NCBI RefSeq assembly: GCF_041821045.1
Contig: NZ_JBGUAW010000004.1
Location: forward strand, 248,001 to 312,000
DNA length: 64,000 nucleotides
Source of the DNA: Thiohalorhabdus sp. Cl-TMA
GTDB taxonomy: Bacteria; Pseudomonadota; Gammaproteobacteria; Thiohalorhabdales; Thiohalorhabdaceae
Reading direction: 5' to 3'
Positions 1 to 64,000 of the stretch are shown one piece after another; position 1 is the first letter of the stretch; every line of letters begins with the position of its first letter. A model generated the notes under the pieces. The model was not told the origin of the DNA, made no database searches, and saw only the letters and a list, made by a program, of their open reading frames with translations. A program made the translations under genes and the position numbers.

Positions 1-680
1 ACGAGCTCGTCGCCCACGGTCAGATTGCCGGCGGGCACGGCGATATTCTTGGCCTGCAGCGCGGCGAATATGGCCTCGGGGGAGACACCGAACCGGCTCA
101 TCTGGTCCCGCTGCATCTCCACGTAGATGGTCTCGGGGAGCGCCCCGTAAAGGGTGATGCGCTTGACGTCCTCGGCGCCTAGCAGCTCCCGCTGCAGGAA
201 CTTGGCGACTTCGTAGCGCTCCTGCGCGCTATAGCCCTTGCCGGTGAGGGCCACGTAGACCCCGTAGACATCGCCGAAATCGTCGTTGACCACGGAAGGG
301 CCCGCTCCCGGGGGGAGGTTGCGCTGAGCGTCGTGGACCTTGCGGCGCAGCTCGTCCCAGACCTGGGGCAGGGAGGATTTGTCGTACTGGTCTTTTATGG
401 TGGCATTGACTTCCGAGCGACCGCGGGAGGAACGAGAAGTGACGAATTTAAGCTGGCCCATCTCCTGGACGGCCCGCTCAATGACGTTGGTGACCTCCTC
501 CTCCACCTCCCGGGCCGAGGCCCCCGGATAGGGGGTGATGACCACCGCCTCCTTGATGGTGAACTCGGGGTCCTCCAGCCAGGAGAGGTTAAAGAAGGAG
601 CTGGCACCGACCACCACCATGAGCACGGTCAGCACCCAGACCGTGATGTTGTTGCGGAGGCTCCATTCGGCGAGGTTCAT
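1..680 (-). CDS. RND efflux pump inner-membrane subunit, N-terminal part (cut by window edge)
   Basis: The first 226 residues of an AcrB/MexB-like resistance-nodulation-division pump, which exports substrates from inner membrane or periplasm using the proton gradient. The start MNLAEWSLRNN is followed by the first membrane helix (about residues 11-31) and then by porter-domain sequence (YPGASAREVEEEV, VHDAQRNLPPGAG) typical of the family. The reading frame runs off the left edge without a stop, so most of the roughly 1000-residue protein is missing. It follows the adaptor gene at 792-1883 by 111 bases in the same direction, the usual adaptor-then-pump operon. The substrate cannot be told from this fragment. 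Confidence 0.93.
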   Translation of the reverse strand, partial: MNLAEWSLRNNITVWVLTVLMVVVGASSFFNLSWLEDPEFTIKEAVVITPYPGASAREVEEEVTNVIERAVQEMGQLKFVTSRSSRGRSEVNATIKDQYDKSSLPQVWDELRRKVHDAQRNLPPGAGPSVVNDDFGDVYGVYVALTGKGYSAQERYEVAKFLQRELLGAEDVKRITLYGALPETIYVEMQRDQMSRFGVSPEAIFAALQAKNIAVPAGNLTVGDEL

Positions 681-791
681 TGCAGACGCCACCCCGCGTT
701 AAACGGCCCCTTTTGAGGCGGCGTCCCCGCCGCGACCCGCAGGGCGGCGTCATACAGACGCCGCACGGCGGCTGAACGCCCGGTCCACGTC

Positions 792-1883
792 CTAATAGTC
801 AATTTCCTCCACCGGATTCACCTTCATCCCCTCCTCCAACTGGGTCACCCCGGCAACCGCAATGCGGTCCCCCCGCTCCAGGCCCTCCAGTACGCGGATA
901 CTGTCCGACCCAGTGAGCTCCCCCGTTTCCACCTTCCGGCGGTACACCTTGTTGGTCTTCGGATCCACCACCCACACCGAAGGGGCCCCGGACTCGGCGG
1001 CGAATACCGCCGATGCGGGAAGGACAAAGCCCTTCCTACCTGGCTGTTCCTTCTCTGCCTTGGGCCGGGCAATAAGCGAGGCGGTCATTCCGGGGAGGAG
1101 GTTGGCATTCTCCGGCTGGGGGAGCGCGAAGACGTATTCGAAGGTTTGCGTCACCGGGTCCGCCTCGGTGGCGAACTCCTTGAGGGTGACGGGGAATTCC
1201 TGCTCCGGCAGCGACTCGAACACCGCCACCATCTCCGCCCGCGGCGCCTGTCCGCGGCGGGCCACGATGCGCTCGGGGGCGTCCACCACCAGCTCGATGG
1301 TGGTGATGTCCTGGATGCTGGCCACCGGCTCCTTGGCCTGCACCTCCTGGAACTGGTCCACCATCACCCGGGCCACCACCCCCTCGAAGGGCGATCGCAG
1401 CACGGTGTCCTCCACATCCTTCCGGGCCTTTTCCAGGGCCGCCTCGGCCTTCTGCATGCGGGCCCGCGCCTGTTCGAATTCGGTTTGCGAAACGAATCCT
1501 CCCTTCACCAGCTTTCGGGCGCGCCGAAAACTGGCGCGGGCCTCCTGGTATTCCGCGCGGGCGGACTGCAAGCTGGACCGGTAACGCTGGGCGTCCAGAC
1601 GGGCCACCAGGCCACCCTTACCGATGGTCTGCCCTTCTTGAACCGGCAGCTCCACCACCTGGCCGGAGACCTGAAAGGCGATATCCACCCGCTGCGCCGC
1701 CCGCACCGTTGCCGGGAACCGCCGGCTACCCGCCACCTCCGCCCCGGTGAGCACCATGGTCTTGACCGGTCGAACCGTCCGCTCCCGCTGCGCATCCTGC
1801 TCCTCCCCCCGCTCGCAGGCGCCCAAGACCGCCACCAGGACGAGGATGAGCGCGTTTACCAGGATTCTGCGGGAGTTCGCCAT
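792..1883 (-). CDS. RND efflux periplasmic adaptor lipoprotein (HlyD/membrane fusion family)
   Basis: A 363-residue membrane-fusion protein that links an RND pump to an outer-membrane channel. A lipoprotein signal (LVAVLGAC, lipid-carrying Cys23) is followed by the barrel-sandwich and alpha-hairpin regions with long Ala/Arg/Glu coiled-coil helices (residues about 95-160), then beta-barrel and membrane-proximal domains. I chose the ATG at 1883 because a purine-rich GAAGG lies just upstream and the lipobox is then at the right distance; the frame stays open 33 codons further but without signal features. The partner pump is the next gene downstream. No TolC-like channel gene is visible in the window. 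Confidence 0.93.
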   Translation of the reverse strand: MANSRRILVNALILVLVAVLGACERGEEQDAQRERTVRPVKTMVLTGAEVAGSRRFPATVRAAQRVDIAFQVSGQVVELPVQEGQTIGKGGLVARLDAQRYRSSLQSARAEYQEARASFRRARKLVKGGFVSQTEFEQARARMQKAEAALEKARKDVEDTVLRSPFEGVVARVMVDQFQEVQAKEPVASIQDITTIELVVDAPERIVARRGQAPRAEMVAVFESLPEQEFPVTLKEFATEADPVTQTFEYVFALPQPENANLLPGMTASLIARPKAEKEQPGRKGFVLPASAVFAAESGAPSVWVVDPKTNKVYRRKVETGELTGSDSIRVLEGLERGDRIAVAGVTQLEEGMKVNPVEEIDY

Positions 1884-2176
1884 GGATGCCTTCTTAGCGC
1901 CCAAACCAGGAGGGTTCATTACCTGTCTGGTATCTGGCAGGCGGGGATTCACCGAAAGGTCGGGTGCCCTGACCAACGGCATAAATGACAGTGACTATCA
2001 ATTATCTATAGGCACAGTTAGGCTTCCACAGCAAGGTGGTGACAACCCTACCGGTCCCAAATTCAAGAGGACTGATGCGGTTTGTGCGGTTTGCGCCCGG
2101 GGGTCACGGGGGAGGGGAAAGCATTTGGCAGCAATGCAAACAGGACAGGGAGACACCAAGCTTTACTTGGGAAAGC

Positions 2177-2213
2177 TTCCAGCCCGATGGCCGCTGCGCC
2201 AATCGGGCTGGAA
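2177..2213 (-). terminator. Hairpin behind the barrel gene, probable terminator
   Basis: Perfect 12-base inverted arms (2177-2188 and 2202-2213, TTCCAGCCCGAT and its complement) enclose a 13-base loop, starting 18 bases after the stop of the minus-strand barrel gene. There is no strong T-run on the minus strand, so termination could be weak or the hairpin may protect the mRNA end. Confidence 0.55.
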
Positions 2214-2231
2214 GGGGGTCAGAACAAAGGC

Positions 2232-2852
2232 TCAGAATTGCCAGAGCACGGATGCGCTGATCAGCTCATTGTCCAGGTTCTTCAGCGGCCCTTCGCCCAT
2301 CTCGATCCGCTCGTACTCCGCCCGGACTGAGAAATTGAGTGGCAGGTTCACCTCCGCGCCCAGGCCCCAGGCGAAGTCCGTGCCGTCGGGGGTGTTGTCG
2401 ATTTCGCTCTCGAAGCCGTCCCCTTGAAGCTTGGCGTTGACGCTCCAGTCGGCCACGCCCACCTTGCCGAAGAAGTCGAAGGCATTCGCAATGGGCAGAT
2501 ACCCCACCAAATACCCATACCAGGCCTCGGTATCGGCCTTGAGGCGATTACCGCCCAGGTCCTCGGTCAGATTGCCCGCGGGATTGCCGAGATCCGCGTA
2601 GGCCGCCTCGATGCTGACATAGGGCGTGAAACGATAACCGAGAAAGGCCTTGTAGGCGGTATCCGACTCATCCAGGGAATAATCGATGCCGCCCACTTCT
2701 CCTTCCTGCTTGTAGCTGTACTGGCCGACACCGGCACCGAAGTAGACACCCCGCCAACCGGGGCCTACATCCTCGGCAGCCTGAGCCGTTGCGGTTCCAG
2801 CCGCCAGCAGGACACCCGTGGCGGTCGCGATGAGGCGCTTTTGGTAGCCCAT
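2232..2852 (-). CDS. OmpA-like 8-stranded outer-membrane beta-barrel protein
   Basis: A 206-residue exported protein. A Sec signal peptide ends near AQA-AEDV (about residue 25). The mature part alternates Gly/aromatic strands (GVYFGAGVGQYSY, AYKAFLGYRF, FSVRAEYERIEMG) and ends in WQF, the C-terminal Phe recognised by the BAM machinery. This matches small opacity/OmpA-type barrels without a peptidoglycan domain. Start chosen at the ATG at 2852, preceded by GGGGAT. It resembles, but is not identical to, the barrel protein at 6415-6984. It is monocistronic, with a hairpin after the stop. Specific function unknown. Confidence 0.85.
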   Translation of the reverse strand: MGYQKRLIATATGVLLAAGTATAQAAEDVGPGWRGVYFGAGVGQYSYKQEGEVGGIDYSLDESDTAYKAFLGYRFTPYVSIEAAYADLGNPAGNLTEDLGGNRLKADTEAWYGYLVGYLPIANAFDFFGKVGVADWSVNAKLQGDGFESEIDNTPDGTDFAWGLGAEVNLPLNFSVRAEYERIEMGEGPLKNLDNELISASVLWQF

Positions 2853-3041
2853 TTTGGTATCCCCAAATATCTTCGAACGTGAAGAATCCTTCATACCAAA
2901 ATAGGGCTTCGGGCCGGGCCCATGGGATTGGGAGGTTTGGCTACGCTGTACAGGCCACTCCCATGGGGTCCAGAGCACCAGGGCGGGCTACTTGCACGCG
3001 ACCCCGACCCCATGGGGGCGTCTAAGCGGCCTGAGGCACCG

Positions 3042-3566
3042 CTAGCGGTCCGGAATGGTCCCGGAACCGGCTCCTTGTGGCGGGTGCAGCTTTACGAAGC
3101 TGTCAAAGGCGAGGTAGGCCAGGAGATACCAGGGGGCGGCCTCGATCTGGAGACCGTGACGCAGCGCTTGGCGCACGGCGAGTCCCGCGAAGCCCGCGGG
3201 GACCAGGATCCGGAGATCGAGCAAGCCGCGCGAAGACAGTCTTAGGCGGCGGTTCAAGTCATTCACGGCGTTGATTAGCACGCTACCGGGGCCGGCGCCC
3301 CGCTCCAATTCCGTTCCCACATCAGTGGTACCGGCCAGGAGAATGCCCAAGTCCTCCAGCACCGCTTTGATGTCGGTCAGGGCCCCGGGCTCGTGATGCA
3401 CGATGAGGCTACCCGTTCTGGATCTGATCTCCACCCCGTGCGCCTTCGATGCACTCCGGAGCGTCTGCGCTATCCGCCACGTTTCCCGGCCACCGCGTAG
3501 GTTTTCCGCAACCCTCATGCGGGTTCGCCTCGGCGTGTGGTGGGCGATTCGGATTTCCTCGGCCAT
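3042..3566 (-). CDS. HMA2-like (degenerate heavy-metal-associated fold) protein
   Basis: A 174-residue protein resembling the HMA2 family (ferredoxin-like fold found alone or in front of P-type ATPases). The N-terminal half (HHTPRRTRMRV, SASKAHGVEIRSRTGSLIVHHEP, ALTDIKAVLEDLGI) shows the beta-alpha-beta repeat pattern but has no CxxC metal site. The C-terminal half has two hydrophobic segments (LDLRILVPAGFAGLAV and APWYLLAYLAFDSFVKL) that could be membrane helices. Start at the ATG at 3566. It lies 49 bases downstream of the phospholipase D gene on the same strand and may be cotranscribed. Role unknown. Confidence 0.7.
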   Translation of the reverse strand: MAEEIRIAHHTPRRTRMRVAENLRGGRETWRIAQTLRSASKAHGVEIRSRTGSLIVHHEPGALTDIKAVLEDLGILLAGTTDVGTELERGAGPGSVLINAVNDLNRRLRLSSRGLLDLRILVPAGFAGLAVRQALRHGLQIEAAPWYLLAYLAFDSFVKLHPPQGAGSGTIPDR

Positions 3567-3615
3567 GCCCGCCCCCTGTTTGTCCGTCCCTGTGCTTCCG
3601 TGGTTCCGCCCGGGC

Positions 3616-5271
3616 TCAGAGCTGACCCTCCGGCACAAAAATGGACAGGACTCCGTTAAGGAACCGGCGCCACCAGCTCGTTTCCGGGTCGGTCTCGAAT
3701 CGCTTCTTCTTCCCCTGTTCGCTAACCGTTTCCCAGACCAGCTTCGGGCGGTCGACGTCATCCCACGCCATGGTTGGGCGTGGCGGCGGCTGGTGCATTA
3801 TCGGGGCATATTCGAGGTCGAGCCGGTAAGCCCCGGTGGCGAGCTGGTTCTCCACCGTGCTTAACACCTCCCCCGCAAACTCCCGGCTCTCGACAATGAC
3901 CCCCAGCTCGCTGTTCAGCCGCAGGGAGCGGGGATCCAGGTTCATGGACCCGACAAAGGTTTCTTTCCGGTCGAATATGAATACCTTGGCATGCAGACTG
4001 CCGCCGGAAGGGCCCTTGGACCCTAGTGGGCCGCCCCGCTTCCTTTCCTCCGGGAGCCGGGCGGAGGGCTTTAGCTCGTAGAGCTCCACGCCGGCGCGCA
4101 GCAGCGGCACCCGGTAGCGGACATAGCCGGCGAAGGACGGAGAGTCGATGGAGGCCAGGGAGTTGGTGAGGATGCGTACGTCGACGCCTTGCTGCTCCAA
4201 TTTCCTGAACAGCTCCACGCCGGATTCCCCGGGAACGAAATACGGGGAAATAATGAAGAGCTCTTGGTCCAGCCCCTCCACAATGGACCGTAGCTGCGGT
4301 CCGAGGTGGCCCGACGGGTCCTCCGGATCGGTGCCAAACTTGCTCGGGGCGTCGGAGACCACGTAAGCCTCCGCCCACAGCATCGACAGCTCGCCGCTTT
4401 TGGCCTCTTCAACGAATTCGCCACCCTGAACGGCCTCGGCATATTCGGATCGGCGGGCCTTCCGGACATGGGCGGCGAGCCGCTCGCGAAGCTCCCTCAG
4501 GTCGGCCCGGGTAGGCGGCTCCCCCTCTCCCTCCAGGACCGCTACCGGGATGGCGAACTTGCTGTTCCAGTAGGCATCGAAAGATCGGGATACCTCCCGC
4601 ACCACCGGCCCCACGGTAAGGACGTCGAAATCCCGGTAGTCGTGCTCGGGCTTGGCTTCGAAGTATTCATCGGCGATGTTGCGCCCGCCGACGATTGCGG
4701 CTTGGTTATCCGCCACGAAGGCCTTGTTGTGCATGCGCCGGTTCAGGCGGCTGAACTGGGTGAGGAATTGGATGCCGAGGAAGCCCCGCTCGGCGAAGGG
4801 ATTGAACATCCGCACCTGGACATTGGGGTGGAGCGCGAAGGTCTTGAGCGCCCGGTCATAGCCATATTCCGACAGGTCATCGAGCAGCAGGCGCACCCGG
4901 ACACCGCGGTCGGCGGCCCGCATCAGCGCGGCCAGCACCGATCTGCCAGTGAGGTCCCCGCTCCAGATGTAGTACTGGGCGTCGAGAGTGCGTTGGGCGG
5001 CGTTGGCCAGCCCGATACGCGCCGCCAGGGCATCGGTGCCATATCGCAGGGAATGGATCCCGGAAAGGTCGCCCCCGTGGGCGGCCACCCGGGGAGCAAA
5101 CAATTGCCCGAGCTTCGTGTCCCCCGTAGGCTCGACGGCCTGGGAGGGGGTACGCTCAAAATCCGTGGGCAGGGTCGCGCAGCCGGCCAGGGCCAAAAGG
5201 AGAAACAATAAAGGCACTATCCCCGGTCCCGGCGTCCTACTTCCAGGGCCCTGGCGGGTCTGTCGCCTCAT
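3616..5271 (-). CDS. Phospholipase D-like lipoprotein (ClsC/cardiolipin synthase-type)
   Basis: A 551-residue phospholipase D superfamily protein with both HKD catalytic motifs: HNK at residues 181-183 (HNKAFVADNQAAIVGGRN) and HAK at 427-429 (HAKVFIFDRKETFVGSMN). Such proteins transfer phosphatidyl groups, as in ClsC-type cardiolipin synthesis with phosphatidylethanolamine as donor. The N terminus carries a hydrophobic stretch ending in LALAGC, so Cys31 may be lipidated and the enzyme would face the periplasm. The ATG at 5271 is preferred over one at 5340 because AAGGAAGAG lies before it. The protein is slightly longer than ClsC; substrate assignment is by family only. Confidence 0.85.
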   Translation of the reverse strand: MRRQTRQGPGSRTPGPGIVPLLFLLLALAGCATLPTDFERTPSQAVEPTGDTKLGQLFAPRVAAHGGDLSGIHSLRYGTDALAARIGLANAAQRTLDAQYYIWSGDLTGRSVLAALMRAADRGVRVRLLLDDLSEYGYDRALKTFALHPNVQVRMFNPFAERGFLGIQFLTQFSRLNRRMHNKAFVADNQAAIVGGRNIADEYFEAKPEHDYRDFDVLTVGPVVREVSRSFDAYWNSKFAIPVAVLEGEGEPPTRADLRELRERLAAHVRKARRSEYAEAVQGGEFVEEAKSGELSMLWAEAYVVSDAPSKFGTDPEDPSGHLGPQLRSIVEGLDQELFIISPYFVPGESGVELFRKLEQQGVDVRILTNSLASIDSPSFAGYVRYRVPLLRAGVELYELKPSARLPEERKRGGPLGSKGPSGGSLHAKVFIFDRKETFVGSMNLDPRSLRLNSELGVIVESREFAGEVLSTVENQLATGAYRLDLEYAPIMHQPPPRPTMAWDDVDRPKLVWETVSEQGKKKRFETDPETSWWRRFLNGVLSIFVPEGQL

Positions 5272-5370
5272 TCCCGCTCTTCCTTGCAATGTCGGCAAGG
5301 GTTCATTTACGGGGCCTCCTCGGAGCGCCGGGTAGCCCAACCCAGTCCCGGTCCGTGGCCACCCTCCCGC

Positions 5371-5835
5371 CTAGTCCAGCCACACCATTTCCGTATGGCC
5401 GAAGCCGAGCTCATAGTTCAGCACCGAGATCACCTCCGGTGTGATGCGGATCAGGGCCATCTCGTCCATCTCGGCCAGACTTTCGTCCGACCCCAGGAGC
5501 TCGGTTATCTGGGGGAATTTCTTCAGCATCAGGTCCAGGGCTCTCTGGATTTCCGCCTCATCGTCCACCAGCTCCGCCCGGCCCCCCATGGAAAGTCCCT
5601 TGATCTTGTTCCAGTCCGCGTAGTCGCGGTCCACGGTCAGGGAAGCCCTCGAATCCTTGGCGATGTTCGCCGCCTTCTGGCTGTCCGCACCCACACCCAC
5701 ATACAGGGTCAGGCCGTCATTCACGTAGCCCACGGTAATGGCCTGGGGATAACCGTCGGGACGTACCGTGGCCAGGGTCAGGATGTTGTGATCGGCCAGC
5801 AGGTCGAGGATGAAGCGCTCGGTTTCTTCGTTCAT
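5371..5835 (-). CDS. Pyridoxamine 5'-phosphate oxidase-like flavin-binding protein
   Basis: A 154-residue single-domain protein of the split-barrel PNPOx-like family (ILDLLADHNILTLATVRPDGYPQAITVGYV, then SLTVDRDYADWNKIKGLSMGG). These bind FMN, F420 or heme and are often general oxidoreductases; true vitamin B6 synthesis is unlikely for this short subgroup. Starts MNEETERF at 5835. It is followed on the other side by the K+ channel-like gene, also on the minus strand, but separated by 124 bases. No specific substrate can be assigned. Confidence 0.82.
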   Translation of the reverse strand: MNEETERFILDLLADHNILTLATVRPDGYPQAITVGYVNDGLTLYVGVGADSQKAANIAKDSRASLTVDRDYADWNKIKGLSMGGRAELVDDEAEIQRALDLMLKKFPQITELLGSDESLAEMDEMALIRITPEVISVLNYELGFGHTEMVWLD

Positions 5836-5959
5836 TGCCCGAGCTCCAGGGTTTTGCCCGAAACAGCCACCTTGGCTCCAACGGAGCTGGGGGAAACAGG
5901 AGTCCAGAAAATTGGACTGTATATCCCGTTCCCCCCTGGGCGGCCATTAGGGCCCTTCC

Positions 5960-6298
5960 TCACCTTTTGGAGTAATCCGTGGTCCCTTGGAGCTGCTGGA
6001 AGGTAAGGCTGGCAGCCTCCACGGCGACGGCGATGACGAGCCCGGTGGTAATCAGCCCGAACAGGCCGATAAAAACCGCCAGCGCCCTGCCGAGGCCCGA
6101 TACCGGCCGCATGTCCCCATAACCGATAGTCAGGGCGGTAATGAAACCGAAATACAGGCTGTTCCCGAATGACCAGCCTTCCCGATAGCCGGCGGCAGCC
6201 GAAAGAAGGGAGATAATCATCATCAGGCCGAGCAAGAGCGGCAATCCCTCGCCTAGCATGCCGCCCAGATTCCACAGAAACTCGACCGTGAACCTCAT
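5960..6298 (-). CDS. Two-helix potassium channel-like protein
   Basis: A 112-residue membrane protein with the ion-channel pore layout: helix 1 (about residues 18-36), pore loop with the selectivity filter TIGYGD at 57-62, and helix 2 (about 70-92). This is the Ion_trans_2/KcsA-like module; four copies would form a K+ pore. There is no cytoplasmic RCK or ligand-binding domain, so gating is unclear. Start at 6298. The pattern is very clear though the protein is short. Confidence 0.88.
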   Translation of the reverse strand: MRFTVEFLWNLGGMLGEGLPLLLGLMMIISLLSAAAGYREGWSFGNSLYFGFITALTIGYGDMRPVSGLGRALAVFIGLFGLITTGLVIAVAVEAASLTFQQLQGTTDYSKR

Positions 6299-6414
6299 CC
6301 CCTCTCCTCTCGGCCGCTAAGCCAGAGCGAGCTGAGGCCGATTACCCGCTTGGCAACCGTTACCTTTTAGATCCGGCAAGAAAGGCCAACTTTCCTGAAT
6401 ACGCCAATACCGAT

Positions 6415-6984
6415 CTAGAAGGTGTAGAGCGCGCTGAGCGAGGTCATCTCCAATTCCTTGTTCCCGCCCAGGTCGAACAGCTCATACTCGAGGCGCCCGG
6501 TTATGGACAGGACCTGGATGCGGGCGCCGATGCCGTAGGCCGGATCCGTGCTGGAATCGCTGCGGGAGAACCCGGGCCCGTCGATCTCGCTGTTCCAGGT
6601 GATGAACCCGGTCTTGGCGAAGACCCCGAGGGGGCCGAAGCTAACTCCGGCGACCCCGAAGCCGTCGAAGGCGGTCTGCTCGTAGGTAACCTTGTCGCCG
6701 CCCACCCTTTCCGAGGCCTTGCCGAAATCCACATAGGAGCCCTCCAGACCGAGATCCAGGAAGGGCAGCCAGCCGAAGTTGTACCCCAGGATCAGCTTGT
6801 AGGCGGAGTCGTTACCGCTCACGGTGGCCTCACCGCCACCGGGCAGGTCGGCGCTGGCCTCCAGCCGCGCGTTTCCCACGCCCGCACCGACATAGAGCCC
6901 GCTCTGTCCGCCGGCCTGTCCCGCCAGCGGCCAGCCCACCAGGACGGCGGCCCCCGTTATCAGAAGCATCTTCCGAACCGGCAT
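6415..6984 (-). CDS. OmpA-like outer-membrane beta-barrel protein
   Basis: A 189-residue exported protein with a signal peptide (MPVRKMLLITGAAVLVGWPLAGQAGG) and alternating amphipathic strands (GLYVGAGVGNARL, SAYKLILGYNFG, GRLEYELFDLGG), ending in YTF with the terminal Phe needed for outer-membrane insertion. It shares the SAYK/TAYK-xxLGYxF signature with the barrel at 2232-2852, so the two are probably distant paralogs. No peptidoglycan-binding domain is present. Function unknown. Confidence 0.83.
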   Translation of the reverse strand: MPVRKMLLITGAAVLVGWPLAGQAGGQSGLYVGAGVGNARLEASADLPGGGEATVSGNDSAYKLILGYNFGWLPFLDLGLEGSYVDFGKASERVGGDKVTYEQTAFDGFGVAGVSFGPLGVFAKTGFITWNSEIDGPGFSRSDSSTDPAYGIGARIQVLSITGRLEYELFDLGGNKELEMTSLSALYTF

Positions 6985-7326
6985 TGCTGCCTCCTCTGTC
7001 TGGCTTCCATGGCCGGAGGCTGCCTACCACGCATACCCGGTGCAGACGGCCCCCTCCCGTCTGCATAAACCTCGTCCGGACGGGCCGGCAACGGAAAGCT
7101 GGCCGCAACTTGGCCGGGCTCGGTTTGGGGACGCGGACGATCCGGGCACGGCCGCACCGGCAAGGGTTCAGGAGGGCAATGGGCGGGGAAATCGGGAAAG
7201 GCGAAGGGATCAGGGCGTGGCGGTAGCGCGCCTCGACCCCGCCCGGAGCCCGGGGCACGCACCTCCCCGGTCCGCCGGGCAGGAAATCGGCCACGGAGGG
7301 CCCACGGCCCCCTCGGGCCCTAGGGC
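6985..7326. other. Intergenic stretch without a recognisable gene
   Basis: 342 bases of very GC-rich sequence between the barrel gene and a small membrane peptide gene. The open frames here are Pro/Arg-rich with no domain pattern or good ribosome site. It presumably contains the barrel gene promoter, but I could not place boxes with confidence. Confidence 0.5.
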
Positions 7327-7518
7327 TCAGTGAAACAGATGCCCGCGGCGAAGGTGGCCCTTGCGGTTGAAATAATGGCCCTTGCGGCGGAGCAGGTAGC
7401 CCCTCTCCCCGCGCCGGGACCGCCGGGACATCCAGAAAGGCACCGCGATGGCGGATACCAGGGCCACCCCGATCGATCCGAGATAGGCGAAGCGCGGCAT
7501 GCGGTTACGTGCTCTCAT
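7327..7518 (-). CDS. Small basic single-pass membrane protein
   Basis: A 63-residue protein with one hydrophobic segment (FAYLGSIGVALVSAIAVPFWM, about residues 10-30) followed by a strongly basic tail rich in Arg, Lys, Gly and His (RRKGHYFNRKGH pattern). AGGGG lies before the ATG at 7518. I recognise no family. The basic, repetitive tail could bind anionic lipid or nucleic acid, but that is speculation. A true gene is likely, given the helix and ribosome site, though not certain. Confidence 0.5.
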   Translation of the reverse strand: MRARNRMPRFAYLGSIGVALVSAIAVPFWMSRRSRRGERGYLLRRKGHYFNRKGHLRRGHLFH

Positions 7519-7770
7519 GGTTGATTCCCCTGTCGGTTGGAGGCGGACCGGGCATCCCGGTGCATGGTTGGTCCCGCCCGCCGTTTCCCGGGGGCGGACG
7601 CTCCGCTCCGGGTCCGTTCCCCGCATGAACAGGCATTCGGGAGAACAGTACTTTCAAGGCCTTTCTTGAATGAGAAATTGCGCCCGGCCAGGAGTTCCGG
7701 ATGTAGGGGAGCATGCCTAGGAGCGGAGGCATCGCGGCAGCCGGGGAGATAGCCCCGGGAGGGAGCGAGG

Positions 7771-8271
7771 CTATCCGGATTGGAGGGGCGCCACCGGGTC
7801 GGCGACCCGCATCCCGCCGCCTTCCAGTACCCGGGCGGTAAGGCCGCCGTGGCCGCGGACGGCATTGTAGCCCCCCGGCCCCAGCACCTCCTCCATCCGC
7901 GAGCAGGGATGGCAAAGGCCCGTGCCCTCCAGCACCGCCTCGCCGATGCGGAACCTGCAATCCTTCAGGGCCAGCAGGTTGATGCCCCCCACCACCAGAT
8001 TGCGCCGCAGAAGCGCGGGGTCCAGCGGGCTCTCCCATCCCGCCAGCGCGGCGATCACCGGTAGGTGCTCCGCCTGGATGAGGGTGACCTGGCGCTTCCC
8101 CGAGGCGGCATAGCGGTCGCCTTCCAGGCCGCTCCCGGCAACGGCGGTGACGGCCTCCGGGGCCTCCATGGCCGTGCGCCGGCCGGGCCGGATACCGATC
8201 CAGACCAGCTCGCCCCCGCGGGGAAAGGTGCTACGCAGGTGCTCCAGCGTTATGCCGGTCGGTTCTTCCAT
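7771..8271 (-). CDS. MOSC domain protein
   Basis: A 166-residue stand-alone MOSC domain, the fold of molybdenum cofactor sulfurase C-termini and YiiM-like proteins. Typical signatures are GSGLEGDRYAASGKRQVTLIQAEHL, the LRRNLVVGGINLLALK stretch and GLCHPCSRMEEVLGPGGYNAVRGHGGLTARV with the conserved cysteines. Such proteins act in sulfur transfer or in reducing N-hydroxylated compounds with bound molybdenum cofactor. Start MEEPTG at 8271. It lies 48 bases downstream of the HemG-like gene on the same strand, suggesting a small operon. Confidence 0.88.
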   Translation of the reverse strand: MEEPTGITLEHLRSTFPRGGELVWIGIRPGRRTAMEAPEAVTAVAGSGLEGDRYAASGKRQVTLIQAEHLPVIAALAGWESPLDPALLRRNLVVGGINLLALKDCRFRIGEAVLEGTGLCHPCSRMEEVLGPGGYNAVRGHGGLTARVLEGGGMRVADPVAPLQSG

Positions 8272-8319
8272 GGCGGGTAAGCTTCCCTCTCGGGCGCAAG
8301 GGGCTGTATAGCCGGGGAA

Positions 8320-8892
8320 TCAGCCGGAAGCCACGTCCATCCGCCCGGCACGCTGCCGGGACACCGCCTGCAGGAATTGCTCCCCGAAAAGGCGCACCGC
8401 CTCCCAGTCGGTGAATTCCCAGTCCCGGCTGGTATCGGTGGGGCCGCCGGCGCGCCGGAGGATCTGGCGCATCATCCAGCGCTTCAGGCGCCCGTAGCGG
8501 GTATAGGGAACGGCCCCGGCGAAGGCCGCCCATTGTCCGGGCTGCCAGCCCTCCTCGGCAAGGAAGGCCGTCACCAGCTCCCGGACCTGGGCCTGGGACT
8601 CCGGATCGGGGCTGGCCGCTGCAGCGCTCACGGAGAAGAAGGCGCACGGCCGGGCCCGCAGCTCCTCCAGATACCTCTGTATGAAGCGTCGGATGTAGGG
8701 CTGATGGCGGGCCATGTGCACGGAGGCGCCCACCAGCACCCCCGCGTAGGGGGTCAGGGCCAGGCCGCGCGGCAGGGCATCCCCCTGGTACAGGTCCGCG
8801 TCGTGCCCAACCTCCCGGCACTGCCGGGCAAGGACTTCGGCGATCTTGCGGGTCTGGCCTTCGCCGGTTCCGTAAACGATCAGCATCCGCAT
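8320..8892 (-). CDS. hemG: Flavodoxin-domain protein, HemG-type protoporphyrinogen IX dehydrogenase
   Basis: A 190-residue flavodoxin-like protein. The FMN phosphate-binding loop VYGTGEGQTRKIAE at residues 6-19 and the VGASVHMARHQPYIRRFI segment are typical of HemG, the quinone-linked enzyme oxidising protoporphyrinogen IX in heme synthesis. The C-terminal half (AFAGAVPYTRYGRLKRWMMRQIL) also follows HemG. Length fits the family (about 180). Start ATG at 8892. Other flavodoxin-fold oxidoreductases remain possible. Confidence 0.72.
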   Translation of the reverse strand: MRMLIVYGTGEGQTRKIAEVLARQCREVGHDADLYQGDALPRGLALTPYAGVLVGASVHMARHQPYIRRFIQRYLEELRARPCAFFSVSAAAASPDPESQAQVRELVTAFLAEEGWQPGQWAAFAGAVPYTRYGRLKRWMMRQILRRAGGPTDTSRDWEFTDWEAVRLFGEQFLQAVSRQRAGRMDVASG

Positions 8893-9009
8893 CCCGTTCC
8901 CCCTCGCCGGAAGCCGGCCCGGTCAAACTGCCCCGGGCCTTCGGGCCAGGAATAGCAGAGTCCCGCGGGACCGGGAATCGGGAGGGATCCGGAAACGGGA
9001 GCAGGAACC

Positions 9010-9519
9010 TCAGTAGACGGGGACCAGGTGGTAGCCTTGCTCCTGGTAGCCGATCATGGACACGAATCCGTCACGCACGATCTCCAGGCCCGGAAGCAGC
9101 TTGTCGGCATCGGTTCCCGTAACCTCCAGGGCGACGTTGCACACTTCCAGACGCACGTTGTCCAGGGCGCGCAGCTTGTCGATCCCCTGCCGGACCCGCT
9201 TCAGCGCCGCTTCATGCTCGAGGGCCCGCAGGCTGTCGCTGTCCTTGGTCAGGAACTTCACGGACGGTCCGATGAAGGTGAGCACGAAGTCCGGCTCGGC
9301 GCCCTGATCGGCCAGGTTTCGGTAGGTCCCCGGGATCAGGTTCAGATACAGCCCCAGCTTCCGGGGGTCGCCGATGTCCACCAGAAAGACGCCCTTGCCT
9401 TCCGTCACGCCCTTCAGCGCGGCCGAATCGTCGTAGGCCGCCTCCGCCGGAGCCTGGACCGGCCAGCACGCCAGCAACAACAGAACCGCCAGTCCGCCCG
9501 CCCGCAGGATAGTCCGCAT
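9010..9519 (-). CDS. Exported DsrE-family protein
   Basis: A 169-residue protein with a Sec signal peptide (MRTILRAGGLAVLLLLACWPVQAPAEA) and a DsrE/DsrF-like fold (KGVFLVDIGDPRKLGLYLNLIPGTYRNL, PDFVLTFIGPSVKFLT, VRLEVCNVALEVTG). Periplasmic DsrE-like proteins occur in sulfur-oxidising and related proteobacteria; their biochemical role is poorly defined. One conserved Cys sits in the LEVCNVAL segment, where the family carries its reactive Cys. A palindrome at 9539-9554 lies directly upstream of the start. Confidence 0.75.
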   Translation of the reverse strand: MRTILRAGGLAVLLLLACWPVQAPAEAAYDDSAALKGVTEGKGVFLVDIGDPRKLGLYLNLIPGTYRNLADQGAEPDFVLTFIGPSVKFLTKDSDSLRALEHEAALKRVRQGIDKLRALDNVRLEVCNVALEVTGTDADKLLPGLEIVRDGFVSMIGYQEQGYHLVPVY

Positions 9520-9538
9520 GCATTCCTCCTTTGTCCGA

Positions 9539-9554
9539 CCGAATGTTCATTCGG
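9539..9554. promoter_or_regulatory. 16-base dyad CCGAATG-TT-CATTCGG, possible operator
   Basis: Two perfect 7-base arms around TT, 20 bases upstream of the DsrE-like gene and within the divergent region before the DksA-like gene. The form resembles TetR-family operator dyads, but no regulator gene adjoins it, so the binding protein is unknown. A second perfect palindrome CCGGAATTCCGG follows at 9565-9576. Confidence 0.45.
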
Positions 9555-9682
9555 TGCATTCATACCGGAATTCCGGACCGGAGGGAAGGACGCCGGGTCC
9601 GGGATGTCGAGCCAGCGGGAGCTGGATCGACGGCAGCTCCGAAGCCATGGGCGGACGGTGGGCGGCGCGGTATGCTTGGGGT

Positions 9683-10030
9683 ATGCGAACGGATATCGAC
9701 ATGGACGCTTTGGCGAAGCGCCTGCAGGCGCGATTGGCCGAGCTGGACTCCGGCCACGACGCACGCACGGAGGCCTCGGGGACGGTGGACCTGGACCAGG
9801 CCCGTACCGGTCGGCTCACGCGCATGGACGCCCTCCAGCAGCAGGCCATGGCCCAGGCGAGCAACCGCCGCGCCCAGCTGGAGAAGCAGCGCATCCGCGG
9901 CGCCCTGCAGCGAATCGAATCGGGCGAGTACGGCTACTGCCTGCGCTGTGAGGAGCCCATAGGCGTCGGGCGTCTGGAAGCGGACCCCTCGGTCACTTTC
10001 TGCATCGAATGCGCGCGCGCCGAGGATTGA
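9683..10030 (+). CDS. DksA/TraR-type C4 zinc-finger protein
   Basis: A 115-residue protein with an N-terminal coiled coil (MDALAKRLQARLAELD, then QASNRRAQLEKQRIRGALQRIESG) and a C-terminal zinc finger YGYCLRCEEPIG...FCIECARAE, with two CxxC pairs. This is the short TraR/DksA family, whose members enter the RNA polymerase secondary channel or have unknown roles. The coiled-coil tip carries DLDQARTGRLTRMDALQQQ, the acidic signature of this subgroup. Start ATG at 9683. It is followed 36 bases later by a second zinc-ribbon regulator on the same strand. Confidence 0.85.
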   Translation: MRTDIDMDALAKRLQARLAELDSGHDARTEASGTVDLDQARTGRLTRMDALQQQAMAQASNRRAQLEKQRIRGALQRIESGEYGYCLRCEEPIGVGRLEADPSVTFCIECARAED

Positions 10031-10066
10031 GCTTTCAGTCCGCTCCCACGGAGCAAGGGCACCGGC

Positions 10067-10345
10067 ATGTACCGCAAGGACCTGATCCTGATGCTGCGGG
10101 ATAATCCCATGGGCGTGGGCGAGCTGGCCCAGGCCCTGGGGATGCGCGGCAAGGACGTGGCGGACGAGCTGACGCACCTGCGCCAGAGCCTCCGCAACGA
10201 GCCGTACCGCCTGGAGGTAATTCCGGCCGTCTGCCGAAAGTGCGGCTTCACCTTCTCCGCCGACAAGCTCACCAAGCCCGGGAAATGCCCCGAGTGCCGG
10301 GGCACCTGGATCCACGAGCCCCGCGTGTGGATAGTGGCCGCGTGA
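10067..10345 (+). CDS. Predicted transcriptional regulator, winged helix plus zinc ribbon
   Basis: A 92-residue protein. Residues 1-45 form a helix-turn-helix (YRKDLILMLRDNPMGVGELAQALGMRGKDVADELTHLRQSL) and residues 55-80 a zinc ribbon with two CxxC pairs (CRKCGFTF and CPECRGTW). This matches the compact family of predicted regulators first noted in archaea (COG3357-like). It sits directly behind the DksA-like gene, so the two may be cotranscribed. Targets unknown. Confidence 0.78.
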   Translation: MYRKDLILMLRDNPMGVGELAQALGMRGKDVADELTHLRQSLRNEPYRLEVIPAVCRKCGFTFSADKLTKPGKCPECRGTWIHEPRVWIVAA

Positions 10346-10394
10346 ACCGCATTGGCCGCTGCCGGCGCAAGCGGCGGAGAGGGCGAAGGCCACG

Positions 10395-11410
10395 CCCTCC
10401 CTCCATCTGCGCGCGGATGCCGTCCGGCTGGACGGCGCGGCCGCAGTCGATGGCCACGGTCACCCGGTAAACCGTAACCCGGTCCGCGGCATCCACCGCC
10501 AGCTCCACCACCTGGGCCACGATGCTGCCGAAGGCCCGGTAGACGGCCAGGCCCTGATGCCGTCCCTCGGGCGCCGCGCCCCAGCCGGCCCCCGGGCCGC
10601 CTCTTCCAGGACCGCGCGGTGACGCGGGGCGTCGGCCAGGTGGTCGAGGCGGAAGGCCAGCGGATCCCGTCCCGCCGCCTCGGCCAGCTCGTCCAGGAAG
10701 CATTCCACGGGGAAGGCGTTGTTGGAAGCCTCCACGGAGCGCCATGCCCCCCCGGAATCCCCGGATCCGACTCCACGCGCTCCTCGCGGTAATGGGGAAG
10801 CGCGTAGGGGACGGAAACGCCGCCCAGCGCCAAAGTGGGACCGGCGATCCGCATCCACCAGGCCGACAGCCGGCCCGCGCCGTCCAGGACGCCGCATAGC
10901 CGGGCGGCGTGGCCGGGACGGTAGAAGCCGTGCCGGGTGTCGTCCGTGGGGGTCCAGAGTACCTGCACCGGGCCGTCCAGCCGCCGCGCCACGGCCACCG
11001 CCTCGCTGACGAAATCCGTTTCCAGGCGCCGACCGAACCCTCCGCCCAGGAAGGTGGTATGCACCCGCACACGCTCCAGGGGGAGTCCAGCGGCCTCCGC
11101 CGCGGCCCGGCGCGCGGGTCTGCGCCTGGGTGCCCACCCAGACCTCGCAATGCGCCGCGTCCGCGCGGGCCGTGCAGTTCATGGGCTCCAGGGGCATGTG
11201 CGCCAGGTACCTGGTCCAGGCTGGTGGTGCAGGCATGGACCGCCTCGCCGTTCAGATGGACCAGGCAGGCACCGCACACCCGCACTCCGCAGCCGTATTT
11301 GGTCCCCTTCAATCCGAGATCATGACGGAGGACCCAGAGCAGGGGCCGCTCCGGCGCGGCCTCACAGCGGCGGGCCACGCCGTTGACGGTAAGCTCGACC
11401 CTGGCGGCGC
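10395..11410 (-). pseudogene. Decayed isoquinoline 1-oxidoreductase / aldehyde oxidase subunits (IorA-IorB remnants)
   Basis: Pieces of a molybdenum hydroxylase are spread over three minus-strand frames. Reading 5' to 3': the plant-type [2Fe-2S] domain of the small subunit (LTVNGVARRCEAAP, GLKGTKYGCGVRVCGACLVHL) at about 11410-11215; then, with no second iron-sulfur domain, an internal part of the large subunit ([27 protein letters not shown]) at about 11210-11110; then in a new frame [21 protein letters not shown] at about 11070; then another frame, [19 protein letters not shown]; finally [26 protein letters not shown] near 10400. An internal deletion has fused the subunits and several frameshifts follow, so no intact product is possible. 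Confidence 0.85.
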
Positions 11411-11527
11411 CTCCGTGGAAAGCCCGTCCTCTTTCCACCTTGGCACCGCGGCGGCCCTTCGTCAGCGGGCGGGGCGGGATGCATCCCGCCCCGGGACTCC
11501 GTTTGGCGGAGCGCCCTTCCCCGACCT

Positions 11528-11944
11528 TTACCGATAGAAATAGTTCTTTTGCTGGGAATGAACGATGCCCTGGAAGAGCTCGGCATGCACCAGGGCCGCC
11601 ACCAGCACCCCGAGCCAGTCCGGCCAGCCACGCATGAGGGAATGGAATTCCACTCCCGCGTAGCCCAGCAGCAACAGTACCGAGGGATAGGCCGCGGCGG
11701 CGGCGAAGAACAGGCTGCCCGTGGTCCAGCCCACGGCGGCCCGGATCTCCAGGAACAGGGGAATGCTCAACAGCAGCACCACCGGATAGGCCGCCAGGGC
11801 CCAGGCCGGTAACGGCTTGTCCGGCGCCAGGGTCGCCTCCCCGGTATCGGCCCATTCCACGGCCATGCCCGCCAGCAGCCAGACCATGAAAAAGACGGTT
11901 ATCCCCGCCAGGGGGCTGACCAGAAAGGCGAAAAACGTGCGCAT
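11528..11944 (-). CDS. Four-helix membrane protein of unknown function (paralog of 17131-17523)
   Basis: A 138-residue protein with four predicted membrane segments (about residues 5-27, 48-68, 76-98 and 108-126). I recognise no named family. It aligns along its length with the protein at 17131-17523: both start MR followed by a hydrophobic run with LVxPxAG, and share the YPxVxxLxxPxFL pattern in the second helix and an AxxHA motif in the last. The two copies flank the tandem PAS kinases, which are also duplicates, so the membrane proteins may belong to that sensory module. ATG at 11944. Confidence 0.7.
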   Translation of the reverse strand: MRTFFAFLVSPLAGITVFFMVWLLAGMAVEWADTGEATLAPDKPLPAWALAAYPVVLLLSIPLFLEIRAAVGWTTGSLFFAAAAAYPSVLLLLGYAGVEFHSLMRGWPDWLGVLVAALVHAELFQGIVHSQQKNYFYR

Positions 11945-12429
11945 GGTCCCTTTCCTCCCGACTTCGGGGTTTCCATTCAAGAAAGGGGCAGCAAAAGCCG
12001 GGCCAAGCGCACAAGCGACTGAATTCCATGAATAAGCTCCGGTTTCGCCGGACGGGGGCCCCGCTTCCTGGCGCCGCCCGGCGACACCGGGCTGTCCGGA
12101 ACCTTTACAGCGCTTTGAAAACCGGCGTGAATCCTTGCAACGAGAATGGCGACACCGCAGGAGCCGGGGCTGGCAAGAGCGGTTTCCCCGTATCCGGATA
12201 TTCCCTTGCCCGTCACGGTCGAAATCTGTTAAAGAGCTTGGGAACGCGGTCGGCGGGACGGGCTCCGGAGCCGGCTCGCTGTCCCGGCACTTGCCGGGAT
12301 TCGGTTCCGGCCCTTGCCCGGCTCCCCGCCCACTGCGGGAATGGGGAAAGGGTACGCCGATTCGCCGAAAGCACTCCTCCCGATCCGCTCCTGCCAGAGC
12401 TCCATACGCCATGCCCTGGGAAGCCGCCA
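11945..12429. other. 485-base region before the first PAS kinase
   Basis: This separates the divergent 4-TM gene and the first kinase. The kinase frame stays open upstream to 12028, but the extra 134 codons are Arg/Pro/Gly-rich, match nothing in the paralogous kinase at 14850 and lack a ribosome site, so I treat the stretch as noncoding and regulatory. No promoter boxes can be placed with confidence. Confidence 0.5.
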
Positions 12430-14682
12430 ATGCCAAGCGACTCCGGACCGGGCGCCTCCGCCCTCCCCTGGGAAAGCACGCCCCTGGGTCAGCTCTTCCG
12501 GAATAGTCCGGCTCCGCAGCTCCTCCTCGACCCCGAAAGCGGCGTCATCCTGGAAAGCAACCTCCCGGCACGCCGTCTGCTCGGGCGATTCCACGATGCG
12601 CCCATGGGATGCCCGCTGGCCGCTATCCTCCCGGATAGCGCCGAGGCCCTGGATTCCTTCCTCCGGACGGTAATCACCGGGGAGGCGGCCTCCCTGCGGG
12701 TGCGTCCCGGAACCGGGAATGGCGGCGGGTCCGCCCTCCTGGAGCTCCAGGGGACGCCTCTGCGTCTGGAGAGCGGGGCACGCATCCATATCCAGCTTCA
12801 GGATGTTTCCGCCGAGGAGCAGCTACAGGATGCCCACGCCTTCCACGAATCCCTGATCGAGCATATGCCCGACCTGATCTTCCAGCGGGACCGGAACGGC
12901 GTCTTCCGCTTCTGCAACGAGGAATTCCTGCAGCGGATCGGCAGGACCCGCGGGGAGGTCATCGGCAGGACCACCGCCGAGCTCGCACCCGCGGAGATCG
13001 CCGAGGGCTGCAAGGTGGGCGATTACGAGGCCTTTACCACCGACCGTCCCCGGCACACGGAGGAATGGATCCCCAACCCGGACGGTTCCTGGTCGCTCTA
13101 CGACGTCCTCAAGCTTCCCTACCGGGACGCCCGGGGCGAGATCCAGGGCTTGTTCGGCATCGCCCGCGACATCACCGAACGGCACCGGGCCGAGGAGCAG
13201 CTCCGGGAAAGCGAGCGTCGGCTCCGCAAGATCCTGGCCACCTCCACCGAAGGCTTCTGGATGGGCGATTTCGCGACGCTGGAGACGGTGGAGGTCAACG
13301 ACACCTTCTGCCGCATGCTCGACCGCAGCCGGGAGGAGCTGCTGGGCACCCGGCCGGAGGACTGGATCGATCCGGAGGATCATCCCCTTCTCTGGCGGGA
13401 ATCGGAGCGGCGCAAGCACACCGGCAACCGTCGCTACGAGCTGCGCTTCGTGGACCGCAAAGGGCGGCGGATTCCGGTCATCGCCAATGCCTCCACCTCC
13501 TTCGATGAGGCGGGGAATCCGGTCCATTCCTTCGCCTTCGTCACGGACATCTCCGAGGTGAAGGCCAAGGCGGAATTCCTCAAGCAGCTCGAGGACATCC
13601 TGGAGGCCTTCCCCGGGCTGGTGGGCATGGCCGACAGCAACCTCCGCATCCTCTATCACAACCAATACGCCACGGAGCTCTTCGGTCCCTTGCATCCGGG
13701 ACACTCCAGGGTTCCCGAGTTCCACCCCGAGTGGGCCGAGCGGATAATATTGGAGGAAGGCGTTCCTACCGCCGCCCGGGAAGGCAAATGGGCGGGGGAA
13801 ACCGCCCTGCTCGATACGCAGGGCCGCGAGACACCCATCCTCCAGACCATTCTGGCCCACTACAACGCCGCCGGGACGGTGGAGCGGTACTCCACCATCG
13901 GCGTGAACATCACCGCCCAGAAAACGGCGGAGCTGCGGGAGCGCCGCTACGCGGAGCAGTTGAACAGCATCAGCCGGCTGATCTCCATGGGCGGACTGGT
14001 CTCCCTCCTGAGCCACCAGCTCAACCAGCCGCTGGCGGCGCTCAGCAACTACGCGACGGCGGGCATCCGGCTGCTTCCCCGGGAATGCCCGGAATCCACG
14101 CGCTTCGAGGACCTGATGACCCGAATCGCGGGGGAAGCGCAAAAGGCCGGGGACATCCTCGCCCATGTCCGCAAGTTCCTGAAGGGAGAGGGGCCCGCCT
14201 TCGAAGCCCTGGACATCAACAGCCTGATCCGCGAGCTCCTGCCCTTCGTCCGCTCCAGCCTCCCGGAAGCGCATCCCGTACCCATCCGGCTCGACCTGGA
14301 TACGGGCCCGGCCCGGGTGGTGGCGGATTACGTGCAGCTTCAGGAGGCCCTGCTGAACCTGGTCCGGAATGCCATGGAAGCGAGCCGCGAGCACCGCCCT
14401 TCGGACCCTGGGCCCGTCACCATCCGCACCCGCCAAGGCGACGGGCACATGGTGATCTCGATCATCGATTCCGGTGGGGGGCTTCCGGCGGATCTGGATG
14501 TCCAGGCCCTTACACCCTTTTTCTCCACCAAGGCGGAGGGGCTGGGCCTGGGCCTCTGGATAACCTATTCGATCCTGGAAGCCCACCATGGCCGCCTCGA
14601 GGCCTGGAATAACCCCCACGGGGAAGGGGCGACCCTGCAGATGATCCTCCCCGACGGCGAGACAATGCAGGACGTGTACTGA
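12430..14682 (+). CDS. Multi-PAS sensor histidine kinase (first tandem copy)
   Basis: A 750-residue kinase without evident membrane helices. An N-terminal PAS-like segment (LGQLFRNSPAPQLLLDPESG) is followed by PAS domains at about 140-260 (MPDLIFQRDRNGVFRFCNEEF, ending GIARDITERHRAEE), 265-385 (EGFWMGDFATLETVEVNDTF) and 390-500. The H-box LLSHQLNQPLAAL places the phospho-accepting His at residue 529; N-box NLVRNAMEA, G1 DSGGGLP and G2 GLGLGLW are intact. The residue after His529 is Gln, not the usual Glu. The start at 12430 aligns with the start of its paralog. No regulator is adjacent; the FixJ-type protein at 21419 is the nearest candidate partner. Confidence 0.88.
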   Translation: MPSDSGPGASALPWESTPLGQLFRNSPAPQLLLDPESGVILESNLPARRLLGRFHDAPMGCPLAAILPDSAEALDSFLRTVITGEAASLRVRPGTGNGGGSALLELQGTPLRLESGARIHIQLQDVSAEEQLQDAHAFHESLIEHMPDLIFQRDRNGVFRFCNEEFLQRIGRTRGEVIGRTTAELAPAEIAEGCKVGDYEAFTTDRPRHTEEWIPNPDGSWSLYDVLKLPYRDARGEIQGLFGIARDITERHRAEEQLRESERRLRKILATSTEGFWMGDFATLETVEVNDTFCRMLDRSREELLGTRPEDWIDPEDHPLLWRESERRKHTGNRRYELRFVDRKGRRIPVIANASTSFDEAGNPVHSFAFVTDISEVKAKAEFLKQLEDILEAFPGLVGMADSNLRILYHNQYATELFGPLHPGHSRVPEFHPEWAERIILEEGVPTAAREGKWAGETALLDTQGRETPILQTILAHYNAAGTVERYSTIGVNITAQKTAELRERRYAEQLNSISRLISMGGLVSLLSHQLNQPLAALSNYATAGIRLLPRECPESTRFEDLMTRIAGEAQKAGDILAHVRKFLKGEGPAFEALDINSLIRELLPFVRSSLPEAHPVPIRLDLDTGPARVVADYVQLQEALLNLVRNAMEASREHRPSDPGPVTIRTRQGDGHMVISIIDSGGGLPADLDVQALTPFFSTKAEGLGLGLWITYSILEAHHGRLEAWNNPHGEGATLQMILPDGETMQDVY

Positions 14683-14849
14683 GGTCTATGCCGGTTTTTC
14701 TAATTGCTTTATAAGTGGTTAAAAGGGAACTTTTCGTGGACTTTCCATCCGGGATGCACCCGTACCCAGGTAGTGCAACCCCGGCAATACGGGATCGCCT
14801 TTTGCGGTATAACCAGGGCGGGGAGAAAAAATGGGCTGGGGGGGAATAA

Positions 14850-17108
14850 ATGCATATGGATTCCGAAACCGACGCGCAGCCCCGGGGAGAAGAATCCGGC
14901 CTGTTCGAGCAGTTATTCAATAGGAGCCCGCTTCCCCAGCTCCTGATGGAGCCGGAGCAGGGCGGCATCCTGCGCGCCAGCCCCGCGGCCTGCCGGCTGC
15001 TCGGCACCCCGAAAAGCCGGGTGGAAGGGAGCCTGGCGGGCGACCTGTTTCCGGATGCGGCCGATCGCGTCGCCGATTTCCTGGAGCGGGCGGTCCGGGA
15101 TACCAACGCCTCCCAGCGCATCCGGACCGGGGCCTATCCGCCCACCCCCGGCGTGCTGGAGCTTCGGGGTACTGTCCTGCATGCCGCTGGACAGCTCCAT
15201 ATCCACACCGCCCTGCTGGACGCCTCCCGGGAGGAGGAGCTGACCCGGGTGCTGGGTTTTCAGGAATCCCTCATGGAGCATTTTCCCGATGCCGCCTTCC
15301 TGAAGGACCACCACGGCGTTTACGAATCCTGCAACCAGCGCTTCCTGGAGGGGCTCGGAAAGGACATCCACGAAGTTGTGGGCGCCCGGGACCATGACCT
15401 GTTGCCCGCGCACATCGCCGACCGTTGCACCGCCACCGACCGGGAAGTGCTCACGGAGCAGCGCCCGCGGAAGACCGAGCGCTGGGTCCGGAACACCGAC
15501 GGCGAATGGTCGCTGCTGGAGCTCCTGAAGCTTCCCTATCGGGACACGGACGGCCGGCTCCGCGGCGTCATCGGACTGGGCCGGGACATCACCGACCACC
15601 GCCATACGGAACAGCGCCTCCAGAACAGCGAGCATATGCTGCAGGAGATCCTGGGGGCTTCCCCCGAAGGCTTCTGGATGGGGGATTTCGAGACCCTGGA
15701 AACCGTCGAGGTAAACAGCGCCTTCTGCCGCATGCTCGGCCGGAGCCGGGAGGAGCTGCTCGGAGCCCGGCCCGACGCCTGGCTCGATCCGGAAGACCGG
15801 GAGGCCTTCTGGGAGAAGGCGAATCAGCGCCGTGAGCACAGTACCCGGCATTACGAGGTGCGCTTCCTGGCCAGTGACGGGCACAAGGTGCCGGTGGTGG
15901 CGAACGTCAGCACCTATTCCGATCCCGACGGGCGCCCCGCCTACTCGGTAGCCTTCATAACCGATGTCAGCCGCTTGCGGCATACCGAGAAGAGCCTGAA
16001 ACGGCTGGCCGACATCCTGGAAGCCTTCCCCGGGCCGGTGGGGATCTGCGACGCCGACCTGAATCTCCTCTACCACAATCATTATGCGCAGGAAATGCTG
16101 GCCCCCCGCGACGCCGGGGCCGCCTCGGCGGAAAGCTTCTTCGCCGAGCACAGCCTCCGGGAGGTCCTAGAGGAGGAGGCCCTGCCCACCGCGAGACGGG
16201 AAGGCCTGTGGACCGGGCAAACGGTACTGCTGGACAAGGAAGGCCGGGAGATCCCCTTTTTGCTGACCCTGGTGGCGCACTTCACCCGGGAGGGAAGCGT
16301 GGAGCGGTTCTCCGCCATCGGGGTGGATATTTCGGCGCAGAAGGAAGCGGAGGAGCGGGAGCGTCAATACCTGGAGCAATTGAACCGGGTCAGCCGGCTG
16401 ATCTCCATGGGCGAGCTGATATCCATCCTGAGCCACCAGCTCAATCAGCCGCTCACCTCCTTGAACAACTACGCAGCGGCGGGCAGCCAGCTACTCTCCA
16501 ATCAGGGCGCCATGCCCTCGCAGCTGGGGGAGATCCTGGAAGGCGTGGAGAACGAAGCCCAGAAAGCCTCGGAAATCCTGACGCAGATCCGGAACTTCCT
16601 GAAGGGCCAGGGCCCCGAGCTCCAGCCCCTCGATCTCAACCGGCTCATCCTGGAGATCATTCCCTTCATCTGTACCGGCTGCACCGGGACCGTGCCATCC
16701 ATCCTGCCGGAACTGGAGGAGGACCTGCCCCGCGTCGAGGTGGACCGGGTCCAGATCCAGGAGGCCATCTTCAACCTGGCCCGCAACGGCATGGAATCCT
16801 GCATGGAACAGAATCCGGACAGTCCCGGGCCCTTGATCCTGACCACCCGCCGGGAAGGGGAGTACGTGGAGGTAACCATTACCGACCACGGCACGGGCCT
16901 GCCCGCGGGCCTCGAGCTGGACGCCCTGGCGCCCTTCTTCACCACCAAGGAAAAGGGCCTTGGGCTGGGGCTCTGGATCACCCGCTCCATCATCCAGGCC
17001 CACGGCGGCCGTTTGACGGCCCGGAACAATGCCGAGGCCGAGGGGGCCACCTTTCAAATCCTCCTGCCCGTGACTGAAGAGCCTCCGTCCGAGGAATCCC
17101 GGGAATAG
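14850..17108 (+). CDS. Multi-PAS sensor histidine kinase (second tandem copy)
   Basis: A 752-residue paralog of the preceding kinase with the same domain order: N-terminal PAS-like segment (LFEQLFNRSPLPQLLMEPEQGG), PAS (FPDAAFLKDHHGVYESCNQRF...GLGRDITDHRHTEQ), PAS (EGFWMGDFETLETVEVNSAF), a degenerate PAS, then the kinase core. The catalytic His in ILSHQLNQPLTSL is again residue 529, followed by Gln; NLARNGMES, DHGTGLP and GLGLGLW form an intact ATP site. Near-identical architecture indicates a tandem duplication, with divergence greatest in the N-terminal sensing parts. It has its own 167-base upstream region with an AAAAG-GGAA-CTTTT dyad at 14721-14734. Confidence 0.88.
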   Translation: MHMDSETDAQPRGEESGLFEQLFNRSPLPQLLMEPEQGGILRASPAACRLLGTPKSRVEGSLAGDLFPDAADRVADFLERAVRDTNASQRIRTGAYPPTPGVLELRGTVLHAAGQLHIHTALLDASREEELTRVLGFQESLMEHFPDAAFLKDHHGVYESCNQRFLEGLGKDIHEVVGARDHDLLPAHIADRCTATDREVLTEQRPRKTERWVRNTDGEWSLLELLKLPYRDTDGRLRGVIGLGRDITDHRHTEQRLQNSEHMLQEILGASPEGFWMGDFETLETVEVNSAFCRMLGRSREELLGARPDAWLDPEDREAFWEKANQRREHSTRHYEVRFLASDGHKVPVVANVSTYSDPDGRPAYSVAFITDVSRLRHTEKSLKRLADILEAFPGPVGICDADLNLLYHNHYAQEMLAPRDAGAASAESFFAEHSLREVLEEEALPTARREGLWTGQTVLLDKEGREIPFLLTLVAHFTREGSVERFSAIGVDISAQKEAEERERQYLEQLNRVSRLISMGELISILSHQLNQPLTSLNNYAAAGSQLLSNQGAMPSQLGEILEGVENEAQKASEILTQIRNFLKGQGPELQPLDLNRLILEIIPFICTGCTGTVPSILPELEEDLPRVEVDRVQIQEAIFNLARNGMESCMEQNPDSPGPLILTTRREGEYVEVTITDHGTGLPAGLELDALAPFFTTKEKGLGLGLWITRSIIQAHGGRLTARNNAEAEGATFQILLPVTEEPPSEESRE

Positions 17109-17130
17109 GTCCCCGGCGGGAAATGCCGCC

Positions 17131-17523
17131 CTAGCGGGCGGGCCGCAGGTTCAGGAAAGCCCCGGCATGGAGCGCGGAGGCGGTCCCCAGCGCCACCCAC
17201 TGGTGCCAGGAGCCGATGAGGAGGGACACCCCCATCCAGGCGACACCGATCAAGGCGAAGGAGCCGGTGTAGATGCCGATCATGCCCAGGAACTGGATGG
17301 GGCCCGCCACGCGGGGCCACCACCAGGCTGCCAGGAAGACCGGCAGATGCAGGACCGTAACCAGGGGGTAGACGGGAATGGCCCAGGCCGCGAACAGGGC
17401 ACCGAGCGAATAGGAATCGGCGGGCAAATGCCGGATTCCGGCCAGGAAAGGGCCCACCCAGAGGAGCCCGAAGGCGGCCAGCCCCGCAACGGGGGGTACC
17501 AGAATGGACAGCATCAGACGCAC
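17131..17523 (-). CDS. Four-helix membrane protein of unknown function (paralog of 11528-11944)
   Basis: A 130-residue, four-helix membrane protein. I chose the GTG at 17523: GAGGGAG lies 6 bases before it, and from there MRLMLSILVPPVAG aligns residue for residue with MRTFFAFLVSPLAG of the paralog at 11528-11944. The frame is also open to a GTG at 17538 that would overlap the pgm stop. It lies 11 bases downstream of pgm on the same strand, so it is probably cotranscribed with it. It converges on the second PAS kinase. Function unknown. Confidence 0.7.
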   Translation of the reverse strand: MRLMLSILVPPVAGLAAFGLLWVGPFLAGIRHLPADSYSLGALFAAWAIPVYPLVTVLHLPVFLAAWWWPRVAGPIQFLGMIGIYTGSFALIGVAWMGVSLLIGSWHQWVALGTASALHAGAFLNLRPAR

Positions 17524-17534
17524 GGGGCGCTCCC

Positions 17535-19645
<2,111 letters not shown>

Positions 19646-21429
19646 ATGCCCCGGAAGGCACCTGCCCTGGAATTCCTGAGAACCGGTAATGCCCCGGTCC
19701 GCGGGGTCACAGGGGAGGGACCACTTCTGCGCGCTATCTATCGCGCAGCCGTTGAGACGGCAGAGTACCCGATGATCTGGATCGGTTTTGCTTCCTCCGA
19801 CGATCCTGGAGCGTTACGGCCAGTGGCCTTCAAGGGCATGGATTCGGAATTCCTTCGGCAGGTTTCCAAAGCGGACGGCAGGAAATACGGGCAGGTAGCC
19901 GTGGGAGACGTGGGTCGGGGCTTTTGCCTGGTGCTTAACAACTCCCCCAAGCAGCGGAGTCCGACCCTCAGGCCCGGTTGGCGAGCCTTCGCGGCATGCG
20001 CGCCATGATCGCCCTTCCTCTGACCCACGAGGGGGTCACCTTCGGCGGCATGGTGCTTTTTTCCTCCGTGTCAGGGGGCTTCGATTCAGAAACGGTTCCA
20101 CTTCTAGAGGAGCTGGCAGGAAATCTCGCCTTTGGTCTGGCCTCTCGGGATCTTGCCCCTTGCCATGGTCGGGAGCCCCTCGGACAGGAAGGGGACTGGG
20201 CTCAGCACCAGGCACTTGTCGGGATGTTCCGACTATCTATGGGTTGGGAGCCACTTGAAGAGAAACTGAACCGCAGCCTTACCCTCCTCGCCGAGCTGCG
20301 ATGGGGTACAGCAATATTTTCCGGGGCAGTCCTGCTTGCGGAAACGCGGAACCCGGCTGGTTTCACTCTTCTGGGCAGCTATAACCTGCCTTCCCTACCA
20401 GTCTGTCCATGTACTCCAGCTACCCGGAATTACTGGTGTCTTTGCGAAATGGCGCTGCAGGAGGACAGGCTTGTGGAGCTCAGCCCGGATATCCCCGATC
20501 AGGCAAACGGGCCCAAAGCCCAAATCTCCATTCCCCTCTCGGGTAACGCTAGCTCCGAGGCAGGGGTCCTTAGCCTTTTCTTTTCCAAACCTACTCTGCT
20601 ATCCGAAGACCGAAAGCGATTCCTGGTCACGGTCGGCGCCCTAATGGGGGAGTTGATTGAACGCAACCGAATCGCGGAAGGAGCGCGGCAGAACCGTCGG
20701 CACCGCAGCGATACCCGTAGAGTAATGCACTTGAGCCAAGTGGGCGCTTCCCTTGCCCACCAGCCCCGCCAACCGCTCACCGCAGCCATCAATTACGGCA
20801 ATTTAGCCATGGAGACCATGGGGTCCCAAGCTGATTCTCATGGCGGAGCGGACTTCCTACGCAAGAATCTTGCCCAGGTTCAGCGCATTCATCGGATCGT
20901 TACTGACATGCGCAACTTCCTGCGACAGGGGAAGCTCCAAAAAGAGGAAACCGACCGGAATGCTTTATTGAGAGAAGCGCTTGAGCTTCTCGAGGCGGAA
21001 ACTTCTTGGGCGCAAACATCCAGGATCCGGTTGGATCTGACCCCGGACCTTCCGAAGGTTCCCTGTGATGCCATCCAGATTCAGGAGGTTATACTGAACC
21101 TGGTCCGTAATGCCTTTGAAGCCCTGGAAGAGAACGGTTCCGAAGAAAAAACGGAAACAGCTATCACGATCACGACCAGTGGAAACAAGGAGGTCGGAGT
21201 TACCATTGAAGACCAAGGCCCCGGATTACCGGACCATCATTTGGAGTCCATATACCAGCCCTTCTTTTCGACGAAGCAACAAGGAGTGGGCCGGGGACTG
21301 CCCATCTGCCATTCGATCATTGAAGCCCACGGCGGGAGGTTCTGGGGGGAGCCCTGCACGGCGGGAAGCGGAGCTCGGTTCCGATTCACCCTCCCACGGA
21401 CAGGAGGGCTGCTCCGCGATGCCGAATAA
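19646..21429 (+). pseudogene. GAF-domain sensor histidine kinase, frameshifted
   Basis: One kinase gene split over two frames. The first frame (19646 to about 19955) encodes the start of a GAF domain (AIYRAAVETAEYPMIWIGFA, GQVAVGDVGRGF). It then runs out of pattern, while the next frame continues it from about 19948 (AAESDPQARLASLRGMRAMIALPL). A one-base change near the CCCCC run at 19944-19948 would explain the break. Downstream lie a second GAF-like region (about 20200-20670) and the kinase core: H-box SLAHQPRQPLTAAI (His codon 20758), NLVRNAFEA, DQGPGLP and GVGRGLPI. The H-box and G2 box both depart from consensus, consistent with decay. Base composition is lower in GC than its neighbours. 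A sequencing error in the C-run is the alternative. Confidence 0.75.
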
Positions 21430-22054
21430 GCAACGGGGAAGCACGGTCTTCGTGGTGGATGACGATCCTTACGTTCTGGATTCCACGCGTTGGCTGCTGG
21501 AGAACTCCGGGTTCCATACGGAGACCCATGACCACGCCGAATCCTTCTTCGCCGCCTATCGGAACGAGACCACGGGGTGCGTGATCCTCGACATCCGCAT
21601 GCCCGGGATGACCGGCCTGGCGCTACAGAACGAGCTCGTGAAGATCGGCGCGGAGATCCCGATCGTCTTCATCACCGCCCACGGCGACATTCCGCAGACC
21701 GTTCAGGCCATGAAGCTCGGGGCGTGGGATTTCATAGAGAAGCCGTACGATCCGCGGCAGCTTCTGGAGAGCGTGGAGCGTGCCGTGGAATGGTCGGAAA
21801 TGCGCCAGGACGCGCAGCGGCGGCGCGCGCTCTACGCCAACCGCTTCTCCAAGCTGAGTCCCCGGGAGCAGGAGGTTGCCCGGGAGGTGGCCGGCGGACG
21901 TTCCAGCAAGGAGATCGCCCGCCGTCTGCAGCTCAGCCCCCGGACGGTGGAGACCCACCGCTACCGCTTGATGGAGAAGGTGGGCGCCGGCTCGGTGGCC
22001 CATCTGGTCCTGATGCTTATGGAGATCGGCGAGGAAGTGCGCATCCCCGAATAA
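21419..22054 (+). CDS. FixJ-type response regulator (receiver plus LuxR-type HTH)
   Basis: A 211-residue two-component regulator. The receiver domain (residues 8-125) has the acidic pocket VVDDDP, the phospho-acceptor Asp in VILDIRMPGMTG, the Thr in FITAHGD and the Lys in IEKPYD. The LuxR-type helix-turn-helix is LSPREQEVAREVAGGRSSKEIARRLQLSPRTVETHRYRLMEK. The ATG at 21419 overlaps the last 11 bases of the GAF kinase, so the two were translationally coupled. Codon use is again typical of the high-GC genome. With its cognate kinase apparently broken, the two PAS kinases upstream are plausible partners. Confidence 0.92.
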   Translation: MPNKQRGSTVFVVDDDPYVLDSTRWLLENSGFHTETHDHAESFFAAYRNETTGCVILDIRMPGMTGLALQNELVKIGAEIPIVFITAHGDIPQTVQAMKLGAWDFIEKPYDPRQLLESVERAVEWSEMRQDAQRRRALYANRFSKLSPREQEVAREVAGGRSSKEIARRLQLSPRTVETHRYRLMEKVGAGSVAHLVLMLMEIGEEVRIPE

Positions 22055-22064
22055 CGGCAGCCCC

Positions 22065-23429
22065 CTAGCGGGCGGTCCCTTCTTCCTCGCGCAGGAAGTA
22101 CTCCCGGCTGATGCGCATGACCACCGGAGACAGGAGCAGGAGCGCCAGCAGATTGGGGAAGGCCATGAGCGCCAGGGTGATGTCCGCCAGATTCCAGATC
22201 AGCTCCAGGCTGGCCACCGACCCCACCAGAATGCCCGCCACCCAGATCAGCCGGAAGGCCTTCAGCGGCTTAACGCCCACCAGGAACTCCACGCAGCGCT
22301 CGCCGTAATAGGCCCAGGTCAGCGTTGTGGTGAAGGCGAAGACGATGAGTCCGAAGGCCACCACGAAATCACCCGGGCCGGGCAGCCCCTTGTTGAAGGC
22401 CATGGTGGTCAGGCCCGCACCGGTTTCGCCGCTGTCCCAGGCGCCGGTGGTAACGATGACCAGCGCGGTCATGGTGCAGACCAGAATAGTGTCGATGAAG
22501 GTGCCGAGCATACCCACCACCCCCTGGCGAACCGGATCGGTGGTCTGCGCCGCGGCGTGGGCCATCGGCGCGGAGCCGAGACCGGCCTCGTTGGAGAACA
22601 GGCCGCGGGCCACGCCGAACTGCACCGCCGCCACCACCCCGGCGCCCGCGAAGCCGCCCACGGCCGCGGTACCGCTGAAGGCGTCGGTGAAGATCCGCGC
22701 CACGCCCTGCGGGATGTCCGGGAGATTGAAGGCCAGGATCACCAGGGCGCCCGCCACGTAGATTAAGCCCATGACGGGCACCAGGGCTTCCGCCACCCGG
22801 GCGATGCGGCCGATCCCGCCGACGATGACGGCGAATGCCACCATCGCGATCACCGCCCCCGTGGCCCACTGCGGCACGCCCAGGGCCTGGTTCATGGAAT
22901 CGGCAACGGAGTTGGACTGCACGGTGTTGCCGATGCCGAAGGCCGCGATCAGGCCGAACAGGGCGAAGGCGACGCCGAGCCACTGCCAGCGCGGGCCGAG
23001 GCCGTTCTTGATGTAGTACATGGGTCCGCCCACGTGCATGGAGCGGCTGTCCACCTCCCGGTAGCGCACGGCCAGCACGGCCTCGGAGTACTTGGTGGCC
23101 ATGCCCACCAGGGCGGTAACCCACATCCAGAAGACTGCGCCCGGTCCGCCCAGATGGATGGCCGTGCCCACGCCGGCGATGTTCCCGGTGCCGATGGTGG
23201 CGGAGAGGCTGGTCATGAGCGCGCCGAAGGGGGTGATCTCCCCCTCCCCCTTCTGGGCCCCGGGACGGATGCCGGCCCACAGCATGCGGAAGCCGTAGCC
23301 GAGCTTCCGCAGCGGCAGCAGCCGGAGGCCGAGGGTGAGGTACATCCCGGTGCCCAGGAGGAGGATCAGCATCACCGGCGTCCAGAGGACCCCGCTGACG
23401 GACTCCAGGAAGGCGTTCAGTCGTTCCAT
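22065..23429 (-). CDS. Sodium:alanine/glycine symporter (AGCS family)
   Basis: A 454-residue membrane transporter with about ten helices. Family signatures are MYLTLGLRLLPLRKLGYGFRML near the N terminus, LSATIGTGNIAGVGTAIHLGGPGAVFWMWVTALVGMATKYSEAVLAVRYR in the core and FSNEAGLGSAPMAHAAA, the AGCS motif. It would import alanine or glycine with Na+. It converges with the FixJ-type gene with only 10 bases between the stops. Start ATG at 23429. Exact substrate cannot be told from sequence. Confidence 0.93.
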   Translation of the reverse strand: MERLNAFLESVSGVLWTPVMLILLLGTGMYLTLGLRLLPLRKLGYGFRMLWAGIRPGAQKGEGEITPFGALMTSLSATIGTGNIAGVGTAIHLGGPGAVFWMWVTALVGMATKYSEAVLAVRYREVDSRSMHVGGPMYYIKNGLGPRWQWLGVAFALFGLIAAFGIGNTVQSNSVADSMNQALGVPQWATGAVIAMVAFAVIVGGIGRIARVAEALVPVMGLIYVAGALVILAFNLPDIPQGVARIFTDAFSGTAAVGGFAGAGVVAAVQFGVARGLFSNEAGLGSAPMAHAAAQTTDPVRQGVVGMLGTFIDTILVCTMTALVIVTTGAWDSGETGAGLTTMAFNKGLPGPGDFVVAFGLIVFAFTTTLTWAYYGERCVEFLVGVKPLKAFRLIWVAGILVGSVASLELIWNLADITLALMAFPNLLALLLLSPVVMRISREYFLREEEGTAR

Positions 23430-23571
23430 GCGCTGTCCCTTTCATGGCCCGTTCCGACGGCGGAGCGGCGCGCCCCGCCGAGCCCGACGATCGGCCTGCC
23501 GACGGAACCGCCGGCCGATTCCCACCGGGCCGATCCGGTTTTTCGGCCCCGGGACGCGGAAAAGCCGCTGA

Positions 23572-24996
<1,425 letters not shown>

Positions 24997-25023
24997 GGCC
25001 CGAGGCCCGCGCCTGCCGCGGAA

Positions 25024-25050
25024 GGCGGCCCCGTCCGGGGCCGCCTTTTT
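25024..25050 (+). terminator. Intrinsic terminator of purB
   Basis: A perfect 9-base stem (GGCGGCCCC with GGGGCCGCC) around a 4-base loop, then five T, starting 27 bases after the purB stop. Confidence 0.9.
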
Positions 25051-25098
25051 CATTTCGGGGGCTCCCGGGAGTCCGCCAGATAGTCCGCCGGACGCCCA

Positions 25099-25131
25099 CA
25101 ACAAAGCGGGCCCCCCTGGGCCGCTTTGTTG
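25099..25131. terminator. Inverted repeat between purB and the DUF3015 gene
   Basis: Perfect 11-base arms (CAACAAAGCGG and its complement) around an 11-base loop that can itself pair CCC with GGG. It lies 19 bases beyond the stop of the minus-strand DUF3015 gene and so is probably its terminator, though there is no clean T-run. Confidence 0.55.
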
Positions 25132-25150
25132 ACCGAGGCGTGCCGCCAAC

Positions 25151-25636
25151 CTAGGCGGTGGTGTAGCCGGACAGGCGCGGATTCTCCGCCATGACGGCGT
25201 TCAGGTTCTTCACCACCTCGCTGGCGGTCACATCCTCCTCGCCATAGATGCGCTTGAAATGCTCCTGGGCGGAGCGGTAGAAGGCCGCACGATCGTCCTG
25301 CTCGACGCCCATCAGGCTGGCCAGGGAAGCCAGGGTTTCCCCGCCGCCCGTGGCCATGTCCGCCGCCAGCTTGTTCATGTTGTCGTCGATGAACTTGGAG
25401 AGCTTCTCCGTGGACTTGACCACGCCGTCCTGGTCGCAGCCCAGGGTCCCGGAGGTGATGCCAAAGGTCTGGTTACCGAAGATGCCGTTGGTGGTCACCG
25501 CCAGCACCTGTGGCGCGATGCCCTGCTGGCCGTCGAACAGCATGGTTCCGGCACCGCAGCCGGTGCTGTCCTCGGCCATGGCGGAGGACATCGGAAACGC
25601 GGCCAGGGCGCCAATTAGCAAAGACTTTTTCCACAT
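25151..25636 (-). CDS. DUF3015 family exported protein
   Basis: A 161-residue protein with a signal peptide (MWKKSLLIGALAAFPMSSAMA) and the DUF3015 pattern: DSTGCGAGTMLFDGQQGIAPQVLAVTTNGIFGNQTFGITSGTLGC near the N terminus, then a helical region (SKFIDDNMNKLAADMATGGGETLASLASLMG). Two conserved cysteines could form a disulfide in the periplasm. Start at 25636. The family is widespread in gammaproteobacteria; its function is not established. Confidence 0.88.
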   Translation of the reverse strand: MWKKSLLIGALAAFPMSSAMAEDSTGCGAGTMLFDGQQGIAPQVLAVTTNGIFGNQTFGITSGTLGCDQDGVVKSTEKLSKFIDDNMNKLAADMATGGGETLASLASLMGVEQDDRAAFYRSAQEHFKRIYGEEDVTASEVVKNLNAVMAENPRLSGYTTA

Positions 25637-25703
25637 GTACCTATCCCCTTGTCCGGTGATTCGGGCAGAAAAGCAGTGTAGTAAGGCATTAGGGGCACCG
25701 GTT

Positions 25704-26612
25704 TCAGGGGGTGTCAAGGTGGAATGGGGGCATCCCGTCTCCGGGTTCGGGAGGTTCCCCAGGCTGTCCGAAGCGCTCCCAGAGATAGGCGGCGAGCAGG
25801 TCGCGGGCCTGGGGCCGGAAGTAGGTGATACCGTGGCGACCATCCGGAAACAGCCAGAGCCGCTTGGGCTCCACGGCGTTCCAGTACAGGTCCATGGCAT
25901 GGCTCGGCGGGACCACCTCGTCGCCCAGATTGTGGGAAACGAGCAGGGGGATGGGCGCCAGATCCGGCACATGGCGGAGCGGGCTGAAACGATCCTCCAC
26001 GTTGCCCGCCAGCCACTGAAAGGGCCAGGTGATCCAGACGGAGGCGAGCTTCTCCCGGGTGATGGTCCGGAAACCGGAGAAGGCGCTATCCAGCACCACC
26101 GCCTCGACCCGGTCCCGGTGCTCGGAGCGGGTCACCGCGTAGGGGGCCAGAGCGCCGCCGAGGCTCTGGCCGAGGACGGCCAGGGGCACGCCGGGAGGCT
26201 CCCTTTCCGCAAGGTAGGCCAGGGCGCTGCGGACGTCCCGCAGCACCCCCTCCAGCTCCACCTCGCCACCGGAGCGGCCATAGCCCCGATAGTCGAACAG
26301 GAAGACATTGAATCCCCGTCCCGGAAGCCAGTCCACCACCTGGAGATGGTTGCTGATGTTCTCCGCGTTGCCGTGCAGGAACAGCACGGTCCCCGCCGGG
26401 CTCCGTTCCGTCTCGGCGGGGAGGTACCAGCCGTGCAGACGGACACCGTCCACGGACCGGAACCGGGCCTGCTCGAAGCCGAGGCCGAGGGTGGCCGGAT
26501 TCAGCACCATCTCGCGGTCCGGATAGAAGAACAGGCCGGTGCAGCCGGGCAGCAGCGGCAGGCAGAGCAACAGCAGGGCCCGTAGCGGACCCCTTACACG
26601 TACCAGGCCCAT
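25704..26612 (-). CDS. Alpha/beta hydrolase lipoprotein
   Basis: A 302-residue serine hydrolase of the BEM46/YfhR-like type. A lipoprotein signal (LLLLCLPLLPGC) precedes the hydrolase fold: oxyanion region VLFLHGNAENISNH, FDYRGYGRSGG, nucleophile elbow VLGQSLGGALA, LLVSHNLGDEVVP (acid) and PDGRHGITYF (catalytic His). The substrate is unknown. The ATG at 26612 lies inside the last codons of the DUF4105 gene, a 19-base overlap, so translation is probably coupled. It is the last gene of a three-gene envelope operon. Confidence 0.88.
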   Translation of the reverse strand: MGLVRVRGPLRALLLLCLPLLPGCTGLFFYPDREMVLNPATLGLGFEQARFRSVDGVRLHGWYLPAETERSPAGTVLFLHGNAENISNHLQVVDWLPGRGFNVFLFDYRGYGRSGGEVELEGVLRDVRSALAYLAEREPPGVPLAVLGQSLGGALAPYAVTRSEHRDRVEAVVLDSAFSGFRTITREKLASVWITWPFQWLAGNVEDRFSPLRHVPDLAPIPLLVSHNLGDEVVPPSHAMDLYWNAVEPKRLWLFPDGRHGITYFRPQARDLLAAYLWERFGQPGEPPEPGDGMPPFHLDTP

Positions 26613-28552
26613 TCCAGTATGGCCTCGTTCCACCAGCGGCCGAACAGGTGCCGGCGGGCGGCCTTCAGCTTCAGGGCGTGATTGCGCGCCAGGGTGACCC
26701 GCTGGTCCAGGTGGTAGGAGCCCTCCGTGAAGGTCTCGCCCAGGGCGAAGCGCTGCAGGCGTCCCCGCAGATGCACCCGCCAGCCCGGGAGCGGGTCGGC
26801 GATCAGCCCCAGGGCCGGTCCCGCCCCCAGCGCCACCGCTCTGTCCAGGCTCCCCGACACGTCCGCGGTGCCCTCCAGGAAGGCATAGACCAGTCCACCA
26901 CTGCCCAGGTCCCAGGCCAGACCGGCACCACCGTTGCTCCGCCAGCGCCAGGGCCGCTCGCCGAAATCGCCTTCCTTCGGTTCCAGGGGATAGCGGTCCA
27001 GGGCGGTATTCACCTTCCACGAGATGGACTGGCGGAAGCGGTCCCGAGGCGTCAGGGAGAAGATGTCCGCCACGGAGAACCGGTGCAGCTCCGTGCGCCC
27101 GTCCGCCGAATAGCGGCGCACCGTGATCCCGAACAGATCGATCTGGGCGCCGTCCACGTACCCGCCCTGGGGATCCAGCAGGTCGTGGAAGGCCGGCCGC
27201 AGGTCCACCTCCTGGAAACCGTAGCCCCGCCGGACCCCGGCGCCCAATTGCACCCGCGCCGAGGCGTGGCCCCGATCCGGGCGTACTTGCGGCGCCGGCG
27301 GGCCCTTCTCCCTGGCTCCCACCTCCAACCGGCTGCGCCGCACCAGCAGGGCGCGGCCGATATCCGCCGCTTCCTCGCGGGACCGCTCGCCATCCGCCTT
27401 CAGGTAGCGCAGATAGTGGTAGGCCAGCTCCAAGGTGCGGGCGCGGGGCTTCGGGGGAAGCCCCGTCAGCCTTTCCGTATCCGGCATCAGGCGACCCTCG
27501 GCGATCCGGCGGGCCGTGACTTGCTGCCGTCGTCGGAGCTGACCGGCCCAATGGGTGATGCGCGTCGCCAGGGAGGGCCTGTATACCGGCTCGGCGCGCA
27601 GGCCGGTCTCCTCCCGCACGGCGCGCACGGTGTCCGCGGGGATGGCCCAGTAGTCGAAACGGCTTACCAGACGGAGCTCCGGCCGGGCCGCCTTCAGCAG
27701 GGCGAGCAGCTGCGAGGAGCAATTCTCGTCGAAGAAATAGTAATCGAAGCGGATCCCCCGCAGCTCCCAGAGATGCCGCACCAGCCGGTCCAGCTCGGGC
27801 TGGTCCATGGACACGGGATACTCCCAGATATCCCGGCTCTCCAGATCGCTGTAGAGCTTGACCTTCTCGTAATAGGGCGCGATGGAGAAATGGCCGGGAT
27901 AGAAGCCCGTCAGCCCCTTCACGGCGAACAGCATGCCCCCGTCGTCGCCCGTTTCGGCGGCGTAATTGATGGCATAGGCCAGCATCCGCGTATCGGGCGT
28001 CTGGTCCGGCTGGTCCAGCCGCAGGAGCGTATGGCCGAACATGGATGAGGGGTTGTTCATGTAGGCGGCGGGGAAGACCAGGGTCAGGCCGGCGGCATCC
28101 AGCTGGTCCCGCCACCACTCGAAGCGCGGGCAGGGGCGCTCGGGAAGACGTGCCGGGTCGAAGCCCAGCTCGCCGCGCAGCCAGTGGTAGCGCGCCGGGA
28201 AGGCGCATTGGGGATGCTGCCGGCCGGTCTCCCCCGCCTCGATGGGCTGGGCCTCCGTGGGCTCGGCGAAGAAGGCGCGCAGGGTGGCTTCCAGCTCCGC
28301 CCGGGGATCGGTCTTGCCCTCGTCGGCGAAGAAGAAATCGGGATCGTCCGAACGGCTCTCCAGCCCGCCCAGGGTGGTGGGCTCGTAGTGCAGGAAGGCT
28401 CGCCATTGGGCCCGCTCCGCCAGGTTCTTGCGGTGGGCCTCCCGGATCAGGGATTGGAGATAGGTCGGGTCCCCCTCCGCCGCCCAGACCGGCACGGCCG
28501 GTACCAGGAGCAGCCCGACCCAAACCAGCGCGAGGACACGCCCGACGGTCAC
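26594..28552 (-). CDS. DUF4105 domain exported protein
   Basis: A 652-residue protein. A signal peptide (VGRVLALVWVGLLLVPAVPVWAAEG) is followed by the DUF4105 region: RYHWLRGELGF, CPRFEWW, TLVFPAAYMNNPSSMFGHTLLRLD, YEKVKLYSDLESRDIWEYP and YYFFDENCSSQLLALLKAARPE. This resembles NlpC/P60-like papain folds with Cys/His positions, so a peptidase or transferase role is possible but unproven. The C-terminal third looks like beta-strands ending in WAWYV, perhaps outer-membrane associated. It starts with GTG in a GTGA overlap with the BON gene stop, indicating coupled translation. Confidence 0.82.
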   Translation of the reverse strand: MTVGRVLALVWVGLLLVPAVPVWAAEGDPTYLQSLIREAHRKNLAERAQWRAFLHYEPTTLGGLESRSDDPDFFFADEGKTDPRAELEATLRAFFAEPTEAQPIEAGETGRQHPQCAFPARYHWLRGELGFDPARLPERPCPRFEWWRDQLDAAGLTLVFPAAYMNNPSSMFGHTLLRLDQPDQTPDTRMLAYAINYAAETGDDGGMLFAVKGLTGFYPGHFSIAPYYEKVKLYSDLESRDIWEYPVSMDQPELDRLVRHLWELRGIRFDYYFFDENCSSQLLALLKAARPELRLVSRFDYWAIPADTVRAVREETGLRAEPVYRPSLATRITHWAGQLRRRQQVTARRIAEGRLMPDTERLTGLPPKPRARTLELAYHYLRYLKADGERSREEAADIGRALLVRRSRLEVGAREKGPPAPQVRPDRGHASARVQLGAGVRRGYGFQEVDLRPAFHDLLDPQGGYVDGAQIDLFGITVRRYSADGRTELHRFSVADIFSLTPRDRFRQSISWKVNTALDRYPLEPKEGDFGERPWRWRSNGGAGLAWDLGSGGLVYAFLEGTADVSGSLDRAVALGAGPALGLIADPLPGWRVHLRGRLQRFALGETFTEGSYHLDQRVTLARNHALKLKAARRHLFGRWWNEAILEWAWYV

Positions 28553-28998
28553 ACGCTGCCCGACGCGGTCAGCTCCGAGATCACCCGCCGGACGCCCTCC
28601 ACCTGCTCCACGGAGCGGACGGCGCGGGCCACCTGCTTCCAGCTGGAGAGATCGCCCTGCAGGGTCACGACGCCGTCGCTCACGTCGACATTGACGGTGG
28701 CGATGCTGCCGGCCCCGAGGACCCCGGACAGGGTGGTCTTGACCCGCGCCTGCAGCCCACGGTCCGCGGCCCAGGAGCTGCTTTCCTCGCTCCATTCACT
28801 CAGCTTCTTGCCAAGGTAACGGCCCTGCTCGCGCATGGACTTCCGGATCTCCTGGCCCAGATCACCGAGCTCCTTGCTGATGCCCCCTTCTTCGTCCGGG
28901 CCTTTCCCCGGCTCCCCACCCTTCTCCTGGGCCAGGGCCGGGGCGGCCAACGCCATGAGCACGGCCAGCAGGATTCCCGCCGATATTCTGCTGAACAT
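28549..28998 (-). CDS. BON-domain exported protein
   Basis: A 149-residue protein with a signal peptide (MFSRISAGILLAVLMALAAPALAQ) and one BON domain at about residues 80-145 (LQARVKTTLSGVLGAGSIATVNVDVSDGVVTLQGDLSSWKQVARAVRSVEQVEGVRRVISEL). BON domains bind phospholipid or envelope components. A charged helix (SKELGDLGQEIRKSMREQGRYLGKKLSEW) precedes it. First gene of the operon with the DUF4105 and hydrolase genes, overlapping the next start by 4 bases. Confidence 0.85.
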   Translation of the reverse strand: MFSRISAGILLAVLMALAAPALAQEKGGEPGKGPDEEGGISKELGDLGQEIRKSMREQGRYLGKKLSEWSEESSSWAADRGLQARVKTTLSGVLGAGSIATVNVDVSDGVVTLQGDLSSWKQVARAVRSVEQVEGVRRVISELTASGSV

Positions 28999-29402
28999 GA
29001 ATGCACCTCTCCTGGTATCGATCCATCGATGGAACGTATCGGGATCCGGGCTTCAACGGGCGGTTCTCCGGTCGGCGCCACGGCAAGAAAAGCCTCCCCG
29101 ATCGCCGGTACGGCCGGGGGGGAACGGTTCCAACCGGGGCGCGCGCCCTGCGGTCGTCCATTTCTTGAGCCGGGGGAGAACCGGGATTATCGAAGCCATA
29201 TTGGCAAGGTCCGGAGCGTGGTTAAACCCTTTACACGGCTCCGGATTGGCAAACACCCCCCACCTGGACGGCCTACCCTAACCGGCCGGCCGGGTACTGA
29301 CCACCCGGCCCCTATCCGGGACGGCTCCTTCAGACGGGCTTGAGCACCATCCAGTAGAGATTGGCCAGGGGCAGAAACGTCGCCAGAATGGGCGCACGGC
29401 CC
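28999..29402. other. Intergenic stretch between the BON and TetR genes
   Basis: 404 bases. It must hold the promoter of the BON/DUF4105/hydrolase operon and the 3' region of the TetR gene. The open frames here are short and featureless, and I see no hairpin with a T-run. Confidence 0.45.
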
Positions 29403-30044
29403 TTATGATGCCTCCGTCTGGTCGTTTCCCCCGGGGCGCTCCGTCACGGCCGTTGCGAACCATTCCGTAACGGCCCGGGTAAGCGCCTCCGGCTCGGTAT
29501 CCAGCTCGGGGGGGCCCTGTCCATCCAGGAACAGGCTGGCCAGCCCGTGCACCAGGGCCCACACGCTCATGGTTGCCACGGAAGGGTCGGTTCCGTTGTC
29601 TGCGACGGCGCGCGCCACCCCCTCCTCGATCACCCGGTAGGCCGCCCGGGCCTGCTTCTGCAGGGCGGGGTGGCGGCACTTGTCGGCTACCGCGGGGCCG
29701 AACATGAGCCGGAACAGTCCGGGGCGGCTCCGGCCAAAGGCCACATAGGCCTCCCCCATGGCCCGGACCCGATCGCCGGGCAGATGCTCCGCCCGGGCCG
29801 CCTCCGTGAGCGCATCGCGGAATTCCGCGAAACCCTCCTCGGCAACCGCCGCCAGCAGGGCTTCCCGGTCCTCGAAATGCCGGTAGGGCGCGGCGTGGGA
29901 AACGCCGCTGCGCCGCGCGGCCGCGCGCAGGGTCAGGGCATCGGGACCGCCCTCCTCCACCAGCGACCGGCCGGCACGGATTAGGGACCGCTCCAGATCG
30001 CCGTGGTGATAGTCATCCCGTTCTTCCGAAGGCGGGTCAGCCAT
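29403..30044 (-). CDS. TetR/AcrR family transcriptional regulator
   Basis: A 213-residue repressor-type regulator. The N-terminal DNA-binding domain has the helix-turn-helix LTLRAAARRSGVSHAAPYRHFEDREALLAAVAEEGF (residues about 40-75), and the C-terminal helical domain (SVWALVHGLASLFLDGQGPPE) belongs to the WHG type. A 48-base interrupted palindrome lies 11 bases upstream of the start and is very probably its operator. It is not obviously cotranscribed with another gene, so the regulated targets beyond itself are unknown. Confidence 0.9.
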   Translation of the reverse strand: MADPPSEERDDYHHGDLERSLIRAGRSLVEEGGPDALTLRAAARRSGVSHAAPYRHFEDREALLAAVAEEGFAEFRDALTEAARAEHLPGDRVRAMGEAYVAFGRSRPGLFRLMFGPAVADKCRHPALQKQARAAYRVIEEGVARAVADNGTDPSVATMSVWALVHGLASLFLDGQGPPELDTEPEALTRAVTEWFATAVTERPGGNDQTEAS

Positions 30045-30054
30045 GGCTTCCTCC

Positions 30055-30102
30055 GATGTTTATACCGTAAACTTATAGTGGTAAGTTTACGCCGTCAACA
30101 TC
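30055..30102. promoter_or_regulatory. 48-base dyad operator upstream of the TetR gene
   Basis: The inner arms CGTAAACTTA (30066-30075) and TAAGTTTACG (30082-30091) are a perfect 10-base inverted repeat with a 6-base spacer. The outer arms GATGTT (30055-30060) and AACATC (30097-30102) share exactly the same centre. Four half-sites suggest two TetR dimers binding and autorepression. Confidence 0.8.
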
Positions 30103-30176
30103 TGGTGGCACGCTTGCTTGTCCGGCCCCGCTCAGGCGGGCTCGGCGGGTGTGCGGGCGTAAGGCCTTTCCCGAGC

Positions 30177-31163
30177 CTACGCGCCCGGGAAGGGACCCTC
30201 TCGCGGGAACCGGTCGCGGTCATGCGGCCCGTCGTAGCGCAGCCGCGGCCCCTTGGGCACGATGCCGGTGGGATTGAGGGTCGGGTGGCTTCCGTAGTAG
30301 TGGCGCTTAATGTGGTCGAGATCCACGGTTTCCGCCACGCCCGGCACCTGATAGAGCTCCCGCAGGTAGCCCACCAGGTTGGGGAAGTCGGCGATCCGCT
30401 GGCGGTTGCATTTGAAATGGCCTACATAGACGGGATCGAAGCGCACCAGCGTGGTGAACAGCCGCCAGTCCGCCTCGGTTAGCCGGTTCCCCACCAGGTA
30501 GCGGTGCTCCGCAAGCCGGTCCTCCACGGCGTCCAGGGCGCCGAACAGGGCGTCGAAGGCCTCCTCGTAGGCTTCCTGGGTCTGGGCGAATCCGGTGCGA
30601 TAGACGCCGTTGTTGATGTCGTTGTAGACCCAGGCGTTCACCGCGTCGATCTCCCCGCGGAGGGCCTCCGGATAGAAGTCCAGGCGGTCATCGGCTATAT
30701 GGTCGAATTCGCTGTTGAGCATGCGGATGATATCCGCCGACTCGTTGCTCACCGCGGTTCCGGCCTGCTTGTCCCACAGCAGCGGGACCGTGACCCGTCC
30801 GGTATAGCGGGGATCGCCCTTGACGTATACTTCCCGCAGGTAGGCGCAGCCGTTGACCGTGTCCGGAATGCATCCGGGCCCCTCGGAGAAATGCCAGCCC
30901 TCCTCGCCCATTATGGGATCCACTATGGAGATGGTGATGGCCTCCTCCAGACCCTTGAGCTTGCGGAATATCAGGGTCCGGTGGGCCCACGGACAGGCGA
31001 GGGACAGGTACAGGTGGTACCGTCCGGACTCGGCCGGAAAGCCCGTGGAGCCGTCGCGGCGCACCCAGTCCCGGAAGGGGCTGTCCGGACGCACGAAGCG
31101 GCCGCCCTCGGTCTCCGGGGAAAAGGCCTCTTTCTGCCAGACGCCATCGATCAGCTTACCCAT
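30177..31163 (-). CDS. yqjG: Glutathionyl-hydroquinone reductase (Xi-class glutathione transferase)
   Basis: A 328-residue enzyme reducing glutathionyl-hydroquinones. The N-terminal thioredoxin-like domain carries the Xi-class motif [18 protein letters not shown] with catalytic Cys57, preceded by the family start DGVWQKEAF and FRDWV. The C-terminal helical domain holds [23 protein letters not shown], the Tyr-rich segment of the class, and ends [13 protein letters not shown]. The length fits the family. It sits between the TetR operator region and nadA, transcribed away from nadA. Confidence 0.93.
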
Positions 31164-31313
31164 AATGATATCCTTACCAAATCAATCGGAAATTTTCGCC
31201 TTTCACCCGGTCTAAGGGACCGGGTAGACTTTGGCGGTCCAACCAGACCGGTGCAGTCCAGGCCGGGCGGTGGTCGCGATCCCTGCCCCCGATGGGGAAC
31301 AAGGAGAATGCCG

Positions 31314-32390
31314 ATGGATTCTACGATCACCATCCCCGAGGTGACCGAAAACCAGCTTCCGGAGGGGCCCTCCACCGAGGACCGGGAGCACGCCATGACC
31401 GGACCGGAGCGCAAGGCCCTGGTGGAACGGGCCAAGACCCTCCTGTCCGAGCAGGACGCCGTCCTGGTGGCGCATTACTATACCTCCGGGGACCTGCAGG
31501 ATCTGGCGGAGGAAACCGGGGGCCACGTGGCCGATTCCCTGGAGATGGCCCGCTTCGGGCATGGCCACCCAGCAAGCACGCTGGTGGTGGCGGGTGTCCG
31601 ATTCATGGGCGAAACGGCCAAGATCCTCAACCCGGAAAAGCGGGTCCTGATGCCCACGCTGGAGGCCGAGTGCTCGCTGGACCTCGGATGCCCGGCCGAC
31701 CAGTTTACCGAATTCTGCGACGCCCATCCCGATCATACCGTGGTGGTCTACGCCAACACCTCGGCCGCGGTGAAGGCCCGCGCCGACTGGGTGGTGACCT
31801 CCTCCATCGCCGTGGACGTGGTTCGCCACCTCGTCGAGCGCGGCGAGAAGGTGCTCTTCGGGCCCGACAAGCACCTGGGCCACTACATCGAGCGCGTCAC
31901 CGGGGCCGAGCTGCTGCTCTGGCCGGGCTCCTGTGTCGTGCACGACCGTTTCAAGGCCCAGGAGCTCCAGGCCCTCATGGCCGAGCAGCCCGGGGCCAAG
32001 GTCCTGGTCCATCCCGAGTCCCCGCAGCCGGTCATCGAGCTGGCGGACGTGGTGGGCTCCACCACCCAGCTCATCCAGGCGGTGCAGGACCTGGACGCGG
32101 ACACCTTCATCGTGGCCACCGACCGGGGGATCTTCCACAAGATGCAGGAAGTGGCCCCGGGGAAGACCTTCCTGGAGGCGCCCAGCGCCGGCGCCGGCGC
32201 TACCTGCCGGAGCTGCGCCCACTGCCCCTGGATGGCCATGAACGGCATCTCCAACCTGGTGACCACCCTGGAACAGGGCGCCAACGAGATCTTCGTGGAC
32301 CCCGAAACGGGCCGTCAGGCCTGGAAGCCCCTCAAGCGCATGCTCGATTTCAACGAGGCGCGCAAGCAGCGCATCCACGCGGGGACCTGA
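31314..32390 (+). CDS. nadA: Quinolinate synthase NadA
   Basis: A 358-residue [4Fe-4S] enzyme that condenses iminoaspartate and dihydroxyacetone phosphate to quinolinate for NAD synthesis. The three pseudo-symmetric domains show [47 protein letters not shown] and TDRGIFHKM; cluster Cys candidates lie in [23 protein letters not shown] and [14 protein letters not shown] chose the ATG at 31314 because AAGGAG (31301-31306) is 7 bases before it; the ATG at 31308 would be too close. A bidirectional terminator follows. Confidence 0.96.
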
Positions 32391-32436
32391 CCCGTTCCGG
32401 CGGGCGCCCGCGGGCTGCGCCGGACAGTAGGCGAAC

Positions 32437-32466
32437 AAAAAATCGGGCCCCGGGGCCCGATTTTTT
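32437..32466. terminator. Bidirectional intrinsic terminator between nadA and the thioredoxin gene
   Basis: A 30-base perfect palindrome: six A, a GC-rich stem built from TCGGGCCCC and its complement, then six T. It terminates both converging transcripts. Confidence 0.92.
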
Positions 32467-32505
32467 CATGGCGGTCCCGCACCGGGCTCGGCCGGAACGG
32501 GAAGG

Positions 32506-32886
32506 CTATCCTTTGCCGCCCTGCTGGCTCTGCTGCTCCTCGATATCCTTGCGCACCTGGTCCATATCGAGATCCCGGGCCTGCTGGATGATGCTCTCCA
32601 GGCCCTCGCGGGGCAGGACCCCGGACTCCTGGAAGATGATCACCTGCTCCCGGAACAGCATCAGGGTCGGTATGGAGCGGATCCCGAAATGCCCGGCGAG
32701 CTCCTGCTGGTTCTCGGTATCCACCTTGCCGAACACGATATCCGGATAATCCTCGGATACCTCCTCGTAGATGGGGGCGAAGCTCTTGCAGGGCTCGCAC
32801 CAGGAAGCCCAGAAATCCACGAATACCATGTCGTTGTCCATGACCGTGGACTCGAAATTGTCCTTGGTTAGGTCGACCGTTGCCAC
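32506..32886 (-). CDS. Thioredoxin-family protein with CEPC active site
   Basis: A 126-residue thioredoxin fold (VFVDFWASWCEPCKSFAPIYEEVSEDY, GIRSIPTLMLFREQ with the cis-Pro). The redox motif is C30-E-P-C33 rather than the CGPC of canonical thioredoxin, which may shift its redox potential. It carries a C-terminal helical extension rich in Gln, Asp and Lys (ARDLDMDQVRKDIEEQQSQQ). There is no signal peptide, so it is cytoplasmic. Start MATVDL at 32886. A long hairpin lies in the upstream region. Confidence 0.9.
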   Translation of the reverse strand: MATVDLTKDNFESTVMDNDMVFVDFWASWCEPCKSFAPIYEEVSEDYPDIVFGKVDTENQQELAGHFGIRSIPTLMLFREQVIIFQESGVLPREGLESIIQQARDLDMDQVRKDIEEQQSQQGGKG

Positions 32887-32925
32887 TTTGAGCTCCTATG
32901 GTTGGCCGGAAGCGGGCGGGCGCCC

Positions 32926-32957
32926 GCCGGTCCCCATCCGGGAGAATGGGGACCGGC
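32926..32957. repeat. 12-base inverted repeat upstream of the thioredoxin gene
   Basis: Perfect arms GCCGGTCCCCAT (32926-32937) and its complement (32946-32957) around an 8-base loop, 40 bases before the thioredoxin start. There is no T-run on either side, so it is an operator or leader hairpin rather than a terminator. Confidence 0.6.
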
Positions 32958-33130
32958 CGACGCACGCGGCGACGTAACCAATGATCTTCGCATGTATGCC
33001 GGGCGCTGTAACCCTGATGATCCCCTGCACCCCATGACGCCTCCGCACCCGCCACGCGGTTTCCGCCTTGCACGGCACGCCGCCGGAGCACATCATCCCC
33101 GCTGCAATACCGGCAGCCCTTCCGGAGCCC

Positions 33131-34855
33131 ATGGTGACCGCAGAGATCCCCATTGCACGGGTTATGAACCCGGAAATCCTCCATTGCCCGCCGGACGTCC
33201 CGCTTTCCGACGCGGCCCGACGCATGACCGAGGCCGGATGCAGCTCCATCGTCATCATGGCGGACGGGGAGCCGCAGGGAATCTGGACCGAGCGGGACGC
33301 CCTGGGAATCGATCTGGCCGCCACCGGGGAATGGCGCCGGCCCATCGCCGAATTCATGGCCGCCCCCCTCAAGACCGTGGAGCATCGGGCCACCCTCGGT
33401 GACGTTGCGGTGCGCTTCAAGGAGGAAGGCGTCCGCCATCTCCTGGTCGTGACGGAAGACGGAAGCCCGTGCGGCGTGGTCACCCAGACCGACGTGGTGC
33501 TGAACCAGGGGATGGAGTGGTATCTCCATCTGCGGGAGGTGGACTCGGCGATCCTGGGCGCCCCGCTGATCCTCCCCGGCGACCGGCCCCTGGACCAGGC
33601 GGCCGCCGTCATGAACGAGCACGGCCACGAGGCCGCCCTGGTACGCGGGGAAGACGGCACCCTGGGCATCCTCACCGAGCGCGACGTGGTGCGCATCCTG
33701 GGCGAGGCGCGGGCGGTCGCGGACGCCGGGGAGGCCGCCAGTCAGCCGCTCCTCACCGTGCCCCGCGACTATACCCTTCTCCACGCCCGCAACCTGATGG
33801 TGGACAACGGCCACCGCCATCTGGGCGTAACCGACGCCGACGGCGGGCCCGTGGGGCTCATCAGCTTCGACGACATCCTCTCCAACGTGGAGCACATGTA
33901 CGTGGAGGAGCTGAGCAACGCCCTGAAGGAGCGCGACACCGCGCTATCCGCCTCCCGCCATCACCTGCGCCTGGCGGAGCAGGTGATCGAGACCTCCCTG
34001 GAGGGAATCATGATCACCGACGCCGGGGGACGCATAGAGTCGGTAAACCCCGCATTCACGCACCTCACCGGTTACACGGAGGAAGAAGTCCTCGGGCGCA
34101 CCCCCGGGATCCTGAGCTCGGGATACCACGACGAGGCCTTCTATCGCGCCATGTGGGACAAGCTGCGGGATACGGGAGGCTGGCAGGGGGAGATCTGGAA
34201 CCGACGCAAGAACGGCGAGGTCTATCCGGAGCTGCTCACCATCACGGCCATACCCGGTGAGGACGGCGAAGTTTCCAATTACGCCGGCATCTTCAGCGAC
34301 ATCACCCAGCTCAAGGAGAACGAGGAGCGCATCCGGAACCAGGCCTACTACGATCCCCTCACCGAGCTGCCCAACCGCCGGCTATTCCAGGACCGCCTGA
34401 GCATGGCCATCGCCCACGGCCATCGCCAGGGATCGCGCATGGCGGTTCTGTTCCTGGATCTGGACCATTTCAAGCCGGTGAACGACCGGCTCGGCCATGC
34501 CGCCGGAGACCGACTCCTGGTGACCATCGCCGAGCGGCTTCGGGGCTGCGTGCGCGAGGACGACACCATCGCCCGCATGGGCGGGGACGAGTTCATCATC
34601 CTGGCCACCGAGCTGGAGGGTCCGGAGCAGGCCGCCCGGGTGGCCCGGCGTATCCTGGCCACCTTCCACGACCCCATGGTGCTTGCGGATTCCAAGCTGG
34701 CCGTCAGCGGCAGCATCGGCATCAGCCTCTATCCCGACGACAGCACCGACGCCGAGACCCTGGTGCGCAACGCCGACGCGGCCATGTACCGCAGCAAGTC
34801 CCGGGGGCGGAACAGCTACCATTTCTACGAGCCGTCCCTGGACCCCACCCGCTAG
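33131..34855 (+). CDS. CBS-PAS-GGDEF diguanylate cyclase
   Basis: A 574-residue soluble protein. Four CBS motifs (about residues 10-65, 70-125, 138-195, 200-255) form two Bateman modules that bind adenine nucleotides. A PAS domain follows (about 285-395, EGIMITDAGGRIESVNPAFTHLTGYTEEEVLGR), then a GGDEF domain with LTELPNRRLFQDRL, the metal site FLDLDHFKPVND and intact MGGDEF. The inhibitory RxxD site is REDD, five residues before GGDEF. It should make c-di-GMP in response to nucleotide state and a PAS cue. There is no EAL domain and no membrane segment. Start ATG at 33131, with GGAG just upstream. Confidence 0.9.
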   Translation: MVTAEIPIARVMNPEILHCPPDVPLSDAARRMTEAGCSSIVIMADGEPQGIWTERDALGIDLAATGEWRRPIAEFMAAPLKTVEHRATLGDVAVRFKEEGVRHLLVVTEDGSPCGVVTQTDVVLNQGMEWYLHLREVDSAILGAPLILPGDRPLDQAAAVMNEHGHEAALVRGEDGTLGILTERDVVRILGEARAVADAGEAASQPLLTVPRDYTLLHARNLMVDNGHRHLGVTDADGGPVGLISFDDILSNVEHMYVEELSNALKERDTALSASRHHLRLAEQVIETSLEGIMITDAGGRIESVNPAFTHLTGYTEEEVLGRTPGILSSGYHDEAFYRAMWDKLRDTGGWQGEIWNRRKNGEVYPELLTITAIPGEDGEVSNYAGIFSDITQLKENEERIRNQAYYDPLTELPNRRLFQDRLSMAIAHGHRQGSRMAVLFLDLDHFKPVNDRLGHAAGDRLLVTIAERLRGCVREDDTIARMGGDEFIILATELEGPEQAARVARRILATFHDPMVLADSKLAVSGSIGISLYPDDSTDAETLVRNADAAMYRSKSRGRNSYHFYEPSLDPTR

Positions 34856-34883
34856 ACGCCCCCGGGAAGCTGCGGCGAGGGCC

Positions 34884-35372
34884 TCAGCGGCTCATTTGGA
34901 GCCCCGGGAAACGGCCCGCTACGTAGTCCCCGTGGCAGGTGACGCAGGCCCGGCTCATGCGCCCGAGCACGCGGAGCTGCCGGCCCGTGTCCCGTGCCTC
35001 GGCGGCCCGCGCCAGCTCGGCGGCGGCACTGTGGAACCGCTTGTCCAGCTTCAAGAAGCGGTCGGGTACGGCTGCCACCAGGTCCTGGCGGTCGGAGGGA
35101 GTAAGGGACTGTTTGAGGATGAAGCTGGCGTGGATAGCACGCGCCTTTTCGGCCACGAGCCCATGGTCCCCGGTAACGATGGCCCCGAAGATGGTCTGCA
35201 TGGCGCCCAGGATGGCCTGCATCTCGCGGCGGAGGAGCCGGTCCAGCTTGGGGGACAGATCCTTGACCACCGCCCGCGGCTCTTCCGCGGCGGCCGGCGG
35301 ACCGGCCATAACACCCAGCAGCAGGCCGAGGACCATGAAGCGCGTGGCAATCGGGCAACCCTGCCGTACCAT
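34884..35372 (-). CDS. Cytochrome c'-like (class II) c-type cytochrome
   Basis: A 162-residue exported heme protein. A signal peptide (ATRFMVLGLLLGVMAGPPAAA) is followed by an all-helical domain and a single heme site CVTCH at residues 143-147 near the C terminus, the position typical of cytochrome c' and related four-helix cytochromes. These bind NO or CO, or carry electrons, in the periplasm. The tail HGDYVAGRFPGL after the heme is short. Start at 35372 after GGAAGGG. Confidence 0.82.
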   Translation of the reverse strand: MVRQGCPIATRFMVLGLLLGVMAGPPAAAEEPRAVVKDLSPKLDRLLRREMQAILGAMQTIFGAIVTGDHGLVAEKARAIHASFILKQSLTPSDRQDLVAAVPDRFLKLDKRFHSAAAELARAAEARDTGRQLRVLGRMSRACVTCHGDYVAGRFPGLQMSR

Positions 35373-35438
35373 GGCGATTCCCTTCCGTGCGGCGGCTGGA
35401 AAGACGGAAAAGAATCATTCCATAAGCAACTTTCACGG

Positions 35439-35717
35439 TCAAAGCTCCGCCTCGGCCTCGCGCCGGCATTCCGCCAGCACCTCCCCCGGAACGCGGCGCA
35501 GGGCAAGCCAGACGAGCAGGGGCACCAGCACCAGGTCGTCAAGCTGTCCGAGCAGCGGTATCCAGTCGGGGATGAGATCCACCGGCGACAGGGCATAGCC
35601 CACCGCCAAGCCGAGCAGCCAACGGGCGGCGCGCGGCGTGCCCGGGTGGCCCAGCACCCGGCGGTAGACCCCGAGCTCCCGCCGGAAACGCGCCTTCCAG
35701 ACGCGCAGCCCCCTCAC
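35439..35717 (-). CDS. YkvA/DUF1232 family small membrane protein
   Basis: A 92-residue protein with the DUF1232 core (LLGLAVGYALSPVDLIPDWIPLLGQLDDLVLVPLLVWLALRRVP), forming two hydrophobic segments around the conserved SPVDLIPD motif. Function is not established. It starts with GTG in a 4-base GTGA overlap with the stop of the M48 protease gene, so translation of the two is probably coupled. Confidence 0.85.
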   Translation of the reverse strand: MRGLRVWKARFRRELGVYRRVLGHPGTPRAARWLLGLAVGYALSPVDLIPDWIPLLGQLDDLVLVPLLVWLALRRVPGEVLAECRREAEAEL

Positions 35718-36544
35718 CGTCCGGCGTTCCGGTTCGCCCCGCGCCGCGCCCGCGCGGCGCGGTATTCCTCCATGGCCTCGGGCATCCATTTCTTCAGCCG
35801 CTCGATGCGCTTGCCGTGCGGCGGATGGGTGGAGAGGAAGACGGGCGGCCCGCCGTTCTCCGTGGACTCGTCCATGCGCTGCCAGAAGTCCACGGCGGCA
35901 CGTGGATCGTAGCCGGCCCGCGCCATGTACATCAGTCCGATGCGGTCCGCCTCCAGCTCCTGCTGGCGGCTGTGCGGCAGCAGGATGCCCACCTGCGCGC
36001 CCAGCCCGTAGGCGGCCAGGAACAGCTGCTGGGTCCGGGCGGGCTTTTCGTTCAAGGCCGTGGCCAGGGCGATGCCGCCCATCTGCACCAGGAGCAGCTC
36101 GGACATGCGCTCGCCCCCGTGCCGGGCGGCAACGTGGGCCACCTCGTGGCCCATGACGGTGGCCAGCTGCGCATCGTTCTTCGCCACCTCCAGGATGCCC
36201 TCGTAGGCCCCCACCCGGCCGCCGGGAAGGGCGAAGGCGTTCTTCTGTTCGTTGGCGAAGGCGACGAACTGCCATTCCTCGGGCGGCACCCGGGTATCCT
36301 CGGCGGTTACCCGGGCGATGCGGCTCCCCACCTCCTCCACCCGGCGCCGGGCCCGGGGATCGTCGGATACCGGCTCCTCTTCCTTGATCTGCCGGAAGCT
36401 CCGGATCCCCATGTCCACCATCTGGGCCTGCGGCACCAGCATCAGGGACTGCCGGCCCGTCTCGGGGACCGTATAGCAGCCGGCGATAACCAGCGCGGCA
36501 AGCAGGGCCCCCAGCCAGCTCCGCGCCAACACCCGTGCTGTCAT
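35714..36544 (-). CDS. M48 family zinc metalloprotease lipoprotein (LoiP/YcaL-like)
   Basis: A 276-residue lipoprotein (signal ending LVIAGC, Cys23) with the M48 peptidase site HEVAH in VMGHEVAHVAARHGGERM and the downstream Glu in ELEADRIGLMYMARAGYDPRAA. The pattern STHPPHGKRIERLKKWMPEA closes the domain. Such proteases act in envelope protein quality control. The ATG at 36544 places the lipobox correctly. It is coupled to the small DUF1232 gene behind it. Confidence 0.93.
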   Translation of the reverse strand: MTARVLARSWLGALLAALVIAGCYTVPETGRQSLMLVPQAQMVDMGIRSFRQIKEEEPVSDDPRARRRVEEVGSRIARVTAEDTRVPPEEWQFVAFANEQKNAFALPGGRVGAYEGILEVAKNDAQLATVMGHEVAHVAARHGGERMSELLLVQMGGIALATALNEKPARTQQLFLAAYGLGAQVGILLPHSRQQELEADRIGLMYMARAGYDPRAAVDFWQRMDESTENGGPPVFLSTHPPHGKRIERLKKWMPEAMEEYRAARARRGANRNAGR

Positions 36545-36845
36545 TTCCGTCTCCCTTCCCGGCCGCGGCGCCGGATACGCCGGGCCCGATCCGATTGCGC
36601 CCCACCCTCCCACAAGGACCGCTCGCTCCGGGGCCGTCAAGGCGGCTTACGGCGAGACGGCCCATCTCTAATATTTACGTACGCGCCCGCTTCGTGTCCC
36701 GTTGCAGCAATCCGTTACCTTTCCCAGCGGCCTGAGGAGTCCGGAGCGCGGACCGGCCGCTTGCCTCGCCCGTTCCGGGGCTCTAGGGTATCCGGCCGGG
36801 CTCCTCCTCCCGAGGGGCCGGCCCCGGCCCGGAGGCGAGCCACCC
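36545..36845. other. Divergent region between the M48 protease and a diguanylate cyclase
   Basis: 301 bases. It contains TAATATTT near 36669-36676, followed by TACGTACG, in otherwise GC-rich DNA, a plausible promoter location. No gene or hairpin is recognised. Confidence 0.4.
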
Positions 36846-38099
36846 ATGGACAACAATCGGCGCACTCAGCTGCTCGAGGCGGCGGTGGAGCAATCCTTCA
36901 ACCCTGTGGTCATAACCACTGCCCAGCTGGAGCTCCCCGGGCCTCAGATCCTCTACGTGAACACCGCCTTCACCCGGATGACGGGCTATACCACCGAGGA
37001 GGTGTACGGCCGCACGCCCCGCATCCTCCAGGGCCCGGAAACGGACCATTCGGTGATCCAGCGGCTCCGCGACCGCCTCTGGAACGGCCAGAGCTTCCAG
37101 GGCACCACAATCAACTACCGCAAGGACGGCTCCAGCTACTGGGTGGAATGGAACATTTCCCCCATCCGCGACGAAGCCGGGGAAATCCGCAACTTCGTCT
37201 CGGTCCAGCGGGACATCACCGACCAGGTCATGGCCGAGCGGGAACGGCGCCTACTGGCGACGGCCCTGGACGCCAACGCGGACAACGTCCTCATTACCGA
37301 CCGCAGCGGCGCCATAACCTACGTGAACCAGGCCTTCGTCAGGCAAACGGGCTATCCCCTGAAGGATATCCGGGGGCAGCAGCCCAGCATCCTCAAGTCC
37401 GGCGAGCACGGTCCCGAGTTCTACCGCCGCCTGTGGGAAACCATACAGGACGGGGGAACCTTCCAGGCCACCTTCACCGACCGGTCGCGCGATGGGACCC
37501 GGTTCCATATGGAGCAGACCATCACTCCGGTGCGCGACGAGCGCGGCGAGGTCACCCATTACGTGGCCACCGGCAAGGACATCACCGAGCGGGTAAAGAT
37601 GGAGCAGGCGCTGGAGGAGATGGCCACCACGGACCTCCTCACCGGCCTGCCGAACCGCAGCCATGGCGAGCAGCTCCTCGACCGGCAATGGAACCGCACC
37701 GAGCGGTACGCCGAGGCGTTCAGCGTCATCATGGCGGATGTGGACCATTTCAAGGCCGTCAACGACCGCCACGGCCACGACGCGGGGGACCGGATCCTGT
37801 CCTGGGTGGCCGGGGCCTTGCGGAGCCAGCTCAGGGACTCGGATACCGCCATCCGCTGGGGCGGGGAGGAGTTCCTTATCCTGGCTCCGCACACCGGCCT
37901 TGAGGGCGCGGAGGAGCTCGCCGAGCGGATGCGAACCGCCGTCGCCGGGCACGAGGACCCGGAGGTGGGCTCCGTCACCCTGAGCCTGGGGGTGGCCACC
38001 CTCCGGGAGGGCGATACCAAGAAGCGGCTGATCAAACGGGCGGACTCCGCCCTGTACGCGGCCAAGGAGGCCGGCCGCAACCGGGTCAGCAGCGTGTGA
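36846..38099 (+). CDS. PAS-PAS-GGEEF diguanylate cyclase
   Basis: A 417-residue soluble c-di-GMP synthase. PAS 1 (about residues 12-125) closely follows the LOV pattern (NPVVITTAQLELPGPQILYVNTAFTRMTGY, GRTPRILQGPETD, INYRKDGSSYWVEWNISPIRDE) but has Pro where the photoactive Cys of LOV domains sits. PAS 2 (about 135-255) is generic. The GGDEF domain has LTGLPNRSHGEQLL, MADVDHFKAVNDRHGHDAGD and WGGEEF; the inhibitory site RDSD is intact. Start ATG at 36846 after GGAGG. Confidence 0.9.
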   Translation: MDNNRRTQLLEAAVEQSFNPVVITTAQLELPGPQILYVNTAFTRMTGYTTEEVYGRTPRILQGPETDHSVIQRLRDRLWNGQSFQGTTINYRKDGSSYWVEWNISPIRDEAGEIRNFVSVQRDITDQVMAERERRLLATALDANADNVLITDRSGAITYVNQAFVRQTGYPLKDIRGQQPSILKSGEHGPEFYRRLWETIQDGGTFQATFTDRSRDGTRFHMEQTITPVRDERGEVTHYVATGKDITERVKMEQALEEMATTDLLTGLPNRSHGEQLLDRQWNRTERYAEAFSVIMADVDHFKAVNDRHGHDAGDRILSWVAGALRSQLRDSDTAIRWGGEEFLILAPHTGLEGAEELAERMRTAVAGHEDPEVGSVTLSLGVATLREGDTKKRLIKRADSALYAAKEAGRNRVSSV

Positions 38100-38189
38100 G
38101 CGGATTGCCGCCTCCTGGCCCGGCATGGCCGCCGCCCGTACAATAGCCGCGACAAGTCATCGGCCGTAACCCAGCGGAAACGAGGGATC

Positions 38190-40544
<2,355 letters not shown>

Positions 40545-40615
40545 GCGCCCCTCTGGGGGCGCATGTTCACCACGCTTAGCAGACTGTTTGCATGAGCAAT
40601 TCCGGGGGAGCGCCC

Positions 40616-41455
40616 GTGTCCTACAACACCAGCACCTTTCAGGCGGGAGAGACGGTTTTCCGCGAAGGGGACCGGGGCCGCCGCGCCTTTCTGGTAAAGA
40701 GCGGCTGCATCGTGCTCTCCAGGGAGATGGAGGGCACGGAGGTGGTGCTGGACAGCCTCGGCCCCGGGGCAGTGTTCGGCGAGATCGCCGTCATCGCCGA
40801 GGCGCCGCGTACCGCCACCGCCGTGGCCGATGCCGACAGCGAGCTGGTGGAAATCGACCGCAAGTGGCTGAAGGCCGCCATGGAGGAGGCCCATCCACTG
40901 CTGAAGCGGCTCCTGGAGCACTTCCTGGAGCGTCTCCAGACCACCACTGAGCGCATCGAGGCCCGCTCCCGGGCGGAGGACGTTCGCCGCGCCGCCCATG
41001 TCCTGGACCTGATGCGGCACGCCCGGGCCGTGGAGGAGAAATCGGACACCCCGGAAGAGATTCCGGGCGTCAACATGAAGGCCTTCCTGGAACGGGCCAA
41101 GGCGGCCACGGGGCTGTCGGCGGCGGAGCTGCGGCAGGCCCTGGACCACCTCCAGGAGGAAGGGCTCATCGAGATCGCCCCCGAGCGCACCGGGCGCCAC
41201 CGCTGGGAACGGCTGATCCGTTTCCCCGCCCACGGACACTTCCTGGAACAAGCCGAGAAGCTGGTGGCCGACTGGCCCAACGGGCCGGTGGAGCCCCCGC
41301 TCCACCGGGACTCCCGGGACGTCTACGAGTTCGCCGAGCGGATGGGCAGCGAGCCCCGGGAGATCTTCCGGCTGCTTTATGAAGGGCAGCTCCAGCCCGA
41401 GCTGGTGCGCTTCTTCGATGACCAGCTCGACCCCAAAGCCACCGGACCCGATTGA
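40616..41455 (+). CDS. Cyclic-nucleotide-binding (Crp-like) protein
   Basis: A 279-residue protein with an N-terminal cNMP-binding domain (FQAGETVFREGDRGRRAFLVKSGCIVLSRE, GPGAVFGEIAVIAEAPRTATAVADADSELVEIDR; the phosphate-binding cassette is FGEIAVIAEAPRTATA). The middle part contains a possible winged helix (VNMKAFLERAKAATGLSAAELRQALDHLQEEGLIEI), but this is not a clear Crp HTH. I favour the GTG at 40616, with GGGGGAG just upstream; an ATG at 40592 is in frame but lacks a ribosome site. Role and ligand unknown. Confidence 0.8.
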   Translation: MSYNTSTFQAGETVFREGDRGRRAFLVKSGCIVLSREMEGTEVVLDSLGPGAVFGEIAVIAEAPRTATAVADADSELVEIDRKWLKAAMEEAHPLLKRLLEHFLERLQTTTERIEARSRAEDVRRAAHVLDLMRHARAVEEKSDTPEEIPGVNMKAFLERAKAATGLSAAELRQALDHLQEEGLIEIAPERTGRHRWERLIRFPAHGHFLEQAEKLVADWPNGPVEPPLHRDSRDVYEFAERMGSEPREIFRLLYEGQLQPELVRFFDDQLDPKATGPD

Positions 41456-41584
41456 GACCCCACGACGCCGGCCGGGAGGCCCCGGTCGGGCTGCTGCTCC
41501 TCGCTCAGTCACAGACCCGGCACCGGAACGGGCCGCAGCCGGTCCCACCGGGAGCCGCCCGAGCTCGCTGTCCTCGGGGCGGCC

Positions 41585-42403
41585 TCAGCCGGCTCCCAGA
41601 TGGCTCTCCATGGCGCGCACCAGCGGCTTCATGAAGTAGCTCTCCTCGGGGAGGATGTCCACCCGGACTCCGCGCTCCTCGAGCTCCCGGGAGACGATGG
41701 GCCCCACCGCGGCCACCGACATGCCGCGCAGGGCCCGCTGCAGCTCCTCCTCCGCCTCCATGCGGTGCGCGATGTCGAACAGCCGCCGCACCTGCGAGCG
41801 GCTGGTGAAGGCGATGGCGTCCAGCTCGCCGCCGCCCAGCCGGCGCACCAGGTCCTCCACTTCCCGGGTCTCGCTGTCGGAAGCGTACACGTAGGGAGCC
41901 ACGGGGTCGGCGACCGCTCCAACCTCTTCCAGGAAGTCCATGAGGGGCTTATTGGGCTCCGTGCCGTAGAGCTGCACACCCACCTGGCAGCCGTAGAGGT
42001 CCATCTGCTCCAGGGTGGCGATGACCCCGCTGGTGGTGGGCTGCTCCGCGGAATGGGCGGGCGTGATGCCCAGCTCCCGGAGGCCCCGGGCGGGCTTGGG
42101 TCCCCGGGTCAGGGTGGGGGTCCGTCCCAGCTGCGTGACGAAGTCGTCGTGCAGGCCGTGGCGCTCCGCCGCCGCCAACAGTCGGTATACGCCCTCCCCC
42201 GTGAAGAGGATCACCAGATCCATCTCCGCGCCGATGAAGCGTCGGATCCAGGCTTCCACGGCGGCCTGGTCCGGATGATCGTGAATGCTGATCAGCGGGC
42301 AGCGGTGGGTGCGCGCCCCCCGCTCCTCCACCATGCGCGCCATCAGGTCCAGCTCCCGGCTCTCGGGCAGCACGATGACGCGCCCCGCCAGCTTGGCTTC
42401 CAT
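41585..42403 (-). CDS. hemD: Uroporphyrinogen-III synthase
   Basis: A 272-residue HemD-fold protein (two Rossmann-like lobes): GRVIVLPESRELDLMARMVEERGA, LVILFTGEGVYRLLA, AIAFTSRSQVRRLFDIA and the C-terminal MSVAAVGPIVSRELEERGVRVDILPEE. It closes hydroxymethylbilane to uroporphyrinogen III. Being the last gene of the nitrate operon, 10 bases after cysG, it probably boosts precursor supply for siroheme used by NirB rather than being the only heme-pathway copy. Start at 42403. Confidence 0.88.
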   Translation of the reverse strand: MEAKLAGRVIVLPESRELDLMARMVEERGARTHRCPLISIHDHPDQAAVEAWIRRFIGAEMDLVILFTGEGVYRLLAAAERHGLHDDFVTQLGRTPTLTRGPKPARGLRELGITPAHSAEQPTTSGVIATLEQMDLYGCQVGVQLYGTEPNKPLMDFLEEVGAVADPVAPYVYASDSETREVEDLVRRLGGGELDAIAFTSRSQVRRLFDIAHRMEAEEELQRALRGMSVAAVGPIVSRELEERGVRVDILPEESYFMKPLVRAMESHLGAG

Positions 42404-42413
42404 AACCCCTTCC

Positions 42414-43907
42414 CTAACCGGTAATGGCGACCGCCTTGCGCGGCGGGCCGGCGGCGGAACCGGTTCCAGCCTCCGCGGCGAAGCCCGGTCGCGTATCGAA
42501 CCAGGCGAGGCGCTTCCGGAGCGCCGCCACCTCTCCCACGATAATCAGGGCCGGGGAGGCGCTCCGCAACCCTTCGGACAGTTCCGGGAGATCCCCGAGG
42601 GTCCCCACGCGAACGGTCTGACCGGGGGTGGTGCCCGCGACGATCACCGCGGCGGGCGTTCCCGGGGCGCGCCCGTGCGCCAGCAGCCGCTCGCGGATGT
42701 TCTCCAGCCGGCGGAGCCCCATGTAGAAGACCGCCGTGCGGCCGTCGCCGGCCAGGGCGGACCAGTCCGGCTCGGCATCCTCGCGGCAGGAGTAGCCGGT
42801 GGCCAGCAGGCAGGTATCGGCGTGAGCGCGATGGGTCAGCGGGATTCCGGCGTAGGCCGCGCAGCCGGTGGCGGCGGTTACGCCGGGCACCACCTGATAG
42901 GCGACGCCGGCGTCCGCCAGGGCCTCCAGCTCCTCGCCGCCGCGGCCGAAGACGAAGGGGTCGCCCCCCTTCAGGCGCAGGACCCGCCTGCCCCGTCGCG
43001 CCTCCACCACCAGGCGCTCGCTGATCTCCGCCTGCGACATGGTATGGCAGCCCGGCGCCTTGCCCACGGGAATCCGCTCGGCGTCGCGCCGGACCCGCTC
43101 CAGCACCGCCTCGGGGACCAGCCGGTCGTGCAGGACCACGTCGCATTCCTGCATCAGCCGCGCCGCCTTCAGGGTCAGCAGATCCGGATCGCCCGGTCCC
43201 GCGCCCACGAGGTAGACCTCCCCAGGCTCGTCGCCCTCCGACCCGCCCTCCGAGAGGTCGGCCTCCAAGGCGGCGCGGGCGGCGGACTCGCGGCCCGCCA
43301 GCACCGCGCGCCCGATGGGTCCGTCCAGGACGCGCTCCCAGAACCGGCGCCGCTGGTCCAGGTCCGGCAGGACCGCCTTGACCCGGTCCCGATAGCCGGC
43401 CGCCAGGGCGGCCAGCCGCCCGAGGGTATCCGGGAGCCAAGCTTCCAGGCGCGCCCGGATCTGGCGCGCCAGCACCGGGGCGGCGCCCCCGGAGGAGATG
43501 GCCACCACAAGGGGCGAGCGATCCACCAGCGCGGGCATGATGGCAGTGCCCGCCTCCGGATCGTCCACGGCGTTCACGGGGATGCCCAGGGTGCGCCCGG
43601 TGGCGCCAACGGTCCGGTTTACCGCCGGATCGCCGGTGGCCGCCACCACCAGCACCTTGCCGCACGCATCGGTCTCCCGGAAAGGCCGGGCCCGATGGGC
43701 GATGGTCCCGTCCGCCGCCAATTCGGCCAGCTCGGCGTCGATCTCCGGAGCCACCACCGTGATCCGGGCGCCCGCCCGCCGCAGCAGGGCCACCTTGCGG
43801 GCCGCCACGGTCCCGCCGCCCACCACCAGGCAGGGGCGCCGGTGCAGGTCGTGGAACAGGGGCAGATAGGCCAGACCGCCGGTTTCGGAAGGATTGTCAC
43901 CGCTCAT
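42414..43907 (-). CDS. cysG: Siroheme synthase CysG (dehydrogenase/ferrochelatase plus methyltransferase)
   Basis: A 497-residue bifunctional enzyme making siroheme from uroporphyrinogen III. The N-terminal part (CLVVGGGTVAARKVALLRRAGARITVVAP) is the NAD-dependent precorrin-2 dehydrogenase and ferrochelatase; the C-terminal part (VYLVGAGPGDPDLLTLKAARLMQECDVVLHDRLV, RLKGGDPFVFGRGGEE, VVPGVTAATGCAAYAGIPLTHR) is the SAM-dependent methyltransferase. It begins with ATG in a 4-base ATGA overlap with nasA, so it is made together with the nitrate and nitrite reductases that need its product. Confidence 0.95.
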   Translation of the reverse strand: MSGDNPSETGGLAYLPLFHDLHRRPCLVVGGGTVAARKVALLRRAGARITVVAPEIDAELAELAADGTIAHRARPFRETDACGKVLVVAATGDPAVNRTVGATGRTLGIPVNAVDDPEAGTAIMPALVDRSPLVVAISSGGAAPVLARQIRARLEAWLPDTLGRLAALAAGYRDRVKAVLPDLDQRRRFWERVLDGPIGRAVLAGRESAARAALEADLSEGGSEGDEPGEVYLVGAGPGDPDLLTLKAARLMQECDVVLHDRLVPEAVLERVRRDAERIPVGKAPGCHTMSQAEISERLVVEARRGRRVLRLKGGDPFVFGRGGEELEALADAGVAYQVVPGVTAATGCAAYAGIPLTHRAHADTCLLATGYSCREDAEPDWSALAGDGRTAVFYMGLRRLENIRERLLAHGRAPGTPAAVIVAGTTPGQTVRVGTLGDLPELSEGLRSASPALIIVGEVAALRKRLAWFDTRPGFAAEAGTGSAAGPPRKAVAITG

Positions 43908-46567
43908 GCCGTCTCCTCCGCCAGACTCGTTCGAACCAGCTCCCGCACCTCGGCGAGGCAGGAGCCGCAATTGGTGCCGGCGCCGAGCCGCTCGCCCACG
44001 GCTTCCGCGTCCACCGCGCCGGAGCACACCGCCTCCCGGATCTGCGCGGCGTCCACCCCGAAGCAGGCGCAGACCGCCGGCCCCGTGCCGGCACCCTCCT
44101 CCAGGCGCCCGGCCAGGAGGGCATTGCGCTGGCCGGGATCCAGCCATGCCTGCTCGAACAGGCCGCTCAGCCAGGCACGGTCGGCAGCCTGGGCGCCGGG
44201 ACCCGCGAACAGGACCGCCTCCAGCCGGCCGTCCACCAAGCAGGCGGCGCGATAGCGGCCCGCGCCGGGATCCCGCAGCTCCAGCCAGTCACCCTGCGCG
44301 CCCAGCCGCTCCCGCCGCCAGGCGGCCCAGTCCGCCGGGGCCTCGCCGCCGGCCAGCCGGTAGTCCCAGCAGGCGATCCGCCGCGCGGCGGCCCAGTAGG
44401 GAACGCCGTCGAGCTCCACGGGGCGCCGCGACAGCAGGAGCCCTTCCCAGGCCGCGGCAAAGGGCTCCGGAAGCACAGTTGCGTGCTTGGAGGCGGGCTG
44501 TCCGGATACTGCGTCGAGGCGGGGCGCCACGAGGGCGTCCACGCGTCCCCGGGCGGCGAACGGCCCGCTCCAGTGGAAGGGCACGAACACCGAGCCCGGC
44601 CGTTGGCCGACGTCCACCCGGACCCGCGCCAGCACCTCGCCCCGGTCGTTGGCGAGCCGCGCCAGGGCACCATCGGCGAGCCCCAGCGCCGCCGCGTCTT
44701 CCGGGTGGAGCGCAGCGTAGGGCTCGGGACTGTGCTCGGAAAGCCGCGCCACATCCCCCGTCCGGGTCATGGTGTGCCACTGGTCGCGGACGCGGCCGGT
44801 GTTGAGCACCAGCGAGCCGTCCGATCCGGCGCCCGCCGGGCGCTCCGCCTCCACGGGGACGAGCCGTGCCCGGCCGTCGGCCGTGGCGAACACGCCGTCG
44901 CTGAACAGCCGGGCGGTGCCGCGCGGATTGGCGGCGTTAACCGGCCACTGCACGGGCTCCAGGGCGTCGTACTCGGCGTCGGAAAGCCCCGCCAGGGCGC
45001 TGATGTCGAAGGGCCGCGCGCCGTGGTTCTCGAAGCCCGAGAGGGCCGCGTGCTCGCGGAAGACGGCGGCGGGGGACTCGTAGGGGAAGCCCCGGCCGAA
45101 CCCCAGACGACGCGCAACCCGGGACATGATCCACCAGTCCGGCCGCGCCTCGCCGGGCGGCGCCCGGAAGGGCCGCTGCCGCGAGATGCAGCGCTCCGAA
45201 TTGGTCACCGTGCCGTCCTTCTCCCCCCAGGCGGCCGCGGGCAGCAGGATGTCCGCCGTTGCGGTGGTGTCGGTGCGCGCCACGCAATCGGAGACCACCA
45301 CCAGCTCGCAATCGCCCAGCGCCGCCCGCACCCGGTCGGCGTCCGGCAGGCTCACGGCGGGATTGGTGGCCATGATCCAGACCGCCTTGATACGGCCCTC
45401 CGCGATTCGGTCGAACAGCTCCACCGCCTTGGGGCCCGGCTCATCCGCCACCGCCTCGGTTTCCCAGAAGCGGGCCAGACGGTCCACGGCATCCGGCGTG
45501 AGCTCCATGTGGGCGGCGAGCTGATTGGCGAGGCCGCCCACCTCGCGCCCGCCCATGGCGTTGGGCTGCCCGGTGAGCGAGAAGGGTCCCGCCCCGGGCC
45601 GGCCGATGCGTCCGGTGGCCAGATGCACGTTAAGGATGGCGCTCACCTGGTCGGTGCCCCGCTCGGACTGGTTGACCCCCTGGGAGAAGGCCGTGACCGT
45701 CCGCTCGTTGGCGGCGAAGGCGGCGTAGAAGGCGGCCACCTCCGCGGCGCTCAGCCCGCAGGCCTCGGCCACGGCGCTGATGGAAGGAGCGGAGGCGCGG
45801 GCGGCCCGCAGGGCTTCCTCCACGCCTCCGGTGTGCCCGCGCAGGAAATCCGCTTCGAAAGCGTCGCTCTCGGCCGGATGGACGAGCAGGCCGTTCCAGA
45901 GCACCGCGTCGGTGCCGGGTGCAAGGGCCAGGTGGCGGTCGGCCAGCTCGCAGGTAGCCGTCCGGCGGGGGTCGATGACCACCACCTGCATGGCGGGATT
46001 CGCCTTCCTGGCGGCCTGCAGGCGCTGGAACCAGACAGGATGGGTCCAGGCGGCGTTGGAGCCCGCCAGCACCACCAGATCGGCCTCCTCCGCGTCGGCG
46101 TAGGCGCCCGGCACCGCGTCCGCCCCGAAGGCCCGCTTGTGCCCGGCTACCGCGGAGGCCATGCACAGGCGGCTGTTGGTGTCGATGTTGGCGGTGCCCA
46201 GGTAGCCCTTCACCAGCTTGTTGGCCACGTAGTAGTCCTCGGTGAGGAGCTGGCCGGAGCAGTAGAGGGCCACCGCTTCGGGCCCGTGCCGGTCGATCAC
46301 CGTGCGCAGTCCGTCGGCGACCGCATCCAGGGCCGTATCCCAGTCCGTCTCCTGGCCGGCCACCACCGGCCGCAGCAGGCGGCCGCGGTCATCCAGGGTG
46401 TCGGCCAGGGCCGCGCCCTTGGAGCACAGGCGGCCCGCATTGGCGGGATGCCGCCGGTCGCCCTGCACCGCCGCGCCCTCGGGCCCGCCGGCGGCGCGCA
46501 CGCCGCAGCCCACCCCGCAGTAGGGGCAGGTGGTGCGCACCGGGCCCGCCTCCCTCTGTTCGCTCAC
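43904..46567 (-). CDS. nasA: Assimilatory nitrate reductase catalytic subunit
   Basis: An 887-residue molybdopterin enzyme reducing nitrate to nitrite. An N-terminal [4Fe-4S] motif (CPYCGVGCGV ... LCSKG) is followed by the bis-MGD oxidoreductase body (YCSGQLLTEDYYVANKLVKGY, DTNSRLCMASAVAGHKRAFGAD with the Cys that is the likely Mo ligand region). The C terminus carries a BFD-like [2Fe-2S] domain (CACFGVDAAQIREAV...GTNCGSCLAEV) as in NasA of gammaproteobacteria. It starts with GTG at 46567 in a GTGA overlap with nirD. No signal peptide, so cytoplasmic. Confidence 0.95.
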   Translation of the reverse strand: MSEQREAGPVRTTCPYCGVGCGVRAAGGPEGAAVQGDRRHPANAGRLCSKGAALADTLDDRGRLLRPVVAGQETDWDTALDAVADGLRTVIDRHGPEAVALYCSGQLLTEDYYVANKLVKGYLGTANIDTNSRLCMASAVAGHKRAFGADAVPGAYADAEEADLVVLAGSNAAWTHPVWFQRLQAARKANPAMQVVVIDPRRTATCELADRHLALAPGTDAVLWNGLLVHPAESDAFEADFLRGHTGGVEEALRAARASAPSISAVAEACGLSAAEVAAFYAAFAANERTVTAFSQGVNQSERGTDQVSAILNVHLATGRIGRPGAGPFSLTGQPNAMGGREVGGLANQLAAHMELTPDAVDRLARFWETEAVADEPGPKAVELFDRIAEGRIKAVWIMATNPAVSLPDADRVRAALGDCELVVVSDCVARTDTTATADILLPAAAWGEKDGTVTNSERCISRQRPFRAPPGEARPDWWIMSRVARRLGFGRGFPYESPAAVFREHAALSGFENHGARPFDISALAGLSDAEYDALEPVQWPVNAANPRGTARLFSDGVFATADGRARLVPVEAERPAGAGSDGSLVLNTGRVRDQWHTMTRTGDVARLSEHSPEPYAALHPEDAAALGLADGALARLANDRGEVLARVRVDVGQRPGSVFVPFHWSGPFAARGRVDALVAPRLDAVSGQPASKHATVLPEPFAAAWEGLLLSRRPVELDGVPYWAAARRIACWDYRLAGGEAPADWAAWRRERLGAQGDWLELRDPGAGRYRAACLVDGRLEAVLFAGPGAQAADRAWLSGLFEQAWLDPGQRNALLAGRLEEGAGTGPAVCACFGVDAAQIREAVCSGAVDAEAVGERLGAGTNCGSCLAEVRELVRTSLAEETA

Positions 46568-46926
46568 GACTCCGTCTCCACCGAGCGCGCGGCCTCGGCG
46601 GCACCGCCCGTATCGGGCGCCAGGTAAACCCGGCCGTCCTCGACGCGCACCGGGTGCCTGCGCGTGCAGCCCTCGTCCGGGGCCACCGCCTCGCCGCTGC
46701 CCAGCTCGATTTGCCAGTTGTGCAGCGGACAGGCAACGCGATGGCCGAGGACCATGCCCTGGGAGAGCGGGCCGCCCTGGTGGGGGCAGCGGTCGTCCAG
46801 GGCGAACACGGCGTCGTCGGCGGCGCGGAAGACGGCGATGTCCCCCAGCTCGGTGCGGACCACCCGGGCGCCCCGGGGCGGAATATCCGCCAGGGCCCCG
46901 ATCTCCATCCATTGACTCTCGCTCAT
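46564..46926 (-). CDS. nirD: Nitrite reductase small subunit NirD (Rieske-type)
   Basis: A 120-residue Rieske-fold partner of NirB. The motifs CPHQGGPL and CPLHNWQIEL retain both Cys-x-His type ligand pairs, so a [2Fe-2S] cluster is likely bound, as in assimilatory NasE-type subunits. It lies 22 bases downstream of nirB and overlaps nasA by 4 bases. Start MSESQWMEIG at 46926. Confidence 0.93.
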   Translation of the reverse strand: MSESQWMEIGALADIPPRGARVVRTELGDIAVFRAADDAVFALDDRCPHQGGPLSQGMVLGHRVACPLHNWQIELGSGEAVAPDEGCTRRHPVRVEDGRVYLAPDTGGAAEAARSVETES

Positions 46927-46948
46927 GGTCGGCTCCTCGGGGACGGCC

Positions 46949-49387
46949 TCAGGCCGTCACTTCCTTGATGGGGATGTACGAACGCTGGTCGCCGCTCTCG
47001 GCGTGCGCCCGCCAGGGATCGTTCTGGGCGTAGCCCTGGGAATGGGCGAACCGGTCGGCGAGCGCCCGGCGCGTCTCCGCGTCGTCCACCACCCGCTCGC
47101 GGACGGCGGCCAGGCCCACCCGCTCCACCCAGTGGGCGGTACGCTCCAGGTAGTGCGCTTGCTCGCGGTAGAGCTGCAGGAAGGCGGCGGTGTACTCCTT
47201 CACCTCCTCCGCCGTGTCCACGCGGGTCAGGAAGTCCGCGGCGCGCACCTTGGTGCCGCCGTTGCCGGCCACGTGCAGCTCCCAGCCGGACTCCACCGCC
47301 ACCACGCCCAGGTCCTTGATGGTGGATTCGGCGCAGTTGCGCGGGCAGCCGGAGACCGCCAGCTTCACCTTGTGCGGGGTCCAGGCGCCCCAGGCCATGT
47401 GCTCCAGCTCTATTCCCAGGTTGGTGGAGTCCTGCACGCCGAAGCGGCACCACTCCTGTCCCACGCAGGTCTTCACCGTACGCACCGCCTTGCCGTAGGC
47501 GTGGCCGGAGACGAAGCCGGCGGCGTTGAGGTCCGCCCAGACGTGCGGCAGGTCCTCCTTGGTGACGCCGAGCAGGTCGATGCGCTGTCCGCCGGTGAAC
47601 TTCACCGTGGGCACCTCGTATTTCTCCGCCACCTCGGCGATGGCGCGCAGCTCGGCGGGGCTCGTCACGCCGCCCCAGATGCGGGGAACCACCGAGTAGG
47701 TGCCGTCCTTCTGGATGTTGGCGTGGGCCCGCTCGTTGATGAAGCGCGAGGCGGGGTCGTCGGCGTACTCCCCGGGCCATTCGCAAAGCAGGTAGTAGTT
47801 GAGCGCCGGCCGGCATTTGGTGCATCCGTCCTCGTTTTTCCATTCGAGGAAATGCATGACCTCGGGAATGGACTTGAGGGCGTGGTCGCGGATGGCCGCC
47901 CGTACCTCGTCGTGGCTGTAATCCGTGCATCCGCAAACGGCCTTCTTGCGCGGTGTCTCGTCGTAGCCCTCGCCCACCGTGAAGGCCAGCAGCGACTCCA
48001 CCAGCCCGGTGCAGGAGCCGCAGGAGGCGGACGCCTTGGTGTGGGCGCGCACCTCGTCGAGGGTGAACAGGCCCTTCTCGGTGATGGCCTTGGTGATGTC
48101 GCCCTTGCAGACGCCGTTGCAGCCGCAGATCTCGGTCTCGTCCGCCATGACCGCCACCCGGCCGCCCTCGCCGTGGCCGGCGTCGCCCACGTGCGCCTGG
48201 CCGAACAGCAGCTGGTCGCGCATGTCGCTGATGTCGGTGCCGTCGCGCAGGAGCTCGAAGTACCAGGAGCCGTCGATGGTGTCGCCGAACAGCACGGCGC
48301 CCTCGATGCGGTTGTCCCGGACCACCAGCTTCTTGTAGATGCCGCTCGCCGCGTCGTGCAGCACCATGGACTCGGTGTCCTCGTCCCCCTCGAAGTCACC
48401 GGCGGAGAACAGGTCGATGCCGGAAACCTTGAGCTTGGTGGAGGTGACGGAGCCCTCGTAGCGACCACTGCCGAGCTCCGCCAGGTGATTGGCCGCCACC
48501 TTGGCCTGCTCGAACAGCGGTGCCACCAGTCCGTAGGTGGCGCCGCGGTGCTGGACGCACTCCCCCACGGCGTAGACCCGCGGGTCGAAGGTCTGCATGG
48601 TATCGCCCACCACCACGCCGCGCTCGCAGTGCAGGCCGGAGGCCTCGGCCAGGGACTTCTCGGGCTGGATGCCGGCGGCCATCACCACCAGGTCCGCTTC
48701 CAGCGTCCGGCCGTCGGCGAGCCGGATCCCGCTTACCGCCTCCTCGCCGAGTACGGCCTCGGTCTTGGCGGAGAGCTCGAAGGCGATGCCGCGCTCTGCC
48801 ATGGACTGCTGGAGCATGCCCCCCGCCTCGGCGTCGAGCTGGCGCTCCATGAGGTGGTCGGCGAGGTGGACCACGGTCACCTCCATGCCCCGCTCGCGCA
48901 GCCCGTGGGCCGCCTCCAGGCCGAGCAGGCCGCCGCCGATGACCGCCGCCCGGCGTCCCTTGGCGCTGGCCGCCACCATGGACTCCACGTCGGCGATGTC
49001 GCGGAAGGTCACCACCCCGTCCAGGTCCGAGCCCGGGATGGGGAGCCGCACCGGTCGTGAGCCGGTGGCCAGCAGCAGCCGGTCGTAGCCCGCCTCGGTG
49101 CCGTCGGCGGCCACCACCCGGCGCCGGGCCCGGTCCAGGGTGGTCACCGGAGCACCGGTGTGCAGGGTGATGCCGTGGCTCTCGTACCAGTCCCGCCCAT
49201 TGAGGACGATCTCCTCCGGGGTCTTCTCTCCGGAGAGCACCGGCGACAGCAGGATGCGGTTGTAGTTGGGATGGGGCTCGGCCCCGAACACGGTTATGTC
49301 GTAACGGTCGGGGGCGAGCTTGAGCAGCTCCTCCAGGGTCCGCACCCCGGCCATGCCGTTGCCCACCAGGACCAGTCGTTCACGCAT
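46949..49387 (-). CDS. nirB: NAD(P)H-dependent assimilatory nitrite reductase large subunit
   Basis: An 812-residue siroheme enzyme reducing nitrite to ammonium. Domain order: FAD/NAD(P)-binding module (LVLVGNGMAGVRTLEELL, AAVIGGGLLGLEAAHGL), rubredoxin-reductase-like C-terminal domain, BFD-type [2Fe-2S] domain (CGCNGVCKGDITKAI...SCGSCTGLV), a second Cys-rich segment (KKAVCGCTDYSHDEVRAAI), ferredoxin-like half-domain and the [4Fe-4S]/siroheme domain (TCVGQEWCRFG and SGCPRNCAES supply the four cluster Cys). Start MRERLVLVG at 49387. A GC-rich hairpin precedes it at 49416-49439. Confidence 0.97.
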   Translation of the reverse strand: MRERLVLVGNGMAGVRTLEELLKLAPDRYDITVFGAEPHPNYNRILLSPVLSGEKTPEEIVLNGRDWYESHGITLHTGAPVTTLDRARRRVVAADGTEAGYDRLLLATGSRPVRLPIPGSDLDGVVTFRDIADVESMVAASAKGRRAAVIGGGLLGLEAAHGLRERGMEVTVVHLADHLMERQLDAEAGGMLQQSMAERGIAFELSAKTEAVLGEEAVSGIRLADGRTLEADLVVMAAGIQPEKSLAEASGLHCERGVVVGDTMQTFDPRVYAVGECVQHRGATYGLVAPLFEQAKVAANHLAELGSGRYEGSVTSTKLKVSGIDLFSAGDFEGDEDTESMVLHDAASGIYKKLVVRDNRIEGAVLFGDTIDGSWYFELLRDGTDISDMRDQLLFGQAHVGDAGHGEGGRVAVMADETEICGCNGVCKGDITKAITEKGLFTLDEVRAHTKASASCGSCTGLVESLLAFTVGEGYDETPRKKAVCGCTDYSHDEVRAAIRDHALKSIPEVMHFLEWKNEDGCTKCRPALNYYLLCEWPGEYADDPASRFINERAHANIQKDGTYSVVPRIWGGVTSPAELRAIAEVAEKYEVPTVKFTGGQRIDLLGVTKEDLPHVWADLNAAGFVSGHAYGKAVRTVKTCVGQEWCRFGVQDSTNLGIELEHMAWGAWTPHKVKLAVSGCPRNCAESTIKDLGVVAVESGWELHVAGNGGTKVRAADFLTRVDTAEEVKEYTAAFLQLYREQAHYLERTAHWVERVGLAAVRERVVDDAETRRALADRFAHSQGYAQNDPWRAHAESGDQRSYIPIKEVTA

Positions 49388-49415
49388 GATTTCTTCCTCT
49401 GGGTTTCCTCAGGGG

Positions 49416-49439
49416 GGCCGGGGCGCTGGCGCCCCGGCC
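49416..49439 (-). repeat. GC-rich hairpin between the small ORF and nirB
   Basis: A perfect 10-base stem (GGCCGGGGCG and its complement) with a 4-base loop. There is no T-run, so it is more likely an mRNA processing or stability element within the operon than a terminator. Confidence 0.6.
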
Positions 49440-49450
49440 GGACCGATTGC

Positions 49451-49600
49451 CTAATGCTTGCCGGGGAAGCCCCCGATGCCGCTGAAGGCCATGAACAGGG
49501 AGTAGGCGCTCACCGCGATGGCCACCGCCATCTCCAGGTAGAGGAACGCCACGCCGTATTTGAACCAGGGGTTTTCACTCATTTCCTTCTGCGCAGTCAT
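49451..49600 (-). CDS. 49-residue membrane peptide in the nitrate operon
   Basis: A very short gene on the minus strand. The product begins MTAQKEMSENPWFKYG, has one membrane helix (VAFLYLEMAVAIAVSAYSLF) and ends FSGIGGFPGKH. Its ATG lies just 2 bases after... in transcription order, 2 bases downstream of the narK stop, so it is almost certainly translated with the transporter, and nirB follows 63 bases later. I recognise no family. The location suggests a helper of NarK or a membrane anchor for the reductases, which is inference. Length, helix and tight spacing argue for a real gene. Confidence 0.75.
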   Translation of the reverse strand: MTAQKEMSENPWFKYGVAFLYLEMAVAIAVSAYSLFMAFSGIGGFPGKH

Positions 49601-49602
49601 GG

Positions 49603-50931
49603 TCACCCTTCCTTGGCGGTTGCGGGCTTGCGCGGGATCAGCCGGCTGTCGAACAGGCCGTGCTCCTCGGGGTGGCGCTCATAGCGGGCGGCCCAGAAGT
49701 AGAAGGCGAGGAAGGGCACGAACATCCAGAGCGCCACCAGCAGGTATCCCATGTGGATGTTGCCGCTAGAGCCGAACACCAGCGGGTAGACGATGCCGCC
49801 CGCGGTGGAGACGCCGCCGATGAAGCCGGCCGCCACGCCGGGACGCTCCGGGAACAGCAGCGGGACCAGGGCGAAGGTGCCGCCGGTGCCGAAGCTCACG
49901 AAGATGCCGAAGGCCACCAGCGCCACCACCGACCCCACCAGGGAGCCGGAGAGTCCCGCCGCGGTGAGCAGCGCCATGGAAAGGGTGATCAGGATCAGGG
50001 CCAGCGCCAGCCAGTGGATGCGCGGGCTGTAGGGCAGGCCCTTGGCGAGCACCGGGAAGGGCGTCCAGCCCTTGCGCTGCCAAAGGTCGGACATGTAGCC
50101 CGAGAAGGGCCGGAACAGGCTGGCGTTGAAGGACTGCACCGCCGCGAAGGTCCCGGCGGCGATCTGCACCTGCGCCGCGCCCTCGAAGCCCAGGCCCGCG
50201 ATGGCCTCCTTGAAGCCCTCGGCGTAATAGCCCGGCAGCCAGGCGTTCATGGCGATCTCCAGGCCGAAGGACATGGCGTAGGCGAGCATCAGCGCGATGG
50301 CGAGGTAGCGGGTCCAGACATACACCGTGTCGCGCATGCCGCTGGAGGCGCGCGCCTCGGCGGCCCGCTCCGTGCTGCGGGCGGCGCGGCCGCGCCACAG
50401 GTACCAGACCCCCATGAGCAGGGCGATCACCCCCAGATGCAGGAAGGCGTCCCCGTACTCGGTGCCGTACAGACGCGGCAGCAGCAGCGCCCCCATGCCG
50501 GCGCCCACGTTCCCGGTTCCGGCATAGAGCCCCTCGGCGGTACCGATCTCGTGCTCGTCGAACCACTGGGCCACGTGCTGGATGCCCACCACGAAGGACA
50601 CCCCGGCGACGGCCACGATCAGCCGCTCGATGAACAGCAGGGTGTAGTCGGTGACGAAGGCGGAATGGATGCTCACCAGCCCCGCTCCGATAAGAATGAC
50701 CGCGAACACCCGCGGCGCCCCGTAACGGTCCGAGGCCCAGCCGGCGATGATGCGCCCCACCGGGGCCAGCCAGATGGCGGAGCTGGCCAGCAGGCCGAGC
50801 TGGGCCAAGGTCAGATCGAACTCCTCGGCGATGCTCGGACTGAACGCCGCGGTGGAGAACCACATCAAGAAGCACCAGAAGAAGCCGACAGTGGCGATCA
50901 CCAGCTGCTCGACCTTGTGGGTCCTGCCCAT
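49603..50931 (-). CDS. narK: NarK-type nitrate/nitrite MFS transporter
   Basis: A 442-residue major-facilitator protein with 12 helices. It carries the family signature regions IAGWASDRYGAPRVFAV, YAGTGNVGAGMGALLLPRLYG (first nitrate signature) and LVPLLFPERPGVAAGFIGGVSTAGGIVYPLVFG (second signature, Gly-rich). In this context it imports nitrate for assimilation. The ATG at 50931 follows a strong GAGGAGG. Its 5' leader contains the NasT-type antiterminator described separately. First gene of the transport-reduction-siroheme operon. Confidence 0.93.
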   Translation of the reverse strand: MGRTHKVEQLVIATVGFFWCFLMWFSTAAFSPSIAEEFDLTLAQLGLLASSAIWLAPVGRIIAGWASDRYGAPRVFAVILIGAGLVSIHSAFVTDYTLLFIERLIVAVAGVSFVVGIQHVAQWFDEHEIGTAEGLYAGTGNVGAGMGALLLPRLYGTEYGDAFLHLGVIALLMGVWYLWRGRAARSTERAAEARASSGMRDTVYVWTRYLAIALMLAYAMSFGLEIAMNAWLPGYYAEGFKEAIAGLGFEGAAQVQIAAGTFAAVQSFNASLFRPFSGYMSDLWQRKGWTPFPVLAKGLPYSPRIHWLALALILITLSMALLTAAGLSGSLVGSVVALVAFGIFVSFGTGGTFALVPLLFPERPGVAAGFIGGVSTAGGIVYPLVFGSSGNIHMGYLLVALWMFVPFLAFYFWAARYERHPEEHGLFDSRLIPRKPATAKEG

Positions 50932-50984
50932 TTGGCTTTCCTCCTCAAAGGCGGCCCGGAATGGCCGCACTAGCGAATGCCCAT

Positions 50985-51030
50985 AAAAAACGCCCGCCCG
51001 CATGCCCAAGCTCGGGAATGCGAACGGGCG
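50985..51030 (-). terminator. Conditional intrinsic terminator in the narK leader
   Basis: Two 13-base arms (RNA CGCCCGTTCGCAT from 51030-51018 and its partner at 51003-50991) pair with two G-U wobbles and are followed by six T on the minus strand (50990-50985). Its 5' arm overlaps the 3' arm of ANTAR hairpin P2 (51025-51030), so the two structures exclude each other. It lies 54 bases before narK. Confidence 0.9.
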
Positions 51031-51149
51031 CCGTTGCCCGGGTACGGGCCGTCACTGGCCCGTCGCTGTAATGCGGATCCCGGTCCGCCTTTGGACCGGC
51101 CATCCCACCGCGGAGCCGGGTCCGCGGCTGGAACCGACACCGTTGCCGG
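51025..51149 (-). promoter_or_regulatory. NasT/ANTAR-responsive antiterminator leader of narK
   Basis: On the minus-strand RNA, P1 (51080-51099) is a 7-base stem closing the hexaloop AAAGGC, and P2 (51025-51040) a stem CGGGC/GCCCG closing the hexaloop AACGGC. Both loops have A1 and G4, the features ANTAR proteins read. A third candidate (51134-51149, loop AACGGT, one G-U pair) lies upstream. P2 shares bases with the terminator. Binding of NasT should hold P2 and prevent termination. Confidence 0.88.
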
Positions 51150-51175
51150 CTCCAAAGGGATTCCTCAGTAAATTA

Positions 51176-51190
51176 GCAACCGGCATGCCA
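51176..51190 (-). promoter_or_regulatory. Sigma-54 promoter of the narK operon
   Basis: Minus-strand TGGCATG-CCGG-TTGC matches the -24/-12 consensus TGGCACG-N4-TTGC with one change, and has the GG-N10-GC spacing. Transcription would start near 51164, so that all hexaloop hairpins lie in the leader RNA. Confidence 0.8.
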
Positions 51191-51271
51191 AACCCATTCT
51201 CCCGGAAGCCGGGGCTTCCGACGGGATCGAGCGCCGCGCCTGCACCAACGCCGGGCCCCGATCGGCGCGCT

Positions 51272-51288
51272 TGCCCCGGGCTGGTGCA
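51272..51288. promoter_or_regulatory. NtrC-type enhancer dyad upstream of narK
   Basis: TGCCCCG-GGC-TGGTGCA matches the NtrC dyad TGCACCA-N3-TGGTGCA at 12 of 14 positions. It lies about 115 bases upstream of the expected start, a usual enhancer distance. A further half-site TGCACCA is at 51241-51247. Confidence 0.65.
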
Positions 51289-51296
51289 CCCGTGGC

Positions 51297-52826
51297 TCAG
51301 CCCCGCCCGAGCTCCTGGACCCGGTACTGGCCGAGCGCCCCCTGCAGCCCCTGCGCCAGCTCCTCCAGCTGCTGTGCCGCACTTTCGATCTGGGTCACGC
51401 TCTCCGCCACGTGGTCCACATTGCCGGCGATGTCGTCCATGTTGCCGGTGTTCTCGGCCATGGTAGCCGCCAGCTCCTCGGTGGCCGCGGCGATCTGGCC
51501 GGCGGTACGATCCGTCTCCTCGATCCGCTCCAGGACCTCGCCCATCTTGTCGCGCACATCGGTCATGGCGGTTACCGAGGCCTCCGAGTGCTCGCGCAGC
51601 TCGCCCACGATCCCGTTCACCTGCCCGGTGGCATGGGCGGTCTGCTCCGCCAGCTGGCGCACCTCGTCCGCCACCACCGCGAAGCCCTTGCCCTGCTCGC
51701 CGGCGTTGGCCGCCTCGATGGCGGCGTTCAGCGCCAACAGGTCGGTCTTCTTGGCGATGGCCTGGATAGCCTCGATGATCTCGTCCACCCGCCGGGAGGA
51801 ATCCTTGAGAGCGGTGATGCGCTCGGCGGCGTTGCTCACCGCTTCCATGCCCTCCTGGGTGCGCTCCGTGGAGCGCGAGGTGGCGTCGGATACCGCACCG
51901 ATATTGCCGGCCACGTCCTGGACAACCTGGTTGAGCTCGCGGGTGGAGCCCTGGAGATAATCCACCTGGGAGCGCGCGTCGTGCGCGTTGTCCCGGATGC
52001 CCCCGGCGGTGGATACCAGCTCCTCGCTGGCGGCGGCCAGCCTGCCGGACTGATCCTGAATGCCCAGCACCGTATGGCTCTGGTTCTCCAGCAGGCTGTT
52101 GTAGGCAGAGTACAGCTGACCCATTTCGTCATCGGCCCACTGAATCGCCAGTGGCCGGGTGAAATCGCCCCGGCGCACCGACTCCATGCGGTCCCGAAGC
52201 TGGTTGAGCTGGGCCATGAGCGGGGTCAGCCCGAAGGAGCGGACCACCTCCACCACCACCAGGATGGCCACCGTCAGGCCCAGCGCTAGATACTGCTGGC
52301 GCCGCTTGGAGGCGGCGGCCGAGGCCTCCAGCATGTCCACTGCCCGGTCCTGGTTGCGGAGAACCCGGGGCGACAGCTCCCGCACCCGCTCCAGACTGGA
52401 ATCGGCGGGCGCCGCCAGGAAGGCAGTCAGGGCCTGCCGATAGTCGCTCCAGAGGGTTCCCACCTTGCGCATCTGCGCCCGGGTGGCCGGGTCCTCGATG
52501 GGCGCGAGGCCGATCTCCTCGTCGCCCTCCAATAGGTCGTGATGCGCCTCCTCGAAGGCCTGCATGGTCTTGCGGGCCACCGCGGGCGCCAGCAGTCCCT
52601 GGTTCGCCAGCAGCACTTCCTTGGCCATGCGCTGCGAGAGCATGCGCTGCTTACCGGCCATGTTGATGGCCTTGGCGCTGGCCCCCATGGACAGATAGAG
52701 GTTGATGGTGATCATTCCGGCCAGCAGGAAGATCAGCCCGAAGGCGAACAGGTACTGGTGCTCCACTTTCTTGACGCCGAGGAGCCGGAGAGAGCGCTGA
52801 AAGAAAACGGATAGCCGGAAACGCAC
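51297..52826 (-). CDS. Methyl-accepting chemotaxis protein with PilJ/NarX-type nitrate-sensor domain
   Basis: A 509-residue chemoreceptor. Membrane helix 1 (about residues 26-46) is followed directly by a P-box-like segment INMAGKQRMLSQRMAKE (about 53-69), the nitrate/nitrite-binding motif of NarX/NarQ and PilJ-type sensors; then a periplasmic four-helix region, helix 2 (about 178-196), HAMP (LTPLMAQLNQLRDRMESVRRGDF) and the signalling hairpin with tip IEAIQAIAKKTDLLALNAAIEAANAGEQGKGFAVVADEVR. It should report periplasmic nitrate to CheA. It sits between nasS and narK and has its own NasT-type leader, tying taxis to assimilation. Confidence 0.92.
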   Translation of the reverse strand: MRFRLSVFFQRSLRLLGVKKVEHQYLFAFGLIFLLAGMITINLYLSMGASAKAINMAGKQRMLSQRMAKEVLLANQGLLAPAVARKTMQAFEEAHHDLLEGDEEIGLAPIEDPATRAQMRKVGTLWSDYRQALTAFLAAPADSSLERVRELSPRVLRNQDRAVDMLEASAAASKRRQQYLALGLTVAILVVVEVVRSFGLTPLMAQLNQLRDRMESVRRGDFTRPLAIQWADDEMGQLYSAYNSLLENQSHTVLGIQDQSGRLAAASEELVSTAGGIRDNAHDARSQVDYLQGSTRELNQVVQDVAGNIGAVSDATSRSTERTQEGMEAVSNAAERITALKDSSRRVDEIIEAIQAIAKKTDLLALNAAIEAANAGEQGKGFAVVADEVRQLAEQTAHATGQVNGIVGELREHSEASVTAMTDVRDKMGEVLERIEETDRTAGQIAAATEELAATMAENTGNMDDIAGNVDHVAESVTQIESAAQQLEELAQGLQGALGQYRVQELGRG

Positions 52827-52873
52827 TGTACTTCCCTTGCTTGTTCGAAACGGTTGGGGGGACGGGGGCGGAC

Positions 52874-52919
52874 AAAAAAACGCCCGTCCCCACGCCCGAC
52901 AGGGACGTGGGGACGGGCG
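52874..52919 (-). terminator. Conditional intrinsic terminator in the chemoreceptor leader
   Basis: A perfect 14-base stem (RNA CGCCCGTCCCCACG from 52919-52906 and its partner at 52894-52881) with an 11-base loop, followed by seven T on the minus strand. It lies 47 bases before the chemoreceptor start; its 5' arm contains the 3' arm of hairpin P2. Confidence 0.93.
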
Positions 52920-52985
52920 CCGTTGCCCGTGTGCGGACCCACCCTGGTCCGCGCTTCTCGTTCGTGCCGGCCCGCCATTGGACCG
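52913..52985 (-). promoter_or_regulatory. NasT/ANTAR-responsive antiterminator leader of the chemoreceptor
   Basis: P1 (52968-52985) closes the hexaloop AATGGC with a 6-base stem containing one G-U; P2 (52913-52930) closes AACGGC with a perfect stem ACGGGC/GCCCGT. Both loops have A1 and G4. The 17 bases CGGGCAACGGCGCCCGT are identical in the narK leader. P2 overlaps the terminator 5' arm. Confidence 0.88.
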
Positions 52986-53015
52986 CCGGGGAGTCCGGAG
53001 CCCCCCGCTTTCCCA

Positions 53016-53031
53016 TTCAAGACCCGTGCCG
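53016..53031 (-). promoter_or_regulatory. Weak sigma-54-like site before the chemoreceptor leader
   Basis: Minus-strand CGGCACG-GGTC-TTGAA has the -24 GG and correct spacing but GA instead of the near-invariant GC at -12. If inactive, the chemoreceptor is transcribed by read-through from nasT-nasS. Confidence 0.35.
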
Positions 53032-53058
53032 GAGGCGGGGCCTCTACGAATCAGCGCC

Positions 53059-53078
53059 CGGGCGCTTCAAGGCGCCCG
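53059..53078 (-). other. Hairpin after nasS
   Basis: A perfect 7-base stem CGGGCGC/GCGCCCG with a 6-base loop, 23 bases after the nasS stop. There is no T-run. The loop lacks A1, so it is not an ANTAR site. It may attenuate or process the transcript between nasS and the chemoreceptor. Confidence 0.5.
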
Positions 53079-53100
53079 TTCCCGGGACCGTATCGTATGG

Positions 53101-54390
53101 TCACGGTGCGCGCCGCGGCTCGCTCAGCCGGGTATCGGCTCCGGCCGCCTCCTCCCTGCTATCCGACTGGCAGGTGCCGGAGCGGGCGAGGACCGGATAG
53201 AAGCGGGCGCCGTCCAGGAAGCAGTCCGGGCCCATGGGGATGGGCTGGGAGGCCGCCCGCAGGGTCCAGGGCGCGCAGTGGAAGCCCTCTCCCTTGCGGT
53301 CCACCGTGGGGTAGGGAACCCCCAGCTCGGCGGCCACGCGCCGGTAAAGCCCGGGCTTGTAGACCGCCGCGGCGGTGGCCGCCACGTCCTGGGCGCGCGG
53401 CAGGTCGCCCCACCGGATCATCTGCGCCAGGAACCAGGACGCGTGGCTTCGCCACGGGAAATTGGCTGCGTAGCGGTGAAAGACGAAGAAATCCCGGAGC
53501 AGCCGCTCGCCCCCGGCCATCTGCATGCGCCCGGATAGCCCCCGCTCGATGGCCGTGCGTGGGGCACCGACGTAGGCGCCGTCCGACAGGATGCCGGCCG
53601 CCTCCCGACGGTGATCGGGGTCGTCCAGCCAGCGCGCCGCCTCCAGCAGGGCCCGCAGCAGCGCCTGGTGGGTGCGCGGATGGCGGCCCGCCCACTCCCG
53701 GGTGATGCCCAGCACCTTTTCCGGGCTGTTGTTCCACAGGTCGTAGCTGGTGGCCACCATGCGCCCCAGGCCCGTTTCCGCCGCGCGGGTGTTCCAGGGC
53801 TCGCCGACGCAGTAGCCGGCGATGCCGCCGTGCCCCAGGGCGGAGACCATCTGCGGCGGCGGCACCACGGTGAGCCGCACGTCCCGGTCGGGATCGATGC
53901 CGCCCGCCGCGAGCCAGTAGCGCAGCTCGTAGTTGTGGGTGGAGGCGGGGAACACGTGGGCGAAGGTCAGGGGCGGATTGCCCTGCCGCCGGTCGGCCTC
54001 GATGACCCGCTTGAGCGCCCGGGCGCTGCCGAGCGGCGAGTCGGCCTCCTCCCGCGGCGCCAAGGCGCGCATCCGCTCGTGGAGGGCATTGGACAGGGTG
54101 ATGCCGTTGCCGCCCAGCCCCATGCCGAAGGCCGTCACCATGGGCCGGTTCACGGCACTCACCCCGGAGGTGGCCGCCAGCGGCATGGTAGCGAGCATGT
54201 GCGCACCATCCAGGGCGCCGAGGGCCACCTTGTCGCGGATGTTGGCCCAGGAGGCCTCCCGAACCAGGGTGACGTCCAGGCCGTTCCGGGCGAAGAAGCC
54301 CAGCTCCTTGGCCATGACCAGCACGGCGCAGTCGGTGAGCGGGATGAAGCCCAGCCGCAGGGTGGACTTCTCGATGGTGGGGCGGTTCAT
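53101..54390 (-). CDS. nasS: NasS nitrate-sensing regulatory protein
   Basis: A 429-residue relative of the NrtA/CmpA nitrate-binding proteins (LRLGFIPLTDCAVLVMAKELGFFARNGLDVTLVREASWANIRDKVALGALDGAHMLA, GYCVGEPWN, ASWFLAQMIRWG). It has no signal peptide or lipobox, so it is cytoplasmic, as NasS is. In characterised NasST systems, NasS sequesters NasT when nitrate is absent and releases it when nitrate binds. It lies 30 bases downstream of nasT in the same direction. Start at 54390. Confidence 0.92.
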   Translation of the reverse strand: MNRPTIEKSTLRLGFIPLTDCAVLVMAKELGFFARNGLDVTLVREASWANIRDKVALGALDGAHMLATMPLAATSGVSAVNRPMVTAFGMGLGGNGITLSNALHERMRALAPREEADSPLGSARALKRVIEADRRQGNPPLTFAHVFPASTHNYELRYWLAAGGIDPDRDVRLTVVPPPQMVSALGHGGIAGYCVGEPWNTRAAETGLGRMVATSYDLWNNSPEKVLGITREWAGRHPRTHQALLRALLEAARWLDDPDHRREAAGILSDGAYVGAPRTAIERGLSGRMQMAGGERLLRDFFVFHRYAANFPWRSHASWFLAQMIRWGDLPRAQDVAATAAAVYKPGLYRRVAAELGVPYPTVDRKGEGFHCAPWTLRAASQPIPMGPDCFLDGARFYPVLARSGTCQSDSREEAAGADTRLSEPRRAP

Positions 54391-54420
54391 TGGTCTCTCT
54401 CCAGTGCGCGGACGGCGTCC

Positions 54421-54999
54421 TCAATCGAGCAGATCGGCCATGGCCAGCAGGTCCCGGGCCACCTCCTCCAGGGGACGGCCCCGGTCCATGGCCATTTTCC
54501 GCAGGGTCTTGTAGGCCATTTCCTCGCTGAGGGCGCGCTTGTCCATCAGCAGTCCCTTGGCCCGATCCACTTCCTTGCGGCCGGCCAGCTTGTTTCGGGT
54601 GGCCTCCAGCTCGGCGCTCAGGGCCTGATGCTCCCGGAAGCGTTCGATGGCCACCTCGATCACGGGCTGAATGCGCTCCGGCCGCAGGCCGTCGACCACG
54701 TAGGCACTGACCCCTGCCTGGATGGCCGACCGGATGGTATCCCCGCCGCCTTCCTCGGCGAACATCACCACCGGGCGGGGATGGTCCTCCCGGAGGGCCT
54801 GCATGTGCTCCAGGGTGTCCCGGTCCGGGAGCTCCATATCGATGATCACCACGTCCGGGCCCAGCTCCTCCACGCGGGTCCGCAGGTCTGTGCCGCTCGA
54901 AAGCCGAGCCAACAGCCGATAGCCGGCGGCGGCCAGCCCCTGCTCCACCTGGGCGGCCCGCTCCGGGTCGTCATCCACCAGCAAGATCCGAAGGCTCAT
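54421..54999 (-). CDS. nasT: NasT ANTAR-domain antiterminator
   Basis: A 192-residue two-domain protein: a receiver-like domain (LRILLVDDDPERAAQVEQGL, VVIIDMELPDRDTLEHMQAL) and a C-terminal ANTAR RNA-binding domain (RNKLAGRKEVDRAKGLLMDKRALSEEMAYKTLRKMAMDRGRPLEEVARDLLAMADLL). It binds paired hexaloop hairpins in mRNA leaders and prevents termination. Two matching leaders occur in this window. Start ATG at 54999. A sigma-54 promoter and an NtrC-like dyad lie upstream. Confidence 0.94.
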   Translation of the reverse strand: MSLRILLVDDDPERAAQVEQGLAAAGYRLLARLSSGTDLRTRVEELGPDVVIIDMELPDRDTLEHMQALREDHPRPVVMFAEEGGGDTIRSAIQAGVSAYVVDGLRPERIQPVIEVAIERFREHQALSAELEATRNKLAGRKEVDRAKGLLMDKRALSEEMAYKTLRKMAMDRGRPLEEVARDLLAMADLLD

Positions 55000-55071
55000 A
55001 AAGGTATCTCCCGAGCTCCTTGCCCGCGGTCCGTCCAGACACTTCCCGGACCGGGCCTCCCCCTTCCACCG

Positions 55072-55086
55072 GCAAGAGGGATGCCA
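55072..55086 (-). promoter_or_regulatory. Sigma-54 promoter of nasT-nasS
   Basis: Minus-strand TGGCATC-CCTC-TTGC keeps GG-N10-GC spacing and the TGGCA and TTGC boxes. It lies about 75 bases before the nasT start codon. Confidence 0.75.
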
Positions 55087-55204
55087 ACCGGGAAAGCCGC
55101 CGGGAAAGCACCGGCATTCCGGGGCTTTCCGCCAACGGGCGGGGCGACGGGAGAAGCGGCGGGGTGGGGAATGGGGCCAGGGCGGTGCACCGCCCCGGCT
55201 CCCG

Positions 55205-55221
55205 TGCATCGGAATGGTGCG
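55205..55221. promoter_or_regulatory. NtrC-type enhancer dyad upstream of nasT
   Basis: TGCATCG-GAA-TGGTGCG matches TGCACCA-N3-TGGTGCA at 11 of 14 positions, about 150 bases upstream of the predicted start. GCGGTGCACCGC at 55183-55192 gives a second partial site nearby. Confidence 0.6.
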
Positions 55222-55234
55222 GGCGAGGCGGCGC

Positions 55235-57226
55235 CTATTTGCTAAGCAGCCGCTTCTCCGCCCATTCGAGCTGCTCGGAGGGGCCCTGGAGCACCAGGGC
55301 GTCGCCCTCGCGCAGCTCCAGGTCGGGGGTGGGCTCCTCGCCGCGGATGCCGCCGCGGCGCACGGCAGTCACCAGCACGCCGCGCTCTTCCAGGCCCAGA
55401 TCCCCCAGATGGCGGCCGACGCTTTCGGCTTCGCCGGGCAAGATCACGGTGTGCAGGCGCTCGCTGGTGGTGGGCGTCTTGTCGCCCTCGCCCAGCTCCA
55501 CGCCGGTGAACAGGCCGCGCAGCTGGCGGTAGCTGCTGGAGCGGGCGTTCTCCAGCAGGCGCATGACCTCGCCGTGCGGCACGTCCAGGGTCAGCAGCAG
55601 GTCCGTGGCCAGCATGAGGCTGGCCTCCAGGCTCTCGGGGAGGACCTCCGTGGCCCCGGCGCTGGAAAGCTCCTCCATGTAGGTATCGTCCCGGGTTCGC
55701 ACCAGGATCGGCAGGGTGGGATTGTCCTCGCGCACCCGGGCGAGAATCTGGAAGGCGGCGTTCACGTTGTCGAAGGTGATCACCAGGGCCCGCGCCCGGG
55801 AAACGCCGGCCGCTTCCAGCAGGTCCCGGTGGGTGGAGTCGCCGTAGAAGACCCGTTCCCCGGCATCCCGGGCGTTCCGGATGCGGGTGGGGTCCAGGTC
55901 CAGGGCCACGTATTCCAGGGCCTCGTCGCGGAGGAACTTGGCCAGGTTCTGCCCTACCCGGCCGTAGCCGCACAGGATGATGTGGCCTTCCAGCTCGTGG
56001 GTGGCCTCGGCGATCTCCTGCTGGCGCGTGGCCCGCCGCTGCAGGTAGTTGCCCTGCATGAGCTGCTTGGCCACGGCGCCGTTATAGCGAACCAGGAAGG
56101 GCGTCAGGGCCATGGAGATCACCACCGCGGTAAGCACCACCTGGCTGGTGGCCGGGCTGAACAGGTCGTGCTGCATGGCCAGGGCCAGCAGGGCGAAGCC
56201 GAACTCGCCGCCCTGGGCCAGCACCATGCCGGTGCGCACGGCCACCCCCGCCTCGTTCCCGGCGATCCGGGCCAGAACGGCCACGAGCAGGCCCTTGCCC
56301 AGCACCAGGAAGGCCACCAGCCCCAGCACCAGGGGCCAGATATCGGGGAGCTGGAATACGTCCAGGCGCGCGCCGATGGTGATGAAGAACAGGCCGAGCA
56401 GCACGTCCCGGAAGGGCCGGATGTCCGCCTCGATCTGATGGCGGTACTCGGTCTCCCCCAGCATCAGCCCGGCCAGGAAGGCCCCCAGGGCCAGGGAGAG
56501 GCCGAGCTGGTTGGTGATCCAGGCGGCGGCAAGCGCCACCATGAGCACCGTCAGGGTGAACAGCTCCGCCGACCGGGCCCGCCCCACTTCGTGGAACAGG
56601 GGCCGCAGCCCGAAGCGGCCGAGGGCGAACATCACCGCCAGGGCCACGGCCCCCTTCAGGAGGGCCAGCAGTATCGGCCACCACATGGAGCCGCCGCCGT
56701 CTCCGGCCAGGATGGGGATCAGCACCAGAAAGGGGACCACCGCCAGGTCCTGGAACAGCAGGATGCCCACCGCCGCCCGCCCGTGCCGGGAATGCAGCTC
56801 CAGCTGGTCGGCCAGCTGCTTGATCACGATGGCCGTGGAGGACAGGGCCAGGGCCCCGCCCACCACCACCGCGCCCTCCCAGGAAACGCCGTGCCAGAGG
56901 GCGAGACCGGCCCCGGCGGCGGTTCCCAGCGCCACCTGCGCGCCGCCCAGTCCCAGCACGGTGTGGCGCATGGCCAGGAACTGCGGCAGGGAGAACTCCA
57001 GGCCGATGGTGAACAGCAGGAACACCACCCCGATCTCCGCCATGAACTCTATGGCGGCGCTGTCCTGGATCCACCCCAGGCCGTGCGGGCCCGCCAGGAT
57101 GCCGGCCAGCAGGTAGCCGAGCACCGGGGGCAGGTGGGCCCGCCGGAGGAGCGCCACGGCCACCACGGCCAGGGCCAGGAGAACGAGGACGTCTTGCATG
57201 GGATGGGCGTGCATGGGGGCATTCAC
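55235..57226 (-). CDS. Kef-type monovalent cation:proton antiporter (CPA2) with RCK domains
   Basis: A 663-residue protein. The membrane domain (residues about 1-380, 12-13 helices) has the CPA2 core (LALSSTAIVIKQLADQLELHSRHGRAAVGILLFQDLAVVPFLVLIPILAG). It is followed by a TrkA-N/RCK domain with the nucleotide-binding loop IILCGYGRVGQNLAKFL and a TrkA-C domain (ELREGDALVLQGPSEQLEWAEKRL). It would exchange K+ or Na+ for protons under nucleotide control; the Kef subtype is not proven. A perfect palindrome CTGTCCGGACAG lies at 57242-57253, just before the start. Confidence 0.9.
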   Translation of the reverse strand: MNAPMHAHPMQDVLVLLALAVVAVALLRRAHLPPVLGYLLAGILAGPHGLGWIQDSAAIEFMAEIGVVFLLFTIGLEFSLPQFLAMRHTVLGLGGAQVALGTAAGAGLALWHGVSWEGAVVVGGALALSSTAIVIKQLADQLELHSRHGRAAVGILLFQDLAVVPFLVLIPILAGDGGGSMWWPILLALLKGAVALAVMFALGRFGLRPLFHEVGRARSAELFTLTVLMVALAAAWITNQLGLSLALGAFLAGLMLGETEYRHQIEADIRPFRDVLLGLFFITIGARLDVFQLPDIWPLVLGLVAFLVLGKGLLVAVLARIAGNEAGVAVRTGMVLAQGGEFGFALLALAMQHDLFSPATSQVVLTAVVISMALTPFLVRYNGAVAKQLMQGNYLQRRATRQQEIAEATHELEGHIILCGYGRVGQNLAKFLRDEALEYVALDLDPTRIRNARDAGERVFYGDSTHRDLLEAAGVSRARALVITFDNVNAAFQILARVREDNPTLPILVRTRDDTYMEELSSAGATEVLPESLEASLMLATDLLLTLDVPHGEVMRLLENARSSSYRQLRGLFTGVELGEGDKTPTTSERLHTVILPGEAESVGRHLGDLGLEERGVLVTAVRRGGIRGEEPTPDLELREGDALVLQGPSEQLEWAEKRLLSK

Positions 57227-57241
57227 CGTGCGGTCGAAAAA

Positions 57242-57253
57242 CTGTCCGGACAG
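57242..57253. promoter_or_regulatory. Perfect palindrome upstream of the Kef-type gene
   Basis: CTGTCCGGACAG is a 12-base perfect palindrome 15 bases upstream of the antiporter start, in the divergent region shared with the Lon-like gene. It could be an operator; no regulator is adjacent. Confidence 0.35.
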
Positions 57254-57400
57254 CCTGGGGACATCGGTCCGGCCCCTAGCTTACATGGCATGGCGCCTTT
57301 TGCGGATACCGGGCTTTCATACCGCATGCGGGCCTTTTAGTGTGGAATAAATGCCGGTCCCGCGGGGCCTTCCTGCCACCGTTCAGAGCGAGGCGCTGCC

Positions 57401-59833
57401 ATGCCCGGACCCCAGCCCCTCTCCACGGAATCCCTGTATCAGCGGTGTGACCCCCTGGACCTCTCCTTCGGCACCACCGCGGAGCTGGCGGACCTGGAGC
57501 AGATCATCGGCCAGGATCGCGCCCTGGACGCCCTGCATTTCGGCGCCGGGATCCGCAGCGAGGGCTACAATCTGTTCGTGCTCGGCCCCAACGGCATGGG
57601 CAAGCACACCGTGGTGCAGCGCTTCCTGAACGAGCGCGCGGCCCAGGAGCCCGTGCCCCCGGACTGGTGCTACGTGCACAACTTCGAGCAGTCCAACCGG
57701 CCCCTGCTGCTGCGGCTCACCGCCGGCAAGGGGGTGAAGCTGCGCGACGACCTGGACCAGCTCGTGGACGAGCTCCGCACCGCCATTCCGGCCACCTTCG
57801 AGAGCGACGAGCACCAGGGCCGCATCCACGAGATCCAGCAGGAGCTCAACCAGCGCCAGGAGGAGGCCTTCCAGCGGGTCCAGCAGGAGGCGGAGGAGCG
57901 CAGCATCACCCTCCTCCAGACCCCTTCGGGATTCACCTTCGCCCCGGTCCGCAAGGGCGAGGTACTGGGACCGGAGGAATTCCAGAAGCTCGACGAGGGG
58001 GAGCGCAAGCAGGTGGAGGCCGATATCGCCCACCTTCAGGAGCGCCTGCAGTGGGTGCTGCGTCAGATCCCCAAGTGGCGCAAGGAGAGCCAGGAGAAGG
58101 CCCGGGAGGTGAATCGGGAGATGGCGGACTTCGCGGTGGGCCACCTCATCGAGGGCTTCAAGAGCGAGTACGAGGACCACCCGGATGTGCGGGCCCACCT
58201 GGACGCCATCAAGCAGGACGTCATCGACCACGTGAACGCCTTCCGCCGCGGCGCCCAGCAGGGCCAGGAGCAGGAGGAGGAGCCGGGTGATTACGAGGGC
58301 GTGCTGCGGCGCTACCGGGCCAACGTCCTGGTGGACAACAGCGGCCGCCATGGCGCCCCCGTGTACTACGAGGATCTGCCCACCCACCAGCACCTGGTGG
58401 GCCGGGTGGAGCATCGCGCCCAGCAGGGCGCCCTGTTCACCGACTTCCAGCTCATCCGCCAGGGCGCCCTGCACCGCGCCAACGGTGGCTACCTGGTCCT
58501 GGACATGCGCAAGCTGCTCATGCAGCCCTTCGCCTGGGAGAGTCTAAAGCGGGCCCTGTATGCCAGCGAGATCCGCATCGAGTCCCTCGAGCAGATCTAC
58601 AGCTTCATGTCCACGGTCACCCTGGAGCCGGTTGCCGTGCCGCTGAATATCAAGGTGGTGCTGCTCGGCGACCGCTTCCTGTACTACCTGCTGTCCGCCT
58701 ACGACCCCGATTTCCGCGAGCTCTTCAAGGTGCAGGCGGATTTCGAGGAGGACTTCGGCCGCAACCGCGAGAACAACGACCTCTACGCCCAGCTCATCGC
58801 CACCCTGGCCCGGCGCGAGGACCTGCGGGCCCTGGATCGCACCGGTGTCGCCCGGGTCATCGAGCATGGCTCGCGGCTGGTGGAGGACCGTGAACGGCTA
58901 TCCCTGCACGCGGGGGACCTGGCGGACCTGCTGCGGGAGGCCAACTTCTGGGCGCAAGAGGCCGGCCAGGACTTGATCCGGGCGGAGGACGTGCAGACCG
59001 CCATCGACAAGCAGGTCTACCGCTCGGACCGGGTCCGCGAGCGCCTGCAGCGGTCCATCCAGCGCGACGTACTGATGATCGACACGGAGGGGGCCGCCGT
59101 GGGCCAGATCAACGGACTCGCGGTCCTCCAGCTCGGCGACTTCAGCTTCGGCCGGCCCAACCGCATCACCGCTACCGCCCGCCTCGGCGACGGACAGGTG
59201 GTGGACATCGAGCGCGAGGCGGAGCTGGGCGGCAACCTCCACTCCAAGGGCGTCATGATCCTCTCCAACTTCCTGGCCGCCCGCTATGCGCCGGAGCGCA
59301 GCCTGTCGCTGTCCGCCAGCCTCACCTTCGAGCAGTCCTACGGCATGGTGGACGGCGATTCCGCCTCCACCGCGGAGCTCTGCGCCCTGCTTTCGGTCCT
59401 GGCGGATATGCCGCTGAAGCAGTCCCTGGCGGTGACCGGCTCCGTGAATCAGCACGGCGAGGTCCAGCCCATCGGCGGCGTCAACGAGAAAGTGGAGGGC
59501 TTTTTCGACATCTGCAGCCAGCGCGGCCTCTCGGGCGAGCACGGGGTGGCCGTTCCCCGCGCCAACGTGGACCACCTCATGCTGCGCTCCGACGTCCGGG
59601 AGGCCGCGGAGACGGGGCGCTTCGCCATCTATCCCATCGCCACGGTAGACGAGGCCCTGGCCCTGTTCACCGGGCTCGAGGCGGGAGAGCGGGATCCGGA
59701 GACCGGACGTTTCCCGGAAGGCACCATCAACCGGCGCGTGGAGGACCGCCTGGAGCGCTATTCGCAGCTCCACCGCCGGGATCAAGTCGAGCGGGAGGAT
59801 GATCCGCCCGGGGACGGCGGCGACGATGGCTGA
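57401..59833 (+). CDS. Lon-like ATP-dependent protease (LonB/AAA_32 type)
   Basis: An 810-residue protein. An N-terminal AAA-type ATP-binding region has a P-loop variant LGPNGMGKHTVVQRFL, a coiled-coil insertion (about residues 130-290) rich in Glu/Gln, then LTDFQLIRQGALHRANGGYLVLD. The C-terminal S16 protease domain has the catalytic Ser654 in GDSAS and Lys697 in NEKVEG, the Lon Ser-Lys dyad. It is not classical Lon: there is no LAN substrate domain. Its stop overlaps the start of the following Usp-like gene by 8 bases, so they are coupled. Substrate unknown. Confidence 0.9.
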   Translation: MPGPQPLSTESLYQRCDPLDLSFGTTAELADLEQIIGQDRALDALHFGAGIRSEGYNLFVLGPNGMGKHTVVQRFLNERAAQEPVPPDWCYVHNFEQSNRPLLLRLTAGKGVKLRDDLDQLVDELRTAIPATFESDEHQGRIHEIQQELNQRQEEAFQRVQQEAEERSITLLQTPSGFTFAPVRKGEVLGPEEFQKLDEGERKQVEADIAHLQERLQWVLRQIPKWRKESQEKAREVNREMADFAVGHLIEGFKSEYEDHPDVRAHLDAIKQDVIDHVNAFRRGAQQGQEQEEEPGDYEGVLRRYRANVLVDNSGRHGAPVYYEDLPTHQHLVGRVEHRAQQGALFTDFQLIRQGALHRANGGYLVLDMRKLLMQPFAWESLKRALYASEIRIESLEQIYSFMSTVTLEPVAVPLNIKVVLLGDRFLYYLLSAYDPDFRELFKVQADFEEDFGRNRENNDLYAQLIATLARREDLRALDRTGVARVIEHGSRLVEDRERLSLHAGDLADLLREANFWAQEAGQDLIRAEDVQTAIDKQVYRSDRVRERLQRSIQRDVLMIDTEGAAVGQINGLAVLQLGDFSFGRPNRITATARLGDGQVVDIEREAELGGNLHSKGVMILSNFLAARYAPERSLSLSASLTFEQSYGMVDGDSASTAELCALLSVLADMPLKQSLAVTGSVNQHGEVQPIGGVNEKVEGFFDICSQRGLSGEHGVAVPRANVDHLMLRSDVREAAETGRFAIYPIATVDEALALFTGLEAGERDPETGRFPEGTINRRVEDRLERYSQLHRRDQVEREDDPPGDGGDDG

Positions 59834-60674
59834 GCCTCCCCCGAACGATGCCGGGCCGATCCGACGCATCGTAGTGCTGGTGGATGCCTCCCGGAGCAGT
59901 CAGGGGGCCCTGGAAGCGGCGGCGGAGCTCGCCGCCCGCCATGACGCCGAGCTGCTCTCCCTGTTCGTGGAGGAGTCGGACCTGCTGAGGCTGGCCGGCC
60001 TGCCCTTCGCCCGCGAGCTGGGCACCACCTCGGGGACCAGCCGACCCCTGAGCCGCGACCAGCTGGAGCGCCGGCTCCGGGGCGAGGCGGCGGAGCTGCG
60101 TAGGCGGCTGGCCGGACTCGCCGCCCGGCACGCCATGCGCTGGTCCCTGCAGGTGGCGCGCGGCCGTGCCGACGCGGAGGCCCTGGCCCGCGCGGCACCC
60201 GGTGACCTGCTGGTGGTGGGCAAGACCGGCTGGTCGCGCCTGCCCCACCAGCGCCTGGGCTCCACGCCCCAGCGCCTGCTCAGCAAGGCCCAGGTCTCGG
60301 TCATGGTCTACGCGCGGCCCGCCCGCACCGCCCGGAGTCCCGTGGTGGCCCTGTTCGACGATCCGGAGAGCGGTCCGCGCACGCTAGGCCTGGCCACCTT
60401 TCTCGCCCGCGCCGACTCCGAAGCGCTCACCGTGCTGATCCCCGAGCCCGATGCCGACCGGCTGATCCCCGCGGCTCGGAAATGGCTGAGCGACCATGGT
60501 GTGGAGGCTACCCTGAAGCCGCTTCACGGGGCCACTTCCGGGGACCTTGCCGCCACGGCCCTCCACGAGGACCTGCAGGCCCTGGTCGTCCACCGGGACA
60601 GTCCGCTGCTGGGCGGCGACGCCCGGCGGCGGCTGCTGGAGTCCCTGGACGCGCCGGTGGTCCTCGTTCCCTAG
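59826..60674 (+). CDS. Universal stress protein (UspA)-like protein
   Basis: A 282-residue protein whose N-terminal half follows the UspA fold (IRRIVVLVDASRSSQGALEAAAELAARHDAELLSLFVEE, GDLLVVGKTGWSRL, STPQRLLSKAQVSVMVY); the second half may be a degenerate second Usp unit (VVALFDDPESGPRTLGLATFLARA). Usp proteins bind ATP or act in stress survival. Translation overlaps the Lon-like protease gene, suggesting a common function. Start ATG at 59826. Confidence 0.78.
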   Translation: MAEPPPNDAGPIRRIVVLVDASRSSQGALEAAAELAARHDAELLSLFVEESDLLRLAGLPFARELGTTSGTSRPLSRDQLERRLRGEAAELRRRLAGLAARHAMRWSLQVARGRADAEALARAAPGDLLVVGKTGWSRLPHQRLGSTPQRLLSKAQVSVMVYARPARTARSPVVALFDDPESGPRTLGLATFLARADSEALTVLIPEPDADRLIPAARKWLSDHGVEATLKPLHGATSGDLAATALHEDLQALVVHRDSPLLGGDARRRLLESLDAPVVLVP

Positions 60675-60683
60675 GGGGCTGTC

Positions 60684-61316
60684 ATGGCGCGTCCGAGCCT
60701 TCTTTCGACCCTTTTCCTGGCCGCCCTCTGCGGCGTCCGGCCAGCCGCCGCGGAGCAGCCTCCGCTGCGCTTCCTGGCGGAGCCCCCGCAACAAGCGGTG
60801 CACCACCACATCAACCGCATCACCATCACCCCGGAAACCCTCCGCTCCGGCTGGGCGGGGCTCTTCCAGTGCCACGACAACATGGATGCCCTCGGCGCCA
60901 CCCAGATCGTGTTCAGCGAAGAGCGGACCCGCGCGCTGGAGGTGGTGCGCACCCGGAACATCGACCGCGCCCGCGTGGCGGGCGCCCGGGTGCTGCTGGA
61001 CGGAGTAGAGCCGGGCGCGAAGGTCTGCCTACGCGCCGAGAGCCGGGTCCTGGAACGCACCGGGGACGGGCACCTGGTGGTACGCAACGGTCCCTTCATG
61101 CGCCGACTCCTGGACAGCTATTTCCCCATGCACGTGACCCTGGTGGTGGATTTCCCGGCGGACCGGCTCCGGTACGTGGCCATTGAACCGACGCCCCGTC
61201 CCGGACTCGCTGTGGACAAGGAGACCGGACGCATCACCGTGGAGGCTTGGTTCGAGGGTGTCCTGCGCACCCGGCTCCGTTTCCGGGCCGAGCCGCCCGC
61301 CACCCCCTCCATCTGA
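60684..61316 (+). CDS. Exported protein of unknown function
   Basis: A 210-residue protein with a signal peptide (MARPSLLSTLFLAALCGVRPAAA). The mature part contains two cysteines (FQCHDNMDAL and KVCLRAESRV) that could form a disulfide, and beta-rich segments (HVTLVVDFPADRLRYVAIEP, GRITVEAWFEGVLRTRLRF). I recognise no family. It lies 9 bases after the Usp-like gene on the same strand and may belong to its operon. Confidence 0.6.
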   Translation: MARPSLLSTLFLAALCGVRPAAAEQPPLRFLAEPPQQAVHHHINRITITPETLRSGWAGLFQCHDNMDALGATQIVFSEERTRALEVVRTRNIDRARVAGARVLLDGVEPGAKVCLRAESRVLERTGDGHLVVRNGPFMRRLLDSYFPMHVTLVVDFPADRLRYVAIEPTPRPGLAVDKETGRITVEAWFEGVLRTRLRFRAEPPATPSI

Positions 61317-61507
61317 TTCCGTTTTTTTCCCGGCTACTTACCTTCTCCATCCCTTTTCCGGACAGATGTGTCGCCTGTGGACGTCAAGTTCGGCCCGGTT
61401 ATTGCGTGTCAATAAATTTAACGCGATAGTTCCCGGATATGACGCCCTGGGCCCCATGCAATCCGGATAATTCTGCCGGGCCCGAAAAGAAATCGAACGG
61501 GAAAACT

Positions 61508-63007
61508 ATGCCATTACCCAACGTTTTCATGATCGTGCCCAGCGCCTTTCTGTCGGTGCTGATCTGGCTTGTCCTGCTGTCCGCCCTGCTCTATGCCGCG
61601 CGGGTACCGATACACCGGGTCATCCTCTCCGCCAGCCGCGGTCTGCACCGCGCGCTGCGGTTGTCCGCCTTCTCTGTCCAGCGCGCCGAGGACCGGATCG
61701 CCGAGCGCAACCGCCAGGTGCTCCTGGCCCAGGGCCGCGAGGCGGCGGAGCGCCAGATCGAGCGGGAGTTCGACCGGGTGGACGAAACGGTGCATCGCGA
61801 GCTCGCCGGCTACCCCGACCTCCACCGGCGGATGAGCGAGGAGATCACCGCCATCGAGGAGGAGCACAAAAACAGCCAGGACGTCCCGCCGACTCCCCCG
61901 GGCTGGACGGAGGCCGTGGACGCCGTTGCCCGGATCCCGGCCAAGGCCGACCCCATGGTGGGCAATATCCTGGAGGACATCCGCAAGTCCCTGGTTAAGG
62001 CCCACGAGAAAGCCATCACGGAATACCGCCGAGCCACCGGGGAACGGCACAAGCTCCTGGAGCGCATGCGGCCGCATTGGCGCAACCTGCAGCAGCAGGT
62101 GGCCGACGTGGATCGGAACATCAACAGCCTCCTGGAGCGCAGTCAGGCCATCGACCGGCGCATGCAGGAGTACGAGGAGACGGTCCGCGGAACGGAGCGG
62201 GCCGTGCGCATGCTCTCCTCGTCCACCCTCAGCCAGTTCTTCATTTCCCTGGTGGTGATGCTGATCGCCATCGGCGGCGCCACCATCAACTTCCACCTGA
62301 TCGCGCGGCCCATGGCGGAGATGGTCGGTGGCACCAGCGACATCGCCGGCTTCCGGACCGCCGACATCGCGGCCCTGGTGATCATCTTCGTGGAGGTCTC
62401 CATGGGCCTGTTCCTCATGGAGTCGCTGCGCATCACCCGATTGTTCCCGGTGATCGGCGCACTGAGTGACCGCCAGCGCAACCGCATGGTCTGGGTCACC
62501 TTCGCCATCCTGTTCGCGCTGGCCTCCGTGGAGGCGGGGCTGGCCTACATGCGCGAGGTGCTCATGCAGGACCAGCTCGCCACCTCGGCCCTGCTGCGGG
62601 GCGACGGCTCCTCCGAGGCGGTGAGCAGCTCCTTCCGCTGGATCACCACCACCGCCCAGATGGGGCTGGGCTTCATCCTGCCCTTCGCCCTGGTGTTCGT
62701 GGCCATACCCCTGGAAACCTTCGTGCAGTCCCTGCGGACGGTGCTCGGCATCCTCGCCGTGGGCGCCCTGCGGGTGCTGGCCTTCTTCCTCCGGTTGCTG
62801 TCCAGCGGCTCCCGGTACATCGGCAATCTGCTCGTCGACCTCTATGACCTGCTGATCTTCGCACCGCTCTGGATCGAAGCCCGGCTGAGCGAACGGGGCA
62901 GAAGCACCCAGGGCGCCGCCGAAGGGGCCGGGAGCGGCACAGCGCGCGCCACGCGGTCCGGGACAGCCGGCGAAAGCCAGGACAGCACCGAGGGAGAACC
63001 GGCATGA
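61508..63007 (+). CDS. Coiled-coil multi-helix membrane protein of unknown function
   Basis: A 499-residue protein. One N-terminal helix (about residues 8-30) is followed by a long charged coiled-coil region (about 45-230), then about four membrane helices between 250 and 445, and a polar Gly/Ser/Glu tail. Long helices ending at the membrane recall mechanosensing or scaffold proteins, but I recognise no named family. It overlaps the following VWA lipoprotein gene by 4 bases (ATGA), so the two are probably one functional unit. Start ATG at 61508. Confidence 0.72.
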   Translation: MPLPNVFMIVPSAFLSVLIWLVLLSALLYAARVPIHRVILSASRGLHRALRLSAFSVQRAEDRIAERNRQVLLAQGREAAERQIEREFDRVDETVHRELAGYPDLHRRMSEEITAIEEEHKNSQDVPPTPPGWTEAVDAVARIPAKADPMVGNILEDIRKSLVKAHEKAITEYRRATGERHKLLERMRPHWRNLQQQVADVDRNINSLLERSQAIDRRMQEYEETVRGTERAVRMLSSSTLSQFFISLVVMLIAIGGATINFHLIARPMAEMVGGTSDIAGFRTADIAALVIIFVEVSMGLFLMESLRITRLFPVIGALSDRQRNRMVWVTFAILFALASVEAGLAYMREVLMQDQLATSALLRGDGSSEAVSSSFRWITTTAQMGLGFILPFALVFVAIPLETFVQSLRTVLGILAVGALRVLAFFLRLLSSGSRYIGNLLVDLYDLLIFAPLWIEARLSERGRSTQGAAEGAGSGTARATRSGTAGESQDSTEGEPA

Positions 63008-63654
63008 AGCGCCTCGTCATCTTTCTGACGATCCTGGCCGGCCTGGTCCTGGCCGGCTGTCCCCAGCAGGCTCCGCCCAACCGCGGCGTCTACCTGCTGC
63101 TCGATACCTCCGGGACCTACACCAAGGAGCTGGACAAGGCCCAGCGCATCATCAGCTTCATCCTCGCCCGCCTGAACCCCGGAGACTCCTTCGCGGTGGC
63201 CCGGATCGACACCGGCAGCTTCAGCGAGAAGGACATCATCGCCCGCACCTCCTTCGAGGACCGGCCCAGCGTGGCCAATCAGCAAAAGCGGCGCTTCCGG
63301 GACAAGGTGGGCAAGTTCATCGACAACGTGGAGCCGGCCAAGCACACGGACATTTCCGGCGGTGTGCTCCAGGCCACCGAATGGCTGAACGAGGTAGACC
63401 CCGGCCAGAAGGTGGTGCTGGTCTTCTCGGACATGAAGGAGGACCTGCCCGAGAACTACGTACGGGACGTGCCCTTCGAGCTTTCCGGGGTGGAGGTGGT
63501 GGCCCTGAACGTCACCAAGCTGCGCAGCGACATCGTCGACCCGCGCAAGTACCTGGGCCGCCTGGAGCAATGGCAGAAGCGGGTGGAGCAGGCCGGCGGC
63601 CAGTGGCGCGTCATCAACGACCTCGACCACATGACGGGGTTGTTTTCCGGTTGA
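63004..63654 (+). CDS. VWA-like lipoprotein
   Basis: A 216-residue lipoprotein (signal LAGLVLAGC) with a von Willebrand A-like fold: [16 protein letters not shown] contains the metal-site pattern DTSGT, and [15 protein letters not shown] the later acidic position. Such domains mediate metal-dependent protein contacts in the envelope. It is translationally coupled to the coiled-coil membrane protein, its likely partner. Function otherwise unknown. Confidence 0.78.
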
Positions 63655-63706
63655 GCCGCACGCCAATAATGGGCGCAAGCACCCTGGCGCAACCGGAGGA
63701 AGCGTG

Positions 63707-63916
63707 ATGAGCGAGCATGTCTACAAAAGTATCGAGCTGACAGGCACTTCGCCCAACTCCATGGAGGAAGCGGTCGCCAATGCCGTTTCCAGGGCCGGCA
63801 AGACCCTGCATAATCTCCGCTGGTTCGAGGTTACCGATACCCGTGGGCACATCGATGGCGGTAGAATCGACCACTGGCAGGTAACCGTGAAGGTCAACTT
63901 CACCCTGGACGAATGA
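63707..63916 (+). CDS. Dodecin family flavin-binding protein
   Basis: A 69-residue protein with the dodecin pattern ([61 protein letters not shown]). Dodecins form 12-subunit shells that store FMN or riboflavin. GGAGG lies 9 bases before the ATG at 63707; a GTG one codon earlier is less likely. Confidence 0.92.
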
Positions 63917-63926
63917 CGAGGTAAGC

Positions 63927-64000
63927 ATGAGCGAAGCCACCGGCGGACCGCATCCACACGGGCCCTCGTACTCGGAGCATTATTCGGAGGGCGGCTTCCG
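63927..64000 (+). CDS. Start of an unidentified gene (cut by window edge)
   Basis: GAGG precedes an ATG 10 bases after the dodecin stop. The first 24 residues (MSEATGGPHPHGPSYSEHYS and on) are His/Gly/Ser-rich and open to the edge. Too short to identify; probably cotranscribed with the dodecin gene. Confidence 0.55.
   Translation, partial: MSEATGGPHPHGPSYSEHYSEGGF

Follow-up and report, generated by a model that had tools for sequence, protein, structure and literature searches.

The chemoreceptor gene of the nas locus in the window (the whole analysed stretch of 64,000 nucleotides) is preceded on the minus strand by a segment (L1, 52985-52874) which is confirmed as a predicted NasT/ANTAR antitermination leader, and a second, paralogous leader (L2) is present between this gene and the nitrate assimilation genes. 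Very probably, the locus represents a NasS-NasT system with two antitermination leaders, L1 serving an McpN-type receptor and L2 serving narK-nirB-nirD-nasA, both of which would be switched by nitrate via NasT. The DNA itself shows the two leaders and the order in which they occur, a single ANTAR protein in the genome, and the domains and N-box of the receptor.

All genes of the locus are arranged on the minus strand in the order nasT, nasS, L1, chemoreceptor gene, L2, narK, nirB, nirD and a nasA-type gene; nasT is thus located two genes upstream of the receptor gene, as stated in the sequence-only reading. The NasT protein (54421-54999; ATG at 54999 is the likely start, but a more upstream start is possible for this open reading frame) combines a response-regulator domain (Pfam Response_reg, 1.2e-14) with an ANTAR antiterminator domain (Pfam ANTAR, 5.4e-18). 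Since it is the only ANTAR-domain protein encoded in the genome, NasT is the sole candidate reader of the leaders. Upstream of nasT, a sigma54-like site is located at 55086-55071 but was set aside, 24 of 500 shuffles being equally good. The nitrate-sensor protein NasS (53101-54390; Pfam NMT1_2, 6.1e-89) has no signal peptide visible upon inspection of its N-terminal sequence and therefore fits a cytoplasmic sensor rather than a periplasmic NrtA. The genes 3' of L2 encode a NarK-type nitrate/nitrite transporter (49603-50931; NCBIfam TIGR00886, 2e-48, under the curated cut-off), NirB (46949-49387; TIGR02374, 2.7e-286), NirD (46564-46926; TIGR02378, 1.9e-28) and a NasA-type assimilatory nitrate reductase (43904-46627, approximate start; Pfam Molybdopterin, 5.2e-70), the latter matching the NasC/NasA models at 1e-117 to 1e-119, under their cut-off.

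L1 contains the two stem-hexaloops described in the sequence-only reading, both with A at position 1 and G at position 4 (A1/G4) and with a 6-bp stem each: hairpin P1 (52968-52985) carries the loop AATGGC (52979-52974) and hairpin P2 (52913-52930) the loop AACGGC (52924-52919). The perfect 14-base terminator was likewise found as claimed (52874-52919), its stem being formed by 52919-52906 with 52894-52881 and followed by a U7 run (T7 in the DNA, 52880-52874). Since the 3' arm of P2 (52918-52913) is located inside the 5' arm of the terminator, the second hairpin and the terminator are mutually exclusive. Upon unconstrained folding, full-length L1 and L2 formed P1, a middle hairpin (Pm) and the terminator, and RNAs of both leaders ending before the complete terminator formed P1, Pm and P2. 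Only 47 nt separate the U-run of L1 from the GTG start codon of the receptor gene and no promoter-like site is present in this interval; thus, transcription of the receptor gene must cross the L1 terminator. The promoter of L1 itself is represented only by a degenerate sigma54-like match, which speaks against the proposed circuit: the element CGGCACGGGTCTTGAA (53016-53031) scores 12.5 of 15.5, has a degenerate -12 region and was equalled by 7 of 500 shuffles.

Two lines of evidence indicate that L1 is more than a chance resemblance. When about 70 nas loci from the same class were passed through a structural filter for two hexaloop hairpins of the AA-N-G type with an overlapping terminator, 51 matches were obtained on the nas-coding strand, compared to none on the opposite strand; the 51 include the two leaders of the window and some sites that recur in overlapping loci. 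A covariance model (R1), trained on 28 leaders of other genomes from the filter set and on none from the window, retrieved L2 as the best match in the whole 3.74-Mb genome (39.4 bits, E 3.1e-6), followed by L1 (36.4 bits, E 1.6e-5) and, as the first non-leader, by a third match at 21.4 bits (E 0.07). A match of this model at 61915-61952 is devoid of the first hexaloop, lies inside another gene and was judged to be due to chance. The training alignment (A1) was 97 % paired with covariation far above that of shuffles, but its leaders had been chosen partly for paired stems; since the pair counts are therefore partly circular, the genome search was relied on instead. The expected similarity of L1 to ANTAR RNA models was thus borne out by the other-genome model and not by Rfam, the scan of the window giving no ANTAR family and no useful match. 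The plain pattern AANGGC...TTTTT alone was uninformative, its counts resembling those of the reversed control.

The second leader, L2 (51100-50985), had escaped the sequence-only reading. It comprises P1 (51080-51099, hexaloop AAAGGC), Pm (51044-51063, hexaloop AGTGAC with A1 and G4), P2 (51025-51040, hexaloop AACGGC) and an intrinsic terminator with U6 (50985-51030), and is preceded by the sigma54-like promoter TGGCATGCCGGTTGCT (51175-51190), which scores 14.5 of 15.5 and was equalled by 1 of 500 shuffles. Of 49 other leaders, 30 likewise have a sigma54-like site at a distance of 35-95 nt 5' of the P1 loop. An alignment of L1 with L2 (115 nt, E 1.6e-13) shows 74 % identity, and base pairing is conserved in both leaders for 18 of 18 hairpin pairs and for all but one of the 14 terminator pairs. 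Double compensatory changes occur twice in Pm and twice in the terminator, with P1 and P2 almost unchanged, the comparison being one between paralogues and not between orthologues. Judged by its sequence, L1 is a diverged copy of the nas operon leader, such that the chemoreceptor gene has a predicted leader of its own; duplication of the leader, with one copy now serving the receptor, would be the simplest history. Since the nas operon owns a leader and a sigma54-like promoter 3' of the receptor gene, L1 is not merely the usual nas leader with an inserted receptor gene.

The same features bear on two other explanations. The location of all genes from nasT to nasA on one strand would agree with L1 being the leader of the entire nas operon, the receptor its co-transcribed first gene and L2 a second checkpoint; the strong promoter and complete leader structure of L2 render this rather unlikely, and the receptor would even then remain under NasT. 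Alternatively, L1 might be a mere terminator of the nasTS transcript and a remnant of the leader duplication, with receptor expression independent of NasT. This is markedly less probable: the position of L1 directly 3' of nasS, its origin as a diverged L2 copy and its weak promoter match would be in accord with a remnant, but the two hairpins of L1 are intact in stem and hexaloop, as are the 14-bp terminator and its overlap with P2, the differences from L2 in the terminator and the middle stem are compensatory, and the short distance to the start codon is free of promoter-like sites. L1 as a functional NasT leader of the receptor gene is the preferred reading.

With respect to this function, the length of the linker between P1 and P2 requires consideration. 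In L1 it amounts to 49 nt from loop to loop, and a long linker is common to several nas leaders. In case of the EutV RNA, extension of the linker by 20 nt abolishes antitermination (PMC8934654), and the length of the L1 linker relative to this RNA is a second argument against the circuit. However, the linkers of both L1 and L2 contain a third, 7-bp hairpin with an A1/G4 hexaloop (Pm; in L1 at 52933-52952 with the loop AGGGTG), which is absent from the sequence-only reading. In view of the EutV result, this middle ANTAR hairpin may allow long-linker leaders to function and may compensate for the linker of L1. Among 26 leaders with linkers of at least 33 nt (L1 and L2 included), 10 possess such a linker hairpin, compared to a shuffle expectation of 0.48 with no more than 3 in any of 500 rounds; the second most frequent combination at positions 1 and 4 occurred 4 times. 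At two of the 10, loci L078 and L108, the true P1 may be the middle hairpin itself. One may speculate that long-linker NasT leaders form a three-hexaloop class in which Pm serves as a relay station for the NasT dimer on its way from P1 to P2, and that such a leader was duplicated here, rendering a periplasmic nitrate chemoreceptor the second independent target of NasS, with nitrate-induced nitrate taxis as the outcome; taken as a whole, this proposal is tentative and stands somewhat below an even chance.

The gene behind L1 (51297-52826) starts with GTG, preceded by the ribosome site AAGGGAAG, and its product contains PilJ (3.3e-20), HAMP (6.8e-8) and MCP signalling (MCPsignal, 1.5e-36) domains according to Pfam, in agreement with the earlier call of a PilJ-type chemotaxis gene. 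No other PilJ-domain protein is encoded in the genome, which has about 19 MCP matches and also contains genes for CheA and flagellins. The ligand domain is more similar to that of nitrate-bound McpN (6GCV, E 6.8e-15) than to PilJ (7e-5). The N-box INMAGKQRMLSQ (residues 54-65) perfectly matches the published pattern [IVL][ND]xAGxQRML[ST]Q, and the nitrate-contacting arginine is kept as R61 in both proteins (PMC6381276). The protein thus probably belongs with McpN among the nitrate-binding PilJ-domain chemoreceptors, with nitrate as its predicted ligand. Replacement of A59 of McpN by K59 may point to a receptor that is controlled by NasT but responds to another anion or to an indirect signal; considering the perfect N-box with R61, the ranking of McpN over PilJ and the context of a nas locus, direct sensing of something other than nitrate, or no direct sensing at all, is improbable. 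The reading of a NasT leader on a nitrate chemoreceptor gene is accordingly supported at the level of sequence by the covariance search, by NasT as the sole ANTAR protein and by the McpN match with its intact N-box.

The pairing of a NasT leader with a chemoreceptor gene is rare; it is unique among about 85 leaders sampled and known from one genome. The genus is represented by three genomes, of which the other two contain neither the receptor nor nasT, and no orthologous receptor locus for comparison of L1 was found in the genus or in 369 genomes of the class. The nearest relatives of the receptor in these 369 genomes (loci L023 and L052-L056) share 36-41 % identity and have no nas genes nearby and no leader. 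In the other genomes of the class, model R1 detected 59 leader-like sites, 52 of them ahead of nitrate/nitrite genes (41 encoding NrtA/NasS-type binding proteins, 8 NirB-like proteins, 2 NarK and 1 NasA); the others precede porin-like genes or genes without assignment or are matches without a U-run. No chemoreceptor was found behind any of the 59 sites, the gene being identified for all but a few of them. In a second sample, drawn from the phylum, all 26 leader loci examined precede genes for binding proteins, NarK or NirB-like proteins. A chemoreceptor-like gene with a PilJ N-box close upstream of nasT (locus L115 of genome G028, 5890-7389) has no leader before it.

Several further arrangements were observed in these genomes. 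Four other nas loci (L111, L130, L131 and L152) possess two leaders each, ahead of different genes. Two ANTAR leaders outside of nas clusters (L208, 2758-2808 on its minus strand; L216, 2092-2142) have the gene of an ANTAR regulator on one side and that of a porin-like outer-membrane protein on the other. Directly 3' of a nasS-like gene, locus L127 (nasT on the plus strand) encodes at about 14240-15020 a secreted protein that contains the PilJ N-box motif twice, lacks an MCP domain and may be a nitrate-binding partner in the periplasm; similar double-PilJ proteins are encoded in genomes G197, G213 and G313.

Antitermination by ANTAR proteins is mostly known from metabolic genes. Nitrate is known to dissociate NasS-NasT, and NasT binds the nasA leader (PMC3795266), hairpin I of which is needed in vivo in P. 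denitrificans (PMC5424462). ANTAR target RNAs follow a dual-hexaloop rule, as given in a 2012 survey (PMC3369931), and the structure of the dual-hexaloop ANTAR RNA is established (PMC8934654). L1 resembles the NasT, NasR, AmiR and EutV leaders (PMC3369931, PMC8934654, PMC3795266, PMC5424462) in its two A1/G4 hexaloop hairpins, the second overlapping an intrinsic terminator, and in its location beside nasS-nasT; it differs in the chemoreceptor as the controlled gene and in the third A1/G4 hexaloop hairpin of the linker, and the locus differs in its second, paralogous leader for the nas genes. In the literature searched, with subscription papers mostly outside of the search, no report on NasT control of a chemoreceptor was found. 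The nearest precedent is one ANTAR RNA that overlaps the start codon of a gene for a methyl-accepting chemotaxis protein, as mentioned in the legend of Figure S3 of the 2012 survey (PMC3369931). This RNA is likewise tied to a chemotaxis receptor gene, but its overlap, according to the legend, includes the ribosome-binding site, and regulation at the level of translation is suggested, whereas the L1 locus features a terminator, nasST and a ligand domain of the nitrate type. This precedent lowers the novelty of the present case, though layout and proposed mechanism differ. McpN (PA2788) of P. aeruginosa shares with the receptor its nature as a chemotaxis receptor, the PilJ ligand domain, the N-box and R61 (PMC6381276; 6GCV). 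However, nitrate lowers the mcpN transcript, independently of NarX, and no NasT leader is reported for it (PMC6381276). Since induction by nitrate is predicted here, the expected sign is opposite to that in P. aeruginosa.

From the arrangement of the locus we infer NasT binding, read-through, nitrate as ligand and the taxis behaviour as parts of the following circuit. Without nitrate, NasS would hold NasT, and transcripts begun ahead of the receptor gene would end at the L1 terminator. Cytoplasmic nitrate or nitrite at NasS would free NasT, which could then bind the A1/G4 hexaloop hairpins on the nascent leader. Bound NasT would keep P2, the 3' arm of which is part of the terminator, in the antiterminator form and thereby let RNA polymerase enter the receptor gene; at L2, the same NasT would turn on narK-nirB-nirD-nasA. 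The receptor would be produced together with the genes for uptake and reduction, and taxis towards external nitrate would therefore be switched on once nitrate has been found and assimilated.

If this holds true, ANTAR control of a chemoreceptor would join a sensor of nitrate inside the cell (NasS) to one for the outside (the PilJ domain), and would set a feed-forward rule for when the cell chases nitrate, opposite in sign to that of P. aeruginosa. With its two leaders and one NasT, the locus would permit side-by-side tests, and the apparent third hexaloop would bear on how ANTAR dimers may bridge long linkers.
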